A program made the translations under genes and the position numbers. The notes under the pieces are model-generated. The model was not told where the DNA came from, did no database searches, and saw nothing but the letters and a program-made list of their open reading frames with translations. From Paractinoplanes aksuensis (GTDB taxonomy: Bacteria > Actinomycetota > Actinomycetes > Mycobacteriales > Micromonosporaceae), in NCBI RefSeq assembly GCF_024137025.1, contig NZ_JAMYJR010000007.1:124001-188000 (forward strand): DNA of 64,000 nucleotides, written 5' to 3'. Below are positions 1 through 64,000 of the stretch, piece after piece; the stretch's first letter is position 1, and each line of letters starts with the position of its first letter.

Positions 1-1524
1 CTGGCCCAGGCGCTGCGGCAGGTGGCCGGGCGGCCGTACGCCACGACCGTGCTCGAGCTGACCGTCCAGCACCGCGACGGGCGGCTGCGCCAGGCCGAGA
101 TGACCATCACCAACCTGCTCAGCGACCCCAGCGTGGCCGGCCTGGTGCTCAACACCCGCGACATCAGCGAGCGCAAGGAGCTGCAGGACCAACTGGTCCA
201 CGAGGCCTACCACGACGCGCTGACCCAGCTGGCCAACCGCGCGCTGTTCCGCGAGCGGGTCGGCGACGCCCTGCGCACCCGCCCCGAGGCCGGTGAGGTC
301 ACCGTGCTCTTCCTCGACCTCGACGGCTTCAAGGAGGTCAACGACAGCCTCGGCCACCTGGCCGGCGACCAGCTGCTCGTGCAGGTGGCCGACCGGCTGC
401 GGGCCTCGGTGCGCGAGGGCGACGTGGTGGCCCGCTTCGGCGGCGACGAGTTCGCCGTGCTCATCGAGTCGGACCGCGGCGGCGACGACGCCGAGCAGGT
501 CGCGCAGCGCATCATCGACGTGCTCGAGGAGCCCTTCGCCAGCGAGAGCCGCGACATCCACGTGCAGGCCAGCATCGGCCTGGCCGCGGCCGGCCTGCTC
601 GCCGACGGCGAGGACGACGGCGCCGAGCAGCTCATGCGCAACGCCGACCTGGCCATGTACAAGGCGAAGTCGGCCGGGGGCAGCGGCTATGCGGCGTACG
701 ACCCCGAGATGCTCTCGGGTCTGGTCGCCCGGCTCGAGCTCGAAGCCGACCTGCGGGTCGCCCTCGAGCGCAACCAGCTCAAGCTGCACTACCAGCCCAC
801 GGTCGACCTCGGCAGCAGCGAGGTCATCGGCTTCGAGGCGCTGGCCCGCTGGATGCACCCGACCCGCGGCCTGATCCCGCCGGCCGAGTTCATCCCGATC
901 GCCGAGGCCACCGGCCTGATCGTGCCGCTGGGCCGCTGGGTGCTGCGCGAGGCGTGCCGCCAGGCCGTCGAGTGGAGCCAGGCCGGCGACGGCCGCCCGG
1001 TCAAGATGGCCGTCAACGTGTCGGTCCGCCAGTTCGACCGCGCCGACCTGGTCGACGTGGTGGCCGAGATCCTGGCCGAGACCGGCATGCCGGCCGACCA
1101 GCTCTGCCTCGAGATGACCGAGAGCGTGCTGATGACCGACACCGACGACAACCTCGAGCAGCTGCTGCGGCTCAAGGCGCTCGGCGTGACGCTGGCCATC
1201 GACGACTTCGGCACCGGCTACTCGTCGCTGGCCTACCTGCGCCGCTTCCCGGTCGACACGCTCAAGATCGACCGCTCGTTCGTCGAGCGGCTGGGCGCCC
1301 TGACCGACGACACCGCGCTGGCCGACACCATCGTGCAGCTCGGCAAGAGCCTCGGCATGGCCACCGTGGCCGAAGGCATCGAGGAGTTCGGGCAGCTGGC
1401 CGCGCTCCGCGACATGGGCTGCCACTTCGCCCAGGGCTACTACTTCTCCCGCCCCGTGCCGGCCGCCGAAGCCGGGCGGCTGTTCCTCGAAGGCGCCGAC
1501 CCCCGACTGGAGATCCCCGCATGA
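1..1524 (+). CDS. PAS-GGDEF-EAL cyclic-di-GMP signalling protein (5' truncated by window edge)
   Basis: Cyclic-di-GMP turnover protein: GGDEF domains make the messenger and EAL domains degrade it. The frame is open from base 1, so the true start lies outside the window. The visible part opens with the end of a PAS domain finishing in a typical NTRDISERKEL linker. A diguanylate cyclase domain follows, with an intact GGDEF signature in RFGGDEFAV (near visible residue 147). A phosphodiesterase domain then shows FEALARW (near residue 278), VNVSVRQF, TESVL, DDFGTGYSSLAYL, KIDRSFV and VAEGIE, so the metal-binding and catalytic positions look intact. Both activities are therefore possible; which one dominates cannot be read from sequence. 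The stop overlaps the ATG of the decarboxylase gene (ATGA), implying translational coupling. Confidence 0.95.
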   Translation: MAQALRQVAGRPYATTVLELTVQHRDGRLRQAEMTITNLLSDPSVAGLVLNTRDISERKELQDQLVHEAYHDALTQLANRALFRERVGDALRTRPEAGEVTVLFLDLDGFKEVNDSLGHLAGDQLLVQVADRLRASVREGDVVARFGGDEFAVLIESDRGGDDAEQVAQRIIDVLEEPFASESRDIHVQASIGLAAAGLLADGEDDGAEQLMRNADLAMYKAKSAGGSGYAAYDPEMLSGLVARLELEADLRVALERNQLKLHYQPTVDLGSSEVIGFEALARWMHPTRGLIPPAEFIPIAEATGLIVPLGRWVLREACRQAVEWSQAGDGRPVKMAVNVSVRQFDRADLVDVVAEILAETGMPADQLCLEMTESVLMTDTDDNLEQLLRLKALGVTLAIDDFGTGYSSLAYLRRFPVDTLKIDRSFVERLGALTDDTALADTIVQLGKSLGMATVAEGIEEFGQLAALRDMGCHFAQGYYFSRPVPAAEAGRLFLEGADPRLEIPA

Positions 1525-2735
1525 CCTCGTGGCCCACCCCGCTCGCCCCCGCGACGCTCGGCGGCATCGTCGACATGCCGACGCCGTACCTGGTGACCGA
1601 TCTGGACACGGTGACCGCCCGGCTCTCCTCGTTCCGGGCCGCCCTGCCCGGCGTGGCCGTGCACTACGCGATGAAGTGCAACCCGTCCGACGAGATCCTG
1701 CGCACCCTGCACGCCCAGGGCGCGCAGTTCGAGATCGCCTCGCTCGGTGAGCTGCGCCGGCTCCAGGCCATCGGCGTCGACCCGGCCGACGTGCTCTACA
1801 GCAACCCGATCAAGCCACCGGCCCACATCGCCGCCGCCCACGCGGCCGGCCTGTGGCGCTTCAGCTTCGACTCCCCCAACGAGCTGACCAAGATCGCCGA
1901 GCACGCCCCCGGCGCCGCCGTCTACGTCCGCCTCCGCGTCGACGACGAGGCCAGCGTCTTCCCCCTCAGCCGCAAATTCGGCACGGACGCCGAAGATGCC
2001 TACGACCTGCTGCTGCTCGCCCAGCGGCTCGAATTGCGGCCGTACGGTGTGACCTTCCACGTCGGATCGCAGTGCTTGCGACCCACGGCGTGGGCATCGG
2101 CCGTCGACACGGCCGGCAAGCTCATGGACCGCCTGCGCCACGACGGCATCAACCTCGAGATGCTCGACCTGGGCGGCGGCTTCCCGGCCCGCTACACCAC
2201 CGATGTGCCCACCATCGAGCAGATCGGCGCGGCCACCACCGAGGCCCTGAACGCCCTGCCCTACCGCCCCGGCCTGATCGTGGCCGAGCCCGGCCGGCAC
2301 CTGGTGGCCGAGTCGGGCGTCATGGCGGCCACGATCATCGGGCACGAGAGCCGCGACGAGGAGAACTGGCTCTACCTCGAGGTGGGCGCGTTCAACGGGC
2401 TCATGGAGGTGCTGCAGACGCCGGGCGGCTGGGACTTCCCTCTTTTGACTTCGAAATCCGGTGTGGAGCCAACGGTGCCCTACACCATTACCGGCCCGAC
2501 CTGCGACAGCAGCGACACCATCGGCTACGGCATCATGCTGCCGGCAGGGTTGGCGACCGGCGACGTGATCTACATCGGCACCACCGGCGCCTACACCCTG
2601 GCCTACGCCTCCGACTTCAACGGCTTCGACCAGCCCACCCCGCTCTTCGTCGGGGCTGGTTCGCCCTCCTACGACGCGACTTCGGTTCGGGTGCCGCTCG
2701 CGCGCGTGGCTTCCACCCTGGGGCCGGTCGCGTGA
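1521..2735 (+). CDS. fold-type III PLP-dependent decarboxylase (ornithine/diaminopimelate decarboxylase family)
   Basis: About 404 residues, the usual size of alanine-racemase-fold decarboxylases, which convert ornithine, lysine or diaminopimelate to a diamine or lysine. The PLP lysine is in YAMKCNPS (about K52). HVGSQ, the glycine-rich DLGGGFP and EPGRHLV (phosphate binding) follow, and GPTCDSSD carries the catalytic Cys and Asp contributed by the partner subunit. GPTCDSSD resembles ornithine decarboxylases (GPTCDxxD) more than typical LysA, so polyamine formation is the better guess; the exact substrate is inferred. The ATG at 1521 overlaps the upstream stop as ATGA. The 3' end overlaps the start of an MFS transporter, which could export the amine product. 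Confidence 0.9.
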   Translation: MTSWPTPLAPATLGGIVDMPTPYLVTDLDTVTARLSSFRAALPGVAVHYAMKCNPSDEILRTLHAQGAQFEIASLGELRRLQAIGVDPADVLYSNPIKPPAHIAAAHAAGLWRFSFDSPNELTKIAEHAPGAAVYVRLRVDDEASVFPLSRKFGTDAEDAYDLLLLAQRLELRPYGVTFHVGSQCLRPTAWASAVDTAGKLMDRLRHDGINLEMLDLGGGFPARYTTDVPTIEQIGAATTEALNALPYRPGLIVAEPGRHLVAESGVMAATIIGHESRDEENWLYLEVGAFNGLMEVLQTPGGWDFPLLTSKSGVEPTVPYTITGPTCDSSDTIGYGIMLPAGLATGDVIYIGTTGAYTLAYASDFNGFDQPTPLFVGAGSPSYDATSVRVPLARVASTLGPVA

Positions 2736-4243
2736 TTGATGCGCTGGCAGCACGCCGCGGACGCCGCCGGGCCGGTCCCGGCGGCATGCGGCGGGCCGGC
2801 CGGCTGCGCGAACTCGTCGTCTCCGGCGTCATCGACTCCTTCGGCATGGCCCTGGGCTGGACGTTCGTCGTCCTCATCGCCACCGCCCGCGGCGGCCTGG
2901 CCGAGGCCGCCCTGTACAACGCGGCGATGCTGGTCGGCGTGGTGCTGTCGGCCCCCGTCACAGGCTGGCTGGCCCGCCACCTCGACGGCCGCACCCTGCT
3001 GCGCGGAGCCGCCGGGATCGAGGTGCTGCTGCGCTTCGGCACCCTGTACGGCCTGATCGCGGGCTGGCCCTCCTGGCTGATCGCCCTGCTGGTCCTGCTG
3101 CAACACGTGGCAGCATGGGCGGGCTTCGCCGGCATGCGCGCCGAGGTGTCGGCGGTGGACGCTTCGCCCCGCTCGATGACCCGCTATGCGGTAGCCATCG
3201 CCGGCGTGGAGGCGGCCGGCACGGCGATCGCGGCCCTGCTGCCGACCGGCACCCTCGGGTATCCGACGGGGTGGCTGCTGGTCGCGGTGTTCGTGGTCTA
3301 TCTGGGCTCGCTGCTGCCCACGGTGCTGATCGCGCGGCGCGCCCGGATCACGCCCAACCCGGCGCCGTCCCGCTTCCCCGCTCCGGCCCACGCCGGCGCC
3401 CTCTCCGCCGCGGCCCGCACCACCACACCTGGCCTGCCGGCCGCCGCGCTCCCTGTCCCCGGCACTGATTCTTTGGCCGCGGCCGTCTCCCCTGCTGCTG
3501 GGTTCTCCGCTGCTGGGTTCTCCGCTGCTGGCGCTGCTTCTACGGCGTCTGGTGCTGAATTTTATTCTGCGGCCGGCGCTGCTTCCGCGTCTGGGTCTGC
3601 TGACGCTGACCGTGGTGGCACGGTGCCGCCCCGCTGGCGGCACGCGGCCAGCTCGCCCGCACCCAACGGCGCGTGGCGCCTCCCCCAGCCCCGCATGCTG
3701 GTAGCCGGAGCCGGAGTCATGGTTTTGGCCTCCGGCCCGACCCTGCTCGCCGTACCGGTAGTAGCCGAACTCCACGGCCACAACTGGGTGGCCGTCTCCG
3801 CGATTGCCTTCTGCGTGGGCACCCTGCTCGCCACCCGCGCGGTAGCCGCCCTGAGCCGCCTACGCCTCCCCGCCGTACTCCGCTGGTGCCTGTGGGGCCT
3901 GGGCATGCTGGCCGGCTGGATCCTGGCCCCCGTCTACGCCCCCATGGTCCTGGTAGCCCAGTTCGCCGCCGGCCTGAGCCAAACCGCCTTCGAAGGCGAC
4001 ATGGACGCCCGGGTAGCCGCCGAAGCCAAACCAGAATCGGTGACCCGGGACCTGGCCTACAGCGCCTCGGTCCGCGCCATGGGCGGCGCCCTCTCCGTAC
4101 GCCTGCTACCCATGGTCGTAGCCACCCCCGCCATCGGCGTCGCCGCCAGCGCCTCAGCCCTGATCCTGGGCATAGTCACCCTGATCCTCTGGGCCGGCCT
4201 GTCCACAGCCCCCCACCTGTTCCGCCGCCCCGCCCACTCCTGA
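2732..4243 (+). CDS. MFS transporter with a low-complexity central loop
   Basis: A hydrophobic protein of about 503 residues with some 10-12 membrane segments in two halves, for example MALGWTFVVLIATARGG and a C-terminal ASALILGIVTLILWAG. The pattern fits the major facilitator superfamily; substrate unknown. The central cytoplasmic loop is unusually long and repetitive, rich in Ala, Ser and Gly (AAGFSAAGFSAAGAAS), about residues 240-300, encoded by near-repeats around 3490-3600. The GTG at 2732 overlaps the decarboxylase stop (GTGA) and is preferred; an internal ATG at 2786 is an alternative. Coupling to the decarboxylase suggests export of its amine product, which is inference. Confidence 0.8.
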   Translation: MIDALAARRGRRRAGPGGMRRAGRLRELVVSGVIDSFGMALGWTFVVLIATARGGLAEAALYNAAMLVGVVLSAPVTGWLARHLDGRTLLRGAAGIEVLLRFGTLYGLIAGWPSWLIALLVLLQHVAAWAGFAGMRAEVSAVDASPRSMTRYAVAIAGVEAAGTAIAALLPTGTLGYPTGWLLVAVFVVYLGSLLPTVLIARRARITPNPAPSRFPAPAHAGALSAAARTTTPGLPAAALPVPGTDSLAAAVSPAAGFSAAGFSAAGAASTASGAEFYSAAGAASASGSADADRGGTVPPRWRHAASSPAPNGAWRLPQPRMLVAGAGVMVLASGPTLLAVPVVAELHGHNWVAVSAIAFCVGTLLATRAVAALSRLRLPAVLRWCLWGLGMLAGWILAPVYAPMVLVAQFAAGLSQTAFEGDMDARVAAEAKPESVTRDLAYSASVRAMGGALSVRLLPMVVATPAIGVAASASALILGIVTLILWAGLSTAPHLFRRPAHS

Positions 4244-4688
4244 CCACCCACCCCTGTGGACAACCCGCCTCCCCGCCGCCCCACCCCGATAAACTGGACC
4301 AGGGTCAGCCCCCAAGGGTGGGCGGGGTATGGCCGGTCGGCCGGCGCACATTCCCGGGTGCGGCCGCGCCGCTGACCTACTTGTCCTGCGCGGTTCCCCG
4401 AGCGGCGCTTTCTACCTCTGGACGGGCGTCCGAGTGGTGGACGGGGCCCTCGCGTACACCAAGCATCGGGTCGCGGCAGGCGAAGTCGGCAACACGCTGC
4501 GGTGCGGCCGCTCGGCTGAAAATCGGTTGACCGACCTGTACGAAGGTCAGGAGCATGGCGGCATGACAACTGCGTGTGGCATCGCTTCGTTCGTCCGGTG
4601 CCCTGTGGCCTCTGCGGGCTGATGACCCCTTAGCAGCAGCGAACCACCCCGGCGCCGGGTCGGCTTTTCGATCCCGGAGTGATCGCGC
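4244..4688. other. intergenic stretch without a convincing gene
   Basis: About 445 bases between two MFS genes. Short open frames exist on both strands but none has a recognisable domain or a ribosome-binding site. The sequence CCCTGTGGACAACC near 4249 contains a TGTGGACAA nonamer resembling a streptomycete DnaA box in reverse; it is single and not evidence of an origin. The end of the stretch carries the leader of the next gene, with CCGGAGTG about 10 bases before its ATG. Confidence 0.6.
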
Positions 4689-5894
4689 ATGTCTTCGTAT
4701 CGTCTCTATCTGCTCGTGTGCGGGGTCGGCGCGTTCGCGTCGACCACCGCTTTCACACTCAATCTCATCTATCAGGCGACCGTCGTCGGGCTGTCGCCGC
4801 TTCAGCTCGTGCTCGTGGGCACGGTCATGGAGGCCGTCTGCTTCGTCGCCCAGGTGCCGACGGGGGTGATCGCCGACCGGTACAGCCGCCGCCTCAGTGT
4901 CATTGTCGGCTACCTGTTGATGGGCGTCGGTCTGGTCGTCTGGGGGCTCGTGCCGGCGTACGGCGCGATTCTGGCCGGCACCGTCATCTGGTCGATCGGG
5001 GTGGTCTGCGTCGACGGGGCCGAGCAGGCCTGGGCCGCCGACGAGATCAACCAAGATCAAGTGACCAGTGCTTTCGTACGGGGTGGGCAGATCTATCAGG
5101 GCGGCAGCCTGCTCGGCATCGTCGCCGCGGTCGGGCTCACGGCGATCACGCCGGCCCTGCCCATTGTGGTCGGCGGGATCGTCACGCTGGCTCTCGGCGT
5201 ACTGCTGATGATCTTCATGACCGAGAACAACTGGAGCCCGGCGCCGATCGGCTCGTGGCGATCGATGCACCGCCAAGTGGCGGACGGGGTGCGGGCCGTG
5301 CGGCACAGCGCCGTGCTGGCCGGCATCGTCGGGGCCACGCTGTTCGCGGGCATGAGCAGCGAGGGGTTCGACCGGCTCAGTCAACCCTTCCTGCTGCCGC
5401 ATATCGGCGATCATCCGGTCGAGCTGGTCTTCGGGGGCCTCGCGATGATCGCCGCGCTCGGCTCGATCGTGGTCACCGGCATGGCCGGCCAGTGGATCGA
5501 CGTCGTCCGCCCGCAGCGGGTCGGCCGGGTGCTGGCCGTCATCCAGGCGCTCACGGCGATCGGCATGATCAGCCTCGGCTGGGCCGGTCACTGGTGGGCG
5601 GCGGTCGGCCTCTATCTGGGCGTACGGCTGTTGCGCGACACGGCCGAGCCGGTGCTCAACGTCTGGCTCGTCTCGGCCACCGCGCCCCAGTCCCGGGCCA
5701 CCGTCTTCTCGATCGTGTCGCAGGCCGACGCGCTCGGCCAGATCGCCGGCGGCCCACCCGCCGGGCTCGTGGCCCAGCGACGGGCGATCGGCGCCGGCAT
5801 CTCGGTGGCAGGCCTGTTCGTACTGCCCGCGGTGGCCCTGTTCGCCCTGGCCGCAAAGCGCTCATCACAACCCGACCAGGCCATGACGTCGTAA
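4689..5894 (+). CDS. MFS drug-efflux-type transporter
   Basis: 401 residues with about 12 predicted membrane helices. The signature GVIADRYSRR between helices 2 and 3 is the MFS loop motif (GxxaDRxgRR). The run FVAQVPTGVIADRYSRRLSV places it near the DHA3 drug:H+ antiporter group (macrolide or tetracycline efflux-like). The substrate cannot be told. The ATG at 4689 follows a GGAG element at suitable distance. The gene is monocistronic and convergent with cobF; the 71-base gap contains GC-rich inverted sequence that may end both transcripts. Confidence 0.85.
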   Translation: MSSYRLYLLVCGVGAFASTTAFTLNLIYQATVVGLSPLQLVLVGTVMEAVCFVAQVPTGVIADRYSRRLSVIVGYLLMGVGLVVWGLVPAYGAILAGTVIWSIGVVCVDGAEQAWAADEINQDQVTSAFVRGGQIYQGGSLLGIVAAVGLTAITPALPIVVGGIVTLALGVLLMIFMTENNWSPAPIGSWRSMHRQVADGVRAVRHSAVLAGIVGATLFAGMSSEGFDRLSQPFLLPHIGDHPVELVFGGLAMIAALGSIVVTGMAGQWIDVVRPQRVGRVLAVIQALTAIGMISLGWAGHWWAAVGLYLGVRLLRDTAEPVLNVWLVSATAPQSRATVFSIVSQADALGQIAGGPPAGLVAQRRAIGAGISVAGLFVLPAVALFALAAKRSSQPDQAMTS

Positions 5895-5965
5895 GAAGCC
5901 ACCCCGCTCAGGCTGCGACGGCGAACCTGGCCGCCGCGGCCGTGGCGGTGTGGGTGGTCGGCTGA

Positions 5966-6721
5966 TCAGTCCGGCCGGCGGAGCAGGTAAGTGTCCATGA
6001 TCCAGCCGTGTTGTTCGCGGGCGTCGGCGCGGGTGCGCAGGATTTCGTCGGCGACCTCGGACACCCGGCCCGAGCGCAGGATCTCGTCGGGCGTGCCCAC
6101 GTAGGCGCCCCAGAAGATGTCGACGTCGGGGTGCGCGGTGAACGCCTGCTGGGCGTCGAGCATGACCACCACGTCGTCGACGCCCGCGGGCCACCCCTCG
6201 GCGAGCCGGCGGCCGGTCGTCACCTGGTACGGCCGGCCGACCCGGTTCAGCGGCACCCGGTGCTTCGCCGCGAGCGCCGACACGCTGCTGATGCCGGGGA
6301 TCACCTCGTACTCGAACTCGATCGCGCCCCGGGCCAGCACCTCGTCGAGGATGGCGATCGACGAGTCGTACAGGGAAGGATCTCCCCACACCAGGAAGGA
6401 GCCCGTCTCGTCCTCGCGCAGATGCTCGACCAGCATCTCTTCCATGACCAGGGCCCGGCGGTGCCGCCAGTCCTCGACCGTGCCCTGGTAGTCGGCCGGC
6501 GTGCGGTCGCGATCGGGGTCACGGCCGGTGACCATGCGGCGGGTCGGCTTGGAGTAGCCGCGAATGATCCGCTCCCGCAGATCGATCATGCTCTGCTTGA
6601 GCTCACCCTTGTCGAGCAGGAAGAACACATCGGTACGCCCGATGGCCTTGGCCGCCTGCAGGGTGAGATGGTCCGGGTCGCCCGCGCCGATCCCGATCAA
6701 ACTGATCTTCCGCACCCGCAC
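5966..6721 (-). CDS. cobF: precorrin-6A synthase (deacetylating), CobF
   Basis: 251 residues of the SAM-dependent tetrapyrrole methylase family. It opens with ISLIGIGAGDPDHLTLQAAK, the SAM-binding GxGxGDPDxLT motif. SFLVWGDPSLYDSS and YEVIPGISSVSALAA are the other family motifs. The match is to CobF, which methylates C-1 of precorrin-5 and removes the acetyl side chain in the aerobic cobalamin pathway. The start is a GTG; a second in-frame GTG lies two codons downstream. It stands alone about 20 kb from the other cob genes of the window. No B12-box (GCCACTGT) is visible upstream, so riboswitch control is not evident here. Confidence 0.92.
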   Translation of the reverse strand: MRVRKISLIGIGAGDPDHLTLQAAKAIGRTDVFFLLDKGELKQSMIDLRERIIRGYSKPTRRMVTGRDPDRDRTPADYQGTVEDWRHRRALVMEEMLVEHLREDETGSFLVWGDPSLYDSSIAILDEVLARGAIEFEYEVIPGISSVSALAAKHRVPLNRVGRPYQVTTGRRLAEGWPAGVDDVVVMLDAQQAFTAHPDVDIFWGAYVGTPDEILRSGRVSEVADEILRTRADAREQHGWIMDTYLLRRPD

Positions 6722-6817
6722 CAGTGTGCCCGAAGCCCGCGACCCCCACGCCCACCCGGGTCACCTTCGTGATCCACACCCGGGAACCGACGCCGGTGGG
6801 CCTCAGTCATCCGCACG

Positions 6818-7597
6818 TCAGTCGGCGACGTGGGCGGTGTTGTCGATCCAGTGCTGGGCGAGGTCGGCGTTGCCGGTCACGTCGACGCCGGCGAGCGGCA
6901 GCCGCCGGGTCAGGGTCAGCAGCAGCGTCGCGGCCGGGCCGGTCACTGTCACGTCGGCCGGGCGGGTTCCGGGCTGCCAGGTCGCGCCGTCCGGCTGCCG
7001 CTCGACGAACCAGCCGTCCGGGCTGTCGGTCGGGGCGAACTGCAGGGTCTGCCCGGCGCCGCGCAACGCGTCGGCGGACTCGGATCGCAGCATCCGCCAC
7101 GTGGGCGAGGTCAGCATCGCGAAGTGGTTGCTGATGAGCGCGGCGGCAACGTCGGCGTCGACCTCGGTCGTGCGGCCTGCGGCGTTGTCGGCGTCGGCCC
7201 CGTGGACGACCGACTCGTTGAGAACGCCGGCCATCCAGAACTGCGTCCCGGTCCGCCCGTCACCTGCGGCGTTGAACACCGGCGCATCCATCGCGTCATC
7301 CGAGCAGGCATCGGCCGCCCGTTGCGCGGACTTCGACAGCCACCCTGTCCATTCGCCGGGATCGGCGGGGAGAACCGCCATCTCGGTCGGCAATTGGGTG
7401 GGGTCGGTGATGCGCCGCTCGATGATCTCGGCCACCCAGTTCTGGGTCTGCCCCACGTGCTCGACCAGTTCGGCCACGGTCCACTCCGGTGCCGTCGGCA
7501 CCGCAGCGGCCGGTCCCGCGGCGACGGCGGCCTCGGCCAGACGCCGCGTGTGTTCGACGATCGCCCGCCGGGCGCGGTCCGCGTTCAACTCAGTCAT
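6818..7597 (-). CDS. maleylpyruvate isomerase family (mycothiol-dependent, DinB-fold) protein
   Basis: 259 residues. The N-terminal part (RRAIVEHTRRLAEAA ... PEWTVAELVEHVGQTQNWVAEII) matches the four-helix DinB-like domain of the actinobacterial maleylpyruvate isomerase family, with the metal-binding His in LVEHVGQ. The second half resembles the family's C-terminal domain. Such proteins often use mycothiol, but most have no known substrate. ATG at 7597 follows an AAGGGGCGG ribosome-binding-like stretch. It is downstream of and on the same strand as dinB, separated by a 500-base repeat tract. Confidence 0.8.
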   Translation of the reverse strand: MTELNADRARRAIVEHTRRLAEAAVAAGPAAAVPTAPEWTVAELVEHVGQTQNWVAEIIERRITDPTQLPTEMAVLPADPGEWTGWLSKSAQRAADACSDDAMDAPVFNAAGDGRTGTQFWMAGVLNESVVHGADADNAAGRTTEVDADVAAALISNHFAMLTSPTWRMLRSESADALRGAGQTLQFAPTDSPDGWFVERQPDGATWQPGTRPADVTVTGPAATLLLTLTRRLPLAGVDVTGNADLAQHWIDNTAHVAD

Positions 7598-7790
7598 GAG
7601 ATCCGCCCCTTCGTGTTTTCGGTATGCCCTGCAGACTCATCAAATCGCCCGAACTCATCGGCCGCCCCGGTCTGAGCGCGCGCGGCCTGGCCCCCGCGGT
7701 GACGACCGCATGCTGAGTCCCACGGCGGCGACAGGCAGTTGAAGCTCGGCATGACACCCGGCAGCCGATCCTCCGCGCGGCACTCCCGAG

Positions 7791-7858
7791 AGCGGGACTC
7801 GCACAGAAGCCGGACTCGCGCGGAAGCGGGACTCACGCGGAAGCCGGACTCGCGGGCC
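7791..7858. repeat. four tandem copies of a 17-bp unit
   Basis: Four consecutive 17-base units at 7791, 7808, 7825 and 7842, of the form AGC[C/G]GGACTC[G/A]C[G/A]CGGA. They alternate between AGCGGG and AGCCGG variants, as if a 34-bp pair had been duplicated. The tract lies between the isomerase gene and the dinB stop. No gene is evident across it. Confidence 0.85.
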
Positions 7859-7935
7859 GCCACCGCTCGGATCTGGATTGCGCCGCTGGCACTCAAACCC
7901 TTGTCGAGCGCGCGGGAGCGGGCCGGGCAGGTGGG

Positions 7936-8084
7936 GTCGGCCGAACGGCTTCCAGCGTGTGGAAGCAAGCCGCAGGGCAGGCGGAGTCGGCCGAACGGCC
8001 TCCAGCGTGTGGAAGCAAGCCGCAGAGCAGGCGGGGTCGGCCGAACGGCCTCCAGCGTGTGGGAGTAGCCGCAGAGCAGGCGGC
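7936..8084. repeat. three tandem copies of a 50-bp unit behind dinB
   Basis: Units start at 7936, 7986 and 8036 (50, 50 and 49 bases) and are nearly identical. Each holds two small inverted repeats, GGCCGAACGGCC and TCCAGCGTGTGGA. The period is not a multiple of three, so this is not a coding repeat. It starts just past the dinB stop and would lie in its 3' untranslated RNA. The whole interval 7598-8097 contains no supportable gene. Confidence 0.88.
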
Positions 8085-8097
8085 GTCGGTCGACTTT

Positions 8098-9273
8098 CTA
8101 GTCGGGGAGGATCGGGACGGAGGGGCCCAGGTCGCGGCCGATGGTGGCGGCGCGGGTCAGGGACGTGGAGCCGAAGCGGTCGCGGACGGCGTCGACGGCC
8201 ACGTCCAGGCGGTCGTCGTCGGCCTCGTCGAACAACGACGGCTGGACGTGGCCGTCGCCGTCGAGGTTGCTCACGGCCACGCCGATCAGGGTCAGGCCGC
8301 GTTCGGTGATCAGTGGCTCGGCCTCGTGCAGCAGGGCCCGGGCCGTGGCCTGGATCGCGCGGGTCTGCATCGTCGCCTTGAGCAGCGAGCGCGACCGGGT
8401 CGCGCGGCTGAAGTCGTCGAAGCGGAAGCGCACCGTCACCGTGCGCCCGGCCCGGTGGGCGCTGCGCATGCGGCGGGACACGCGGTCGACCAGCGCGTCC
8501 AGCGTGGCCTCGATCTCGGCCGAAGGGCGCGGCCGGCGACCCAGAGCACACTGCGCACCGATCGAGCCGCGCCGGTGCCCCACCCGTACGCGCCGGGGGT
8601 CCCGGTTCTGCGAGAGCGCATGCAGGTGGCGGCCGGCCCCGGAGCCCAGCATGGAGACCAGCGCCGCCTCGCCGATGCGGGCCACGTCGGCCACCGTCGT
8701 GATCCGGTGTTCGCGCAGCTTGGCCGAGGTGACCGGGCCGACGCCCCACAACCGCTCGACCGGCAGCGGGTGCAGGAAGGCCAGCTCGCCGCCGGCCGGA
8801 ACCTCGAGCAACCCGTCCGGCTTGCCCACGGCGCTGGCCACCTTGGCCAGGAACTTCGTGCCGGCAATGCCGACCGTGATGGGCAGGCCGACCCGGGACC
8901 GCACCTCGGACCGCAGGCGGGCCGCGATCTCGCGCGGGGTGCCGCTGACCCGCAGCAGACCGCCGACGTCGAGGAACGCCTCGTCGATGGAGATGCCCTC
9001 GACCAGCGGGGTGGTGTCGCGGAAGATCTCGAAGACGGCCTTGCTGGCCGTCGAGTACGCCTTCATGCGCGGCGGCACCACGATCGCCCGCGGGCACAGC
9101 GCCTTGGCCTGGCTGATGCCCATCGGGGTGCGGACGCCAAGGGCCTTGGCCTCGTAGCTGGCGGCCAGCACGACCCCACCCCCGACCAGCACCGGACGAC
9201 CACGCAGGGCGGGGTCGTCACGCTGCTCGACCGACGCGTAGAACGCGTCGAGGTCGGCGTGCAGGATCACCAC
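8098..9273 (-). CDS. dinB: DNA polymerase IV (Y-family, DinB)
   Basis: Error-prone Y-family polymerase that copies damaged DNA. LHADLDAFYASVEQRDDP holds the first catalytic Asp. GVVLAASYEAKALGVRTPM and GISIDEAFLDV (second and third acidic residues) are intact, and helix-hairpin-helix and little-finger regions follow. The GTG at 9273 is chosen because a TATAGT -10 element ends six bases before it, the layout of a leaderless mRNA, and because the conserved VVILHADLDAFY begins there. In-frame starts further upstream would run through a LexA box (9284-9299). The predicted product is about 391 residues. Expression is probably SOS-induced. The start choice is inferred; the family is certain. Confidence 0.93.
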   Translation of the reverse strand: MVILHADLDAFYASVEQRDDPALRGRPVLVGGGVVLAASYEAKALGVRTPMGISQAKALCPRAIVVPPRMKAYSTASKAVFEIFRDTTPLVEGISIDEAFLDVGGLLRVSGTPREIAARLRSEVRSRVGLPITVGIAGTKFLAKVASAVGKPDGLLEVPAGGELAFLHPLPVERLWGVGPVTSAKLREHRITTVADVARIGEAALVSMLGSGAGRHLHALSQNRDPRRVRVGHRRGSIGAQCALGRRPRPSAEIEATLDALVDRVSRRMRSAHRAGRTVTVRFRFDDFSRATRSRSLLKATMQTRAIQATARALLHEAEPLITERGLTLIGVAVSNLDGDGHVQPSLFDEADDDRLDVAVDAVRDRFGSTSLTRAATIGRDLGPSVPILPD

Positions 9274-9279
9274 GGCGAC

Positions 9280-9285
9280 ACTATA
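9280..9285 (-). promoter_or_regulatory. dinB -10 element TATAGT (leaderless promoter)
   Basis: TATAGT on the minus strand is followed by six bases and then the GTG at 9273. This TANNNT-N6/7-RTG arrangement is typical of actinobacterial leaderless transcripts. No Shine-Dalgarno sequence precedes the GTG. Confidence 0.65.
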
Positions 9286-9299
9286 GAACATTTGTTCGA
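9284..9299. promoter_or_regulatory. LexA (SOS) box upstream of dinB
   Basis: On the minus strand TCGAACAAATGTTCTA, a near-perfect match to the actinobacterial SOS box (CGAAC-N4-GTTCG). It sits immediately upstream of the dinB -10 element and in the short gap to the divergent cupin gene, so LexA bound here could cover both promoters. Confidence 0.85.
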
Positions 9300-9307
9300 A
9301 AACCAGA

Positions 9308-9745
9308 ATGGTCGCCATGACACGACCACCCCTGGCCGAGCAGTACGACCTGTCACCTCACCCCGAGGGTGGGTGGTTCCGCGAGACGTACCGTTCGGAG
9401 ACGACGCTCGCGGCGCACGGTGGCACCCGCGCCGCTGCCACCGGCATCTACTTCCTGTTGCACCCGGGCGAGAAGTCGGCCTGGCACGTCGTACGGTCGG
9501 ACGAACTGTGGTTCTGGCACGGCGGGGGCCGGTTGACGCTGCGCTTCGGCGGTGACGGTGAGCACCCGGTCGAGGAGAGGACCGTCACGCTCGGTGTCGG
9601 CGAGGGCGATCACCCGCAGGTGCTGATCCCGGCCGGCGTGTGGCAGGCAGCGGAGCCCGCCGACGAGGAATACGTGCTGGTCAGCTGTGTTGTCGCGCCC
9701 GGCTTCGACTTCGCTGACTTCCGCCTCGAGGACAACGGATCGTAA
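9308..9745 (+). CDS. cupin-fold protein (DUF985 / cupin_5 family)
   Basis: 145 residues. LAEQYDLSPHPEGGWFRETYRS is the typical opening of the cupin_5 (DUF985) family. GIYFLLHPGEKSAWHVVRSDELWFWHGG and GVWQAAEP form the double-stranded beta-helix strands with conserved His and Glu. No function is established; related proteins are small sugar- or metal-binding cupins. The start may be the ATG at 9308 or the one at 9317; neither has a ribosome-binding site. It is divergent from dinB and shares the region holding the LexA box. Confidence 0.82.
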   Translation: MVAMTRPPLAEQYDLSPHPEGGWFRETYRSETTLAAHGGTRAAATGIYFLLHPGEKSAWHVVRSDELWFWHGGGRLTLRFGGDGEHPVEERTVTLGVGEGDHPQVLIPAGVWQAAEPADEEYVLVSCVVAPGFDFADFRLEDNGS

Positions 9746-9870
9746 CGAACAATTTGCCCGGATCGTGACGCCGGTCATGTCCTGAAGGGAATTCGAGGAC
9801 CACAATCTCCGTTGGTCAGAAGCGGCCCCGGGCCTACCCCGTCCGGGCCGAAGCAACGGAGGAAACCACC

Positions 9871-10257
9871 ATGTCGCCTCACGGCGCGACGGTTCGGGAG
9901 CTCGACCAGCTCACCTGCCGCGTGTTCGACAGCACCCGCAGTTCCGGGGCGCGCCTCGCCGCGTACCGGATCGACGGGACCTTCTACGTCGACATCGACC
10001 TGCCGGGAATCGACAAGGCCGGAATCGACATCTCGGTGGCCGACGGCGTCCTGACCGTCCGCGCGGAGCGCCGTGCGGATGCGGTCGAGGCCGGCGCTCC
10101 GGCCGCGGGCCCGGTGACCCGCGAGGTCGACCTGAGCGAGGCCGAGTCGCTGGACACCGACCGCCTCGAGGCCCGGTGTGACAACGGAGTGGTCACCCTG
10201 CACATTCCGGTCGTCCACGAGCCCCGGACGAGCGAATTGGCAGCAGCCGCCGCCTGA
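9871..10257 (+). CDS. Hsp20 / alpha-crystallin small heat-shock protein
   Basis: ATP-independent holdase chaperone of 128 residues. The alpha-crystallin domain spans about residues 28-115: YRIDGTFYVDIDLPGIDKAGIDISVADGVLTVRAER, then ARCDNGVVTLHIPV, which carries the conserved [D/N]GVL-type and GVVTLxIP strands. ATG at 9871 has a strong GGAGG about 9 bases upstream. No HAIR element was found upstream. The gene ends in a strong intrinsic terminator (10264-10291). Confidence 0.93.
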   Translation: MSPHGATVRELDQLTCRVFDSTRSSGARLAAYRIDGTFYVDIDLPGIDKAGIDISVADGVLTVRAERRADAVEAGAPAAGPVTREVDLSEAESLDTDRLEARCDNGVVTLHIPVVHEPRTSELAAAAA

Positions 10258-10263
10258 AATGAG

Positions 10264-10291
10264 AAAAGCCGCGCCCGAGGCGCGGCTTTTT
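10264..10291. terminator. intrinsic bidirectional terminator after the Hsp20 gene
   Basis: Stem GCCGCGCC / GGCGCGGC with a CGA loop, preceded by AAAA and followed by TTTTT. The A and T flanks allow it to act on both strands, so it probably also terminates the convergent operon that ends at 10291. Confidence 0.92.
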
Positions 10292-10896
10292 CAATGAACG
10301 AACTGCACCCAGTTCAGGTTGACGAACTCATTGCCGTCGTCCCGGACGAAGACCAGATAGACCGTGTGTTCGCCGGTCGTGGGCTCGATGTCCACCTGGT
10401 CGGTGCGCCACTTCTGCCACCCACCCGTACGCGTGACGTTGAGCGTGCCGATGGCCGCCCCGTCGGCGCTGTCGAGCCTGATCTCCATCCGCCCGCGCTC
10501 GGCATCCGACGCCACCCGCACGTCGAGCTTGGTCGCCGGCACCGCCCCGAAGTCGACGTCGTCGAAGCGCAACTGGTCGCCATTGGCGATCCAGCCGACG
10601 TTCTGGCCGCCGTCCTCGTCCTCGGTCGGCTGCGCCTCGATGCCCACCAGCGCCGCCTCCTCGGCCTCGAGCCGCGGATAGACCGTCGGCGAAGGCGGCG
10701 GGGACGACGAAGGCGCCGATGAGAAAGACGGCGACGGCGACGGCAGAGGTGCCGCCACGACCGCGGGCGTGTCCTGCCAGCGGCCGAGGCCGTAGCCGAC
10801 CAGAACCAGGCCGAGCCCGGCCAGCGCGATCAACGAGCGCTGCCGGACCCGGTGGGTCTTGGTGCGATAGACGGACGGGCTGGGCGGCGGAACCAA
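10291..10896 (-). CDS. membrane-anchored protein with a CBM6-like carbohydrate-binding domain
   Basis: About 201 residues. A short basic cytoplasmic head (YRTKTHRVRQR) and one membrane helix (SLIALAGLGLVLVGYGLG) precede a Ser/Pro-rich stalk (SPSPSFSSAPSSSPPPSP). The outer domain starts EAEEAALVGIEAQPTED, continues WIANGDQLRFDDVDFG and ends GEHTVYLVFVRDDGNEFVNLNWVQFVH. That is the pattern of CBM6/DUF5010-type beta-sandwich domains, so it may bind cell-wall or external sugar. The start is uncertain: the TTG at 10896, just after the stop of the upstream ABC gene, fits best, but no clear ribosome-binding site is present. It is the last gene of the peptide-transport operon. Confidence 0.75.
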   Translation of the reverse strand: MVPPPSPSVYRTKTHRVRQRSLIALAGLGLVLVGYGLGRWQDTPAVVAAPLPSPSPSFSSAPSSSPPPSPTVYPRLEAEEAALVGIEAQPTEDEDGGQNVGWIANGDQLRFDDVDFGAVPATKLDVRVASDAERGRMEIRLDSADGAAIGTLNVTRTGGWQKWRTDQVDIEPTTGEHTVYLVFVRDDGNEFVNLNWVQFVH

Positions 10897-10898
10897 GG

Positions 10899-11957
10899 TC
10901 AGGCCGTCTCGGCCAGGATCGACTCGGCCGGCGGCTCGGCGAAGTGGCAGGCCACCCGCTGGGCCGGGGCCCGCTCGATCAGCGCCGGGTCGTCGGTGGC
11001 GCAGATGTCCTGAGCCTTCCAGCACCGGGTGCGGAAGCGGCAGCCCGACGGCGGGTCGACCGGGCTCGGCACGTCGCCGACCAGGCGGATCCGGTTCTTC
11101 GGGGGCACGCCGCGGACCACCCCGATGTCCGGGACGGCCGAGAGCAGCGCCTGCGTGTACGGGTGCTGCGGCTTCTCGTACAGGGAGTCACGCGGACCCT
11201 CCTCGACCACCCGGCCGAGGTACATGACGGCGATCCGGTCGCAGAAGTGCCGCACCACGCCGAGGTCGTGCGCGATGAACACGAACGCGATGCCGAGCTC
11301 TTTGCGCAGGCTCTCGAGCAGGTTCATGACCTGGGCCTGGATCGACACGTCGAGCGCCGACACCGGCTCGTCGGCCACGATGATCTTCGGACGGGCCGCG
11401 AGCGCGCGGGCGATGCCGATGCGCTGCCGCTGACCGCCGGAGAACTCGTGCGGGTACCGGTTGTAGTGCTCGGGGTTGAGGCCGACGACCTCGAGCAGCT
11501 CCTGCACCCGGGACAGCTCGCCGCTCTTGGCCACCATGCCGTGCGTACGCAGAGCCGTGCCCACGATCGTGCCGACCGTGTGCCGCGGGTTGAGCGACGA
11601 GTACGGGTCCTGGAAGATCAGCTGGATCTCGCGGCGGTACGGGCGCAGCTTGCGCTCGGACATGTGCGCGATGTCCACGCCCTGGTAGCGGATCTGGCCG
11701 GCGGTGGGCTCGAGCAGCCGCGTGATCAGGCGCGCGGTCGTCGACTTGCCACAGCCGGACTCGCCGACCAGGCCGAGCGTCTCGCCCGGCTGCACGGTCA
11801 GGTCGACCCCGTCGACGGCCTGGACCCACTGGGTCTTACGGGCGAGAAGACCCTCGCCCTTGGCCTTGAAGTGCATCTTGACGTTCTCGAGCTCGAGCAG
11901 CGGGGCCCCGGGGACCGAACGGACGCCGGACTTCGCGGGGGTGGTGGCAGCGGTCAT
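10899..11957 (-). CDS. oligopeptide ABC transporter ATP-binding protein (OppF/DppF type)
   Basis: Second ATPase of a peptide importer, about 352 residues. Walker [11 protein letters not shown]-loop [13 protein letters not shown], signature [15 protein letters not shown], Walker [13 protein letters not shown] and H-loop FIAHDLGVV are all intact. The C-terminal Cys-rich element ([14 protein letters not shown]) is the oligopeptide-ATPase tail expected to hold an Fe-S cluster. ATG at 11957 has AAGGA at 8 bases; an ORF extension further upstream overlaps oppD and is rejected. Start lies 11 bases behind the oppD stop. Confidence 0.93.
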
Positions 11958-11968
11958 CGTCGTGGTCC

Positions 11969-13057
11969 TTATGGCAGCCGGGGCAGAACTTCGGTCGCGA
12001 AGACCTTGTCGGGTTCCTTCAGGTGGCACCGCGAGGTGCGGCCCTGATCAGCCGTCCGCGGGACGAGTTCGGGGCGCAGGGTCGTGCACCAGTCGTCCGG
12101 CACCCGGTCCTTGAACTCGCAGCGCGGGTGGAACGGGCAGCCCGACGGCACGGCCAGCAGGCTGGGCGGCGAGCCGGGGATCGGGTGCAGCGGCTGCGGT
12201 TCGCCGGTGAGCGCCGGGATGCTTTCGAGCAGACCCCAGGCGTACGGGTGCAGGGGCTCGCCCAGGATCTTGTTGACCGGGCCGTGCTCGACGGCCGTGC
12301 CCGCGTACATGACCAGGATGTCGTCGGCGATCTCGGCCACCACGCCCAAGTCGTGGGTGATGAAGACGACGGCCGAGCCGAAGTCGCGCTGCAGGTCGGC
12401 GATCAGGTCGAGGATCTGGGCCTGCACGGTCACGTCGAGGGCCGTGGTGGGCTCGTCGGCGATCAGCAGCTTGGGGTCGTTGACCAGGGCCATCGCGATC
12501 ATCGCGCGCTGCCGCATGCCGCCCGAGAACTCGTGCGGGTACTGGTCGACGCGCCGCTTCGGGTTCGGGATGCCGACCCGGTTGAGCATGTCGATCGCGC
12601 GTTCCTTGGCCGCCCGCTTGCTCACGTTGTTGTGGGCCCGGTACGACTCCATGATCTGGTCGCCGACCGTGAAGTACGGGTGCAGCGACGACTGCGGGTC
12701 CTGGAAGATCATCGCGGCGTCGCCACCGCGGAAGCCCTCGAGGTCCTTGTCGCTCATGTTGACGATCTCGCGGCCGCCGACCTTGATCGAGCCGGTGATC
12801 CGGGCGACCCGGCGGTCGTGCAGGCCCAGGACGGCCATGCTGGACACGCTTTTGCCCGAGCCCGACTCGCCCACGATGGCCAGGGTGCGGCGCAGCGGGA
12901 CCGAGTAGCTGAGGCCCTGCACGGCCCGGACCAGGCCGTCGGCCGTCGGGAACTGCACCTGCAGATCGGTGACCTCGAGGTAGGCCTCTTCGCCGGCCGC
13001 CGATTCGCGGGGCACGCGGGAGACGGTGGTCGGGGCCCCGGGGGTCTGGTCGCTCAT
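11969..13057 (-). CDS. oligopeptide ABC transporter ATP-binding protein (OppD/DppD type)
   Basis: 362 residues. Walker [10 protein letters not shown]-loop [11 protein letters not shown], signature [15 protein letters not shown], Walker [13 protein letters not shown] and switch His [11 protein letters not shown] are intact. The tail [21 protein letters not shown] is the Cys motif of the OppD subfamily. It pairs with the following gene product to power the OppB/OppC permease. It lies 49 bases behind the oppB stop. Confidence 0.93.
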
Positions 13058-13106
13058 GCTGCCGCCTTCGTGCTGCGGGGAGTGGGTAGCGGGTGACGGA
13101 CCGGGA

Positions 13107-14084
13107 TCATCCGAGCCGGACCCGCGGGTCGAGGAATGTGTAGACGATGTCCACGACCAGGTTCATCACAACAAGTAGTACCGAACCGATGAGCACGCCG
13201 CCCATGAGCACCGGGAGGTCGTACTGCCCGAACGCCCGCAGGGCGAGCTGGCCGAGGCCGGGCAGGTTGAAGATGCTCTCGGTGAAGATCGCGCCGGTGA
13301 GCTGGAACGCGAGGTCGATGCCGAAGATGGTGACGACCGGGGTCAGGCCGGCCCGCAGGCCGTGGCGGTAGACGACACGCCGGCGGCTGATGCCCTTGGA
13401 CGTCGCCGTGCGGACGAAGTCCTGGCCGAGCGCCTCGATCATCGAGGCCCGCGAATATCGGGTGTACGACGCCGCGTTCGTCACCCCGACCGTCAGCCAG
13501 GCCGCGAGCAGACCGCTGGCCCAGAGGAACGGATTCTCGGTGATCGGATGATAACCGGAGTCGGGTAGGAAGGTGGCGTAGAGGGCGATCAGCAGGGCGA
13601 AGACGAAGTACGGGATGGCCTGGACGACCAGTGTCGTGCCGACCACGAAACGGTCGAGCGACGTTCCCCGCACCTGGGCCGCGATCGTGCCGGCCAGAAC
13701 ACCGACGAGGAGGTAGACGACCGCGCCGCCGAGGACGATGGAGACGGTCACCGGCAGGGCGGCGCCGATCAGCTTGGTGACCGGCTGGCCGAGCGTGTAC
13801 GAGTAGCCGAGGCAGGGCGCCGCGCACTCGCGGACGACGCCACCGGTGGAGTACTCACGCCCGACGACGATGCCCTTCATGTAGAGCAGGATCTGCTCGG
13901 CCTTGGGCTGGTCGAGGCCGAGGCTGGCCTCGATGTCGGCGACCCGCTCGGGCGTGCAGCGGGGGCCGCAGATCACGCCGGCCGGGTCGGTCGGGGCGAA
14001 GAAGAACAGCGCGAAGCTGGCCACCAGCGTCACGATCACGACGGAGATCGCGCTCAGGACGCGTTTCAGGATGTACAGCAGCAC
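13107..14084 (-). CDS. oligopeptide ABC transporter permease (OppB/DppB type)
   Basis: Integral membrane subunit of about 325 residues with six helices. It starts LLYILKRVLSAISVVIVTLVASF, the characteristic OppB N-terminus, and has the EAA loop MIEALGQDFVRTATSKGISRRRV. The loop after helix 1 (CGPRCTPERVADIEASLGLDQP) is the usual extracytoplasmic insertion. The GTG at 14084 is preferred to the ORF's first ATG (14105), because an AGGAG lies six bases upstream of the GTG and the conserved sequence begins there. Confidence 0.92.
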   Translation of the reverse strand: MLLYILKRVLSAISVVIVTLVASFALFFFAPTDPAGVICGPRCTPERVADIEASLGLDQPKAEQILLYMKGIVVGREYSTGGVVRECAAPCLGYSYTLGQPVTKLIGAALPVTVSIVLGGAVVYLLVGVLAGTIAAQVRGTSLDRFVVGTTLVVQAIPYFVFALLIALYATFLPDSGYHPITENPFLWASGLLAAWLTVGVTNAASYTRYSRASMIEALGQDFVRTATSKGISRRRVVYRHGLRAGLTPVVTIFGIDLAFQLTGAIFTESIFNLPGLGQLALRAFGQYDLPVLMGGVLIGSVLLVVMNLVVDIVYTFLDPRVRLG

Positions 14085-14178
14085 CGCTGGCTCCTCTTTC
14101 ATCACGGCGCCGGGGATGGTTCCCGGAGGTCGATCGGACGCGCGTCGGTAGCCGCGGCGCCGGAGGTCTCATCTTGCG

Positions 14179-14224
14179 CCCGGGGTGGCCCGGCCCGCTC
14201 AGCGGCAGGCCGGACCACCCCGGG
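14179..14224 (-). promoter_or_regulatory. long stable hairpin between oppA and oppB
   Basis: Two 17-base arms (14179-14195 and 14208-14224) pair with one G-U wobble around a 12-base loop. On the mRNA it starts 17 bases after the oppA stop and has no U-tract. Its place between binding-protein and permease genes suggests a 3'-end-stabilising or attenuating element that raises binding protein over permease. The stem is direct observation; the role is inferred. Confidence 0.8.
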
Positions 14225-14241
14225 TTGTAGCGGTTAGTGCG

Positions 14242-15984
14242 TCAGCTCTTCAGGTACATGTTCACGAAGAGCGGCATACCCATGGTCGGGTCACCGGCCG
14301 TGGTGCCGACGTTGGTGCCCTTCACGACAGCGAGCTTGTCGTAGTAGGTCGGCAGAGCGACGTACTGCTCCATGATCTTCTTGTCGAGCGCGGCCCACTT
14401 CGAGGTCGACTCCTCCGCCGGCAGGTTCGCGACGTCGTCGATCTCCTTGTCGAGCGCCTTGTCGCTCAGCATGCCCCAGCTCTGGCCGTCGGCGATGCTG
14501 TGCGTCTGGAACAGCACCGGGAACCAGGAGCCACCGGTCGGCCAGTCGGAGCACCAGCCGGCCGGGCTCTGGCCCATGTTGACCGGGGCGTCGTAGTCGC
14601 CCTTCTTGCTCCGCAGGTCGGCGGTGGAGACGCCGATCGGCTTGACCTTGAAGCCGGCCTTGGTCAGGGCGTCGGCCCGGATCTGGCTGACCTGCTGGGT
14701 GAGCGGCTTGGTGTTGTCGAAGTAGTACTGCAGCTCGAAGCCGACCTTGCCGGCCGCCTCGAGCATCGCCTTCGCGGCGGCCGGGTCACCGGCGCCGGAG
14801 CCGGCCAGGTCGGCGACCGGGGTGTACTTCTCGTAACCCTGGACCGACGGAGGCATGACCGTGCTGGCCGTCTCGGCGACGTAGTCGTTGAGACCGGCCG
14901 CCTTGTACAGCGCGTCGTACGGGTACGCCTTGGCGATCGCCTTGCGGATCGGCAGGTCGATCTTGCGGGTGTCCAGCTGCCACACGATCGTGCAGGAGCT
15001 CTGCCCCTGGACCAGCTGCTCGCGCTTGTCGCCGGTCAGCTGCGGGATCAGCGACGCGTCGAGCTCGTCGTAGTTGATCGAGTTGGCGTCCTGGCCGTTG
15101 CTGTTGAGCACGGCCTGCTGCGACTTGATGGCGTCGCCGCCCCACTGGAAGTTGAAGCCGTCCAGGTACTGGTGGCGCACCGGGTCGGTGTTGGCGTCCC
15201 AGTTGGTGTTCTTCTCGAGCACCAGCGAGGTGCCGGCCTGGTAGGTCTTGAACTTGTAGGGGCCGGTCGCCAGCGGCTTGTTCTTGTAGTCCTGCCGGGT
15301 GTCCTTCTCCTTGGGGATCGGGGTGAAGGCCGGGAAGGTCAGGTAGAACGGCAGGTCGGAGAACTGACGGGCCAGGTGGATGATCAGGGTGTCGGTGCCC
15401 TGGGTCTCCACGCCCGCGTAGTTGTCGCCGTCCTTGTACGGGCCCTTGTACTTGTCGCCGTCCTTGAAGTACTGCATCTGGTACGTCGGGCCGTTGACGA
15501 ACACGTCGTGGGCGAACGACCGCTTGATCGAGTACGCGAGGTCCTCGACCTTGACGGGCGTGCCGTCCTCGTACTTGATGTTCGGCTGCATCTTGAAGGT
15601 CCACGTCAGCTTGTCGGCCGACGGGGTGCCCAGGTCGGTGAGGTCCGGGACGAGAACGGCCTTGCCGTCACGGATGTCGAACTGGGTCGGCGTACGGAAC
15701 AGCGTCTTGCCGATCTCGTTCGAGTCGACGTAGTAGATGTCCGTCGGGTCGAAGGTGTTCGGCGTGGTCTGGGCCACGACGTTGAGCACGCCGCCCGGGC
15801 GGGCGCCCTCGATCTCCTTGGCCGGCCCCTTGGCGTTGGGGTCGGTCGCGTTGACCTGTCCCTCGATCTTGTTGCTGTCGCCGCTGCCCTGGGTGTCGTT
15901 GTTCGACGACGGGCTGCTGCAGCCGGCCACACCTAGCGCCAACGCGGCGGTGGCCGCAATGGCAACGTTAAATCGCCTTGCCAT
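14242..15984 (-). CDS. oligopeptide ABC transporter substrate-binding lipoprotein (SBP family 5)
   Basis: Extracellular solute receptor of about 580 residues. The signal MARRFNVAIAATAALALGV ends in lipobox VAGC, with Cys22 the predicted lipidated residue, followed by a Ser/Asn linker. The body has SBP_bac_5 features: PNTFDPTDIYYVDSNEIGKT near the start, LTWTFKMQPNIKYEDGTPVK, and GTGVS-like C-terminal strands. The ATG at 15984 is chosen because the signal peptide starts there; an AGGAG is just upstream but unusually close. It sits 31 bases behind the oppC stop. The peptide specificity is unknown. Confidence 0.93.
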   Translation of the reverse strand: MARRFNVAIAATAALALGVAGCSSPSSNNDTQGSGDSNKIEGQVNATDPNAKGPAKEIEGARPGGVLNVVAQTTPNTFDPTDIYYVDSNEIGKTLFRTPTQFDIRDGKAVLVPDLTDLGTPSADKLTWTFKMQPNIKYEDGTPVKVEDLAYSIKRSFAHDVFVNGPTYQMQYFKDGDKYKGPYKDGDNYAGVETQGTDTLIIHLARQFSDLPFYLTFPAFTPIPKEKDTRQDYKNKPLATGPYKFKTYQAGTSLVLEKNTNWDANTDPVRHQYLDGFNFQWGGDAIKSQQAVLNSNGQDANSINYDELDASLIPQLTGDKREQLVQGQSSCTIVWQLDTRKIDLPIRKAIAKAYPYDALYKAAGLNDYVAETASTVMPPSVQGYEKYTPVADLAGSGAGDPAAAKAMLEAAGKVGFELQYYFDNTKPLTQQVSQIRADALTKAGFKVKPIGVSTADLRSKKGDYDAPVNMGQSPAGWCSDWPTGGSWFPVLFQTHSIADGQSWGMLSDKALDKEIDDVANLPAEESTSKWAALDKKIMEQYVALPTYYDKLAVVKGTNVGTTAGDPTMGMPLFVNMYLKS

Positions 15985-16015
15985 TTCTCCTCTTCTCATA
16001 CTGGGCGTCACCACG

Positions 16016-17041
16016 TCACCTGCGGGTGCGGGGATCGAAAGCGTCACGAATCGAGTCGCCGAGCAGGCTCAGCGAGAGCACGAGGATCGTGATGGCGGCC
16101 ACCGGGATCCACAGGTAGAGCGGATCGGCCCGGTACCAGTTCTGGGCGGCGGCGATGGTCAGACCCCAGGACGGCGTGGGCTCGGTGAGCCCGACGCCGA
16201 GGTAGGTCAGGCCCGCCTCGGTGACGATGTAGGCCGGTAGCGCCATCGAGACCGAGATGACGATGGGCGCCACCAGGTTGGGCAGCAGTTCTTTGAAGAG
16301 CACCTTGCGGGTCGGCACGCCGAGCACCTTGGCCGCGGCGATGAACTCCCGCTCGCGCAGGCCCAGCACCTCACCGCGGATCAACCGGGCCAGGCTGGCC
16401 CAGCCGAAGAATGAGAGCACGATGATCAAGGAGTAGAAGCGCACTGTCGCGACCTCGTCGTTGCCGACGTTCTCGGTGTTGCCGACGAACACCGCCAGCA
16501 GGGCGGCCGGGACGGCGATCGCGAAGAGCAGGTAGGGCAGGCTCAGGACGAAGTCGATGACCCAGGACAGGATCCGGTCGACCCAGCCCCCGAGGAAGCC
16601 GGCGACCAGTCCGATGGTCACCCCGATGACCGTGGTGATCACGGTGACCGAGCCGGCCACGATCAGCGACGGGCGGGCGCCGTAGACCCAGCGCGCGAAC
16701 AGGTCGCGGCCCAGTCGCGGCTCGACGCCGAACCAGTGCTCGCCGTTGGGGGCGACGGTCGGGTAGCCGTACTGGTCGATCAGGTTCTGGTTGAGCGTCG
16801 TCGGGTCCTGGCCCTCGAGCTTGGCCAGCAGCGGCGCGAAGATCGCGACCAGCACGAAGAAGAGGAAGATGCTCGCGCAGACCACCGCGACCTTGTCCTT
16901 GCGCAGGCGCGCGAGGGCAATCTGGGTCGGCGACTTCCGCCGGGTGTCCACCTTCTTCACAGACTCGCCGGTCGGCGCCGTAATCGGGTCGGTCGACTCC
17001 CCCTTGCGGGCGAGCCCGGCCTCTTCGATCAGCGGTTCCAA
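16016..17041 (-). CDS. oligopeptide ABC transporter permease (OppC/DppC type), TTG start
   Basis: About 341 residues with a long basic N-terminal tail (VKKVDTRRKSPTQIALARLRKDK) before helix 1 (VAVVCASIFLFFVLVAIFAPLL), as in OppC. The EAA loop REREFIAAAKVLGVPTRKVLFKELLPN and the motif YLGVGLTEPTPSWG are diagnostic. The start is the TTG at 17041: a perfect GGAGGTGA (17056-17049) lies seven bases before it, while the ATG at 17077 and other upstream codons have no such site. It is the first gene of the operon, preceded by a 600-base gene-free leader. Confidence 0.92.
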   Translation of the reverse strand: MEPLIEEAGLARKGESTDPITAPTGESVKKVDTRRKSPTQIALARLRKDKVAVVCASIFLFFVLVAIFAPLLAKLEGQDPTTLNQNLIDQYGYPTVAPNGEHWFGVEPRLGRDLFARWVYGARPSLIVAGSVTVITTVIGVTIGLVAGFLGGWVDRILSWVIDFVLSLPYLLFAIAVPAALLAVFVGNTENVGNDEVATVRFYSLIIVLSFFGWASLARLIRGEVLGLREREFIAAAKVLGVPTRKVLFKELLPNLVAPIVISVSMALPAYIVTEAGLTYLGVGLTEPTPSWGLTIAAAQNWYRADPLYLWIPVAAITILVLSLSLLGDSIRDAFDPRTRR

Positions 17042-17048
17042 GCGTCGG

Positions 17049-17056
17049 TCACCTCC
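17049..17056 (-). promoter_or_regulatory. perfect Shine-Dalgarno GGAGGTGA deciding the oppC TTG start
   Basis: Eight-base match to the 16S anti-SD, seven bases from the TTG at 17041. It is the strongest ribosome-binding site seen in the window and sets the first gene of the peptide-transport operon. Confidence 0.85.
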
Positions 17057-17651
17057 ATCGGACGACACACCTCGCATGCGTCGTGCGTGAGAGGTATTCG
17101 GATGCTGCGCTGGGAAAGGTAGCCCGGATCTCGGTCGTAGGAAATGAGTTGACGCATCGAATGAATAACAGCCCGCTGAAAGCGGCTGATGACAGACGTC
17201 ACAACCGACCTCGCCGTCGTACGGTGCGAAGCACCACTCGGATGGATAAATCACCCGTAACGTCGATCAACTTACCCGCCTATGTCCGTTATGGAAAGTC
17301 AGAGGGCAATCGTACTGTTGCGCAAAGTTATCGAAGTCATCCTCGCCGCCCGACTGCCCGCTGTTTCGTCACGGTTTCCTGAAAGTATCGATCTTGACTG
17401 TGAACGGCCGTGGGTTTCTACGGCGAGGCCCGCTCGGGGGCGCAAGATCTTCGGTCGGTACGCCATCACGGGGTCGTATCGACGGTCATCCCGCCCATCG
17501 GAACGTGGTTCTGTCGTGATCTTCACTGTCCCGTTGTGTCGGCCGGGTGACCCGGTGTAGATGCCGGAAAGGCCGCCATACGGAGACGGCGGCCATTCCG
17601 ATAACGAATCGGGGTGCCATTCGCGGCCCTTTCCAGACTTCGAAGTCGGTC
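17057..17651. other. long gene-free leader upstream of the peptide-transport operon
   Basis: About 595 bases, visibly less GC-rich than its surroundings. Open frames on both strands lack recognisable domains and start signals. It should hold the operon promoter (transcribed leftward) and may hold a long 5' leader. A small inverted repeat, AGCCCGCTGAAAGCGGCT, is seen near 17170. No riboswitch family was recognised. The right end holds a possible terminator of the oxidoreductase gene (17571-17594). Confidence 0.6.
17571..17594 (-). terminator. possible terminator hairpin after the F420-type oxidoreductase gene
   Basis: GGCCGCC-N10-GGCGGCC, extendable by CGGAA/TTCCG on the flanks. It lies about 60 bases past the stop at 17652 on the minus strand. 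Only three U residues follow, so termination is plausible but unproven. Confidence 0.5.
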
Positions 17652-18557
17652 TTAGCCGGGCGGGGCGAGGGCGGTGAGGATCTCCTCGGCCCGTTCCCGG
17701 GCGGCCTCGCGCCCGGCCCCGGGCGCGCCGACGAGCGGATCGAAGTTGAGGTCGTAGAACAGCTCGGTCACGCCCGCCTCGGCGTACCGCTCGGCGCCGG
17801 CGCGGATCTGGGCCCAGTCGCCTGAGAGCGGCACCGCGTCGTCCCGGCGGCCCGGCCGCACCACCGCGCGGACCACGATGCGCACCTCGTCGGGGTCGTG
17901 ACCAGCTTCTTCGGCCGCCCGGCGGACGATCTGGGCGCCTCGGGCGACCTCGTCGAACGTGAGCCTGCTGCTGCTGACCCAGCCCGCGGCCAGCCGCCCG
18001 GCCCGGCGCAGCGCGACGTCGGCGGTGCCGCCCAGCAGCACCGGCGGACCGCCCGCCTGCACCGGCGAGGGCGCCATCGAGCTCGGCGGCACGCGGTAGA
18101 GCTCGCCCTCGAACGAGGCCACCGGGTCGGTCCACAGCGTGCGCAGCACCTGCAGATACTCGGCGACCCGACGGCCGCGGGGTTCGGGCTCGGAGCCGGT
18201 GGCGGCGAACTCGGGCGCCGACCAGCCGGTGCCCAGTCCGAGGTCGAGCCGGCCGCCGGAGAGCACGTCGAGGGTCGCCGCCTGCTTGGCCAGATAGGCC
18301 GGGGCGACGTACGGGATGTTGATCACCGCCACGCCCAGCCGGACCCGGCTGGTGTACGCCGCGGCGAAGGTCAGCGCGAGCAGCGGGTCGAGCACACTCC
18401 GGTAGACCGGCGGCAGTTGCTGATCGACCCCGGCCAGCAGCCGCTGGAACGACCAGATGCCGTGGTAGCCGAGATGCTCGGCCCGCCGCGCGAAGACGCT
18501 CAGCGACTCCGGATCGGCCCAGGCCCCGGCCACGGGCGCGCCACAACTGATCAACAT
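17652..18557 (-). CDS. LLM-class F420-dependent oxidoreductase
   Basis: 301 residues of the luciferase-like TIM-barrel family that uses coenzyme F420 (or FMN). Visible features are FARRAEHLGYHGIWSFQRLL near the start, DPLLALTFAAAYTSRVRLGVAVINIPY, the SGGRLDLGLGTGWSAPEF motif, and GGPPVLLGGTADVALRRAGRLAAGW, all typical of the actinobacterial TIGR03619-like group. The substrate is unknown. The ATG at 18557 is preceded by TAACCT and seven bases, a leaderless layout; that -10 overlaps the end of the upstream Hsp70 gene, so it may have its own promoter. Confidence 0.9.
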   Translation of the reverse strand: MLISCGAPVAGAWADPESLSVFARRAEHLGYHGIWSFQRLLAGVDQQLPPVYRSVLDPLLALTFAAAYTSRVRLGVAVINIPYVAPAYLAKQAATLDVLSGGRLDLGLGTGWSAPEFAATGSEPEPRGRRVAEYLQVLRTLWTDPVASFEGELYRVPPSSMAPSPVQAGGPPVLLGGTADVALRRAGRLAAGWVSSSRLTFDEVARGAQIVRRAAEEAGHDPDEVRIVVRAVVRPGRRDDAVPLSGDWAQIRAGAERYAEAGVTELFYDLNFDPLVGAPGAGREAARERAEEILTALAPPG

Positions 18558-18567
18558 CCCGACCAGG

Positions 18568-19989
18568 TTATCCGGAGTGCTGTTCGTACTCGATGGTCAG
18601 TGCCTGGCCGAGCTCGGCCAGCCGGTCGTCCGGGGCGGCGGCCTGCACGGCCGAGATGAAGGCGCCGTACGCCGTGGCCAGCCCGTCCAGGTCGCCGTCC
18701 TGCAACAACACCATGTACGTGGCCTCGGCCACCCGGCGGAAGTCGGCCGGGGTCTCGGCCGGCGGCCCGGCCGGTCCGGGCGGGTCGGGCGTCTCGACCA
18801 GCTCCTCGGAGGCGGGGCCGACCTCGGGCACCGCCATCTCGGACCGCAGCCGCAGGCTGGCGCTGAGCAACCCGACCGGCGAGCCCTCGAACAGCGACGC
18901 CGGCTCGTAGTCGCGGGCCACCAGCCCGGCCCCGCGGGCCACCATCTCGTCGGGGTCGAGGTCGGTCCGGATGCGGGCGGCGCCCCAGCCCAGGTACGCG
19001 GCCAGGCGCTCACGGATGGCCGGGATCCGGGTCGAGCCGCCGGCCAGCACCACCTGGTCGATGTCGCCCCAGCCCACCCCGTGCACGGCCCGGGCGGCCG
19101 CGATGGCCTCGCTCAGCAGGTCGAGCGAGCGCTGCACGTCGGGCTCGATCATCGCCTCGAAGGCCCGCCGGCTCAGCGGCACGCCGGCGCTGACCGTGGC
19201 CGTGAGCAACGGCAGCTCCAGGGTCGTGGTGTCGGCGTCCGACAGCTCGCGCTTGCGAATCTCGGCCTCCCACCGCACCCGCTGCCGGATCGCCGGGTCC
19301 CGGCTGAGGTCGACGTGGTGGCGCTGGCGGATCTGGCGCAGCGCGTGGGCGACGATCAGCTCGTCGAAGTCGTCGCCGCCCAGCACCTGGTCGCCGGCCG
19401 TGCCCAGGACGTCGACGGTGCCGTCCTCGACCCGCACCACCGAGGCGTCGAACGTGCCGCCGCCGAGGTCGTAGATCGCGTACGTGCCGGGCACGGCGTC
19501 CACCCCCAGCGCCATGGCCGCGGCCACCGGGTCCTCGACCAGCCGCCGCACGTTGAGCTGGGCCAGCCCGGCCGCCTCGCGCAGGGCCCGCCGCTGGGCC
19601 TCGCCGGCCACGGCCGACACGGTGATCACGGCGTCGTGGATCGGCTCGCCGATGAACGCCTCGGCCTGCCGCTTGAGCTCGATGAGCAGATAGGCGCCGA
19701 TGTCGCGGGGCAGGTAGGCGCGGCCGCGGAACCGTACCCGGTCGCCGCTGCCCAACCGGCGCTTGATGCCGGCGATCACGTTCTCGGGGTCACCGGCCGG
19801 GGGCACCCCGGCCACGACCTGGCCGTTCCTGTCCTGGCCGACCGTGGCCGGCATGGTGGACGCGCCGCTCGGGCCACGGACGACGAGAGGCTTGGCCCCG
19901 TCCCAGACCGAGACCGCGCACGAACTGGTGCCGAGGTCGATCCCGACCACACGATGGAAAGAGGGGTACGCGTCGGGATGCTCGGTCAA
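18568..19989 (-). CDS. Hsp70-family protein lacking the substrate-binding domain
   Basis: About 473 residues against over 600 for DnaK. The actin-like ATPase domain is complete: phosphate-1 motif VVGIDLGTSSCAVSVWDG, ENVIAGIKRRLG, phosphate-2 motif AIYDLGGGTFDASVV, and adenosine motif VVLAGGSTRIPAIRERL. No beta-sandwich substrate-binding domain follows. Instead comes a Pro-rich linker (ETPDPPGPAGPPAETP) and a short helical tail. Such proteins are common in actinomycetes but their roles are unknown. The TTG at 19989 follows AGGGGGCGG and sits near the conserved start; the first in-frame TTG (20034) lacks a ribosome-binding site. The start is tentative. Confidence 0.85.
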   Translation of the reverse strand: MTEHPDAYPSFHRVVGIDLGTSSCAVSVWDGAKPLVVRGPSGASTMPATVGQDRNGQVVAGVPPAGDPENVIAGIKRRLGSGDRVRFRGRAYLPRDIGAYLLIELKRQAEAFIGEPIHDAVITVSAVAGEAQRRALREAAGLAQLNVRRLVEDPVAAAMALGVDAVPGTYAIYDLGGGTFDASVVRVEDGTVDVLGTAGDQVLGGDDFDELIVAHALRQIRQRHHVDLSRDPAIRQRVRWEAEIRKRELSDADTTTLELPLLTATVSAGVPLSRRAFEAMIEPDVQRSLDLLSEAIAAARAVHGVGWGDIDQVVLAGGSTRIPAIRERLAAYLGWGAARIRTDLDPDEMVARGAGLVARDYEPASLFEGSPVGLLSASLRLRSEMAVPEVGPASEELVETPDPPGPAGPPAETPADFRRVAEATYMVLLQDGDLDGLATAYGAFISAVQAAAPDDRLAELGQALTIEYEQHSG

Positions 19990-20104
19990 GGCCGCCCCCT
20001 GTGACCAGCAGTGCTCGGTGCTGCTGGCCGTCAAATTAGCGACTGAGCGGAAAAGATCGCGATCGATCCGTCGGACATCCGACGAACGCTGGACAGATTC
20101 CGGG

Positions 20105-20809
20105 TCAGGCGGCGGCGCGCTCGGCGTCGGCCAGCGCGTGCTCGGCCCAGCCGATCCGCTGGCCGGTCAGGCCGGCCTGCCGGGCCTGGTGGACGGCCTC
20201 GCGCAGCAGCCGCAGGGCCTCGGGCAGGTTGCCCGCGGCCAGTTCGGCCTCGCCCAGGGCCAGCGTGCCGGTGGCGACCCGGCGCGGGTCGCCGAAACGC
20301 TCCCGCAGCACCTGGGACATGCGCAGATGGCGCAGCCCGCGCTCGGTGTCGCCGGCCACGAAGACGTGGAAGAAGCCGATGTGCCGGTGCACCTCGGACC
20401 GGACCATCTCGTCGGCGTAGCTCTCGGCCAGGGCCAGCGCCTCGGTGTAGTACGGCATCGCGGTCGTCCAGTCGCCCCGCAGCACCTGATGGACCAGGCC
20501 GAGGCCGAACAGCGACTCGGCGGCCCCGGCCGCGTCGCCGACCTCGCGCTGGATGCGCAGCGCGGCGGTGAACAACTGCTCCTCGGTCGACCAGTCGGCC
20601 CGGGCCAGGTCGCCGCCGATCGCGGCGAAGTGGGCCAGCATGCCCAGCCGGGTCAGCGCGGCCGCCTCCTCCACCGGCTGACCGGCGTCGCAGGCCTGCC
20701 GGCGCGCACCCTCGAGCATCTGCCACGCCGGCAGGAAGTCGCCCGTGCGGAACGCCGCCTCGAGCATCGCCTCGTTGCCCGCCGCCAGCAGCGCCCCCGC
20801 GGTCTCCAT
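20105..20809 (-). CDS. tetratricopeptide-repeat protein
   Basis: 234 residues, all helical, with repeated TPR-like pairs: AAALTRLGMLAHFAAIGGD, AAESLFGLGLVHQVLRGDW TTAMPYYTEALALAES, VATGTLALGEAELAAGNLPEALRLLREAV. Probably a protein-interaction scaffold. The ATG at 20809 is preceded by TAACGT and exactly seven bases, a leaderless promoter layout. It is upstream of and co-directional with the truncated Hsp70 gene; a TPR-Hsp70 pair could act together, but this is only context. Confidence 0.8.
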   Translation of the reverse strand: METAGALLAAGNEAMLEAAFRTGDFLPAWQMLEGARRQACDAGQPVEEAAALTRLGMLAHFAAIGGDLARADWSTEEQLFTAALRIQREVGDAAGAAESLFGLGLVHQVLRGDWTTAMPYYTEALALAESYADEMVRSEVHRHIGFFHVFVAGDTERGLRHLRMSQVLRERFGDPRRVATGTLALGEAELAAGNLPEALRLLREAVHQARQAGLTGQRIGWAEHALADAERAAA

Positions 20810-20830
20810 GGACGCTACGTTAGCTTCTCA

Positions 20831-21481
20831 TCACACTCCGAGGCCGCCCAGAGCCTCATCGATGGGATCCGACCCGCCGAAGAGCTCGAACGTCACCCCG
20901 ACGGTGGCCGGCGTGGTCAGGCAGGTGGCCACCACGGCAGCCACGTCGTCGCGCGGCACCGGGCCGCGCCCGCCCATCTCGCGGCGCACGGTGACCAGTC
21001 CGGTGCCCGGTTCGTCGGTCAGGCTGCCCGGGCGCACGATCGTCCAGTCGAGGGCCTCGAGCGCGGTCACGTACGCGTCGGCCTCGCCCTTGGCGGCCAG
21101 GTAGGGGCCCATCGTGTCGCCGCCGGCGGCCGGGTCGTGGGCGCCGATCGACGAGATCATGACGTAGCGGCGGACGCCCTGCTCGACGGCGGCGTCGGCC
21201 AGCTTCACGGCGCCGCCGAGGTCGACCGTCCTTTTGCGCGCGGGGCCACTGCCTGGCCCGGCGCCGGCCGCGAAGACGACGGCGTCGGCCCCCTTGACGT
21301 ACGGGGAAAGGGTCGGATCGTTCTCGAGGTCGCCGATGACCGGGACCGCGCCCACGGCTTGCAGGTCGGCCGCCTGCTCGGGCTTGCGGATGAGCCCGCG
21401 CGCGGTGTGACCCGACGCGGCAAGAATTTTGAGCAGACGGAGAGCGATCTGGCCGTGGCCGCCCGCGACGAGGATGTCCAT
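20831..21481 (-). CDS. NAD(P)-binding atypical SDR (YwnB/NmrA-like) protein
   Basis: About 216 residues. The N-terminus MDILVAGGHGQIALRLLKIL is a Rossmann GxxGxxG-type nucleotide-binding loop. RGLIRKPEQAADLQAVGAVPVIGDLEND and YVMISSIGAHDP are typical of atypical short-chain dehydrogenases (YwnB/BVR-B group). No catalytic YxxxK is visible. Function unknown; relatives bind NADPH and act as reductases or redox sensors. ATG at 21481 is used; a TTG nine bases upstream is also possible. It starts 10 bases after the LacI regulator stop. Confidence 0.85.
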   Translation of the reverse strand: MDILVAGGHGQIALRLLKILAASGHTARGLIRKPEQAADLQAVGAVPVIGDLENDPTLSPYVKGADAVVFAAGAGPGSGPARKRTVDLGGAVKLADAAVEQGVRRYVMISSIGAHDPAAGGDTMGPYLAAKGEADAYVTALEALDWTIVRPGSLTDEPGTGLVTVRREMGGRGPVPRDDVAAVVATCLTTPATVGVTFELFGGSDPIDEALGGLGV

Positions 21482-21491
21482 GCCCTCCAAC

Positions 21492-22529
21492 CTATGCCGA
21501 GTCGCGCACCACCAGCGTGGGCTGGAAGGTCACCGAGCGCGGCAGCCGGCCCGGGGTGGCGATGTGAGCCATCAGCACCTCGGCCATCTCGGCCGCCATC
21601 TCTTCGACCGGCTGGCGCACGGTGGTCAGCAGCGGGCGGCAGTCGAGGGCGGCGCTGCTGTCGTCGAAACCGACCACGGCGATGTCCTCGGGCACCCGGC
21701 GGCCCAGTTCCTGCACCGAGCGCAGCGCGCCCTCGGCCATCAGGTCGTTGGCCACGAAGAGCCCGTCGATGTCCGGGTGCTCCGCGAGCAGCCGGCGGGC
21801 CGCGGTCTCGCCGCCGGCCCGGGTGAAGTCGCCCTCGACCGCCGGCACCTCCCGGCCCGACAGATGGGCCCGGAAGCCCTCGAGCCGGTCGAGGCCGCTC
21901 GGGATGTCCAACGGTCCGCTGATCGTGGCCAGCCGGGTGCGGCCCAGCGCCAGCAGCCGGTCGGCGGCCAGCCGCGCGCCCAGCCGCTGGTCGACGTCGA
22001 CGTAGCTGACCGCGATGGGCGAGGTCGGCCGGGCCGAGACGACGGCCGGGATGCCCAGCTCGTGCACCTGGCGGGGCAGCGTGTCCTGCTCGTGGCTGCT
22101 GATCAGCAGCACCCCGTCCACGTGGCCCTGACGCAGATAGCGGATCACCTGGTGGTGGTCGGTGGAGTCGGTCGGGATGACGACCAGGTGGATGTCGTGG
22201 GGGCGCAGCGCCCCCGTGGCGCCCGCCGTGATCCGCCCGAAGTAGGGGTCGGTGAAGATGCGGTTGAGGAACGAGTGGTTGTCGGGCCGGTCGGGCTCGC
22301 TGATCACCAGGGCCACCGAGTTCGAGCGGCGGGTGACCAGGCTGCGAGCGGCCACGTTGGGCACGTAGCCGGTGTCGGCGATCGCCCGCTGCACCATCTC
22401 GCGGATCTTGGCGTCGACGCTGGGGGCGCCGTTGATCACTCGGGACACGGTCGCGCGCGACACCCCGGCCGCCTCGGCGACCTGGTCCATCGTCGGATGC
22501 TGCCCACCGCGCGCGGGCCGGGTTGTCAT
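21492..22529 (-). CDS. LacI-family transcriptional regulator
   Basis: About 345 residues. The helix-turn-helix is TMDQVAEAAGVSRATVSRVINGAPSVDAKIREMVQRAI, including the LacI hinge helix VAARSLVTRRS. The periplasmic-binding-protein-like effector domain follows (VALVISEPDRPDNHSF ... DGLFVANDLMAEGALRSVQELGRRVPEDIAVVGFDDS). It most likely senses a sugar and represses the adjacent beta-glucanase/DUF1996 genes, which have LacI-type AAGCGCTT operators. ATG at 22529 is chosen; a TATAAC element lies seven bases upstream, suggesting its own promoter. Confidence 0.93.
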   Translation of the reverse strand: MTTRPARGGQHPTMDQVAEAAGVSRATVSRVINGAPSVDAKIREMVQRAIADTGYVPNVAARSLVTRRSNSVALVISEPDRPDNHSFLNRIFTDPYFGRITAGATGALRPHDIHLVVIPTDSTDHHQVIRYLRQGHVDGVLLISSHEQDTLPRQVHELGIPAVVSARPTSPIAVSYVDVDQRLGARLAADRLLALGRTRLATISGPLDIPSGLDRLEGFRAHLSGREVPAVEGDFTRAGGETAARRLLAEHPDIDGLFVANDLMAEGALRSVQELGRRVPEDIAVVGFDDSSAALDCRPLLTTVRQPVEEMAAEMAEVLMAHIATPGRLPRSVTFQPTLVVRDSA

Positions 22530-22605
22530 GCGGTCCGTTATAGCAGCGAGCTGGGGACGGGTGCCGCCGCCGTCAGGTCCACCGCCGGCGACACCCGTGG
22601 TCATA

Positions 22606-23862
22606 TCAGGGACGTCCGTCCGTGCCGCACTTGACGATCGGGCGGATGCAGTCGTTCACCCGGCGCGCCAGCTCCTCCACCGGCCAGGCGTTGAAGAAGT
22701 CGCCGTGCATGGTGTAACCCGGGCCCGAGGCCAGCCGGAAGTTGGCCGGGTTGCCGTTGACCGGGTACCGCATGACCTGCCGCAGCTTCGGCACGACGAC
22801 CGGGTGGCTGGGCGGGCAGGCGTTGTTGACCGGGTACGCCATGTGGCTCTTGTGATCGGTCGAATCCAGGTTCACGCCGTCCCAGCAGTGCGGGAAGTCG
22901 AGGTACGACTCCAGCATCGTGCCCGGCGGGCAGGTGACGAAGTCGTGCGACGACCCGGCCTCGCCGGCGTGCAGGCACGACCAGCGCGAGATGGTGTTGT
23001 CGTTCGGACCCGTCGCCTTGGCGTTGCCGGCCACGATCCGCAGCCCCAGCGGGAAGGGCTGCGTCTGGGCGATGAGGTCGTCGCGGACGCCCTCACCCAG
23101 GTAGTAGAAGATGCCCGTCGTCGGCTCGACCGGGGTGTTGCCGTTGTACAAGGTCGGGATCCAGTACGACGACTTGTCGATCGACGGGTTGCAGTTGCTG
23201 TTCGCGTTGAGCAGGTCCTGCGTCGTCGAGAACGCGTTGGTCACCTCGCTGCCGAAGAAGCTGTGCATGTGCGAGGCGCCGGGCATGTTGGGGAAGATGA
23301 TCGGGTCGTCCGGCAGCCGGTGGCTGAACGGGCAGTCGGCCAGGAACTCGGCGACCCGGACGGCCCCGGGTGGGATGGTCGGCGGGGTCGTGCCGCCACC
23401 ACTGCCGTACACCTGGAACTCGGTTAGAGAAACACCCCACTGCGTGGCCCGTACGGTGGTTTCGAGCCGGACATATCGGCCCGTGCCCGCAGCCGTGATC
23501 GTCTGGCGGCCGCCCGTGCCGTTCGCGGTGCTGTAGAGCGTGCTCCACGACGAGCCGTTGGCCGACACCTTCACGCTGAAGGCCCGGGCGTACGCGGACT
23601 CCCAGTTGAGCACCACCGACGAGATACTGGCGCTCGCGCCCAGGTCGACCTGCAGCCACTGCGGGTCACTGAACGCGCTCGACCACCGGGTGCCGAGGTT
23701 GCCGTCCACGGCGTTGGCGGCCGGGAAGGCGGCCGACTCGGTCGAGCTGGCCGTGGCCGTCCTGCCCTGGGAGATCAGGGAGTCGGCGGCGTCGGCCCGG
23801 GTGGCGACCGTCAGCAGGGCGGCGCCCAGCAGCGTCGCGGCCAGGATCCCCCGGCCCCTCAC
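22606..23862 (-). CDS. secreted DUF1996 protein with an F5/8 type C (CBM32) domain
   Basis: About 418 residues. Signal peptide MRGRGILAATLLGAALLTVATRADA, then a discoidin/CBM32 domain (ISQGRTATASSTESAAFPAANAVDGNLGTRW ... RYVRLETT ... LTEFQVYG), about residues 28-155. After a short Thr/Pro linker comes DUF1996: FSHRLPDDPIIFPNMPGASHMHSFFGS, CLHAGEAGSS and LDFPHCWDGVNLDS, with several conserved His and Cys. DUF1996 is shared by fungi and actinomycetes and has no settled activity. The GTG start overlaps the GH16 stop (GTGA), so the two are translationally coupled and probably act on the same polysaccharide. Confidence 0.9.
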   Translation of the reverse strand: MRGRGILAATLLGAALLTVATRADAADSLISQGRTATASSTESAAFPAANAVDGNLGTRWSSAFSDPQWLQVDLGASASISSVVLNWESAYARAFSVKVSANGSSWSTLYSTANGTGGRQTITAAGTGRYVRLETTVRATQWGVSLTEFQVYGSGGGTTPPTIPPGAVRVAEFLADCPFSHRLPDDPIIFPNMPGASHMHSFFGSEVTNAFSTTQDLLNANSNCNPSIDKSSYWIPTLYNGNTPVEPTTGIFYYLGEGVRDDLIAQTQPFPLGLRIVAGNAKATGPNDNTISRWSCLHAGEAGSSHDFVTCPPGTMLESYLDFPHCWDGVNLDSTDHKSHMAYPVNNACPPSHPVVVPKLRQVMRYPVNGNPANFRLASGPGYTMHGDFFNAWPVEELARRVNDCIRPIVKCGTDGRP

Positions 23863-25622
23863 TGGTACACCCGCACGTAGTCGACGAGCATCCGCGACGG
23901 GAACGGGGTGGTGGCGTCGATCGGACCGGGGAAGTCGCCGCCCACGGCCAGGTTGAGGATCAGGTAGAACTTGTGGTCGAAGATCCACGGGCCCCGGGTG
24001 TTCTCCACCGTCTCCTTGCCGGCCGTGAACACCAGCCGGCTGTCCAGGAAGAACCGGATGCCCTTGCTGTCCCACTCGGCCGCGTACACGTGGAAGTCCT
24101 GCGACAGGTCGACCCCGGCCGCGCTCTTCTGGCCGTAGCCGCCGGCGCCGTTGTAGGCCGGGGCGTGCAGCGTCGTGTACGTCTCGTTGGTGTTGCGGCC
24201 CAGGACCTCCATGATGTCGATCTCGCCGTTGTACGGCCACGGGCGTCCGCTGAGGAAGTCGTCACCCATCATCCAGAACGCGGGCCACAGGCCGTTGCCC
24301 TTCGGCACCTTGATCCGGGCCTCGAACCGGCCGTACTGGGTGCTGAACTTGCCGCCCGTGTTCATGCGGGCCGAGGTGTACTGCCGGCCCTGGTAGTCCT
24401 GCCGGCGGGCCTCCATGACCAGGTTGCCCTGACCGTCGGTCTGCGCGTTCTCGCTGTTCGGCGTGTAGTACTGGATCTCGCCGTTCTGCGGGACACCCGG
24501 GTCGTACGTCCACTTGGCCGTGCTCGGCTTGGTGCCGGCGGCCTCGTTGAAGTTGTCCTCGAAGACCAGGCGCGAGGCCGGAAAGGCCGGGTCGGCGGGC
24601 GGGGCCGGCGGGGCGACCGGGGCGCCGCCGGTGCCGTAGACGCTGAACTCCCAGAGCGAGTACCCGTAGGCGCTGGCCCGGGCGGTGCCGTACATCCGCA
24701 CGTAGCGGCCGGTGCCGGTGGCGTTGATGACGTCCTTGAGGCCGTCACCGGTGGTGGTCGTGAAGATCGGGTTCCAGTTGACGTTGTCGTTGGATACCTG
24801 GATCTGGTAGTTCTTCCCGTACGCCGGGTCCCACTGCAGCACGACCTGGCTGATGGTCGCGGTCGCGCCCAGGTCGACCGAGATCCAGCCCGGGTCGACC
24901 CAGCCGTTGGTCGAACTGGTGGCCCAGCGGCTGGCCGGGTCGTTGTCGAACGCCTTGTCCGGGCTGCACGGGTTGCAGTTGACGTCGTTCTGCCAGGTCG
25001 ACGCGGCGGCCGGCTTGTTGTACGACAGCAGCCGCGCGGTGCCGCTGGGCGGCGGAGTGGTGGTCGGCGGCGGCGTGGTCGGCGGCGTGGTGCCGCCCGA
25101 GAACACCTGGAACTCCCAGAACGAGTAGCCGTAGATCGGCAGCGCCCGCTCGGTCAGGTTGATCCGCACGTAGCGCGCGGTGCCGCTGACCGCGATGCTC
25201 TGCTGGCCACCGGCGCCGGTCGTGGTGGCGTAGGCCTGGGTCCAGGAACTGCCGTTGGCCGAGAACTGCAGATTGAAGGCCTTGGCGTACGCGCCCTCCC
25301 AGTTGATGGCGATGCGGCTGACCGCGGTCGGCGTGCCGAGGTCGACCTGCCACCACTGGCTGGCCGAGAACGAGCTGGCCCAGCGGGTGCCGTTGTTGCC
25401 GTCGACCGCCTCACCGGGCAGGTAGGCGCCGGCCACCTCGGTCGAGCTGGCGGTGGCGGTCTTGCCCTGCGAGACGACGACCTCCGCCGCCTCGGCTTTT
25501 CCGGTGGTGGCGACGAAGAAGGCGGCGAGCAGACCCACGAGGGCCGCGCCGAGAGTGAGAATCCGGGCCGGAGACAGCCTGCTGCGAGGCGTCCCGAGCC
25601 CGTCCAGGACCGGGGATGTCAT
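23859..25622 (-). CDS. secreted GH16 endo-beta-glucanase with two CBM32-like domains
   Basis: About 587 residues. A long signal (ILTLGAALVGLLAAFFVATTGKAEA) is followed by two discoidin/CBM32 modules (about 48-180 and 200-335) joined by Thr/Pro linkers. The GH16 domain runs from LVFEDNFNEAAGTKPSTAKW to the terminal MLVDYVRVYQ. The catalytic motif NGEIDIMEVLG holds the nucleophile and acid/base Glu residues. The pattern is closest to laminarinases (endo-1,3-beta-glucanases). ATG at 25622 has GGAG seven bases upstream. Control: a TTGACA-N17-GACAGT promoter with LacI-type operators on both sides. Confidence 0.93.
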   Translation of the reverse strand: MTSPVLDGLGTPRSRLSPARILTLGAALVGLLAAFFVATTGKAEAAEVVVSQGKTATASSTEVAGAYLPGEAVDGNNGTRWASSFSASQWWQVDLGTPTAVSRIAINWEGAYAKAFNLQFSANGSSWTQAYATTTGAGGQQSIAVSGTARYVRINLTERALPIYGYSFWEFQVFSGGTTPPTTPPPTTTPPPSGTARLLSYNKPAAASTWQNDVNCNPCSPDKAFDNDPASRWATSSTNGWVDPGWISVDLGATATISQVVLQWDPAYGKNYQIQVSNDNVNWNPIFTTTTGDGLKDVINATGTGRYVRMYGTARASAYGYSLWEFSVYGTGGAPVAPPAPPADPAFPASRLVFEDNFNEAAGTKPSTAKWTYDPGVPQNGEIQYYTPNSENAQTDGQGNLVMEARRQDYQGRQYTSARMNTGGKFSTQYGRFEARIKVPKGNGLWPAFWMMGDDFLSGRPWPYNGEIDIMEVLGRNTNETYTTLHAPAYNGAGGYGQKSAAGVDLSQDFHVYAAEWDSKGIRFFLDSRLVFTAGKETVENTRGPWIFDHKFYLILNLAVGGDFPGPIDATTPFPSRMLVDYVRVYQ

Positions 25623-25657
25623 GGAGGGACTCCAGGGGATCGGGGATATGAACGCTC

Positions 25658-25672
25658 GGGGAAGCGCTCTTT
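25658..25672. promoter_or_regulatory. LacI-type operator 1 (downstream of the GH16 promoter)
   Basis: GGGGAAGCGCTCTTT, with the palindromic core AGCGCT. It lies in the predicted 5' leader just after the -10 element, where repressor would block elongation. It resembles the AGCGCT-centred sites of actinomycete CelR/CebR-like LacI regulators. Confidence 0.65.
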
Positions 25673-25680
25673 GTAACGCC

Positions 25681-25709
25681 ACTGTCATCCGCGCTTCGTC
25701 AGGTGTCAA
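25681..25709 (-). promoter_or_regulatory. predicted GH16 promoter TTGACA-N17-GACAGT
   Basis: On the minus strand a perfect -35 TTGACA (25709-25704) is spaced 17 bases from GACAGT (25686-25681). It lies between the two AGCGCT operators and about 60 bases from the GH16 ATG. Confidence 0.6.
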
Positions 25710-25725
25710 TGCCTGGTAGCAGGCC

Positions 25726-25740
25726 GGGAAGCGCTTTCTT
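25726..25740. promoter_or_regulatory. LacI-type operator 2 (upstream of the GH16 promoter)
   Basis: GGGAAGCGCTTTCTT with the perfect palindrome AAGCGCTT. It sits about 17 bases upstream of the -35 element and about 67 bases from operator 1, a spacing compatible with looping. Confidence 0.65.
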
Positions 25741-25839
25741 GGAGGTTCCCGCAGGTGGAGGCCCGGACGCGTGCCACGGTTCCGGAACCGTCGTCCGTCC
25801 TATTCGCCAGGAAACCCGAAGGCTGTACAGTTTCGGGCC

Positions 25840-26004
25840 ATGACCGACACCGACCAGCCGACCGGACGTCACGCCGCCAAGCAGGACGACCTGGGCGCCC
25901 GCTCCACCGTCAACATCAAGAAGTACCTGGAGAAGGACGAAGCCCTCGAGCGCCAGGCCGCCACCGGCCGCCACGCCGCCCCCGAGGAGAAGCCCGAGAA
26001 CTGA
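25840..26004 (+). CDS. small acidic/basic conserved-type protein of 54 residues
   Basis: Small soluble protein starting MTDTDQPTGRHAAKQDDLG. It contains NIKKYLEKDEALERQ, probably helical, and repeats the tetrad TGRHAA near both ends (TGRHAAKQ and TGRHAAPE). No function known. Codon use is normal for the window. A TACAGT element eight bases before the ATG suggests a leaderless transcript; there is no ribosome-binding site. It is convergent with cobN and shares a hairpin terminator with it. Confidence 0.65.
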   Translation: MTDTDQPTGRHAAKQDDLGARSTVNIKKYLEKDEALERQAATGRHAAPEEKPEN

Positions 26005-26015
26005 GGCTGACGCAC

Positions 26016-26054
26016 GCTGACCGGGCCCTCGCGCGACGCGGGCGGCCCGTCAGC
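26016..26054. terminator. shared hairpin between the small protein gene and cobN
   Basis: GCTGACCGGGCC pairs with GGCCCGTCAGC (one bulge) around a GC-rich loop. It lies between the convergent stops at 26004 and 26058 with no strong U-tract. Probably a bidirectional terminator. Confidence 0.6.
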
Positions 26055-26057
26055 AGG

Positions 26058-29000
26058 CTAGTTGTCCTCGAGGTCGCCCTCGGTGTCGAGGTAGAGCTGC
26101 TGCAGGGCGCTCAGCGTCTCGGGGTCGGGCGACTCCCACAGCTTGCGTTCGGCCGCTTCGAGCAGGCGTTCGCTGATGCTGTGCAGGGCCCATGGGTTGG
26201 ACTGCTGGAAGAACTTCTGGTTCTCCGGGTCTAGGGCGTACGTAGTCGCCAGCTGCTCGTACATGTAGTCGGTGACCACGCCTGCTGTGGCGTCGAAGCC
26301 GAACAGGTAGTCCACAGTGGCGGCCAGTTCGAAGGCGCCCTTGTAGCCGTGGCGGCGCATCGCGGCGATCCAGCGCGGGTTGACCACGCGGGCGCGGAAG
26401 ATGCGGGCGGTCTCCTCGGTCAGGCTGCGGGTGCGGGTGGCGTCGGGGTTGGTCGAGTCGCCCACGTAGGCGGCGGGGGCCTTACCGGTCAGCGCGCGCA
26501 CCGTGGCGATCATGCCGCCGTGGTACTGGAAGTAGTCGTCGGAGTCGGCGATGTCGTGCTCGCGGGTGTCGATGTTCTTGGCCGCGATGTCGATGCGCCG
26601 GTAGGCGTTCTCCATGTCCGGGCGGGCCGGCACTCCGTCGAGGTCACGGCCGTACGCGAAACCGCCCCAGACCGCGTAGACCTCGGCGATGTCGGCGTCG
26701 CCGCGCCAGTTGCGGCTCTCGATCAAAGGCAGGATTCCCGCACCGTACGCCCCGGGCCGCGACCCGAAGATGCGGGTGGTGGCCCGGCGCCAGTCGCCGT
26801 GGTCGTCGCGGTCGGCCAGCGCGTGCTGGCGGACGAAGTTGTCGGGCTCGTCGAGCTCGGCGATCATCTGGAAGGCGTCGTCCATCATGGCCACCACGTG
26901 CGGGAACGCGTCACGGAAAAAGCCCGAGATGCGCACGGTGACGTCGATCCGGGGACGGCCGAGCTCGTCGCGCGTGATCGGTTCCAGGCCGGTGACCCGG
27001 CGGGAGGCCGGGTCCCAGATCGGGCGTACGCCGATCAGGGCCAGAATTTCGGCGATGTCGTCGCCGGCCGTGCGCATGGCGCTGGTCCCCCAGGCCGACA
27101 GCCCGACCGAGCGGGGCCAGTCGCCGTAGTCCTCGCGGTAACGCTTGAGCAGCGACTCGGCCATGGCCTGGCCGGTCTCCCAGGCCAGCGCGCTCGGGAT
27201 CGCCTTGGGGTCGACCGAGTAGAAGTTGCGGCCGGTCGGCAGCACGTTGATCAGGCCGCGCAGGGGCGAGCCGCTCGGGCCGGCCGGCACGTACCCGCCG
27301 TCCAGCGCGTGCAGCAGGTTGCCGAGCTCGTCGGTGGTGCGCTCGAGCCGGGGCACGACCTCGGTGGCCGCGAACGCGAGCACCCGCCGCACGTTCTCGT
27401 CGTCCGTGAGGCCGGCGGGCACCTCGACCGGCCAGCCCGCCTCTTCCATCGCGGTGACCAGCTCACGGGCCAGCGCCTCGACGCGGTCGGTCTCGGCGGT
27501 CGACGCGTCCTCGGCCAGGCCGAGCGCCTCGCGCAGGCCGGGCAGCGCCGCGACCTTACCGGCCCACATCTGCCGGGCCCGCAGCATCGAGAGCACGAGG
27601 TTGATCCGCGCCTCGCCCTGCGGGGCCGCGCCCAGGATGTGCAGGCCGTCGCGGATCTGGACGTCCTTGACCTCGCACAGCCACCCGTCGACGTGCAGGA
27701 TGAACTCGTCGAACTCCTCGTCGTCGGGCCGGTCCGACTGGCCCAGGTCGTGGTCCATCCGCGCGGCCTGGATCAACGTCCAGATCTGGGCCCGGATGGC
27801 CGGCAGCTTGGCCGGGTCGAGCGCGGCGATGTTGGCGTGCTCGTCGAGCAGCTGCTCGAGGCGGGCGATGTCGCCGTACGACTCGGCCCGGGCCATCGGC
27901 GGGATCAGGTGGTCGACCAGCGTGGCGTGGGCCCGGCGCTTGGCCTGAGTGCCCTCGCCCGGGTCGTTGACCAGGAACGGATAGATCAGCGGCAGGTCAC
28001 CGAGCGCGGCGTCGGTGCCGTCCGAGGCCGACATGCCCACGTTCTTGCCGGGCAGCCACTCCAGGTTGCCGTGCTTGCCGACGTGCACCACCGCGTGCGC
28101 GCCGAACTCCTCGGCCACCCAGCGGTACGCGGCCAGGTAGTGGTGCGAGGGCGGCAGGTCGGGGTCGTGATAGATCGCCACCGGGTTGGCGCCGAACCCG
28201 CGCGGCGGCTGCACCATGACGACCACGTTCTCGTCGCGCAGGGCGGCCAGCACGATGTCGCCGTCGTCGACGTAGAGCTCGCCCGGCGCCTGCCCCCAGT
28301 GCGTGGTCATCGACTCGCGCAGGTCGTCGGGCAGGGTGGCGAACCAGGCGCCGTAGCGCTCGCCGCTGATCCGCACCTTGTTCTCGGCCAGCTGGTCCTC
28401 GGTGAGCCAGTCCGGGTCCTGGCCGCCCGCGGCGATCAGGGCATGGATGAGCCCGTCGCCGTCGTACTCGTCGAACGAGCCGATCCGGTAGCCGCGCTCC
28501 CGCATGGCCGCCAGCAGCGCCACCGTCGAGGCCGGCGTGTCCAGCCCGACGGCGTTGCCGATGCGCGAGTGCTTGGTCGGATAGGCCGAGAGCATCAGCA
28601 CGATGCGCCGCTCGGCCGGCGGGATGTGCCGCAGCCGTGCGTGGGACACCGCGATGCCGGCCACGCGGGCCGCCCGCTCGTCGTCGGCCACGTAGACCGA
28701 CAGCCCGTCGGGGTCGATCTCTTTGAACGAGAACGGCACGGTGATGATCCGGCCGTCGAACTCGGGGATGGCGACCTGGGTCGCCGCGTCGAGCGGGGAC
28801 AGGCCGTCGTCGCTGGCCTCCCACTGGGCCCGGCTGCTGGTCAGGCACAGGCCCTGCAGGATCGGCACGTCCAGCCCGGCCAGCACGCCGACGTCCCAGG
28901 CCTCGTCGTCGCCACCCGCGCCGACGGTCGCGGGCTTGGTGCCACCGGCGGCGAGCACCGTCACCACCAGGGCATCCGCTGTGCGCAGCTCGGCCAGAAG

Positions 29001-29585
29001 ATCTTCCGGCGCCGTACGCAGGGAGGAGGTGAACAACGGCAACGGGCGCCCGCCCTTGGCCTCGATCGCGCGGCACAACGCCTCGACGAAAGCCGTGTTG
29101 CCGGCCATGTGGTGGGCGCGGTAATAGAGCACGGCGACCGTCGGCCCGGTCGCGGTCGTCTCGCGCGGCAGCGGCCCCCAGTCGGGCGCGGCCTGCGGCG
29201 GGGCGAAACCGTGACCGGTCAGCAGCACGGTGTCGGAGAGGAAGGCGTAGGCCGAGGCCAGGTTGTCGGGACCGCCCTGGGCCAGGTAGATGTGCGTCTC
29301 GGCGGCCACCCCGGCCGCGACCGACGACAGCTTCATCAGGTCGGCGTCCGGCGCCTGCTCGCCGCCCAGCACGACCACCGGGATCTCGCCCCCGAGCAGC
29401 TCGTCGAGCCCCTCTTCCCAGGCCCGGCGCCCGCCCAGGATGCGCACCACGACCAGCTCGACCCCGTCGAGCAGCGCCGGCAGGTCGTCGACCCCGGTGC
29501 GGGCCGGGTTGGCCAGGCGCCACGGCGAACCGCTGGCCCGGGCGCTGAGCAGGTCGGTGTCGGACGTCGACAGCAGCAGGAACAC
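26058..29585 (-). CDS. cobN: cobaltochelatase large subunit CobN
   Basis: About 1175 residues, the usual CobN size. It inserts cobalt into hydrogenobyrinic acid a,c-diamide together with CobS and CobT, using ATP. Typical blocks are AVLYYRAHHMAGNTAFVEALCRAIEAKGG, VLMLSAYPTKHSRIGNAVGLDTPAS, AHAVVHVGKHGNLEWLPGKNVGMS, GRNFYSVDPKAIPSALAWETGQ, PRSVGLSAWGTSAMRTAGDDIAE and the C-terminal RHGYKGAFELAATVDYLFGFDATAGVV. The GTG at 29585 has GGGGAG six bases upstream; open frame further upstream is riboswitch RNA. cobS and cobT are not in the window. Expression is expected to fall when cobalamin is plentiful. Confidence 0.96.
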   Translation of the reverse strand: MFLLLSTSDTDLLSARASGSPWRLANPARTGVDDLPALLDGVELVVVRILGGRRAWEEGLDELLGGEIPVVVLGGEQAPDADLMKLSSVAAGVAAETHIYLAQGGPDNLASAYAFLSDTVLLTGHGFAPPQAAPDWGPLPRETTATGPTVAVLYYRAHHMAGNTAFVEALCRAIEAKGGRPLPLFTSSLRTAPEDLLAELRTADALVVTVLAAGGTKPATVGAGGDDEAWDVGVLAGLDVPILQGLCLTSSRAQWEASDDGLSPLDAATQVAIPEFDGRIITVPFSFKEIDPDGLSVYVADDERAARVAGIAVSHARLRHIPPAERRIVLMLSAYPTKHSRIGNAVGLDTPASTVALLAAMRERGYRIGSFDEYDGDGLIHALIAAGGQDPDWLTEDQLAENKVRISGERYGAWFATLPDDLRESMTTHWGQAPGELYVDDGDIVLAALRDENVVVMVQPPRGFGANPVAIYHDPDLPPSHHYLAAYRWVAEEFGAHAVVHVGKHGNLEWLPGKNVGMSASDGTDAALGDLPLIYPFLVNDPGEGTQAKRRAHATLVDHLIPPMARAESYGDIARLEQLLDEHANIAALDPAKLPAIRAQIWTLIQAARMDHDLGQSDRPDDEEFDEFILHVDGWLCEVKDVQIRDGLHILGAAPQGEARINLVLSMLRARQMWAGKVAALPGLREALGLAEDASTAETDRVEALARELVTAMEEAGWPVEVPAGLTDDENVRRVLAFAATEVVPRLERTTDELGNLLHALDGGYVPAGPSGSPLRGLINVLPTGRNFYSVDPKAIPSALAWETGQAMAESLLKRYREDYGDWPRSVGLSAWGTSAMRTAGDDIAEILALIGVRPIWDPASRRVTGLEPITRDELGRPRIDVTVRISGFFRDAFPHVVAMMDDAFQMIAELDEPDNFVRQHALADRDDHGDWRRATTRIFGSRPGAYGAGILPLIESRNWRGDADIAEVYAVWGGFAYGRDLDGVPARPDMENAYRRIDIAAKNIDTREHDIADSDDYFQYHGGMIATVRALTGKAPAAYVGDSTNPDATRTRSLTEETARIFRARVVNPRWIAAMRRHGYKGAFELAATVDYLFGFDATAGVVTDYMYEQLATTYALDPENQKFFQQSNPWALHSISERLLEAAERKLWESPDPETLSALQQLYLDTEGDLEDN

Positions 29586-29632
29586 GCCAAGCTCCCCTCG
29601 GGGTCCGCGCCCCGGGTAGTAGAGATCACGGC

Positions 29633-29747
29633 GACCGGAGTTCCTGGCTCCCCGGCCGGCAGGCCGGGTGACAGTGGCGGGACCGCGCCGGATTCGCACC
29701 GGCTTCCTCCGCGGCGTCGCCGCTTGTGACCTCCCACCCTTCCGGTC
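29633..29747 (-). ncRNA. cobalamin riboswitch upstream of cobN
   Basis: Minus-strand RNA element closed by GACCGG / CCGGTC. It contains GGAAGCCGGTGCGAATCCGG, GGTCCCGCCACTGT (the B12-box core) and GGAGCCAGGAACTC, the conserved order of the cobalamin aptamer. Downstream, a GGGG-CGCGGA-CCCC stem (29613-29600) abuts the cobN ribosome-binding site GGGGAG, whose GGGG could compete for the same CCCC. That suggests control of translation initiation, which is inference. Confidence 0.93.
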
Positions 29748-29872
29748 CCCCGCCGCCGCCGTCAAGGAGGGCACCCGGGTGTGACGATGCCGACCTCCCC
29801 GACCGCTGCCGAGTTTCGGAGCGCGGTGTGATCATCCCGACCCGAGGATGCGGTTCTGTCGGTGGGCGAACG

Positions 29873-29878
29873 TAGTAT
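29873..29878 (+). promoter_or_regulatory. TAGTAT -10 element for leaderless cobG
   Basis: TAGTAT followed by exactly seven bases and GTG (29886). There is no ribosome-binding site before that GTG. It fits the actinobacterial leaderless pattern and moves the cobG start 24 bases inside the longest frame. Confidence 0.55.
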
Positions 29879-29885
29879 CCGGGCC

Positions 29886-31223
29886 GTGCCTGCCCGTGAC
29901 TCCGACGTCGATGCCTGTCCCGGCGCGCTGCGTCTGCATGCCGCCGCCGACGGGCCGCTGGCGCGCGTCCGGCTCCCCGGCGGGCTACTGACAGGTGAGC
30001 GGCTGGCCGTCCTGCTCGAACTCGCTGAGGCCTACGGCGATGGCCATCTGGAGTTGACCTCTCGCGGGAACGTGCAGCTCAGAGGCCTGCGTTCCGCAGA
30101 CCCCGCGGTGCTCGCGGCCCGGCTGTCGGCCGCCGGCCTGCTGCCCTCCGAAAGCCACGAGACCGTACGCAACGTCGTTGCCCCGCCGATGGCCGACCTC
30201 GCACTCCGCACCCTCGTGGAGGATCTCGACCGCGCCCTCTGCGCCGACCCGGCCCTGGCCGCGCTGCCCGGCCGTTTCCTGTTCGCCCTGGGCGAGGTGC
30301 CCCTGGCCGCCGACGTGGCCGCCGTCCCCTCCAGCGACAAGTTCACGATCCTGTTCGCCGGTCACGACCACGGCGTGCGCGTGCCCGCCAGCGAGGTCGT
30401 CCCCGCCCTGCTGGCCGCCGCCCACGCCTTCCTCGCCGAACGCGCCGCCGCCCCGGTCGGCGCCCCCGCCTGGCGCCTGCACGAACTCCCCGACGGCCCG
30501 GCCCGAGTGGCCCACCGCACCGCCACCACCCTCGCTACGCCCACCGCGCAAGACACGCCCGACGACGCCCCCGGCACACCCATCGCAGGCGCTGGCACAC
30601 CCGCCACCACGCGTGGCACATCCGCTACCGCGGTTGGCGCCTCTGCCACCGCGGCTGGCACGGCTTCCGCTGCCCTGAGTGCTTCGGCGGAAGCGGGTCG
30701 AGAACCTGGCGGCGCCGAGCCCGCATCCGCGGCGTCGCTGGTCGGCGTGCTTCCGCAGGACGACGGGCTGGTCGCGGTCGGGGCGCTGGTGCCGTTGGGG
30801 CGGCTCGGCGGGGAGGCGTTGCGGCTGCTCAGCACGGCTCGGCGGCTGGTCGTCACGACCGCGCGCGGTGTGATCGTGCCCGACCTGACGCCCGAGGCCG
30901 CGCGCCGCTGGATGCGGGCGCTGGCCGAGGCCGGGCTGGCGGTCGAGGACACCTCGCGCTGGGTCGGGGTGACCGCGTGCGCGGGCCGGCCGGGCTGCGC
31001 CAAATCCCTGGCCGACGTGCGGGCCGACGCCGATAGCACGAGCACCTACGCGGACGGCCTGCCCGTCCACTGGATCGGCTGCGCCCGCGGGTGCGGCAGC
31101 CCGTCCGGCCCGCACGTGCGGGTCGAGGCCACCCCCGCCGGTTACGCCGTGACCCGGCAGCCGGACGGGGAGACGTACACCGGCGACCCGGCCACCGCGG
31201 TCGCCGCCGCTAGGAGGAACTGA
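29886..31223 (+). CDS. cobG: precorrin-3B synthase CobG (siroheme/4Fe-4S-type)
   Basis: About 445 residues of the nitrite/sulfite reductase family. CobG oxidises precorrin-3A to precorrin-3B with O2 in the aerobic pathway. Ferredoxin-like repeats are seen at GRLxxLL-type AVLLELAEAYGDGHLELTSRGNVQLRGL and in the second half. The cluster ligands are TACAGRPGCAKS and IGCARGCGSP. An Ala/Thr/Ser-rich low-complexity insertion (roughly residues 218-280) separates the halves and looks like a linker. GTG at 29886 is preferred (leaderless promoter); GTG at 29862 is the alternative. The stop overlaps the cobH start (TGATG). Confidence 0.9.
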   Translation: MPARDSDVDACPGALRLHAAADGPLARVRLPGGLLTGERLAVLLELAEAYGDGHLELTSRGNVQLRGLRSADPAVLAARLSAAGLLPSESHETVRNVVAPPMADLALRTLVEDLDRALCADPALAALPGRFLFALGEVPLAADVAAVPSSDKFTILFAGHDHGVRVPASEVVPALLAAAHAFLAERAAAPVGAPAWRLHELPDGPARVAHRTATTLATPTAQDTPDDAPGTPIAGAGTPATTRGTSATAVGASATAAGTASAALSASAEAGREPGGAEPASAASLVGVLPQDDGLVAVGALVPLGRLGGEALRLLSTARRLVVTTARGVIVPDLTPEAARRWMRALAEAGLAVEDTSRWVGVTACAGRPGCAKSLADVRADADSTSTYADGLPVHWIGCARGCGSPSGPHVRVEATPAGYAVTRQPDGETYTGDPATAVAAARRN

Positions 31224-31840
31224 TGGAGTACGAGAAGGACGGCGCCGAGATCTACCGGCGTTCCTTCGCCACGATCCGGGCCGAGGCCGATCTGACCGGC
31301 CTTCCCGCCGACGTGGCCCGGGTCGTCGTCCGGATGATCCACGCCTGCGGCATGGTCGACCTGGTTCAGGACGTGGCCTTCAGCCCTCACGTGGCCACTG
31401 TCGCCCGCAAGGCGCTGCTGGCCGGCGCCCCGGTGCTGTGCGACGCCGAGATGGTCGCCTCCGGCATCACCCGCAAGCGCCTGCCCGCCGCGAACGAGGT
31501 CATCTGCACGCTCCGTGCCCCGTCCGTGCCGGCCCTGGCCGCCCAGCTCGGCACGACCCGCAGCGCGGCCGCCCTCGACCTCTGGCTCGACCACCTGGAG
31601 GGCTCGGTGGTGGCCATCGGCAACGCCCCGACCGCGCTGTTCCGCCTGCTCGAGATGATCGCCGCCGGCGCCCCCCGCCCGGCCGCGATCCTGGGCATCC
31701 CGGTCGGCTTCATCGGTGCCGCCGAGTCCAAGGAGGCTCTGGCCGCCACCGACTTGGAACACCTGATCGTCCGCGGCCGCCGAGGCGGCAGCGCCATCAC
31801 CGCCGCCGCCGTCAACGCCCTAGCCTCAGAGGCGGAGTGA
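31223..31840 (+). CDS. cobH: precorrin-8X methylmutase CobH
   Basis: 205 residues, the normal size. It moves the C-11 methyl group to C-12 to give hydrogenobyrinate. DGAEIYRRSFATIRAEADL at the start and VVRMIHACGMVDLVQDV with the catalytic His are diagnostic. GNAPTALFRLLEMI and GIPVGFIGAAESKEAL are the other conserved blocks. A strong TAGGAGGA precedes the ATG, which overlaps the cobG stop. cobIJ follows one base later. Confidence 0.95.
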   Translation: MEYEKDGAEIYRRSFATIRAEADLTGLPADVARVVVRMIHACGMVDLVQDVAFSPHVATVARKALLAGAPVLCDAEMVASGITRKRLPAANEVICTLRAPSVPALAAQLGTTRSAAALDLWLDHLEGSVVAIGNAPTALFRLLEMIAAGAPRPAAILGIPVGFIGAAESKEALAATDLEHLIVRGRRGGSAITAAAVNALASEAE

Positions 31841-31841
31841 A

Positions 31842-33500
31842 GTGACCACCAGCGCCAACCCCGGCTCTTCCGGAACGCAAGGCGGCCCCGCCGCGCCGTC
31901 AAGCACTGCAACCTCAGCCTCGGCGACGAGCGGCCAAGACACGGTGGGCCGCCTCTATGGCGTCGGCGTCGGGCCGGGCGATCCCGAGCTGATCACGGTG
32001 AAGGCGGCCCGGCTCATCGAGAGCGCCGACGTGGTGGCCTATCACGCGGCCCGCCACGGGCGGAGCAACGCGCGGGCGATCGCGGCCGGCCTGCTGCGCG
32101 ACGGGCAGGTCGAGGAGCCGCTGATCTACCCGGTGACCACCGAGACGACCGACCACCCGGGCGGCTACCAGGGCGCGATCGACGAGTTCTACGCCGAGGC
32201 GGCCGACCGGCTGGCCGCCCACCTCGACGCCGGGCGCGACGTGGTCGTGCTCGCCGAGGGCGACCCGTTCTTCTACGGGTCTTACATGCACATGCACAAG
32301 CGCCTCGCCCACCGCTACCAGACCGAGGTCGTCCCCGGCGTCACCTCGGTCAGCGCCGCCTCGGCCGTGCTCGGGCGCCCGCTCATGGAACGCGACGAGG
32401 TGCTGACCGTTCTGCCGGGCACCCTGCCCCCGGCCGAACTGGCCGCTCGCCTGACCGGCACCGATTCCGCTGCCGTGATGAAACTAGGACGCACCTTCGA
32501 CGGCGTACGCGAGGCCCTCACCCAGGCCGGCCGCCTCGAAGACGCCTGGTACGTCGAGCGCGCGACCACCGACCACGAGCGCAGCGCCCCGCTGGCCGAA
32601 GTCGACGCCGATTCCGTGCCGTATTTCTCGCTCGCCCTGCTCCCCAGCCCAGCCGCCACGGCATTTGTGGAAGGGGATGGGAAAGGCGCCGGCCGATCCG
32701 AGGAGGCAGGCCGGCCCGCCGCTGGGAGCGAGAGCCGGCCCGGCGCTCCGGGTGGGAGCGTGACTGTCGTCGGGCTGGGGCCGGGTGATCCGCTGTGGTT
32801 GACGCCGGAGGCTCGGGGTGCGCTGGCCGAGGCGGATGATCTGGTGGGTTATCTGCCGTATCTGGAGCGGGTGGCAACCGGGGCGCACCAGCGCAAGCAC
32901 CCGTCCGACAACCGGGTCGAGGCCGAGCGGGCCGCGTTCGCGCTCGACCTGGCCAAGCGGGGGCGCCGCGTGGCCGTCGTGTCGTCGGGGGACCCCGGCG
33001 TGTTCGCGATGGCGGCGGCCGTACTCGAAGTCAGTGAGGACCCGCAGTGGAAGGACGTGCCCGTGCGGGTCGTCCCGGGTCTCACCGCCGCCCAGGCCGT
33101 GGCCGGCCGGGCCGGGGCGCCGCTCGGGCACGATTTCTGTGTGGTCTCGCTGTCCGATCGGCTCAAGCCGTGGCCGGTCATCGCCCGCCGGCTCGGCGCG
33201 GCGGCCGCGGCCGACCTGGTCATCGCGATCTACAACCCGGCCTCCAAGACCCGCCGGGAGCAGCTCGTCAACGCCCGTGACCTGCTGCTCGAGCACCGTG
33301 ACGCCACCACGCCGGTGATCGTCGGGCGCGATGTCGGCGGGCCGCAGGAGGACGTCCGGGTCACCACGCTGGGTGAGCTCGACCCGGCCACGGTCGACAT
33401 GCGCTGCCTGCTGATCATCGGCTCGTCCCAGACCCGGGCCGTGGCGCGCAGCGACGGCAGCACCTTCGTCTACACCCCCCGCAGCTACCCGGCCGAGTAG
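31842..33500 (+). CDS. cobIJ: fused precorrin-2 C20- / precorrin-3B C17-methyltransferase CobIJ
   Basis: 552 residues: two SAM-dependent tetrapyrrole methylases in one chain, an arrangement common in actinomycetes. After a Ser/Thr/Ala-rich head of about 35 residues, CobI shows LYGVGVGPGDPELITVKAARLI, VVLAEGDPFFYGSYMHMHKRL and EVVPGVTSVSAASAVLGRPL. A Gly/Ser-rich linker (about 275-305) leads to CobJ: VTVVGLGPGDPLWLTPEARGAL, HPSDNRVEAERAAFALDLAKRGRRVAVVSSGDPGVFAMA and ADLVIAIYNPASKTRREQL. The GTG at 31842 has GGAG upstream. Two consecutive aerobic steps on either side of CobG are thus in one operon. Confidence 0.95.
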   Translation: MTTSANPGSSGTQGGPAAPSSTATSASATSGQDTVGRLYGVGVGPGDPELITVKAARLIESADVVAYHAARHGRSNARAIAAGLLRDGQVEEPLIYPVTTETTDHPGGYQGAIDEFYAEAADRLAAHLDAGRDVVVLAEGDPFFYGSYMHMHKRLAHRYQTEVVPGVTSVSAASAVLGRPLMERDEVLTVLPGTLPPAELAARLTGTDSAAVMKLGRTFDGVREALTQAGRLEDAWYVERATTDHERSAPLAEVDADSVPYFSLALLPSPAATAFVEGDGKGAGRSEEAGRPAAGSESRPGAPGGSVTVVGLGPGDPLWLTPEARGALAEADDLVGYLPYLERVATGAHQRKHPSDNRVEAERAAFALDLAKRGRRVAVVSSGDPGVFAMAAAVLEVSEDPQWKDVPVRVVPGLTAAQAVAGRAGAPLGHDFCVVSLSDRLKPWPVIARRLGAAAAADLVIAIYNPASKTRREQLVNARDLLLEHRDATTPVIVGRDVGGPQEDVRVTTLGELDPATVDMRCLLIIGSSQTRAVARSDGSTFVYTPRSYPAE

Positions 33501-33664
33501 CCCGCAGCACACCCGAACCGGCGCCGATCGAGGCGTTCGGTCAGCGCACCCTGCCCGCTCCCCACGGCAACGGCACTGCAATCCACGAATCCGACAGCGG
33601 CGAACTGTCCGACCGATGAAAGGGGCGCCACCGAAAAGACTCCTACCGAAGGGCACGACCCACT

Positions 33665-35236
33665 GTGATCTCGCCTCGCCGCTGCGCCGCAGTCCTGGCC
33701 TCATCGCTGCTCCTGGGCCTTGCCCTCCCGCACGCCCCGGCCACCGCGGCCACCGCCAAGCCGGCGGCGAAGACGACGACCACCACGACGAAGACGACCG
33801 TCAAGTCCGTCATGACGACCAGCGCCGCCCCGGCCAAGGCCACCGCCAAGGCCGAGACGCCGGCCGTGCCCACCCTGGCCTCCCGCCTGGCCGCGGTGAA
33901 GTCGGCCAAATCGCTGAACTACTACCCGTCCGGCGGCGGCTGGTCGAAGATGTGGATGGACTGGAACCCCGCCAAGATCGACGCCGACCTGGCCAAGGCC
34001 GACGCGCTCGGGGCCGACAACGTCCGCGTCATCATCTTCCCGACCACCTTCGGCTGGCCCAAGCCGTGGTACGCCTACCAGGACAAGCTGGCCGCGTTCG
34101 TCGACATGGCGGCGGCCCGTGGCATGACCGTCAAGTTCACCCTGTTCGACTGGTGGGACGGCTACGAGGAGGTCGCCAACAGCGTCTCCTGGGCCAACAC
34201 CGTGCTCAGCCGCTACAAGGACGACAAGCGCGTCATCTCGGTCGAGCTGCAGAACGAGTTCAACGCGAACGACGCCGCGGCCGTCGCCTGGGCCAAGAAG
34301 ATGGTCCCGGCGATGCGGGCCTCGTTCCCGACCATGCCGCTGACCTTCTCGGTCGACGGCACGTCCGGCGCCCCGGGCATGGCGAAGATCAAGTCGGCGC
34401 TGGCCTCGACCCCGATCGACTACTTCGACTTCCACTTCTACGGCAACTCGGAGCGCGCGCTCGCCGTCATCCAGAACGCCCAGGCCACGGTCGCGCCCTA
34501 CCCGATGGTGATCGGCGAGGTCGGCCTCAACACCCTGCAGAACACCGAGGGTGAGCAGGCCGCGTTCCTGGCCCGCGTGTTCGAGGCGGCCGAGGTGGCC
34601 GGCGTGCGGTCGGTGGCCCCGTGGACGCTGAACGACTTCGCCCAGGGCGCCATCCCGTCCTCGGCCGTCTCCCGCATCCCGGCCCAGTACAACTACGGCC
34701 TGTACCGGCTCGACGGCTCGGCCAAGCCGGCCGCCGCGGTCGTCAAGGCCGGCTGGACCAACACCGCCATGCCCGCTTCGCTGATGGACCCGAGTTTCGA
34801 GCTCTCCGCCGGCCAGAGCCCGTGGCGCGCCTACATGCCCGAGCTCGGCCTGGCCGTGAAGACGCAGTCGGCCGCCCGCACCGGCAAGTGGTCGATCAGC
34901 CTCACCAACACCGGCAAGACCTCGGCCGGCTCGCCCTCGTACCGCGTCTCGCCGGTCGACCCGGTCAAGGCCGGCCAGAAGTGGCGGGGCGAGGTGTGGG
35001 CCAAGGGCAGCGCGGCCACCGGCACCACCCAGATCGCGCTGAGCTGGTTCGACGCCAAGGACAAGTGGCTGGGCGGCGCGACGTCGACGTGGCTGCCGGT
35101 CGGCACCACCGGCTGGACCAAGCTGGTCGTGGACGGGGTCGCCCCGGCCGGCTCGACCAGCATGCAGGTTCACCTCAAGTCGGGCGAGAACAAGGGCACG
35201 GTCTGGTTCGACGACGCGGTGATCACCGCGTCCTGA
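33665..35236 (+). CDS. secreted GH5-like glycoside hydrolase with a C-terminal beta-sandwich domain
   Basis: 523 residues. Signal peptide (CAAVLASSLLLGLALPHAPATAA), then a Lys/Thr/Ala-rich stretch of about 45 residues and a TIM-barrel catalytic domain. VISVELQNEFNAND holds the acid/base Glu of the clan-A NE motif, and PMVIGEVGLNTLQ the nucleophile Glu. The C-terminal 140 residues (LMDPSFELSAGQSPWRAYM ... GTVWFDDAVITAS) form a carbohydrate-binding-like jelly roll. The likely substrate is a beta-glucan or mannan, possibly the polysaccharide of the adjacent operon. Start is GTG. Its 3' end overlaps the convergent glycosyltransferase by 67 bases and contains a 20-bp palindrome. Confidence 0.85.
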   Translation: MISPRRCAAVLASSLLLGLALPHAPATAATAKPAAKTTTTTTKTTVKSVMTTSAAPAKATAKAETPAVPTLASRLAAVKSAKSLNYYPSGGGWSKMWMDWNPAKIDADLAKADALGADNVRVIIFPTTFGWPKPWYAYQDKLAAFVDMAAARGMTVKFTLFDWWDGYEEVANSVSWANTVLSRYKDDKRVISVELQNEFNANDAAAVAWAKKMVPAMRASFPTMPLTFSVDGTSGAPGMAKIKSALASTPIDYFDFHFYGNSERALAVIQNAQATVAPYPMVIGEVGLNTLQNTEGEQAAFLARVFEAAEVAGVRSVAPWTLNDFAQGAIPSSAVSRIPAQYNYGLYRLDGSAKPAAAVVKAGWTNTAMPASLMDPSFELSAGQSPWRAYMPELGLAVKTQSAARTGKWSISLTNTGKTSAGSPSYRVSPVDPVKAGQKWRGEVWAKGSAATGTTQIALSWFDAKDKWLGGATSTWLPVGTTGWTKLVVDGVAPAGSTSMQVHLKSGENKGTVWFDDAVITAS

Positions 35237-36408
35237 GCCACCGGCAGACCGAGACGGGCGAACAGGCGCGTGAAGGCGGCCACCGATTCTTCCCATGAGG
35301 AAGGGTCGGTGTGCCGCCGTCCGGCGTTCGCGGAGGCCGCGACGATGGCCTCAGCCAGAGCCGACGGCGAGCCGGCCGAGACGAAGGTCGTCCCCGAGTA
35401 CTTCTCGGCCGCCTCGACGAGCCCACCCACCGCGGTGACGACGACGGGCAGCCCGTGGCTCATGGCGATGTGCAACGGCCCGCTGGCCGAACTACGCCGA
35501 TACGGAAGCACCACCACATCGGCGGCCGCGAAGAACTCATCCACTTCGGAGTCGGCGACGTAGCGGTTGACGAAGGTGATGCGATCCCGGGCCGACGAGT
35601 CGGCGATCATCTCAGCCGGAAGGGTCCAGCCTTCCCAGGTCTCCCCGACCACCGTCAGCGTGTAGTGCGAAGGAAGCTGCCCGAACGCCTGAACAAGATC
35701 TTCCAGTCCCTTGTACGGCCGGATGGTGCCGAAAAAGAGCAGCCGGCAGCTTCCCCCGGCGGCGCGAGGCCGAGGTGGGGCGGCGGTAAGAGATGCGGAG
35801 CGATCGTGATGGTCGAACGGCCCATGCAGCGCGATCTCGTCCGGGACCCCGTCCAAGCCGTACGTCGCGCGGAGGGCGACACGGTCGAAGCCGGAATGGA
35901 CGATGACTCCGTCCGTCCGGCGCAGCAGCGGCTTGATCAATTTCCGGCAGTAGAGCGACGCCCACCGATGCTGCGCCTCCCCCGTGTCCTGCACCTCGTG
36001 GAACTCGACCACCACCTTGATCCCGGCCAGCCGCGCGACCAGGCAGAGCACGAGATACGAGTGCAGCACGGTGCCCGTCCACCACTGGAAGACGATCACG
36101 TCGGGCCGGAACGAGCGCAGGAACCGCACCGCCCGGAACAGGCTCGGCACCGCCCACCAGTCGACACCGTCGAGGACGCGTACCGAAGGGTCGTACGAAA
36201 GCTTGTTCAAAGAAACACCAACCCGGTCGCGGCCCGGGTAGAGCCGCGTCGGCAGCAGCTGCCGCATGAGGATCACGCCGACGTCGAAGCGGGAGTCCAG
36301 GGCGTTGCTGAGCCGGCAGGTGTAATAGCTGATCCCGGAGAGGAACCGCCAGCCCGAGCCGACGACCACCATCCGGGGCTTCTCAGGCGAAGGCGGCGAT
36401 GCAGTCAC
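35170..36408 (-). CDS. glycosyltransferase (GT4-like, GT-B fold)
   Basis: About 412 residues. N-terminal GT-B half MVVVGSGWRFLSGISYYTCRLSNAL, acceptor-side VEFHEVQDTGEAQHRW. The nucleotide-sugar half has LLFFGTIRPYKGLEDLVQAFGQL, TFVNRYVADSEVDEFFAAADVVVLPYRRSSASGPLHIAMSHGLPVVVTAVGG, the expected GT4 signature. The GTG at 36408 is chosen because GAGGAGG lies six bases upstream; an ATG at 36372 is the alternative. It overlaps the upstream glycosyltransferase gene by 26 bases. The last 20 or so residues (from DAVITAS) are antisense to the GH5-like gene and look like a read-through tail. Confidence 0.88.
   Translation of the reverse strand: MTASPPSPEKPRMVVVGSGWRFLSGISYYTCRLSNALDSRFDVGVILMRQLLPTRLYPGRDRVGVSLNKLSYDPSVRVLDGVDWWAVPSLFRAVRFLRSFRPDVIVFQWWTGTVLHSYLVLCLVARLAGIKVVVEFHEVQDTGEAQHRWASLYCRKLIKPLLRRTDGVIVHSGFDRVALRATYGLDGVPDEIALHGPFDHHDRSASLTAAPPRPRAAGGSCRLLFFGTIRPYKGLEDLVQAFGQLPSHYTLTVVGETWEGWTLPAEMIADSSARDRITFVNRYVADSEVDEFFAAADVVVLPYRRSSASGPLHIAMSHGLPVVVTAVGGLVEAAEKYSGTTFVSAGSPSALAEAIVAASANAGRRHTDPSSWEESVAAFTRLFARLGLPVAQDAVITASSNQTVPLFSPDLR
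35213..35232. repeat. perfect 20-bp palindrome at the overlap of two convergent genes
   Basis: GACGCGGTGATCACCGCGTC equals its own reverse complement. It lies inside both the 3' end of the GH5-like gene and the antisense 3' end of the glycosyltransferase gene, and is read as DAVITAS in both proteins. As RNA it could fold on either strand; no U-tract follows. Confidence 0.97.
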
Positions 36409-37606
36409 GGTAGACCTCCTCGATCTGCGGAACGACGCGCGCGGCCGTGTAGTCGAGCCCACGCTGATGCCCGGCCACGCGCAGCCGCGCGGCCAGGCCG
36501 GGGTCGGTGAGCACCCGGGTCAGGGCGGCCGCGAGCGCGTCCGGATCACCCACCGGCACCTGCAGCCCGCTCTCGCCGTCGCGGATCATGGTGGCCAGCC
36601 CGCCGGCGTCGGTGGCGATCAGCGGCGTCCCGGCCAGCAGCGCCTCGACCGCCACCTGCCCCATCGGTTCGAGCACGGACGGCACGACCCCGGCCGCCGC
36701 GTGGTGCCAGGCCGCCATCACCTCGGGGTGCGCGACGTTGTGCCGCACGAGCACCCCGGGTGGGATCGGCGGGGTGTCCGCGCGGGGCGTTCCGAGGCAG
36801 ACGAGGGCCGGTCGCGGGTCCGGCAATTTCGCGTACGCCTGAAAGAGCACATCGATGCCCTTGTGCGGCCCGAGCTGACCGACGAACAGCAGGTACGGCC
36901 CGTCCGGCAGCCACTGCGGCCGCGGCGTGTCCCGGGCCAGTTCGTCGAGGCCGTCCGGCACCAGGCTGCTGATCACCTGGACCGGCACGTGGCCCGGCAG
37001 CCGCCCGTTGATCACTCCGTCGGCCACGGACGGCGAGATGGCCGTCAGCGCGTCGATCCCCCGGTGCCGGTGGGCCCGCAACGCGGTGGTGAGCAGCGCC
37101 GACTTCGGCCGCCCGTACTGCTCGCTCGCGCACGGCACACACCGGCCCAGTCGGGGCCCGCCGCAGGGGCGGCCGTCCCGGGCGTACGTCTTCTTGACGC
37201 AGGTGAACCCGAAGTCGTGCGCCGTGTGCACGTGGGGCAGCCCGTCGCGCCCGTACCGCAGCGGCAGATAGCTGTACATCATCCAGTCGTGGCTGTGCAC
37301 CACGTCGTACTCGCCGGTGCGCAGCACCCGCCGGATGGCCGCGGTGGTGAGCGGGTCGGCCGTGGTCGGGTGGAACGGCTTGGCCGCGTCCTGGTTCATC
37401 CCGGGCAGCAGCGAGTTGGCCACGCTGCGGACCCGCTTGACCCGTACGCCCCGGATCGTCTCGTCGTGGCCGGCCGCCGGTGTCGCCAGCGTCAGCACGG
37501 TGACCTCGTGCCCGCGCCGCACCAGCTCCTCGCTGCTGGTGGCGATGCTCCGCTCGAGCCCGCCGATCACCGGCGCGTACAGGTTGGACAGATGCAGGAT
37601 CCTCAT
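36383..37606 (-). CDS. glycosyltransferase family 4 protein
   Basis: 407 residues. MRILHLSNLYAPVIGGLERSIATSSEELVRRGHEVTVLTLA is the classic GT4 opening (GGxE loop). The donor half has YLLFVGQLGPHKGIDVLFQAYAKL, GVVPSVLEPMGQVAVEALLAGTPLIATDAGGLATMIRDGESGLQVPVGDPDAL, with the EPMGxxxxEAL nucleotide-binding motif. A Cys-rich loop (CVKKTYARDGRPCGGPRLGRCVPC) after HTAHDFGFT is typical of one GT4 subgroup. Start overlaps the flippase stop (ATGA). Likely extends a lipid-linked or exopolysaccharide repeat. Confidence 0.92.
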   Translation of the reverse strand: MRILHLSNLYAPVIGGLERSIATSSEELVRRGHEVTVLTLATPAAGHDETIRGVRVKRVRSVANSLLPGMNQDAAKPFHPTTADPLTTAAIRRVLRTGEYDVVHSHDWMMYSYLPLRYGRDGLPHVHTAHDFGFTCVKKTYARDGRPCGGPRLGRCVPCASEQYGRPKSALLTTALRAHRHRGIDALTAISPSVADGVINGRLPGHVPVQVISSLVPDGLDELARDTPRPQWLPDGPYLLFVGQLGPHKGIDVLFQAYAKLPDPRPALVCLGTPRADTPPIPPGVLVRHNVAHPEVMAAWHHAAAGVVPSVLEPMGQVAVEALLAGTPLIATDAGGLATMIRDGESGLQVPVGDPDALAAALTRVLTDPGLAARLRVAGHQRGLDYTAARVVPQIEEVYRDCIAAFA

Positions 37607-38847
37607 GCCCCTCTTTTCCGGACGGAGCTGACCGCCACCGCCACCGCGCCCACCGACTGCCCGACCAGCCAGGCGAGGCCGGCCGCCTCGATGCCGGTGC
37701 CGGGCAGCCAGAGCCAGGTGAGCGTCAGGCAGGTGGTGGCCATCAGCAGGTTGAGCCGCAGGCAGCGGCGGAACTGGCCGAGCGCGCGCCAGTGGGCGAC
37801 GACGAGGTTGGTCACGGCGTCGGGCAGGGCGGCCAGCACCAGGATCTTGAGCAGCAGCCCGCCCTCGGCCGCGAAGTCGGCGCTGAACAGGCCGAGGATC
37901 CGTTCACCGGCGAAGAACAGCAGCAGCGCGGGCGGGCCGGTCACCGCCAGCACCACCCCGGCCGCCCGGGTCAGGCCGGTCGGCGCCGCGTTGGTCCGCT
38001 CGGCGTAGAAGGCCGAGGCCACCGCGGGCGAGACCATGAACAGCATCGAGGCGGTCATCCAGGCCACGTAGAAGTGGGCGTTGGCCTCGGGTCCGAGCCG
38101 GGCCGTGACCAGCACCGGCAGCAGCGCGGTGGGCCCGGCCTGGGCCAGGTTGATCAGGTGGTGGCCGCGCAGCGAGCCGCCGACGGGGCGCAGTTCGGTC
38201 CCGATCCCGCTGACGCCGAGCCGGGCGCCGGGACGCAGCCGGGGCAGGCTCGAGACCAGGGTGTACGCGGTGACCGCGACCGACGGCGCCGTCCAGGCGA
38301 TCAGCACGACGGCGGCCCCGCCGTAGCCGGCCCACGTGAGCACCGCCAGCGTGACCAGCTTGCCCGCGGCCAGGGCCAGGTTGCGCAGCAGCATGCCGTG
38401 GCCGGCCCGGTGCGCGACGAACACGTTGTCGAGCAGTGTCGACGCGGTCAGGGCGACCGCGGTGACGACCAGCGCCGCGACGCCGGACGAGTCGCCCAGG
38501 AAGGCGAAGTGGCTCCCCAGCTCGGGCAGTGCGAGACCCGCGACCAGCGAGACGAGCGCGGTGGCGCCGCAGCCGAGGAACAGGCCGGCGCTGACGATCC
38601 GGGACCACTCGCCGACGGCGGTGCCGGGCAGCCGCTGGATGAACATGTGCCCGACGCCCAGGTTGGACACCATGCTGACCACGGCCGAGATCGAGATCAG
38701 CGCGGTCGCCGGGCCGATCGCGGCCGGGGCCAGCTCCCGCGCCGCCAGCAGCCAGTACAGGTATCCGAGCCCGGCGCTGCCGGCCGTGCTCGCCATGATC
38801 AGGACGCTGTTGCGGGCCAGCGAGTCCCGCGCCACGGTCTTCAGCAC
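37603..38847 (-). CDS. polysaccharide flippase-like membrane protein (Wzx/MATE-type)
   Basis: About 414 residues with 12-14 membrane helices. The start VARDSLARNSVLIMASTAGSAGLGYLYWLLAARELAPAAIGPATALIS is typical of Wzx/RfbX-like proteins. They move lipid-linked oligosaccharides across the membrane. The GTG at 38847 overlaps the end of the upstream gene. The long N-terminal ORF extension is out-of-frame shadow of the preceding gene. Assigned from topology and neighbours. Confidence 0.85.
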   Translation of the reverse strand: MLKTVARDSLARNSVLIMASTAGSAGLGYLYWLLAARELAPAAIGPATALISISAVVSMVSNLGVGHMFIQRLPGTAVGEWSRIVSAGLFLGCGATALVSLVAGLALPELGSHFAFLGDSSGVAALVVTAVALTASTLLDNVFVAHRAGHGMLLRNLALAAGKLVTLAVLTWAGYGGAAVVLIAWTAPSVAVTAYTLVSSLPRLRPGARLGVSGIGTELRPVGGSLRGHHLINLAQAGPTALLPVLVTARLGPEANAHFYVAWMTASMLFMVSPAVASAFYAERTNAAPTGLTRAAGVVLAVTGPPALLLFFAGERILGLFSADFAAEGGLLLKILVLAALPDAVTNLVVAHWRALGQFRRCLRLNLLMATTCLTLTWLWLPGTGIEAAGLAWLVGQSVGAVAVAVSSVRKRGA

Positions 38848-39605
38848 CGATGCCGTCCCGGCCCCTGGGCATAGAAGACGGTGCTGGTGGCGCCCAGGCT
38901 GATCTCGACGCGGTGCAGGCAGTTGTCGGGCGGCGCGGGCACGAAGACGTCGACCGAGCGGGTCGTGTCGGGGGTGACGGCGAGCGGCCGGCCGCTGACC
39001 AGGCGGGCACCGACCCGGACACGCAGGGGCTGGGTCGCAGCCGGTAGCCCGGCGCTGCTCACCCGCACGGGCACGTGGACGCCGCGGGCCGGGATGGTGA
39101 CCGGGCCCCGGAGGTCGCCGGCCCACCCGTTGAGGGCCAGGCTCGTGTAACCCGGCAGCGGGGGGTGCGGCAGTCGGTCGTACGCGGAAAGGGCGACGAA
39201 CCCGACGGCCAGGGTGAGCGCCCCGGAGGCGGCCACGACGGCGACGGTGCGCGGCAGGCGCGCGTCGACCGGCGCCCCGTGCGCGCGCTCGCGCAGCAGC
39301 ACGACGACCCCGAGCACGGTGGCCAGGACGGCCAGCCCGATCGCGACCGTGCGGGGCCGGATGAGGATGCCCGTGGCGTGCAGCGTGATGGCCAGGAAGG
39401 GCAGGCTGACCAGCCCGGCCGCGATGGCCAGCCCGATCCGGGTGACCGTGGGCATGGCTTCGCCGGTGAGCGCGCGCAGCCACAACTCGCCCAGGGCGAC
39501 CAGCGCGCCCAGGCACAGCGGCGTGAGGGCCCAGGCCGGCCCGTCAGCGAACGCGAGGACGGCCAGCGCGACGTAGGTGGCGGCGAGGATCCGGGGCGTC
39601 GTCAC
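38841..39605 (-). CDS. membrane protein with an extracytoplasmic beta-rich domain, unknown
   Basis: About 254 residues. Four or five helices in the first half (ILAATYVALAVLAFADGPAW, LAIAAGLVSLPFLAITLHATGI, TVAIGLAVLATVLGVVVLL, TVAVVAASGALTLAVGFVALSA). An outer domain of about 110 residues follows (YTSLALNGWAGDLRGPVTIPARGVHVPVRVSSAGLP ... NCLHRVEISLGATSTVFYAQGPG). Not assigned to a family. The GTG overlaps the GT-C-like gene stop (GTGA), and its stop overlaps the flippase gene, so it belongs to the glycan operon. DUF1616-like membrane proteins are a possible comparison. Confidence 0.7.
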   Translation of the reverse strand: MTTPRILAATYVALAVLAFADGPAWALTPLCLGALVALGELWLRALTGEAMPTVTRIGLAIAAGLVSLPFLAITLHATGILIRPRTVAIGLAVLATVLGVVVLLRERAHGAPVDARLPRTVAVVAASGALTLAVGFVALSAYDRLPHPPLPGYTSLALNGWAGDLRGPVTIPARGVHVPVRVSSAGLPAATQPLRVRVGARLVSGRPLAVTPDTTRSVDVFVPAPPDNCLHRVEISLGATSTVFYAQGPGRHRC

Positions 39606-41515
39606 CGCACGGCCTTCCCGAGCGAGGCGAAGTCGAAGCGGTAGATCGCGATGTTGCCGCTGTCGTAGATCTTGATCGTCCACGGCGTCCGGTCGAACTT
39701 GGTCAGCTGACCGAGCGTGAACGCGGGCTGGTCACCGTGCGGCACCGGTTCATTGGTCTCGAAGTAGATCTGGATCTCCGGCACCTCGCGGGCCATCCGC
39801 CGGTCGACGATCAGGTAGGTGAAGCGCCACTCGCTGAGCTGCGTGATCAGCTGGGGCGAGATCTTCCGGTCGGGCTGGGCCAGGTAGAGCTCGTACGTGG
39901 GGAACGTGACCGAGCCGGTGACCGGCCGCTGCCCGCCGAACGAGCCGAAGATCAGCCCGGAGTAGCGGTCGGCCACGATCCGCAGGTCCCGGCCCTGGGT
40001 CGAGCGCAGCCAGGCCGACGCGGCCGACACCTCGGGGATGGACGAGCGGGTGTCCGAGCCGAAGACGGGCGGGCCCGGGAACCGGTAGGACGGGTTCATG
40101 CCGGCCGCCGTGTTGCCGACCATGACCACCGCGCACACCGCCAGCAGCGCCGGGCCGGTGTACCGGGGCGCCCGGTCGAGCAGCCAGATCACCAGCGGGG
40201 CCACGACCAGTGCGATCCCCAGATAGCTGAAGGCCCACGAGCGGCGCGCGCCCTCGGCCCCGCTCGGGGTCAGGATCAGCAGGGCCGCCGGGAAGTAGCA
40301 CGAGCCGAGCACGAACATGGCCAGCGCGCCGTTGCGCGACACCGCGTCACCCTCGCGCTTGCGCCGCAGCCACAGCGCGGCGGCCAGCATGCCGAACGCG
40401 GCCACACCTTGCGCGCCGAACGCCGCCGCCCGCTCCCACCAGGGCGCGATCGACTCCCGGAACAGGGTGCGGCCGCCGCCCCCGCCCTCGCCGGCCATCC
40501 CGGCGATCTGGTCGAGGGCCTTGGCCAGGTACGGGTCGAGGTAGCCCGCGGTCCGTGGGGCGACCACCCACAGATAGGCCACCACCAGCACGGTGGCGGC
40601 CACGGTGAGCGCCCAGGCGGTCCAGGTGACCGCGCGCGGGTTGATCCGGCGCAGGGCCCGGGCCGTGGCCACCGCGCACAGGATCAGCATCACGCCGAGC
40701 AGCCCGAGCGCGGTCAGGTGGTGGGTGGCGATGGTCGCGGCCGACAGCATCACGGTCACCGCCGACCAGCCCAGCCGGGCCCGGCCGGCCGGCCCGCGCA
40801 TCGCCCGGTGCAACGCGACCAGGGTCCACACCAGCAGCGGGATGGCCAGCGACTCGTACCCGAACTGGGTGTCGAAGAAGAGGAACGAGCTGTTGAGGCT
40901 GTAGATGATCGTGGCCACGGCGGCGATCCGGGCGTCCTGCCAGATCTCCTCGGCCAGCACGGCCACGCCCAGCACGACGAGCAGGTGGGCCACGATCAGC
41001 ACGATCAGCGCGCCGTGCCAGATCGAGACGCCGGTGAGTCCGCTGATCGCGGCCACCGTCGAGTGCAGACCCGGGAAGTCGCCGACCACCTTGACGATCG
41101 GGTTCTGCTCGAACAGGTGGCCGTCGAGCAGGATCTCGCGGGCCTGACGCCAGTGGGCGAACTCGTCGTGGAACAGCGGCCCGTCCGGCGTGCGCAGCAG
41201 TTTGGGCAAGTAGGTGAAGCCCGCGTACGCGGTCAGCACCGCCACCCGCAGCCGGGCCCCCGAACCGCGGCGGACCAACCAGTACACGGCGGGCAGGGTG
41301 AAGACCAGCATGCCCGCCCAGAACAGGGCGAACTGCCGGCCGGTGTCCCACTCGGCGGCACGGTTGGCCGCCACCAGCAGGGCCGCCCCGGCCGACCCGG
41401 CCCCGGTCAGGGTGGCCGCGCAGAGGACGGCCGGTCGGCGCGACGCCGTCGCGGGCGCCTCGGGCGGGCTCGCGACGGCGGCGGTCGGGCCGGGGGCCGG
41501 CCGGGTCAGGGTCAT
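39602..41515 (-). CDS. large multi-pass membrane protein, probable GT-C-type glycosyltransferase
   Basis: About 637 residues with at least 11 membrane helices and a soluble C-terminal domain of about 150 residues. The first outer loop has RTPDGPLFHDEFAHWRQAREILLDGHLF, whose acidic DE pair fits the catalytic loop of GT-C enzymes using polyprenyl-phosphate sugars. No close family was recognised, so the role is inferred from topology and context. ATG at 41515 overlaps the upstream gene stop (ATGA). Its stop is coupled to the next gene. Confidence 0.72.
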   Translation of the reverse strand: MTLTRPAPGPTAAVASPPEAPATASRRPAVLCAATLTGAGSAGAALLVAANRAAEWDTGRQFALFWAGMLVFTLPAVYWLVRRGSGARLRVAVLTAYAGFTYLPKLLRTPDGPLFHDEFAHWRQAREILLDGHLFEQNPIVKVVGDFPGLHSTVAAISGLTGVSIWHGALIVLIVAHLLVVLGVAVLAEEIWQDARIAAVATIIYSLNSSFLFFDTQFGYESLAIPLLVWTLVALHRAMRGPAGRARLGWSAVTVMLSAATIATHHLTALGLLGVMLILCAVATARALRRINPRAVTWTAWALTVAATVLVVAYLWVVAPRTAGYLDPYLAKALDQIAGMAGEGGGGGRTLFRESIAPWWERAAAFGAQGVAAFGMLAAALWLRRKREGDAVSRNGALAMFVLGSCYFPAALLILTPSGAEGARRSWAFSYLGIALVVAPLVIWLLDRAPRYTGPALLAVCAVVMVGNTAAGMNPSYRFPGPPVFGSDTRSSIPEVSAASAWLRSTQGRDLRIVADRYSGLIFGSFGGQRPVTGSVTFPTYELYLAQPDRKISPQLITQLSEWRFTYLIVDRRMAREVPEIQIYFETNEPVPHGDQPAFTLGQLTKFDRTPWTIKIYDSGNIAIYRFDFASLGKAVR

Positions 41516-42636
41516 CGGTCGCCGGCTCCGGCGCCGGCCTTGGCCTGCTGGATGATGTGGACGGGCGGGGCGACGCTGGCGTAGATCTCGCGGGTCGCCA
41601 GCACGACGTCGCTCCAGGTCGGCAACGCGTTGCGGCCGTGCTCGGCCCGGGCCGTGCCCGCCGCGACCCGCAGGGCCTCGGCCAGCGCGGCCTCGTCGTC
41701 CGGGTTGACCAGCCACAGCGGGGCGCCCGGGGTGACCATCGCGGCCAGCTCCCGGTGAGCCGGGATGAAGCTGGCCACGGTCGGGATGCCGGCGGTCAGC
41801 GCGTCGGCCACGGCCATGCCGAACGCCTCGTGGCCGGACGCCGAGACCACCGCGGCGGCCGACGCCATCCGGGCCTGGAAGGCGCCGCCGGGCAGCCGCC
41901 CGTGGAAGACGACCCGCTCCGGTCCCAGCCCGAGCCGCTCGGCCAGGTACTCCCACTCCTCGCGGGCCGGCCCGGCGCCGACCACGTCGAGCCGGTGGTC
42001 GGCCGGCAGGTGGACCATCGCCTGGATCACCCGATCGACCCGCTTGTAGCGCTCGAGCCGCCCGACGCAGAGGATGCTGCGTCCCGGCTCGGGCCCGGCC
42101 ACCAGGTCGGGGGCCGGGTCGGTGCCGTTGGGTACCACCACCAGCCGCCCTCGCGCCTCCGGGAAGTGGTTGATCAGCAGTTCCCGCTCGGCCCGGGAGA
42201 CGCAGATGATCCGCCCGGCCCGGGCCACGATGCGCCGGCCCAGCGGCCGGTAGATCGGGTGCAGCGCCGCGCGCAGCCGGCTGTGCCCGGTGCCGTGGTA
42301 GTGCGGCGTGAACACCAGGGGCGTGCGGTTGGTGAGCGCGGCCGGCAGCGCGGCCAACGCGTGATAACTGTGCGCGTGCAGCACGTCGTAGCGGCCGGCG
42401 TTGCGGCGCAGCCACCGCCACAGGCCCATCGACAGCCGGTAGTTGGCCGCCTTGACCGTGAGCGGGAACCGGCGGACCAGCACTCCGTCGATCGATTCGA
42501 CCGAGCCGATGGTGTGCTGGGTCAGCACCTCGACCTCGTCGCCGGTGGCCACCAGCGCGGCGCACAGCCGCCGGACGTGCGTCTCGACGCCCCCGATGTC
42601 GGGATGATAGGCGCTCGTGACGACGCCGATCCTCAC
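41512..42636 (-). CDS. glycosyltransferase family 4 protein
   Basis: About 374 residues. VRIGVVTSAYHPDIGGVETHVRRLCAALVATGDEVEVLTQ and YDVLHAHSYHALAALPAAL form the acceptor half. PGRSILCVGRLERYKRVDRVIQAMVHL and VVSASGHEAFGMAVADALTAGIPTVASFIPAHRELA form the donor half, with an E-x7-E type motif. Similar to PimB-like mannosyltransferases. GTG at 42636 overlaps the GT2 stop (GTGA). Donor sugar unknown. Confidence 0.92.
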   Translation of the reverse strand: MRIGVVTSAYHPDIGGVETHVRRLCAALVATGDEVEVLTQHTIGSVESIDGVLVRRFPLTVKAANYRLSMGLWRWLRRNAGRYDVLHAHSYHALAALPAALTNRTPLVFTPHYHGTGHSRLRAALHPIYRPLGRRIVARAGRIICVSRAERELLINHFPEARGRLVVVPNGTDPAPDLVAGPEPGRSILCVGRLERYKRVDRVIQAMVHLPADHRLDVVGAGPAREEWEYLAERLGLGPERVVFHGRLPGGAFQARMASAAAVVSASGHEAFGMAVADALTAGIPTVASFIPAHRELAAMVTPGAPLWLVNPDDEAALAEALRVAAGTARAEHGRNALPTWSDVVLATREIYASVAPPVHIIQQAKAGAGAGDR

Positions 42637-43448
42637 CGCGCGCGCTCCGGCGCCGGCTGGGTCGCGGCCCGCCGCCGGCGCGGCCACTCGCGGGCGATCG
42701 TGCGCAGCACCCGCAGCCCGTCGGTGAACGCGTTGAGGTTGCTCTCGCCGTGGATGCGCTGCTGCTCGTAGCTGGGCACCTCGACGATGCGCAGCCGGGC
42801 CCGGGCCGCCCGCAGGGTCAGCAGGGTCTCGATCTCGAAGCCGTCGCCCCACAACCGGCCGTCGGCCCGGGTCGTGCTGTCCAGCGCGAACGCGTCGAGG
42901 TGGCGGGCCCAGAAGGCGTTGTAGCCGTAGCAGAGGTCGCTGTAACGGGTGTTGAAGAGCAGGTTGACCATGGCACTCAGGCAGCGGTTGCCGGCCCGGC
43001 GCAGCCGCGTGATGTCGGCGCTGCCGCCGCTGCCGGCGAAGCGGGAGCCCTTGGCGAAGTCGGCCCCGGCCCGCAACTCGGCGATGAAGCTGGGGATCTC
43101 GCGCGGGTCGGTCGACCCGTCGGCGTCGATCATGACCAGGATGTCGCCCGTGGCGGCGGCGAACCCGCAGGCCAGCGCGTTGCCCTTGCCGCGGCGGTTC
43201 TGCCGGACGACGCGGATGCCCGGCATCAGGCGGCGGGCCACGTCGACCGTGTCGTCGGTGGATCCGCCGTCGACCAGAATGACCTCGTCGACCGCGGGCA
43301 GGGCGGCCATCACGTGGGGCAGGTTGAGCGCCTCGTTGAGCGCGGGGATGATGACGCTGACCAGGGGCTCACCGGCCGCGACAAGCATCGGCGGCGGGAT
43401 CTCGGCGCCCGCTCCGGCCTCCGGGCGGGTGTAGGGAACCGTGGACAT
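42633..43448 (-). CDS. GT2 glycosyltransferase (dolichyl/polyprenyl-phosphate sugar synthase type)
   Basis: 271 residues, GT-A fold. VSVIIPALNEALNLPHVMAALPAVDEVILVDGGSTDDTVDVAR and LVMIDADGSTDPREIPSFI, with the metal-binding DAD, are typical. GSRFAGSGGSADITRLRRAGNRCLSAMVNLLFNTRYSDLCYGYNAFWA resembles polyprenyl-phosphate mannose/glucose synthases. It would supply the lipid-linked donor for the GT-C-like protein of the operon. ATG at 43448 has GGAG upstream. First gene of the coupled run. Confidence 0.92.
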   Translation of the reverse strand: MSTVPYTRPEAGAGAEIPPPMLVAAGEPLVSVIIPALNEALNLPHVMAALPAVDEVILVDGGSTDDTVDVARRLMPGIRVVRQNRRGKGNALACGFAAATGDILVMIDADGSTDPREIPSFIAELRAGADFAKGSRFAGSGGSADITRLRRAGNRCLSAMVNLLFNTRYSDLCYGYNAFWARHLDAFALDSTTRADGRLWGDGFEIETLLTLRAARARLRIVEVPSYEQQRIHGESNLNAFTDGLRVLRTIAREWPRRRRAATQPAPERAR

Positions 43449-43525
43449 GACTTCACTCCAAGACTCGGTGGGGTCGTGCGGGAGGCGCCCGCCGGGGCCT
43501 GTCGGGGCACCGGCGGGCCACCTGG

Positions 43526-44302
43526 TCAGACGCCGGAACCGTGAACGGTCCAGGAGTAGATGTCCTGCTTCGACAGGCCGGTGCCGGTGGACGCGGTGAA
43601 GCCGATCCACGCCTCGGAGTCGCGGACGTGCTGGGCGAGGTCGATCCCGCGCTCCAGCACCAGTTGCTCGGTCGAGCCGGCGCTCAGCGCCTTGACGTAG
43701 ACGCGCAGGCGGTGGTCCTCGGCGTCGTAGACGATCCGGGCGTTGAACGGCTTGCCGAACAACGGGATCGGCGCCTCGGTCGTGTCTTCCTGGTAGTCCG
43801 GGTTGCCGCCGAGCACGACCGCGAGGTGGTTGCGGCTCGGGTCGTACGAGTTCTGGTAGGTGTCGAACTCGACGGCCAGGCTCGGCTTGATGCCGCGGTA
43901 GCCCAGGCCGCCGCCCCACCCGCCGAGCGCCCGCGGACCCTCGGTCTGCACGACGAACGCGATGCCGTCGGCCCCGGGCCGGAAGTGGTGCAGGTAGACC
44001 TTGAACGCGGACTCGAACGACTGCGTGACGTCGAGCTTCTCGAGCGACCAGGCCGAGCCGGACTGGCGGTAGCCACCCGGGGTGAGCCGCAGGATCTTCT
44101 GCCGGACCTTGTCGCCGGACGACAGGATCAGGTCGGCCGCGCCGTTACGGTCGAGGCTCTTGCCCGCGCCCTTGAAGGTCGGGTAGTCGATCAGCGGGTC
44201 GTCGTCAGCCGCGAGGGCGGGTGCTCCCGCTGCGGCTATCGAGAGGGTCAGGGCGGCGGCGAGGCCACCCCACACCACCCTCGAGGAACGTGAGGAAGAC
44301 AC
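43526..44302 (-). CDS. secreted legume-type (L-type) lectin domain protein
   Basis: About 258 residues. The signal peptide (VVWGGLAAALTLSIAAAGAPALAA) precedes a single beta-sandwich. Hallmarks of the L-type lectin fold are FESAFKVYLHHFRPGADGIAFVVQTEG, GGGLGYRGIKPSLAVEFDTYQNSYDPSRNHLAVVLGG and the C-terminal EAWIGFTASTGTGLSKQDIYSWTV. The Asp, Asn and His of the metal/sugar site appear in ADGIAF and EFDTYQN. GTG at 44302 is preferred: the TTG at 44317 is itself part of a GGAG ribosome-binding site. It lies 77 bases upstream of the glycan operon and may bind its product. Confidence 0.85.
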   Translation of the reverse strand: MSSSRSSRVVWGGLAAALTLSIAAAGAPALAADDDPLIDYPTFKGAGKSLDRNGAADLILSSGDKVRQKILRLTPGGYRQSGSAWSLEKLDVTQSFESAFKVYLHHFRPGADGIAFVVQTEGPRALGGWGGGLGYRGIKPSLAVEFDTYQNSYDPSRNHLAVVLGGNPDYQEDTTEAPIPLFGKPFNARIVYDAEDHRLRVYVKALSAGSTEQLVLERGIDLAQHVRDSEAWIGFTASTGTGLSKQDIYSWTVHGSGV

Positions 44303-44389
44303 AGTTCTGCGCTCCAATTCGGATATTTTGCCCCACTAGGACGTGGCCTAAGGTAGGGCAGCGCGCAGAACCGCGTGAGTGAGATGAGG

Positions 44390-45508
44390 CTATTTATCCC
44401 GAATCGGAGGCACTTGCTCCGTTAGCCACGAATGGAACGCGCCGATGTGGTGCTCGCTCGGCACGAGCACACCCCCTTGCGCGTACGTCCGGGAGGCCAT
44501 CGACGGCTGGCAGCGCTCGCACGCCTCGAAGTCCTGACGGTTGACCCGATCGAACAGCTCGACCGAGCGGCTCAGGTCGACGCCCGAGGAGACCACGTCG
44601 GGCCGGAACAACCAATCGCACTCGACGATGGTGCGATCCACGGCCAGCGGATACATCCGGTGGAAGATCACGTGGTCGGGCACCAGGTTCACGAAGACCT
44701 GGGGCTTGATCGTGATCGCGTAGTAGCGGCGGTCCTGCTCGGCGGCCAGGGTGCCGATCGGGGCCACGCCGGGGCTGCCGTCCACCGTGAAGCCGGCCAC
44801 GTCCCGGCCGAACTCGGCGCCGTGTCCCACGTAGTACTGCGCGGCGTAGCCCCCGGCGAACTCCGGCAGCACGTGCACCAGCTCGGGGTGGATCGTCGCG
44901 CAGTGGTAGCACTCCATGAAGTTCTCGATGATCAGCTTCCAGTTGGCGGCCACGTCGTACCGGATGCGCCGGCCCACCTCGAGCGTCTCCAGCGCGTACC
45001 GGCCGATGGCGGCGAGGTCACCGAGGCGTTCGGCGCAGGCCCCCATGACGTCCTGCTCGAAGCTCGGCGGCTCGTCGGCCAGGCATACCCAGACGTAGCC
45101 CAGCCACTCCCTGACCTGCACTTTTCTTAACCCGAACTCATCTCGGTCGATGTCCGGCATCTTGACCAGGTTGGGCGCGGCCACGAGCTTGCCGTCGAGG
45201 CCGTACGCCCACGCGTGATACGAGCATCTGAACGTCCGCTTCACGTTTCCCGACTCCTCGACGCACAGCCGGGCGCCGCGGTGGCGGCAGACGTTGAGGA
45301 AGGCTCTGGCCTGTCCGTCGGCACTGCGGGTGACGATCAAGTTCTCCCGACCGACATTCACCGTACGGAAGGAGCCCGGCTCGCCGATGTCGGTGCTCCG
45401 GGCGACGCAGAACCACATCCGCTCGAAGATCGCCTCCTGCTCGGCCGCGAAGATCGCCGGGTCGGTGTAGTAGCGGCCGGCCAGCGTGGGCATCAGGGAC
45501 GACGTCAT
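44390..45508 (-). CDS. Rieske non-heme iron oxygenase, probable glycine betaine monooxygenase (GbcA-like)
   Basis: 372 residues. The Rieske centre is [29 protein letters not shown] (C-x-H ... C-x2-H). The mononuclear iron site is in [17 protein letters not shown]. Size and sequence fit oxygenases that demethylate quaternary amines (GbcA, or the carnitine enzyme CntA). Neighbours are dimethylglycine and sarcosine oxidases, so glycine betaine is the best substrate, giving dimethylglycine and formaldehyde. No ferredoxin-reductase partner (GbcB) is in the window. ATG has GGAGG upstream and overlaps the previous stop (ATGA). Last gene of the operon. Confidence 0.85.
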
Positions 45509-46641
45509 CCGAACCTCCGCGGATCGAACAGCCCGATGGGGTGGACGGTCGCGCCACAGGTCGCCAGGTCGGCCAGGATCTCGCCCACCACGGTCACGAA
45601 CTTGAACCCGTGGCCCGAGAACCCGCAGGCCACCGTCACCGACTCATGGGCCGGATGGCGGGCGATCACGAAGTGCTCGTCCGGCGTGGTGCTGTACATG
45701 CAGGGCTCGCCGCGCAGGAACCGGCCGGGCAGGTCGGGCAGCCGCCGCCCGCAGTAGGCGACCATCTCGGCGATCTCGTCCTCGTGGACCGCGGTGTCCA
45801 GGGTGTCCGGCGTGGTCGGCGTGCCCCGCCGGAAGAACGCGATCTTGGCGCCGCCCTCGGGCCCGTCGATGGCCGGGAAGCCGTAGATCTGGCCACCCTC
45901 GGCGTCCTCCCAGACATAGATCGGGTGCCGGTCCGGCCGGAACGGCTCGACGCCGCCGCGCGGCTGGTACCAGTGCTGCACCTGGCGCTCGATGCGGAAC
46001 TCGATCCCCAGGTCGGCCAGCAGCTCGGGCGCCCACGGCCCGGGCGCGAGCACCAGCTGACCGGCCGTGTACGAGCCGCCCGCGGTGGTCACCCGCACCC
46101 CGTCGCCGACCGGCTCCCAGCTCGTCATCGGCTCGTGGAAGCGCAGGTCGGCGCCGTGCTTGCCCGCGAGCTGCAGGTTGGCGGCGACGGTCGCCTCGGG
46201 CCGCACGAAGCCGGCCTTGGCCTCGTAGAGCGCGATCTCGTCGGGCTGCGGGGCCAGGGTCGGGAAGCGTCGGCGCAACTCTTCCGCGTCCAGGATCTCG
46301 TGCTCCAGGCCCCACTGCTCGGCGCTGGCCCGGCTGCCGGCCACGGTCCGGCTGTCCGGGCGGCCGATCATCAGGCCACCGGTCAGTGTGATCACGTCCC
46401 GGCCCGAGTCCGTGGCGAGCTGGTCGAACAGGTCGTACGCGCGCAGCAGCAACGGCACGTACTCCGGGCCTTCGAAGTACGACTGCCGGGTAACCCGGGA
46501 GCCGCCGTGGCTGGCCCCGCGGTCGTGGGCCGGACCGTACTTCTCGAGGCCGAGCACCCGCTGACCGCGCGCCGCGAGCTGGAAGGCGGCGGCACTGCCC
46601 ATGCCGCCGAGACCGACAACGATGACGTCGTACGCCGACAA
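45505..46641 (-). CDS. monomeric sarcosine oxidase
   Basis: 378 residues. FAD-binding GxGxxG start [21 protein letters not shown], then [46 protein letters not shown] contains the Cys that binds FAD covalently in monomeric sarcosine oxidases; [10 protein letters not shown] follows as in that family. Oxidises sarcosine to glycine, formaldehyde and H2O2. TTG start at 46641 with GGAGG five bases upstream. Between DMG oxidase and the Rieske gene. Confidence 0.92.
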
Positions 46642-46657
46642 GATGCCTCCAGGTGGT

Positions 46658-49009
46658 TCAGGCGCGCAGCCGTTCGTGCTCGGGGTCGAACAGGGGCTCG
46701 GCGGCGACGGTGGCGCGGAGCCGGCGGTCGAAGTAGCCGATCGTGACCTCGGCGCCGGGCCGGGCCAGGGCGGCCGGAAGCCAGGCGTACGCGATCGGCG
46801 CCCCCACCGTGTGGCCGTAGGCGGCGCTGGTCACGAAGCCGACCGGTGTCCCACCGTCATACACCGGCTCGCGGCCCATCGGCACGGAACCGGCGTCGTC
46901 CAGCACCAGGCAGGTGAGCAGCCGGTCGGTCTTCTCGTCGAGCGCATCCCTCCCGATGAAGTCACCGGCGTCGCGGCGAACGGCAAAACCGACCCCGCTT
47001 TCGTACGGGGTGTCCTCGGCGGTCATGTCGGTGCCCCACAGCCGGTAGCCCTTCTCGAGGCGCAGGCTCGTGAAAGCGGCCCGCCCGGCGGCGATGAGGC
47101 CCAACCCCTGGCCCGCCGCCCACAGGGTGTCCCACAGTTTCAGGGCACAATCGGCCCGGGTGTAGATCTCCCAGCCCAGCTCGCCCACGTACGACAGCCG
47201 CAGCATCGTCACCGGGACCGTGCCGACATAGCCCTCCCGAGCCTGGAAGTAGCGGAAGCTCTCGTTGGACACGTCGATGTCGGTGAGCGGGGCGACCAGC
47301 TCGCGAGCCCGCGGACCCCACACGCCGAGCCCGCCGGTGCTGCCGGTGACGTCCCGGATCCGGACGCCGGGCGGCGCGTGCCGGCGCAGCCAGTGCAGGT
47401 CGATCGGGCCGTTGACACCGACCTGGAACCTCTCCTCGCCCAGCCGCGCCACCGTGACGTCGCTGCGGACCTTGCCGGCCTCGTCGAGCAGCATCGTGTA
47501 CGTCACCGAGCCAGCCCGCTTGTCCACGTTGTTGCTGGTCATGGCCTGCAGGAAACTCACCGGGCCGTCGACCTCGAGGCGCATGAGCGGGGTCATGTCG
47601 TACAGGGCGACGCTCTCGCGGGTGATCCGGGCCTCGGTCCCGGCGATCGGCGACCAGTGGCGGCTCGACCAGGCGTCCCGCTCCCTCGGCACGGGGGCCG
47701 GGTTCGACTCGTACCAGAGCGGCCGTTCCCAGCCCGCAGCCTCGCCGAAGACCGCGCCCAGCTCGACGTGCCGGGCGTGGAAGGGTGTCGTGCGGACGTC
47801 GCGGACACCGGGCGGGTCGAGCGGATGGACGATGTCGTAGACCTCGACGAAGCTGCGGATCGAGCGCTCCCGCACGTAGGCCGGGGCCAATTGCGTACGG
47901 TCGAAGCGGTTGAGATCGCACTCGTGCAGGTCGATGCTCGGGCGACCGGTGACCATCCACTCGGCGACCTCGCGCGCCGCGCCGGCCGAGTGGGTCACCC
48001 AGATCGCCTCGGCGCTCCAGAAGCCGGGCCGGTCGGCCGCCTCGCCCAGCAACGGGAAGCCGTCGGCGGTGAACGAGAAGACACCGTTGAATCCGTCGGT
48101 TCGTTCGGCATCTTTGACAACCGGCAGAAGGTCGGCGGCGGCTGCCCAGGACTCGCCGAAAGTGTCGGGGGTGAACGGGAGCATCGACGGGTGCTCACCC
48201 TTCGACAGCTCGTCCAGGCCCACCGGCATCGGCTCGTGCAGATAGCTGCCGATGCCCAGGGCCTCGCCGTGCGCCCGGAAATAGAGGTCCCTGTCCTGGT
48301 GGCGCAGGATCGGCAGGTCGTCGTGGGCGCCGGCCGGGCCGGTGCGCACGTACTGGTGGGCCATCGGCAGCAGGGGGATCGTGACTCCGGCCAGCGCCCC
48401 GATCCGCGGGCCCCAGAACCCGGCGCAGCTGACGACGATGTCGGCCTGATATGTCGCGCCTTCCGTGCGTACTTTGCTGATCTTTCCTTTTTCGATGATC
48501 AACTCGACGACCCGGGCCTGGGCGACGAATCGGGCGCCGTTCTCCTTCGCTCTTCGTGCCTGCCGCTCACCGGCCTCGACGGCCAGAGCCAGGCCGTCGG
48601 TCGGCACGTGCAGTCCGCCCTCGACCCGGCTCTTGTCGAGCAGGGGGAACAGCTCGGCGCACTCGACCGGGTCGATCACCCGCGAGCCGATCCCCCACGA
48701 CTGGCCGAAGCCGAAGCGGCGGTGCAACTCCTGCAGCCGTTCCGGCGTGGTTGCCACTTCGAGGCTGCCGACCGGGCGGAAGCAGTCCAGCCCGGTCAGT
48801 TTCTCGACGGTGTACTTCGCCATCCGGGCCATCGTCCGCGACGGGTTGGTCTGGAAGACCAGTCCCGGGGCGTGCGAGCTGGAACCGCCGGTCACGAACA
48901 GCGGCCCCTGCTCCAGCACGGTGACGTCGGTCCAGCCGCGCATGGTCAGCTCATCGGCGAGGGCACAGCCCACGATCCCGGCGCCGATGATCACCACCTT
49001 CGGGCCCAT
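46658..49009 (-). CDS. dimethylglycine oxidase (FAD oxidase fused to folate-binding GcvT-like domain)
   Basis: 783 residues, near the 830 of Arthrobacter dimethylglycine oxidase. N-terminal FAD part: [98 protein letters not shown]-terminal folate part (GcvT-like): [66 protein letters not shown]. It converts dimethylglycine to sarcosine, passing the methylene to tetrahydrofolate and making H2O2. ATG has GGGAG seven bases upstream; four bases from the binding-protein stop. Confidence 0.93.
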
Positions 49010-49012
49010 GGC

Positions 49013-49969
49013 TCAGCTCCCGGCCGGGATCCAGGGCTTCCAGGTGGCCTCGTGCTCGGTCACCCACTTCTCGGCAGCCTTCTCGGCCGACATGCCCTGG
49101 TTGGTGATGTAGTCCGAGACCAGGTTCTGGTCGTCGTTGCTCCACGTGAAGTTCTTGATGAACTGATAGGCGGTGCTGTTGGCGTCGGCGAACTTCTTGC
49201 TGGCGATCTTGTCGAGCACGTAGTCCGGGTAGTCGCAGGCCACCTTCTTGGTGTCCGCGTCACAGCCCTCCTTGTACTCGGGCAGCTTCACCCGGACGTA
49301 CTTCTCCTGGGCGAACAGCCACTGCGGTTCGTAGAAATAGAAGAGCAGCGGCTTGGTCTGGGCCGAGGCCTGCTGGGCGGCCTTGATGATCGCCGCCTCG
49401 CTGCCCGAATAGACCACTGTGTAATTCAGCTTGAGATTGCTGACCAGGGCTTCGTCATTGGTGACGAAGGACGGGTCGCCCGCCAGGAACTGCCCCTTAC
49501 CCTTCGACTCCGAGGTCTTGAACAGGTCGGCGTACTTGTTGAGGTTTTTCCAGTCGGTGATGTCGGGATACTTGTCGGCCATCCACTGCGGCACGTACCA
49601 GCCGATCGTGCCCTGGTTGCCGGTCGGGCCGACCTCGACGGCGACCTTCTTGTCCTCGATATAGGTCTTCTTGAGGTCGGGGTGACCCCAGTTCTCGACG
49701 ATCGCGTCGACCTCGCCGGTCTCGAAGCCCTGCCAGGCGATCTCTTCCTTGAGGTCCTTCTTCTCGACCGTGTAACCCATCTTCTTCTCGAGCAGGTGGG
49801 CGATGACGGCGGCGTTGGCCTCGTAGCCGACCCACGGGTTGATCGCGAGGTTCACTGTGCCCTTGGCCCCGGCGCTGGGCTCGTCCTCCCCCGCGCCCGA
49901 GGTGGCGCCGCCGCACGCGGTCAGGGTCACTATCAGCGCCGCCGCGGCGGCCGTCCGCAGAGTTCTCAT
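49013..49969 (-). CDS. glycine betaine/choline ABC transporter substrate-binding lipoprotein (OpuAC/ProX type)
   Basis: About 318 residues. Signal with lipobox LTAC (Cys19). The OpuAC domain has VNLAINPWVGYEANAAVIAHLLEKKMGYTVEKKDL, DAIVENWGHPDLKKTYI, GWYVPQWMADKYPDITDWKNL and LFYFYEPQWLFAQEKY. The Trp and Tyr residues in these blocks fit an aromatic box for a trimethylammonium group. ATG overlaps the permease stop (ATGA). Confidence 0.93.
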   Translation of the reverse strand: MRTLRTAAAAALIVTLTACGGATSGAGEDEPSAGAKGTVNLAINPWVGYEANAAVIAHLLEKKMGYTVEKKDLKEEIAWQGFETGEVDAIVENWGHPDLKKTYIEDKKVAVEVGPTGNQGTIGWYVPQWMADKYPDITDWKNLNKYADLFKTSESKGKGQFLAGDPSFVTNDEALVSNLKLNYTVVYSGSEAAIIKAAQQASAQTKPLLFYFYEPQWLFAQEKYVRVKLPEYKEGCDADTKKVACDYPDYVLDKIASKKFADANSTAYQFIKNFTWSNDDQNLVSDYITNQGMSAEKAAEKWVTEHEATWKPWIPAGS

Positions 49970-51918
49970 CGTCGAGGTCCCTTCGTGTGGTGGAAACCCT
50001 GGGTCAAGCGGTCGAGCACGATGCCGAGCAGCACGATGGCGAGCCCGGCGGCCAGGCCCCGGCCGAACAGCTCGCGCTGCGAGAAGCCGGCCACGACGTC
50101 GTATCCGAGGGCCCCGGCGCCGACCAGGCCACCCACGACGACCATGGCCAGGACCATGACGATCCCCTGGTTGGCCGCGAGCAGCAGGCCACCGCGGGCC
50201 ATCGGCAGCTGCACCTTCCACAGCAGCTGCCGCGGGGTCGAGCCGGCCGAGAGCGCGGCCTCGACGACGGTCGGCGGCACGTCGCGCAGCCCCCGCTCGA
50301 CCAGTCGCACCACGGGCGGCACGGCGAAGATGACCGCAGCCACGATCGCGGTGAACCGGCTCGCGCCGAACAACGCCACCGCCGGCAGCAGATACACGAA
50401 CGAGGGCATGGTCTGGGCCGCGTCCAGCAGCGGGCGGATCCCGGTGGCGAGGCGGTCGTGACGCGCGCAGAACACCCCGACGGCCACGCCGATGGTCATC
50501 GTCAGCACGATCGCCACGAGCACGGTGGCCAGCGTCTGCATCGAGTGCTGCCACAGGCCCAGCCCGGCGATCCCGGCCGAGGCGAGCGCGGCGATCAGGG
50601 CCGCCCGCCACCCGCTGATCAGCGTGCCGAAGGCGGCCACAGCGGCCACGAAGAGCCACCACGGCGTGGTCACCAGCACGGTCTCGAGCGGATCGAGCAC
50701 ACCGGCGCTGATCCCGTTCTTGAGCCCCTCGGTGACGTCGAACCAGTGCAGCTCGATCCACCCGACGAGGTCGTTGACCGGCCCCGCGAACGAGTAGCCG
50801 GGCAGGTCGTCCGGATCGATCCGCACCACAGCCGCAACCACCACGACGGCCAGCGCGACGCCCGCGCCCACCCACCGCAGCCGGCGCTGCCGAGCGGTGC
50901 GGTGGACCCGGGTGCGGCGGGCGGCGTTGGTGGTTATCCGGTCGAGCACCACGGCCAGGATCACGATGGCCAGCCCGGCGTCGAAGGCCGCACCCACGTT
51001 GACCCGTTGCAACGCGCTCACGATGTTCTGCCCCAGGCCGGGCGCGTCGATCAGCGCCGTGATCACCACCATCGACAGCGCCAGCATGATCGTCTGGTTG
51101 ACGGCGAGCGCGATCGTGGTGCGAGCCATCGGCAGCCGCACCTTGCCCAGCAGCTGCCACCGGGTCGAGCCGAGCGCCGTGGCCGCTTCCACCGCCGTCG
51201 GCGAGACCTCGCTGATCCCCAGCGCCGTGATCCGGATCGTGGCCGGCACCGCGTAGATCATCGTGGCGATCACCGCGGCCGGCTCCCCGATCAGGAAGAG
51301 CAACGTCATCGGGGCCAGATAGGCGAACGTCGGCATGATCTGCATGACGTCGAGCACCGGCCGCAGCGTCGCCCCGACCCACCGCACCCGGGCCGCCAGG
51401 ATCCCGAGCGGCACCCCGATCAGCACCGAGAGCAACACCGCCGAGACCGTCAGCACCAGCGTGTCGACACTCTGCTCCCACAGCCCGAGCACCCCGAAGG
51501 CCAGGAACCCGCCCAGCGCCAGCAACCCCGTGCGCCACCCGGCCAGCACCGCGCCGATCGCCGCCACCGCCGCCACCAGGCCCGCGAAGCCGAGCCCGGT
51601 CAGCGCCCCGTAAACGCCGTCGACCAGCAGCCGCACCCCCAGCCGCACGTAGTTGAAGCCGTACAGGAAGAACGGGCTGGAGTCGCGGTTGGCATCGACC
51701 CAGTCCCGCACACGGTCGAAGAACCGAAACGCGGCCGCGTCGCTGCTGTCGGCTGCCCCCTCCGTCCGAAACACCAGATAGGCCACCACGGTCACGACAA
51801 CCGCCCCCGCGGCCACCATCCGCCGCCGCCCCGCCCCACGCCGCCGCGGCCCAGCCACACTCGGGGCCGACTCGACCACCCGCCCGTCCGGCCGAAGCGC
51901 CGGCAACGTCGCGGTCAC
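49966..51918 (-). CDS. betaine/choline ABC permease with two fused ProW-like domains
   Basis: 650 residues, about twice a usual ProW/OpuAB permease. Each half has its own BPD transport domain: first half VRPVLDVMQIMPTFAYL-like with EAATALGSTRWQLLGKVRLPMARTTIALAVNQTIMLALSMVVI; second half LLDAAQTMPSFVYLLPAVALFG with EAALSAGSTPRQLLWKVQLPMARGGLLLAANQGIVMVLAMVVV. The EAA loops are both intact, so one chain could form the whole translocation pore. GTG at 51918 has GGGAGG upstream. Fusion is certain from the open frame; substrate is from context. Confidence 0.92.
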   Translation of the reverse strand: MTATLPALRPDGRVVESAPSVAGPRRRGAGRRRMVAAGAVVVTVVAYLVFRTEGAADSSDAAAFRFFDRVRDWVDANRDSSPFFLYGFNYVRLGVRLLVDGVYGALTGLGFAGLVAAVAAIGAVLAGWRTGLLALGGFLAFGVLGLWEQSVDTLVLTVSAVLLSVLIGVPLGILAARVRWVGATLRPVLDVMQIMPTFAYLAPMTLLFLIGEPAAVIATMIYAVPATIRITALGISEVSPTAVEAATALGSTRWQLLGKVRLPMARTTIALAVNQTIMLALSMVVITALIDAPGLGQNIVSALQRVNVGAAFDAGLAIVILAVVLDRITTNAARRTRVHRTARQRRLRWVGAGVALAVVVVAAVVRIDPDDLPGYSFAGPVNDLVGWIELHWFDVTEGLKNGISAGVLDPLETVLVTTPWWLFVAAVAAFGTLISGWRAALIAALASAGIAGLGLWQHSMQTLATVLVAIVLTMTIGVAVGVFCARHDRLATGIRPLLDAAQTMPSFVYLLPAVALFGASRFTAIVAAVIFAVPPVVRLVERGLRDVPPTVVEAALSAGSTPRQLLWKVQLPMARGGLLLAANQGIVMVLAMVVVGGLVGAGALGYDVVAGFSQRELFGRGLAAGLAIVLLGIVLDRLTQGFHHTKGPRR

Positions 51919-52315
51919 GCCCGCCCCCTCCCCACGCCGGCCCTCTCCCCGCCCGCGGCCCGACGTCCTCGCCCCACCCGCATTCCTCGCGCGACACGGT
52001 GGGCGCGCGGAGCCTGCACTTCCTCCCCCGGCCGACCATCGCGCGTGACCAGATCTCCTCGCGCTTCCCGACCACCGCGCGCTTCCCTGCCACCGCGCGG
52101 GGTCTGGCCTCCTCGCACTTCCTTACCGCCGCGCAGCACCCGGACGTCCCGCGGGGCAAGCTCCCCGCGCGCCTTCCTTCCACCGCACGCGGACTGGCCT
52201 CCCCGCACTTCCCCATCGCCGCGCGGCACCCGACCGTCCCGCGCGGCCGGCCCGATGTGCGCGGCACGGCCGTTGCGCATCGTCGGCTTCGGTTGCGGGG
52301 TCGGCGGGTGGGGGT
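51919..52315. repeat. degenerate repeat spacer inside the choline operon
   Basis: 397 bases with no gene. Two copies of a roughly 66-base unit at 52091 and 52181 (90-base period) differ at about 11 positions. A shorter CGCGCTTCCC-type unit repeats around 52059-52090. The frame is open on both strands, which is expected for GC-rich repeats; no domain or start signal supports a protein. It separates the ATPase gene from the permease gene of one importer. Confidence 0.8.
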
Positions 52316-53350
52316 TCATGCCGGCACCTGGCGGTGGTGACTGATCAGGGCGGGCAGCAGCTGGTCGGCGTCGATCACGCCGAGCTGGTCGCGGCCGTCG
52401 ACCACGGCGATCGGGCGGTCGGCGCGCAGCACGCGGTGGACCGCGTCGCGGATGACCGTACGGTGGCTCAGAGGTTCGTCCTCGCAGAGCTCGCCGGGGG
52501 CGGCGTCCCGCATGATCCAGCGCAGGGTCAGCACGTCGGATCGGGGCACGTCGCGCACGAAGTCGGCCACATAGGAGTCGGCCGGCGCGCCGACCAGGTC
52601 TTCCGGGGTGCCGACCTGCACCAGCGCGCCGTCGCGGAGGACGGCGATCCGGTCGCCCAGGGTCAGCGCCTCGGCCAGGTCGTGCGTGATGAAGACCAGC
52701 GTCTTGCCCACCTCGGCGTGCAGGCGGCGCACCTCGGCCTGCATGTCCCGGCGGATCAGCGGGTCGAGCGCGCTGAACGGCTCGTCGAACAGCAGCACCT
52801 CGGGGTCGGCGGCCAGCGCCCGGGCCAGCCCGACCCGCTGCTGCATGCCGCCGGAGAGCTGGTCCGGGTACTGGTGCTCCTGACCGTCGAGGCCGACCAG
52901 GGCCAGCGTCTCGGTCGCCCGCCGGTGCCGCTCGGCCCGTGGCACGCCCTGGATCTCGAGGCCATAGGCGACGTTGTCGAGCACCGGCCGGTGCGGCAGC
53001 AGCCCGAAGTGCTGGAACACCATCGCGACCTGCCGCCGGCGCAGCTCGCGCAGCCGCTTCGGGTTCATCGCGCGCACGTCCTCGCCGCCGATGCTGATCT
53101 GGCCGCTGGTCGGCTCGATCAGCCGGGTCAGACAGCGGACCAGCGTCGACTTCCCGCTGCCGGACAGCCCCATCACCACGAAGACCTCGCCCGGCGGCAC
53201 GTCGAAGCTGACGTCGCGCACCGCGGCGAGGCAACCGGTGCGGGCGCGCAACTCGGCCGGGGACAGGTCGGCCAACGGGGTTCCGATCACCCGCTCGGCG
53301 CGCGGCCCGAAGACCTTCCACAGACCCGCTATCTCGATCATCGGTGCCAT
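52316..53350 (-). CDS. glycine betaine/choline ABC transporter ATP-binding protein (ProV/OpuAA type)
   Basis: 344 residues. [19 protein letters not shown] with the following linker is typical of ProV/OpuAA. Walker [11 protein letters not shown]-loop [23 protein letters not shown], signature [15 protein letters not shown], Walker [21 protein letters not shown] and FITHDLAEA are intact. A C-terminal CBS-like segment ([33 protein letters not shown]) fits the regulatory tail that senses osmotic strength in OpuA. ATG at 53350 has GGAG seven bases upstream. 14 bases behind the choline oxidase stop. Confidence 0.94.
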
Positions 53351-53364
53351 CCGCAGACTCCGCT

Positions 53365-55005
53365 CTATTCCTGGCGTCCGGCGGGATCGGCCCGATGAGA
53401 GGCCGGGTCACCCTGGTGGTCGGTCGCGTCAGCTCGCTCGGCCGGACGGGATCGCCGGCCGGTCAGCTCGGCCTGGATCAGGTCGGCCGCGCGTTCGCCG
53501 ATCATCAGCACGGTCACCATCGGGTTCACCGAGGGCATCAGCGGGAAGATCGACGCGTCGGCGATCCGGACGTTGGGCACGCCGCGCAGCCGCAACTCCG
53601 GATCGACCACCGCCTGGCCGTCGGTGGCGGCGCCCATGCGGCACGTGCCGGCGGGGTGATAGACGGTGTGATGAGCGGCCCGCCCGTACGCCGAAAGCTC
53701 TTGATCGGTTCGCAACGCGGGCCCGGGCGCGATCTCCCGGGCGATCCACGACGCGAAGGGTTCGGTCGCCGCGACCTCGCGGGCCAGGCGCAGCCCGTCC
53801 ACGATGGTCCGCTCGTCGTAGCCCTCGGGGTCGGTGAAGTAGCGGAAGTCGAGCAGCGGTTTGGTCGCCGGGTCGGCGTCGGCCAGGGTGAGCCGGCCGA
53901 CGCTGCGCGGGCGCGGCACGTTGGGCGTCATGCCGAAGCCGTGCTCGGGCACGTCGTAGCCGAGCCGCTCGGTGTTGAACGTGAACGGGATCTGATAGAG
54001 GTGGAACATCAGGTCGGGCCGCGCGGCGCCCGGCTCGCGGCGGACGAACAGCCCGGCGTCGGAGTCCATGGCCGACATCGGCGGGATCGGGCGGCTCGCC
54101 TCCCACAGGATCAGCGACTCCGGATGGTCGAGCAGGTTCTCGCCGACGCCCGGCACGTCCTGGCGTACGGAAAGGCCGAGCTCCTCCAGATCGGCCGCCG
54201 GCCCGATGCCCGACAGCAGCAGCAGTCGCGGCGTGTCGACGGCGCCCGCGCACAGCACGTACTCGCTCGTCGCCTTGATCAGTTTGGTGGTGCCGCCGCC
54301 CCGCACGGAGACGCCACGTTCCGGATCCAGGTGGAACGCCCAGTGCTCGGTGAGGACGGTCAGGTTGGGCCGGTCGAGGTGCGGGTGCAGATACGCGACC
54401 GAGGCCGACGAGCGGACGCCCGTCTCGGGGTGATAGCCGACCGGGAAGAACCCGGTGCCATCGGCGAACGGCGCGGCGTTGAAGTCGTCGTGGATCGGGA
54501 CGCCCAGAGCGGTGTGACAAGCCGTGACGAAATCCTCGGTCAACGGGTTCCGGTCACGCTCGGCCACGGGGACGATGTTCACCGCCAGTCGCTTCCACAA
54601 AGGCAGCATTTCGTCGTACGACCATCCGGCTGCCCCCGCGTCCACCCAGTCGCCGAAATCGTCGGGCGGCGGCAGAAAACTGATCATGGTGTTGTGCGAC
54701 GAACAACCGCCCAGCACCCGCGCCCGAGCATGCCGCAGATGCGAGTTGCCGCGCGGCTGCGGAACGATCGGATAGTCGTAGTCGTACTCGCCCTCGAGCA
54801 GGTTGATCCAGTTCCGCAACCGAAGAATCGCCTGGTCACCCACGTCGGACGGCCCACCCTCGACCACGCAGACCCGCAGCTGCGGATCAGCCGACAGCCG
54901 CGACGCGACGACCGACCCGGCCGTGCCACCGCCGATGATCACCACGTCGTACTCGATGGTTTCCAGCGTGCGCCACCTTCCGCCGAGCCGTGGACAAAGA
55001 ATCAT
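53365..55005 (-). CDS. choline oxidase-like GMC flavoprotein
   Basis: 546 residues. FAD-binding [22 protein letters not shown], then [20 protein letters not shown], whose His matches the covalent-FAD His of Arthrobacter choline oxidase. [27 protein letters not shown] is the GMC signature 2. Active-site residues appear in [15 protein letters not shown] and [18 protein letters not shown]. Choline oxidase makes betaine in two O2-dependent steps, so no aldehyde dehydrogenase is needed. The family match is by eye; other GMC oxidoreductases are possible. ATG at 55005 has no ribosome-binding site; a CTG at 54966 has GAAGGTGG six bases upstream and lies next to the conserved start. Confidence 0.87.
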
Positions 55006-55022
55006 CAGTCCGCGTGGCGCCG

Positions 55023-55095
55023 GTCAATGTCAACAACAGACTTTTACCTCAGTGCAACAAAGGCAGTTGCATTGATCAACGTCAACACAGTCTTA
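55023..55095. promoter_or_regulatory. repeat-rich control region of the choline operon
   Basis: Low-GC stretch between the divergent choline oxidase and phosphodiesterase genes. Two direct repeats, TCAATGTCAACAACAGACTT (55024) and TCAACGTCAACACAGTCTT (55076), flank an inverted repeat TGCAAC-N7-GTTGCA (55053-55071). A second GTTG-N7-CAAC follows at 55066-55080. These look like operator half-sites for a dedicated regulator not encoded next to the operon. Confidence 0.6.
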
Positions 55096-55148
55096 TTCTG
55101 CCGTTTTGTCGGACCCCCGTCCCCCGCCCCCGGCCATCGGCCGGCCCC

Positions 55149-55154
55149 TACGAT
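55149..55154 (+). promoter_or_regulatory. TACGAT -10 element for a leaderless phosphodiesterase mRNA
   Basis: TACGAT, six bases, then the GTG at 55161. No ribosome-binding site precedes the GTG. The layout matches other leaderless starts in the window. Confidence 0.5.
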
Positions 55155-55160
55155 CGGCTC

Positions 55161-55913
55161 GTGCCCTTCCTGGACGGCCCGACCCCGCTGGCGTTCGCCC
55201 ACCGCGGCGGCGCCGCCGACGGCGACGAGAACACGGTCGAGGCCTTCGAACGCGCCGTGACCCTCGGCTACCGCTACGTGGAGACCGACGTCCACGCCAC
55301 CGCCGACGGCGTACCCGTGGTCTTCCACGACGCCACCCTCGACCGCGTGACCGGCCAGGCCGGCCGCATCTCCGACCTGACCTGGCCCGACCTGCAGTCG
55401 GTCCGGATCGCCGGCGCCGCCCTGGTCCCCCGCCTGGACGATGTGCTGGCCGCCTGGCCCACCATCAACTTCAACATCGACATCAAGGCCGACTCCGGCG
55501 TGACCCCCACCGTCGACACGATCCTCAGGTCGCAGGCCGCCGACCGCGTCCTGCTGGCGTCCTTCAGCGACCGCCGCCTGGCCCGGGCCCGAGCCTTGGC
55601 CGGCCCCGCGATCGCCACCTCGCTGGGCTCCCGATCGGTGGCCCGGCTGCGCTTGGCCTCCCTGGCCGGCCTCCCGCTGCGCCTACCCCCGTCAGTGGCC
55701 GCCGTCCAGGCACCCCCACGCCTGGGCCGGGTCACGGTGGTCGACCGCCGCTTCATATCCCTGTCCCACCGCCTGGGCCTACAGGTCCACGTCTGGACCA
55801 TCGACGACCCCACCGAAATGACCCGCCTGCTCGACCTGGGCGTGGACGGCATCATGACCGACCGCCTGACCGTCCTCCGCGACGTCTTCGCGGCCCGCGG
55901 ACTGCCACTCTGA
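55161..55913 (+). CDS. glycerophosphodiester phosphodiesterase
   Basis: About 250 residues, the usual size of cytoplasmic GDPD enzymes. LAFAHRGGAADGDENTVEAFERAVTLGYRYVETDVHATADGVPVVFHDATLDRVTG contains the catalytic HRG, EN, E-x-D and HD residues of the TIM barrel. LVPRLDDVLAAWPTINFNIDIKAD and a C-terminal HVWTIDDPTEMTRLLDLGVDGIMTDRL complete the family pattern. It splits glycerophosphodiesters such as glycerophosphocholine into glycerol-3-phosphate and the alcohol. No signal peptide. Divergent from the choline operon, so choline release from glycerophosphocholine is a natural link (inference). Confidence 0.92.
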   Translation: MPFLDGPTPLAFAHRGGAADGDENTVEAFERAVTLGYRYVETDVHATADGVPVVFHDATLDRVTGQAGRISDLTWPDLQSVRIAGAALVPRLDDVLAAWPTINFNIDIKADSGVTPTVDTILRSQAADRVLLASFSDRRLARARALAGPAIATSLGSRSVARLRLASLAGLPLRLPPSVAAVQAPPRLGRVTVVDRRFISLSHRLGLQVHVWTIDDPTEMTRLLDLGVDGIMTDRLTVLRDVFAARGLPL

Positions 55914-56831
55914 GACCGCCCCCGCCCCGGCACGAGTTCCAGGCCTCGCGCCGCGCGGCCGTGGTGGTCAGCCACGAGCTTCCCCGAACCGCACCGGCAG
56001 CCCGGCGTGACGCTCAGCCACCTGAGCGGCGCCGGCGACACCGCGGCACCCCGAGCTCGCCCAGCCGCCGGCAAGCCCCTACCGACCGACCGCCCGCCGC
56101 CGGCCAGCCCCCTACCGGCCGCCCCAACGCCGGCAAACCCCTACCGACCGCCCGCCGCCACCGCCAGCCAGCCCTCTACCGGCCGCCCCAACGCCGGCAA
56201 ACCCCTACCAGCCACCCACCACCCCCCACCGCAGGCAAGCCCCCGGACCGGCAGCCACCCCCTGCCCGCAGGAAGCCCTCGTCGGCAGCCCATCCCCGCA
56301 CGCAGCAAATCCCGGCCGACGCCCGCCGTCCCACCGAAAGCCCACCCTCCCCGGGGGACCCCCACCCTCCGGCACGCCGTCAAATTCGGCGACTCCATCA
56401 TCCACAACCCGGGCCGACCGAACCGGAGTTATCCACAGGCTCCCGCCTCCGCCGAACGGTGGAATTCGCGCAAGAATCGCGTCGATAAGCTGGGCGGACG
56501 CAATTCCCAGGCAGCTCCAAGGTGCATCGGGATGAACATGTACTACATTTCTCCGTGCGGAACCGTCGTCGGGCGACCTCGGAGCGTCACCGAGAGGCCC
56601 ACGAGCGAAGTCCCAGCTCAGCGAAGTTTTCGCGATCTTGGTTGAACGCTGGACATCGGCCGTTCGGATGATGTCGGGGGTTCGACGGGTCGCCCATATT
56701 TTTTCTTTAAGTCTGGGCTAAGAATTCATCAAGTTCGCTGGCGGAATTGCATTCCGGCGGGCTGGCTCTTACCGTCTGGGAGCCGGTCGGAATTTGGGCC
56801 GGGTGGATTCAGCGAAGATGAGGTATGACGC
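55914..56831. other. long non-coding stretch with repeats and a surface-protein promoter region
   Basis: About 918 bases. 55914-56400 is Pro-codon-like, C-rich repeat DNA, with open frames in several phases and no domain. 56400-56831 is less GC-rich and should hold the promoter of the surface protein gene. A single TTATCCACA nonamer (56429-56437) matches a DnaA box but stands alone. No RNA gene was recognised. Confidence 0.6.
56067..56209. repeat. three spaced copies of a C-rich repeat, two with 34 identical bases
   Basis: GCCGGCAA[G/A]CCCCTACC occurs at 56067, 56129 and 56193 (periods 62 and 64). The second and third copies extend to 34 identical bases (56112-56145 and 56176-56209). Non-coding as far as can be seen. 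Confidence 0.88.
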
Positions 56832-58256
56832 ATGCGTAGGCCTGCTTACCGCCGCGCGGCCGCCACGCCGTCGGGACGCAACCGACGAGTGTTCGCGGTC
56901 GGCGCCGTGATCGCCGCCCTGGGCGCGGCCGTCGGATTCGCCTCGCTCTCCGGCGCGGCCGAGAACGACCGGCCCGAGGGCAGTGGCGCCGGCAAGGTCG
57001 TCAACGGCCAGGTGATCCTGACCGACACCTGCATCGACAGCACCCTGGCCCCGCACGACGGCTTCCAGCTCGGCAGCAAGTGCGTGTCCACCGAGTTCGG
57101 TGAGGTCGGCGAGGCCAAGGACAACCCGAGCCTGCTGATCACCGACGCACCGCAGGAGGTCGCGCCCAACACGCCCTTCTCGCTGAAGATCAGCACGCGC
57201 AACCTGATCCGTGACCGCTTCCTCGCGGCCGGCAAGGGTGGCTACTACGTGGAGAGTTCGGTCCTGCGTGACGGTCTCGTCCGCGGCCACTTCCACACCG
57301 CGTGCCGCATGCTCGACAACACCGACGAGGCGCCCGCGCCCGACCCGGTTCCGGCGTTCTTCGTCGCCACCGAGGACAGCAAGGGTTCCGCCACGCCCGA
57401 CGAGGTGACCATCGCGGTCCCGGGCGTGCCGACCGAGGGCACCGCCCAGTGCTCCTCATGGGCCGGTGACGGCTCCCACCGCGTGCCGATGATGGTCCGC
57501 GCCAACCAGACCCCCGCGATCGACTCGGTCCGCATCACCGTCCGCAACGCCGGAGGCGGCGACAACGGCGGCGGCGACAACGGCGGCGGTGACAACGGCG
57601 GCGATGGCGACAACGGCGGCAACAACGGCGGCGGTAACAACGGCGGCGGCGACAACGGCGGCGATGGCGACAACGACGGCGGCAACAACGGCGGCGGCGA
57701 CAACGGCGGCGATGGCGACAACGGCGGCGGGACGCCCGGCAACCCCACCACCACCATCTCGCCGACCAAGCCGACCAAGCCCCCGGTCAACAACCCCACC
57801 ACGACGCCCCCGACGGTGAAGGACGACTTCACTCCGGACCCGACCAAGCCGGCCACCACGACCAAGCCCACCAAGCCGGCCACGACCAAGCCGGCCACCG
57901 CCGGCAACGAGAACGCCGGCAACGGCGGCAACGAGAACAGCGACGACGAGGACCAGAACGAGGCCCCGCCGGCCACGAAGGCCCCGAAGCCCAAGCCGAC
58001 CGTCAGCAAGACCCCGATCGCCGGCACCGACTACACCTACGAGGACGGCCAGTTCAACTCCGGCAACAAGGCGCCGGTCGAGGACCAGGTGGCCCAGGTG
58101 CAGGCCAGCACCAAGAAGGACGACGGCGGCCTGCTCGCCCTGACCGGTAACAACACGGTCGCGGTGGTCGGTGGCGCGGCGGTCCTGCTGATGATCGGTC
58201 TGATCATCATGGCGCTGACCCGGCGCCGCCGCCTCCCGGGCAGCACCTGGGAGTAA
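56832..58256 (+). CDS. sortase-anchored surface protein with Gly/Asn/Asp repeats
   Basis: 474 residues. N-terminal export signal (VFAVGAVIAALGAAVGFASLSG), then a folded domain of about 190 residues with paired Cys (DTCIDS, SKCVSTEFG, TACRML, AQCSSW). A GGGDNGG-type repeat of about 60 residues and a Thr/Lys/Pro stalk (TTTKPTKPATTKP) follow. The C-terminus is LALTG (435-439), a hydrophobic helix and RRRR, a class-E sortase signal. A sortase would link it to peptidoglycan. Function of the outer domain unknown. ATG follows a GATGAGG stretch. Confidence 0.85.
   Translation: MRRPAYRRAAATPSGRNRRVFAVGAVIAALGAAVGFASLSGAAENDRPEGSGAGKVVNGQVILTDTCIDSTLAPHDGFQLGSKCVSTEFGEVGEAKDNPSLLITDAPQEVAPNTPFSLKISTRNLIRDRFLAAGKGGYYVESSVLRDGLVRGHFHTACRMLDNTDEAPAPDPVPAFFVATEDSKGSATPDEVTIAVPGVPTEGTAQCSSWAGDGSHRVPMMVRANQTPAIDSVRITVRNAGGGDNGGGDNGGGDNGGDGDNGGNNGGGNNGGGDNGGDGDNDGGNNGGGDNGGDGDNGGGTPGNPTTTISPTKPTKPPVNNPTTTPPTVKDDFTPDPTKPATTTKPTKPATTKPATAGNENAGNGGNENSDDEDQNEAPPATKAPKPKPTVSKTPIAGTDYTYEDGQFNSGNKAPVEDQVAQVQASTKKDDGGLLALTGNNTVAVVGGAAVLLMIGLIIMALTRRRRLPGSTWE
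57556..57730 (+). repeat. GGCGGCGACAAC-type coding repeats
   Basis: Array of near-identical 9- and 12-base units encoding GGGDNGG / GGDGDNGG. It forms a flexible, acidic spacer in the surface protein and is a likely slippage hotspot. Confidence 0.85.
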
Positions 58257-58270
58257 CCGGCACCAGAACG

Positions 58271-58303
58271 AAAGGCGGCCCGCGGTTCGCGGGCCGCCTT
58301 TTT
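58271..58303 (+). terminator. intrinsic terminator of the surface protein gene
   Basis: GGCGGCCCGCG-GTT-CGCGGGCCGCC followed by TTTTT, about 18 bases past the stop. Very stable and typical rho-independent form. Confidence 0.94.
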
Positions 58304-58343
58304 GTGTGCCGAAGATCCCGCCGGGACGTACGGGGTGGAAAAG

Positions 58344-58362
58344 TGAGGGTAGCCTTACCAAC
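58344..58362. promoter_or_regulatory. IdeR/DmdR-type iron box upstream of the siderophore-interacting protein gene
   Basis: TGAGGGTAGCCTTACCAAC matches the actinobacterial iron box TTAGGTTAGSCTAACCTAA at 14 of 19 positions with the core AGGxTAGCCTxACC intact. It lies about 35 bases before the ATG, where an iron-loaded repressor would block transcription. Confidence 0.78.
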
Positions 58363-58396
58363 CGACGATCCGGGATGCGACGGAAGAGGAATCAGC

Positions 58397-59227
58397 ATGG
58401 CTGACAGGCCGGCACGGGCGGCGACCGAGGCGGTCGTCAGCCGGGTGGAACAGCTCACCCCGCACATGGTCCGGGTGGTGCTCACCGGCGACGCCCTCAA
58501 GAACATCGAGGCCGGTTCCTGCACCGACCACTACGTCAAGGCGCTGTTCCCGCTGCCTGGCGTGACTTATCCCGAGCCGTTCGACATGGGTGTGATCCGC
58601 GAGACGATGCCCCGGCCGGATTGGCCCGCCGTCCGGACGTACACCATTCGCAAGTGGCTCCCGGCGATCCCCGAGATGTGGGTCGACTTCGTGGTGCACG
58701 GCGACGAGGGCATCGCCGGCCCGTGGGCCGTGTCGGCTCGGCCCGGCGACCCGTTCCGGTTCATGGGCCCGGGCGGTGGCTACGCGCCGAGCGCCGACAG
58801 CGACTGGCACCTGCTGGCCGGCGACGAGAGCGCCCTGCCCGCCATCGCGGCCGCGCTCGAGGGCATGCCGGCCGACGCGCCGGTCCGCGCGTTCATCGAG
58901 ATCGAGAACGCCGACGAGGAGCAGAAGCTCGAGTGCCCGGGCGACGCCGAGATCACCTGGCTGCACCGCGGCGACCGCCCGGTCGGCCAACTGCTGGTCG
59001 AGGCCGTCCGCGGTTACGAGTTCCCGGCGGGCCGGGTGCAGGCGTTCGTGCACGGCGAAGCCAACTTCGTCAAAGAGCTGCGCCGCTACCTGAAGAACGA
59101 GCTGTCCATCCCGATGGACCAGTTGTCGATCTCGGGCTACTGGCGCAACGGCATGAACGAGGACGGCTGGCAGTCCTCCAAGCGCGAGTGGAACCAGCAG
59201 GTGGAACAAGAGCAAGACCGGGTGTGA
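58397..59227 (+). CDS. siderophore-interacting FAD-binding protein (SIP family)
   Basis: 276 residues. AVVSRVEQLTPHMVRVVLTGDAL and VRTYTIRKW (FAD-binding RxYTxR) are family hallmarks; WHLLAGDESALPAIAAALEGMP and VQAFVHGEANFVKELRRYL and ISGYWRNGMNEDGW complete the match to ViuB/SIP ferric-siderophore reductases. It releases iron in the cytoplasm by reducing the ferric complex with NAD(P)H or ferredoxin. ATG at 58397 has AGAGGA upstream. Iron-box control is predicted. Confidence 0.94.
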   Translation: MADRPARAATEAVVSRVEQLTPHMVRVVLTGDALKNIEAGSCTDHYVKALFPLPGVTYPEPFDMGVIRETMPRPDWPAVRTYTIRKWLPAIPEMWVDFVVHGDEGIAGPWAVSARPGDPFRFMGPGGGYAPSADSDWHLLAGDESALPAIAAALEGMPADAPVRAFIEIENADEEQKLECPGDAEITWLHRGDRPVGQLLVEAVRGYEFPAGRVQAFVHGEANFVKELRRYLKNELSIPMDQLSISGYWRNGMNEDGWQSSKREWNQQVEQEQDRV

Positions 59228-59258
59228 CCTCGGACTTCGGGCAGTCGATGATGTGTAA

Positions 59259-60449
59259 GTGGTGACTGCGTCCGAAGACCTGACCAAGAAGAGCGGCCGC
59301 GGGGTCGTGCTGGTGGCTCTGCTGCTGGCCGCGGTGAATCTGCGGCTGGCCGTGACCAGCGTCGGCCCGGTGCTCAGCGAGATCCGCGACGGTCTCGGCA
59401 TGAGCTCGACCATGGCTGGCCTGCTCACGTCCGTACCGGTGGTGTGTTTCGCCGCCGTCGGCCTGACCGCGCCCCGCCTGGCCCGCCGGTTCGGCGCGTC
59501 GCGGGTGATCCTGGTCGGCCTGGTCGTGCTCGCGGCCGGGCTCGCGGTGCGGCCGTTCGCGCCCGGCACGGTGCTGTTCCTGCTGCTCAGCCTGGTCGCG
59601 CTGGCCGGCATCGCGGTGGTCAACGTGTTGCTGCCGTCGGTCGTCAAAGACCGTTTCCCGGACAAGGTCGGAGCCACCACCGGCCTCTACACGGTCGCGC
59701 TCAACGTCGGCGCGACCACCGCCGCCGCGACCACCGTGCCGCTCAGCGAGCACGCGTTCGGCGGCGACTGGCGGCTCGGCCTGGCCTGCTGGGCCGCGGT
59801 CGCGGTGCTGGCCGTGCCGTCGTGGCTGCCGCTGGCCCGCGAGCCGTTCGCGCCGCCGGCGCAGATCACCACCGAGATTCCCGTACGCCTGAGCCGCACC
59901 GCCGTCGCCTGGGCTCTCGCGGTCTATTTCGGCATGCAGTCGACATCGGCGTACGTGATCATCGGCTGGCTGCCGCAGATCTACCGCGACGCCGGCGTCT
60001 CGGCCGAGCAGGCCGGCGTGCTCTTCGCGGTCACGTCGTTCCTGGGTGTGCCGCTGGGGTTCGTGCTCTCCTCGTACGCGGGCCGGGTCCGCAGCCAGAG
60101 CTGGATCGCCGTCGGCCTGGGCGTGTTCGGCCTGGCCGGGTACGGCGGCCTCTGGTACGACCCGGCGGCCGCCCCCTGGCTCTGGGCGATCCTGCTGGGC
60201 ATCGTCAACACCGCGTTCCCGCTGGTCCTGACCATGATCGCGCTACGCGGCCGCACCCCGGCGACGGTGGTGAAGCTGTCCGCGTTCGCCCAGAGCGTCG
60301 GCTACATCTTCGCCATCCCGGGCCCGTTCCTGGTCGGCGCCCTGCACGACGCCACTGACGGCTGGCGCGCCCCGCTGGCCCTGATGGTCGGCCTGATGGT
60401 CCCCCAGATCATCGCCGGCTACCTGGCCGGCCGCGACCGCCAGGTCTGA
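59259..60449 (+). CDS. MFS transporter of the cyanate-porter (CynX/NimT) type
   Basis: About 396 residues with 12 helices. GVVLVALLLAAVNLRLAVTSVGPVLSEIRDGLGMSS at the start is characteristic of CynX/YeaN-like porters (NLRxxxxxxGP). AGLLTSVPVVCFAAVGLTAPRLARRFG is the loop-2 motif. Relatives handle cyanate or 2-nitroimidazole; the substrate here is unknown. It starts at GTG (59259 or 59262), 31 bases after the SIP gene, and may be co-transcribed with it. Confidence 0.88.
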   Translation: MVTASEDLTKKSGRGVVLVALLLAAVNLRLAVTSVGPVLSEIRDGLGMSSTMAGLLTSVPVVCFAAVGLTAPRLARRFGASRVILVGLVVLAAGLAVRPFAPGTVLFLLLSLVALAGIAVVNVLLPSVVKDRFPDKVGATTGLYTVALNVGATTAAATTVPLSEHAFGGDWRLGLACWAAVAVLAVPSWLPLAREPFAPPAQITTEIPVRLSRTAVAWALAVYFGMQSTSAYVIIGWLPQIYRDAGVSAEQAGVLFAVTSFLGVPLGFVLSSYAGRVRSQSWIAVGLGVFGLAGYGGLWYDPAAAPWLWAILLGIVNTAFPLVLTMIALRGRTPATVVKLSAFAQSVGYIFAIPGPFLVGALHDATDGWRAPLALMVGLMVPQIIAGYLAGRDRQV

Positions 60450-60503
60450 GCCGGCCGCGGCGCCAGATTACGCAGGATTCGCTACTTCTGTGGCCAGAGG
60501 GGG

Positions 60504-61466
60504 TCAGGCGGCCAGGTCGGCCCAGCCGCTGGGAGCCGGCTCGTCGAACCGCCAACGCAGCCTGATCTGGCTGGTCAACAGCAGTTCGCGCAGGCGCAGC
60601 GTGTAGACGACGGTGCCATTTTCGCCGGGCGACTCGGTCGGCGAGAATCCCTTGATCCCCGCGTACGAAAGGCTCTCGGCACTCACCTCGGCCCCCATCG
60701 AGGCCGGCAGCCGCAGCGACATCGTCAGCGCCCGGGTCGGGAAGCGAATGTCGCGCTGGAACCACTGGCCCCACAGGTTGGCCGGCACGCGGTACGAATA
60801 CGTCACGCGCGTGCGCTCACCCGGGTAGAGCGGGAACCGGGCCCGCGCGTTGCCGAAGACCAGGACCATCTTCAGGTAGGCGTCGGAGGACCGGGTCACC
60901 CGCACCTCCATGGGCTCGGGGCGCTCATCGCCCACGGAAGCCACGGAGGCCTGGAAGTCGAGGTCGGAGAGCTGCAGCGGGCTCTCGTGGTAGAGCTGCC
61001 GCGAGACGCCGGGCTGGTCGGGGAACCGGTCGACGTCGACGCGCACCGGGTAGCAGGTGACGGGCCGGTCGCCGACATTGCGGACGACGCGCTCGACCCG
61101 CGAGGAATACCACCCGTCGGCGTACGTGAGGGTGGCGTTCTCCTCCTCGATGACCAGGGTGGCCGGCAGCATCGGGCTGGGCTCGTAGTCGCTGCGGACG
61201 ACCTGGACCGGGGCCGGTTCGCCGGCCGCCTGCCGGCACTGCTCGTACCGGGAGATGATCTCACCACCGCTCGCCAGGACCGCCTCGGCGCGGCAGGCGA
61301 ACTCGAAGGTCGGGTGGTGACGCAGGCTCTCCACGTGGCTGATGTACGACGGGTGGTAGCCCATCGACGCGGCGAGCTGCTTCTTGCTGAGGCCACGACG
61401 AGTTCGCCAGGCCGTGAGCACCTGAGCGAACGCGGTGCGGGCCGCGTGCTCGAGTTGTGAGGTCAT
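60504..61466 (-). CDS. XRE-family transcriptional regulator with a large C-terminal domain
   Basis: About 320 residues. An HTH_XRE domain (AQVLTAWRTRRGLSKKQLAASMGYHPSYISHVESLRHHPT) is followed by a 230-residue beta-rich region (VVRSDYEPSPMLPATLVIEEENATLTYADGWYSSRVERVVRNVGDRPV). The layout is frequent in streptomycete and Actinoplanes regulators, but the ligand is unknown. ATG at 61466 has GGAG six bases upstream. It has a perfect inverted repeat (61491-61511) in its own leader, so autoregulation is likely. Confidence 0.87.
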   Translation of the reverse strand: MTSQLEHAARTAFAQVLTAWRTRRGLSKKQLAASMGYHPSYISHVESLRHHPTFEFACRAEAVLASGGEIISRYEQCRQAAGEPAPVQVVRSDYEPSPMLPATLVIEEENATLTYADGWYSSRVERVVRNVGDRPVTCYPVRVDVDRFPDQPGVSRQLYHESPLQLSDLDFQASVASVGDERPEPMEVRVTRSSDAYLKMVLVFGNARARFPLYPGERTRVTYSYRVPANLWGQWFQRDIRFPTRALTMSLRLPASMGAEVSAESLSYAGIKGFSPTESPGENGTVVYTLRLRELLLTSQIRLRWRFDEPAPSGWADLAA

Positions 61467-61490
61467 CACACACTCCTGAAGGGACGCTGT

Positions 61491-61511
61491 CCGGTCATGA
61501 TGCCTGACCGG
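61491..61511. promoter_or_regulatory. perfect inverted repeat CCGGTCA-N7-TGACCGG upstream of the XRE regulator
   Basis: Seven-base perfect arms with a seven-base spacer, 25 bases upstream of the XRE gene start. The half-sites are about one helical turn and a half apart, suitable for a dimeric HTH protein. Proposed operator of the adjacent regulator. Confidence 0.65.
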
Positions 61512-61575
61512 AAGAGGCCCTGCTAGAGGAGAGCATGTCACTTTAAGAACTCATCAGACTACACACTGCAAGGCT

Positions 61576-61589
61576 TGAATGATCGTTCA
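61576..61589. promoter_or_regulatory. near-palindrome TGAATGATCGTTCA in the XRE/M4-protease intergenic region
   Basis: 14 bases, symmetric around GATC with two mismatched pairs. It lies between the divergent XRE gene and the M4 peptidase gene. A possible second operator. Confidence 0.4.
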
Positions 61590-61732
61590 TGTTTGTGAAT
61601 CAGGTCCGGCCTGCACGAAGGCGCAAGGGTTTTCCCTATTTCGGTGACGTTCATCGATGCCTAGCGTCTCCTCAAGTCGTCCGATGTGACTTGAGCCCGT
61701 CTTGACCCCCGGGACGGGAAAGGAGCACCCGC

Positions 61733-63679
61733 GTGAAACGTCGAACCCCTCTGATCATCGCGCTGGCCGCCGGGACCGCGGCCGCCGGCGCCATGGTCGC
61801 GGTCACCGGGCCCGCCACCGCGGCGCCGCAGGACCCCGCGGCCGCCGCGTCCCTGGCCGCGACCAAGGCCGACGCGCTGGTCGCGGGTCGTCCCGCGATC
61901 CTGCACGCCGGCGCCAACGAAACCTTCCTCCGCAAGAAGGTCATCCAGTCGTCCGGCCTCAACTACGTGCCCTACGAGCGCACCTACAACGGCCTTCCGG
62001 TCCGCGGCGGCGACTTCGTCGTGGTGACCGACGCGGCCGGGCAGACCAAGGCCACCTCGGTCGCGCAGAGCAGCCCCATCGGCGAGCTCTCGACGGCCGC
62101 CACGATCACGAGCACCGCCGCTGCCACAACAGCGCGGGCCCAGCTCAAGACGGTCAAGGACGTCGAGGGTACGAATCTCGTGGTGCTCGCCGAGGAGGGC
62201 CGGGCTGCCGCCCTGGCCTGGGAGACCACGGTGACCGGGACCGGCCCCGAGGGCGCGAGCCGCCTGACCGTCGCCGTCGACGCCGCCACCGGCCAGGTGC
62301 TGCGCACCACCGAGCACGTCACCGAGGCCGCCGGCACGGGCACCGGCTGGATCAACGGCGCCGTCTCGATCGACACCACCCAGTCCGGCTCCACCTACCT
62401 GCTGCAGGACCCGAGCCACACCACGATCCGCTGCCAGAACTCCTCCGGCAACGCCACGTTCAGCGGCCCGGACAACGTGTGGGGCAACGGCAGTGGCACC
62501 GACCGGGAGACCGGCTGCGTCGACGCCTTCTATGTCGCGCAGAAGCAGTACGCGATGCTCTCCTCGTGGCTGGGCCGCAACGGCCAGAACGGCAGCGGCG
62601 GCGCGTGGCCGATCCGGGTCGGGCTGAACGACCAGAACGCGTACTACGACGGCACCCAGGTGCAGATCGGCAAGAACACCGCCGGTCAGTGGATCGCCTC
62701 GGCCGACGTCGTCGGGCACGAGCTGGGCCACGGCATCGACGACACGACCCCCGGCGGCATCTCCCGCTCCGGTACGCAGGAATTCGTCGCCGACACGATC
62801 GGCGCGGCCACCGAGTGGTTCATCAACAACCCCAACGACGCCCCCGACTACCAGGTCGGCGAGGAGGTCAACCTGGTCGGCAGCGGCCCGATCCGGTACA
62901 TGTACAACCCGTCGCTCGCCGGCGACAGCAACTGCTACTCGAGCAGCACTCCCGGCTCCGAGGTGCACGCGGCGGCCGGCCCCGGCAACCACTGGTTCTA
63001 CTTGATGGCCGAGGGCACCAACCCGACCAACGGGCAGCCCGCCAGCACCCGGTGCAGCGGCTCGGGCGCGATCACCGGGCTCGGCATCCAGAACGCCATG
63101 AAGATCATGTACAACGCGATGCTGATGAAGACGTCCAGCTCGTCGTACCTCAAGTACCGCACCTGGACGCTGACCGCGGCCAAGAACCTCTTCCCCAACA
63201 GCTGTACGGAGTTCAACACCGTCAAGACGGCCTGGGACTCGGTCAACGTGCCGGCCCAGACGGCTGATCCGACCTGCACGGGTGGCGGCACCACGCCTCC
63301 GCCCACCACCACGCCGCCCCCCACGCCCACCGGTTGCACGGCCACCAACGGCACGGACGTCTCGATCCCGGACGCCGGCTCCGCGGTGAACAGCAACATC
63401 ACGATCAGCGGCTGCAACCGCGCGGCCTCGGCGACCTCGACGATCGCGGTGAACATCGTCCACACCTACCGCGGTGACCTCAGGGTCGACCTGGTGGCCC
63501 CGGACGGCACGGTCTACAACCTCAAAGCGACGTCGACCTCCGACAGCGCCGACAACATCAACACGACGTACACCAAGAACTTGTCGAGCGAGGCCGCGCA
63601 AGGCGCCTGGAAACTGCGGGTGCAGGACGTCTACTCCCAGGACACCGGTTACATCAACTCCTGGACCCTGACCGTCTGA
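61733..63679 (+). CDS. secreted M4 (thermolysin-type) metalloprotease with C-terminal P-domain
   Basis: 648 residues. Signal peptide (TPLIIALAAGTAAAGAMVAVTGPATA). An FTP/PepSY propeptide follows (FLRKKVIQSSGLNYVPYERTYNGLPVRGGDFVVVTD; ALAWETTVTG). The peptidase domain has VVGHELGHGIDD (zinc ligands H329 and H333) and GTQEFVADTIGA (E350), then AAGPGNHWFYLMAEGT. After a Thr/Pro linker comes a P-domain of about 90 residues (ASATSTIAVNIVHTYRGDLRVDLVAPDGTVY ... SWTLTV) as in actinobacterial proteases. GTG at 61733 has AAAGGAG seven bases upstream. Likely degrades external protein. Confidence 0.94.
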   Translation: MKRRTPLIIALAAGTAAAGAMVAVTGPATAAPQDPAAAASLAATKADALVAGRPAILHAGANETFLRKKVIQSSGLNYVPYERTYNGLPVRGGDFVVVTDAAGQTKATSVAQSSPIGELSTAATITSTAAATTARAQLKTVKDVEGTNLVVLAEEGRAAALAWETTVTGTGPEGASRLTVAVDAATGQVLRTTEHVTEAAGTGTGWINGAVSIDTTQSGSTYLLQDPSHTTIRCQNSSGNATFSGPDNVWGNGSGTDRETGCVDAFYVAQKQYAMLSSWLGRNGQNGSGGAWPIRVGLNDQNAYYDGTQVQIGKNTAGQWIASADVVGHELGHGIDDTTPGGISRSGTQEFVADTIGAATEWFINNPNDAPDYQVGEEVNLVGSGPIRYMYNPSLAGDSNCYSSSTPGSEVHAAAGPGNHWFYLMAEGTNPTNGQPASTRCSGSGAITGLGIQNAMKIMYNAMLMKTSSSSYLKYRTWTLTAAKNLFPNSCTEFNTVKTAWDSVNVPAQTADPTCTGGGTTPPPTTTPPPTPTGCTATNGTDVSIPDAGSAVNSNITISGCNRAASATSTIAVNIVHTYRGDLRVDLVAPDGTVYNLKATSTSDSADNINTTYTKNLSSEAAQGAWKLRVQDVYSQDTGYINSWTLTV

Positions 63680-63690
63680 CCTCACCCGAT

Positions 63691-63720
63691 GCAGGGCCGG
63701 CGCATCAGCGTCGGCCCTGC
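63691..63720 (+). terminator. hairpin after the M4 protease gene
   Basis: GCAGGGCCGGCGC-ATCA-GCGTCGGCCCTGC, 13-base arms with one G-U pair, 12 bases after the stop. No strong U-tract follows. Confidence 0.72.
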
Positions 63721-63872
63721 TGTCGTTACGGACAAAAGCCCTTTTTCAGTACGGAACTCAGCCCCGCGGTAGCGGCTGCGTTGCCCCGCGTTGCCTTCCG
63801 GGTCCCCTTCTTCATCCCGCGCAACGCGCCCCGATCGGTACCGGTGACAGACACCGAACGAGAGGGCACACC

Positions 63873-64000
63873 TTGAAGCGTTTCGTCCGCCGCGCCGTCG
63901 TCACCGCCGCCCTGATCGCCGTCCCGACCATGGTCGGCGCCCCCGCTTTCGCGGCCGCCACCGCCGAGACCCCGAAGAAGAAGCCCGCGGTTGCCGTCGA
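63873..64000 (+). CDS. secreted protein, N-terminus only (cut by window edge)
   Basis: TTG start preceded by GAGAGGG. The first residues KRFVRRAVVTAALIAVPTMV and GAPAFAAATAE form a Sec signal peptide with an AFA-A cleavage site, then a Lys/Pro-rich stretch (TPKKKPAVAVE). The rest is outside the window, so no function can be given. Confidence 0.75.
   Translation, partial: MKRFVRRAVVTAALIAVPTMVGAPAFAAATAETPKKKPAVAV

Follow-up and report, generated by a model that had tools for sequence, protein, structure and literature searches.

How an actinobacterium might take choline or betaine all the way to glycine with enzymes that depend on oxygen alone, and from where the Rieske oxygenase of such a route would draw its electrons, are the questions raised by a gene cluster of the soil bacterium Paractinoplanes aksuensis, whose genome is of Actinoplanes type (contig NZ_JAMYJR010000007.1; the 64,000 nucleotides analysed are called the window). 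Seven genes follow one another on the minus strand: a CodA-like GMC oxidase (53365..55005), a ProV/ChoV-type ABC ATPase (52316..53350), a fused ABC permease with two BPD_transp_1 stretches (49966..51918), an OpuAC-type substrate-binding protein (SBP; 49013..49969; PF04069, 153.6 bits), a dimethylglycine oxidase with folate-binding GCV_T domains (DMGO; 46658..49009), a monomeric sarcosine-oxidase-type flavoenzyme (MSOX; 45505..46641) and a Rieske oxygenase, the predicted glycine betaine N-demethylase (44390..45508; PF00355 and PF00848). They are separated, in this order, by 14, 397, -4, 3, 16 and -4 bp. A GDPD-family phosphodiesterase (55161..55913, plus strand; PF03009, 162.6 bits) is the divergent neighbour, and coordinates, strands and family assignments agree with the seven co-directional genes and divergent GDPD of a first-pass annotation. 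The 397-bp stretch separating the ATPase gene from the permease gene contains a tandem repeat of about 90 bp (52075..52247, 1.9 copies of 90 bp, unstranded) and looks like a window-specific insertion, since the aligned ends lie at most about 180 bp apart in relatives. A search of 43000-57500 against Rfam at E 0.1 returned no elements. The arrangement is not due to chance, because 15 of 35 relatives from the genus have the whole set of seven genes in one place (the genus being the GTDB grouping, which takes in G008); a sixteenth, G014, has them spread over two contig ends, and in L041, L043, L044, L053 and L066 the operon matches are split or only partial. The locus that had been called unusual is thus common in its genus, the complete set occurring in 17 of 36 genomes, window included (some of them split drafts). 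Synonymous changes outweigh nonsynonymous ones (dN < dS) in 18/18 comparisons across the operon genes (window versus L038: Rieske 0.063/0.32, GMC 0.043/0.26), a pattern that indicates purifying selection.

In our preferred reading, which we regard as probable, the operon would import choline and/or betaine and degrade it aerobically to glycine; all substrates and all reactions are predictions from sequence. The ABC importer would bring in choline and/or betaine, and the CodA-like flavo-oxidase would convert choline through betaine aldehyde to betaine, using two O2 and making two H2O2. The Rieske oxygenase would then remove one betaine methyl group as formaldehyde at the expense of O2 and two electrons, DMGO would turn dimethylglycine into sarcosine with transfer of the methylene group to tetrahydrofolate and formation of H2O2, and the MSOX-type enzyme would yield glycine, formaldehyde and H2O2. 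The two electrons would have to come from elsewhere in the genome, because a dedicated Rieske ferredoxin and ferredoxin reductase are absent, and an operon-specific cis-element would stand where the local regulator is gone. The earlier claim of an all-oxidase route with O2 consumed at every step follows from the enzyme families assigned, but we only infer the choline specificity of the GMC enzyme, because that enzyme branches as a sister of CodA and differs from it at two pocket positions.

The GMC protein matches choline oxidase 2jbv with 462 bits and the best PDB chain named choline dehydrogenase with 208.5 bits, and a tree in which 22 CodA-side rows separate from seven BetA rows (support 100/100) places it on the CodA side. 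Bits and tree together rule out a BetA identity and bear out the choline-oxidase-like assignment. The window clade (16 rows) is the sister of the 2jbv clade (six rows) and does not lie inside it, both being starred in the tree. Four positions, W61, H99 (presumably the flavin-linking residue of choline oxidase), V464 and Y465, differ between CodA and the seven BetA rows (A61, I99, A464, L465), and the window enzyme has the CodA letter at 4/4; E312, H351, H466 and N510 are kept as well, these being common also to BetA. Eight of ten choline oxidase pocket residues are kept and two are changed, S101T (in 15/16 window-clade rows) and W331S (S or A in 16/16). The sixteenth row, L053, is a long, aberrant protein with L101, R99 and G61. 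Since both changes fall at positions lining the choline oxidase pocket, the substrate may differ from choline.

It is therefore possible, if distinctly less probable than the reading above, that the module degrades betaine (or choline and betaine) with a CodA-like enzyme that falls short of a true two-step oxidation of choline and acts mainly on another amino alcohol or passes betaine aldehyde to a distant ALDH. The recurrent pocket changes speak for it, and so do clade members that adjoin a betaine aldehyde dehydrogenase (BADH): the Rieske module is accompanied by a window-clade GMC plus BADH in Lentzea L146, L158, L159 and L169 and in Streptomyces L183, and on a Streptomyces chartreusis plasmid a BADH (61%) immediately precedes a window-type GMC (67%), the other module genes not being found within the 29.5 kb read. 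The window genome also encodes many ALDHs, the best of them 43% identical to BADH. Retention of the catalytic H466 and N510, together with E312, H351 and H99, argues for the two-step oxidase, as does the finding that a BADH ortholog at E 1e-120 occurs in none of the 19 genomes bearing the cis-element described below.

Upstream of the operon, the true GMC start is probably CTG 54963, which is preceded by an AAGGTGG stretch and kept in 13/13 aligned upstream regions; the GDPD gene likely starts at GTG 55161 rather than at 54990, because with the latter it would overlap the reading frame of the GMC gene. A linked GPC hydrolase had been proposed here, and this part of the first-pass annotation did not hold: the GDPD gene adjoins the operon in 14 Actinoplanes loci and in only one, again an Actinoplanes, of the best 80 named loci out of at least 462 relatives through which the wider Actinomycetota was viewed (several loci end early on the GDPD side), and it scores 91.6 bits against PRK09454, the test for UgpQ-like GPC-specific GDPDs, under a cut-off of 264. 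The link looks like synteny at genus level, and pathway membership is not supported.

Between the two genes lies a conserved 39-bp cis-element (55022..55060, minus strand), about TTGTTGCRYNGMNGTAAAAG-N11-CATTGACC, whose 20-bp core stands at the operon in 19/19 carriers. This is no random sample, because the 19 genomes were picked as bearers of all or some of the operon and the element was already known in each of them except G014; what the search adds is that further sites are scarce. Searched for over these genomes to define a regulon and so reach the missing reductase, the core gave no second consistent site, and the extra matches were two, each with two mismatches and both in G007, against 14 for a backwards-pattern control. 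An inverted repeat, TGCAAC-N7-GTTGCA, occurs in the promoter region of the window only, among 13 regions scanned.

The element also bears on the view, to which we give little credence, that the cluster exists to build up an osmoprotectant (choline to betaine), the demethylases only trimming an excess. Excerpts of two Arthrobacter genome papers favour this view: codA lies with betB and betT in one (PMC2991359) and adjoins a betaine-aldehyde dehydrogenase gene in the other (PMC3534580). The Arthrobacter codA locus resembles the window in its CodA-family enzyme making betaine (predicted here) and in a DMGO of the same type; as those excerpts describe it, codA is accompanied by BADH and a transporter, whereas the window operon is without BADH. 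Against osmoprotection stand the three demethylation genes of the same operon, and the L052 locus, where the same element precedes DMGO-MSOX-Rieske and the 19.6 kb read hold neither GMC nor importer.

The ATPase (TIGR01186, 359 bits, cut-off 326.6) and the permease (TIGR03416, 421.6 bits, cut-off 363; two stretches, as with PF00528) uphold the betaine-type importer, while TIGR03415 and the ProV and ProW equivalog models were missed and the SBP, with an N-terminus that by eye is lipoprotein-like, falls below the cut-offs of both SBP models, ProX and choline-SBP. DMGO has the DAO + FAO_M + GCV_T architecture (PF01266, PF16350, PF01571, PF08669) and was rightly named, matching 1pj5, which we take to be the A. 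globiformis enzyme, with 916 bits. Matches to solved structures likewise favour the sarcosine oxidase call: MSOX matches 'Sarcosine oxidase' 7exs (322 bits) and 1zov (247 bits) better than MTOX 2uzz (206 bits). Among the residues that we take to be the covalent-FAD Cys and the substrate and O2 residues, a multiple alignment finds H45, R49, R52, Y254, K265, C315, Y317, G344 and K348 kept and M245V and H269F changed; in NCBIfam the protein passes the N-methyl-L-tryptophan oxidase model (460.8 bits, cut-off 257) and reaches 285 bits with soxA_mon, below the cut-off of 480.

The Rieske protein appears akin to quaternary-amine demethylases of the CntA and Stc2 type, its PDB matches being 3vca (168 bits; Stc2, we assume) and carnitine monooxygenase 6y8j (145 bits). 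Its C-x-H/C-x2-H ligands (C74, H76, C95, H98) are invariant in 15 aligned rows, and so is E199-C200-Y201-H202-C203, an ECYHC motif aligned also in 3vca and 6y8j, whose Glu is presumably the bridging Glu. Of the 'GbcA-type' label, the quaternary-amine demethylase likeness survives and GbcA itself does not (210.6 bits against a cut-off of 670 for NF058607). These nearest solved relatives, and an SBP closest to 4xz6 (81 bits), lend something to the idea, in our judgement improbable, that the cluster acts on another quaternary ammonium compound (carnitine, stachydrine, dimethyl/trimethyl amine); it sits poorly with the linked gene for DMGO, an enzyme that acts on what betaine demethylation yields, and with the BetA/BADH linkage in relatives.

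The Pseudomonas choline/betaine route, as given in excerpts of PMC12093977, comprises BetA, BetB, GbcA, GbcB, DgcAB and SoxBDAG and shares the expected intermediates choline, betaine, dimethylglycine, sarcosine and glycine; unlike it, the window has an oxidase for BetA/BetB, a single-chain DMGO for DgcAB, a monomeric SOX for SoxBDAG, a Rieske protein below the GbcA cut-off, and no linked GbcB-type gene. A Priestia megaterium plasmid (NZ_CP071467), from a different phylum (Bacillota), has DMGO (44%), MSOX (57%) and Rieske (43%) in the same order, then a BCCT transporter, with gcvPA, gcvPB, gcvH and gcvT nearby; unlike in the window, neither a GMC gene nor an importer of the ABC type is present in the 17 kb that were read. 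This plasmid supports a demethylation module as predicted.

The operon had been called apparently complete, which is wrong because the cluster provides its Rieske enzyme with no electron donor of its own: no ferredoxin or ferredoxin reductase gene is linked to it, while most related loci have both. Actinobacterial clusters with the same Rieske oxygenase (70-80% identity; Streptomyces, Nonomuraea, Amycolatopsis, Lentzea and others), often with the same importer or DMGO, combine it in varying sets with FdR, Rieske ferredoxin, IclR, BetA, BADH and an ABC importer; most keep the three-component electron chain and IclR, whereas the window operon has neither. The same contrast exists inside the genus, where six of 36 genomes hold variant B, the same Rieske-DMGO-importer core with choline dehydrogenase (BetA), BADH, Rieske ferredoxin, ferredoxin reductase, an IclR regulator and, in 5/6, SoxB. 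Close homologues of BADH, ferredoxin and reductase are confined to these six among the 36 genomes searched, and those of IclR to these six and one more; reductase, ferredoxin and IclR were not found in carriers of the all-oxidase operon. The window genome itself yielded no close homologue of the module's Rieske ferredoxin or reductase and no SoxA above cut-off, its best BetA homologue being about 40% identical over its length.

A candidate electron donor is the Rieske ferredoxin of the SUF operon (40% identity). For the reductase, the genome offers seven FAD_binding_6 matches and one 43% FdR homologue, none tied to the operon and some apparently adjoining other functions (paa-type genes, a desaturase). 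A siderophore-interacting protein (58304-59227) was set aside as well, being without direct evidence and similarly placed in many relatives, which looks like genus synteny. One could suppose that the operon is decaying and the Rieske step dead without reductase, ferredoxin and regulator; the missing partners and a Rieske match in two pieces in one draft relative (L066) would fit, but Rieske frames that stay open in the remaining carriers read, dN < dS in 5/5 Rieske comparisons, invariant cluster ligands and the kept cis-element make this quite unlikely.

The peroxide shunt is a reaction mode of Rieske oxygenases, and the three flavo-oxidases beside the Rieske oxygenase are predicted to give up to four H2O2 per choline. 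That this H2O2 drives betaine demethylation by such a shunt, with neither ferredoxin nor reductase, would explain the missing electron chain and turn an NADH-dependent monooxygenase into a self-fed peroxygenase, but we consider it highly improbable, and ferredoxin and reductase are kept in Lentzea L146 and Streptomyces L183, whose oxidases are of the same kinds, which speaks against it.

Aerobic degradation to glycine with electrons borrowed from elsewhere remains our preferred reading, and the operon is a streamlined alternative version of a module that is widespread in actinobacteria, the direction of change being, we infer, loss of partners. In a phylum sample of 396 genomes, 52, window genome included, have any match at 1e-60, and nine besides the window reach at least 64% identity. 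In some relatives the Rieske module is partnered by BetA and BADH, and in L151, L163, L172, L180 and L182 by a true CodA-clade enzyme. Annotation hides its relatives: the member from Priestia (43%) is labelled 'aromatic ring-hydroxylating dioxygenase', and a 71% Nonomuraea record shows no gene at that place.

The pathway type is already known; what is new is a version without the usual electron partners and regulator, and with a conserved control sequence of its own. Excerpts of the Arthrobacter genome papers leave two of three betaine-to-glycine enzymes unidentified (PMC2991359) and give the betaine route as incomplete (PMC3534580), and the Rieske oxygenase is a concrete candidate for the betaine-to-dimethylglycine enzyme left unnamed in what those excerpts cover. 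Finally, one genus offers a natural experiment, since the same pathway occurs in it both in a dehydrogenase, three-component form and in an all-oxidase form free of partners. Two questions thereby become testable: where a Rieske oxygenase lacking a ferredoxin and reductase of its own gets its electrons, and how a near-unique control element persists in an operon that has no local regulator.

Gene coordinates bear out the positions proposed by the first-pass annotation for the seven minus-strand genes running from 55005 to 44390 (GMC, ATPase, permease, substrate-binding protein or SBP, DMGO, MSOX and Rieske) and for the divergent GDPD gene; the proposed biochemistry stands in outline, and the surprise lies in the parts that are missing. 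When CodA and BetA are compared as alternatives for the GMC enzyme, the protein falls on the CodA side, its top PDB match being choline oxidase 2jbv (462 bits) against 208.5 bits for the best chain named choline dehydrogenase. In a tree of 29 rows, 16 form a clade with the window protein among them, 6 more, including 2jbv, make up its sister clade, and seven BetA rows separate with full support. The CodA letter is present at all four compared positions that discriminate CodA from BetA (W61, H99, V464 and Y465); E312, H351, H466 and N510 are also kept, but are common to BetA. Within the window clade S101 is replaced by T in 15 of 16 rows and W331 by S or A in all 16, the sole row without S101T, that of locus L053, being long, aberrant and also devoid of W61 and H99. 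According to PMC10991250, the A. chlorophenolicus enzyme binds its substrate close to S101 and W331, and PMC4764120 describes a reduced overall turnover for choline oxidase S101A. Translation of GMC probably begins at CTG 54963, since this codon is kept in 13 of 13 aligned upstream regions behind an AAGGTGG-like stretch, while ATG 55005 shows no conservation across them.

The DMGO protein scores 916 bits with 1pj5 and has both folate domains. For the MSOX-type protein the PDB scores are 322 bits (7exs), 247 bits (1zov) and 206 bits (MTOX), and the alignment retains the active-site residues, with the exceptions M245V and H269F. A GbcA-type assignment of the Rieske protein was abandoned, given 211 bits against the GbcA cut-off of 670; its PDB scores are 168 bits with 3vca and 145 bits with carnitine monooxygenase. 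The importer passes the cut-offs of TIGR01186 (ProV-type) and TIGR03416 (ChoW-type), and the SBP, whose nearest solved relative is 4xz6, stays under those of both SBP models. The unusually long ATPase-permease gap is occupied by an imperfect 90-bp tandem repeat (52075-52247), which could be an RNA element, a polarity element or a plain expansion.

Of the 35 same-genus relatives, 25 have a homologue of the Rieske protein at 72% identity or more; such a gene is lacking in the other ten. Sixteen relatives carry the all-oxidase set of the window (variant A: CodA-like/ABC/DMGO/MSOX/Rieske), 15 of them as a single locus, with split or partial matches in L041, L043, L044, L053 and L066; in G014 it is divided between the ends of two contigs (L188 and L049). 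Six others (L055-L060) carry variant B, in which DMGO, Rieske and importer are accompanied in every locus by BetA (at least 87% to L057), betaine aldehyde dehydrogenase (BADH, at least 82%), ferredoxin reductase (FdR, at least 69%) and IclR (at least 73%). SoxB is present in five of these six genomes, none being found in the 9 kb read past the importer in G013. The remaining Rieske carriers are L042 (MSOX undetected), L052 (DMGO-MSOX-Rieske only) and L054 (without GMC, with an IclR gene). In L057, BetA (847 bits, cut-off 732) and SoxB (645, cut-off 529) exceed their models, and BADH (592, cut-off 668.6), the HcaD-like FdR (242, cut-off 450) and the BhcR-like IclR (184, cut-off 350) fall under theirs; the Rieske ferredoxin of the sister clusters was recognised by motif and, in L160, also by an HcaC-type model. 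Across the 36 genomes, BADH at E 1e-120, FdR of at least 73% and ferredoxin of at least 74% each mark exactly the six variant B genomes. Weaker FdR homologues (37-49%) occur in carriers and non-carriers alike, with none at E 1e-45 in the carriers G002, G007 and G027. IclR is found in the six variant B genomes and G008.

A possible electron source for the Rieske step lies elsewhere in the window genome (10.0 Mb, 99 contigs, high GC). Its nearest ferredoxin, 40% identical to the dedicated ferredoxins of the sister clusters, is a 110-aa Rieske ferredoxin (L184:3793-4125) encoded between sufD and sufC of the SUF operon, as named from ORF reading. Homologues at 37-43% exist in all 36 genomes, the SUF location applying to the one in the window genome, and we infer that this protein could be a candidate donor to the oxygenase.

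Upstream of GMC, a conserved, operon-specific element (55022-55060) forms a block common to the 13 aligned upstream regions. With up to three mismatches allowed, an early version of the 20-bp core marks 21 loci in the 2.36 Mb examined (L105 duplicating L050, and L107 duplicating L048), and every match is followed by N11 and a CATTGACC-like stretch; none was found there in variant B or non-Actinoplanes loci. All 19 genomes chosen have the refined core, with up to two mismatches, at the operon; one of them gives two extra matches, against 14 for the backwards control over the 19. In L052 it directly precedes DMGO. No regulator gene is local to the element-bearing operon, and IclR is absent from all 19 genomes.

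The proposed link with a GPC hydrolase is not supported: GDPD is the operon's neighbour in L038-L048, L051, L066 and L188 (14 loci, all Actinoplanes) and is not next to it in L050, L053 and L061, it occurs in only one of the best 80 named loci, and it misses the GPC-phosphodiesterase cut-off (91.6 bits against 264). We treat it as a neighbour. Past the operon lie a gene for a secreted, possibly lectin-like protein (43526-44317) and two glycosyltransferase-like genes (41512-43445), all named by eye, an order kept in many Actinoplanes with, as far as seen, an unrelated function. At 56832-58256 a predicted surface protein, also read by eye, has long repeats rich in Gly/Asp/Asn or in Thr/Pro and a membrane anchor at its C-terminus.

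Partner genes were also scored, at preset identity floors, in the best 80 named loci of at least 462 relatives, and the presences are lower bounds because 20 loci do not reach 21 kb and some genomes contribute two entries: IclR 69, BADH 39, DMGO 39, BetA 33, SoxB 17, MSOX 16 and window-clade GMC 8. In 40 of them a co-directional FdR is no more than 500-700 bp away from the Rieske gene, and in 64 an FdR is present anywhere in the locus. Among the 60 full-length loci, 12 lack it, including the variant A loci L104 and L107, and the window is therefore not alone without it. Four Lentzea loci and Streptomyces sp. V4I2 combine window-clade GMC with BADH, FdR and IclR, with a ferredoxin detected in L146 and L183, and possibly represent an intermediate state. 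Some Streptomyces have two Rieske copies about 20-25 kb apart (L118/L142 in Streptomyces scabiei, L111/L148, L128/L154), one with BetA/BADH/importer and the other with SoxB; the substrate of the latter may be another methylated amine. On a Priestia megaterium plasmid of hypersaline source (L187), DMGO (44%), MSOX (57%; solA) and Rieske (43%), whose annotations there read FAD-dependent oxidoreductase, N-methyl-L-tryptophan oxidase and aromatic ring-hydroxylating dioxygenase, keep the gene order of the window operon; a BCCT transporter follows Rieske, and glycine cleavage genes lie nearby.

In the open-access literature searched (including PMC3534580, PMC2991359, PMC12093977 and PMC12839357), the cluster is undescribed in Actinoplanes and the Rieske family of the window operon is not named as a betaine demethylase. 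Taken together, the operon is a real, conserved and streamlined variant of an actinobacterial choline/betaine degradation module.
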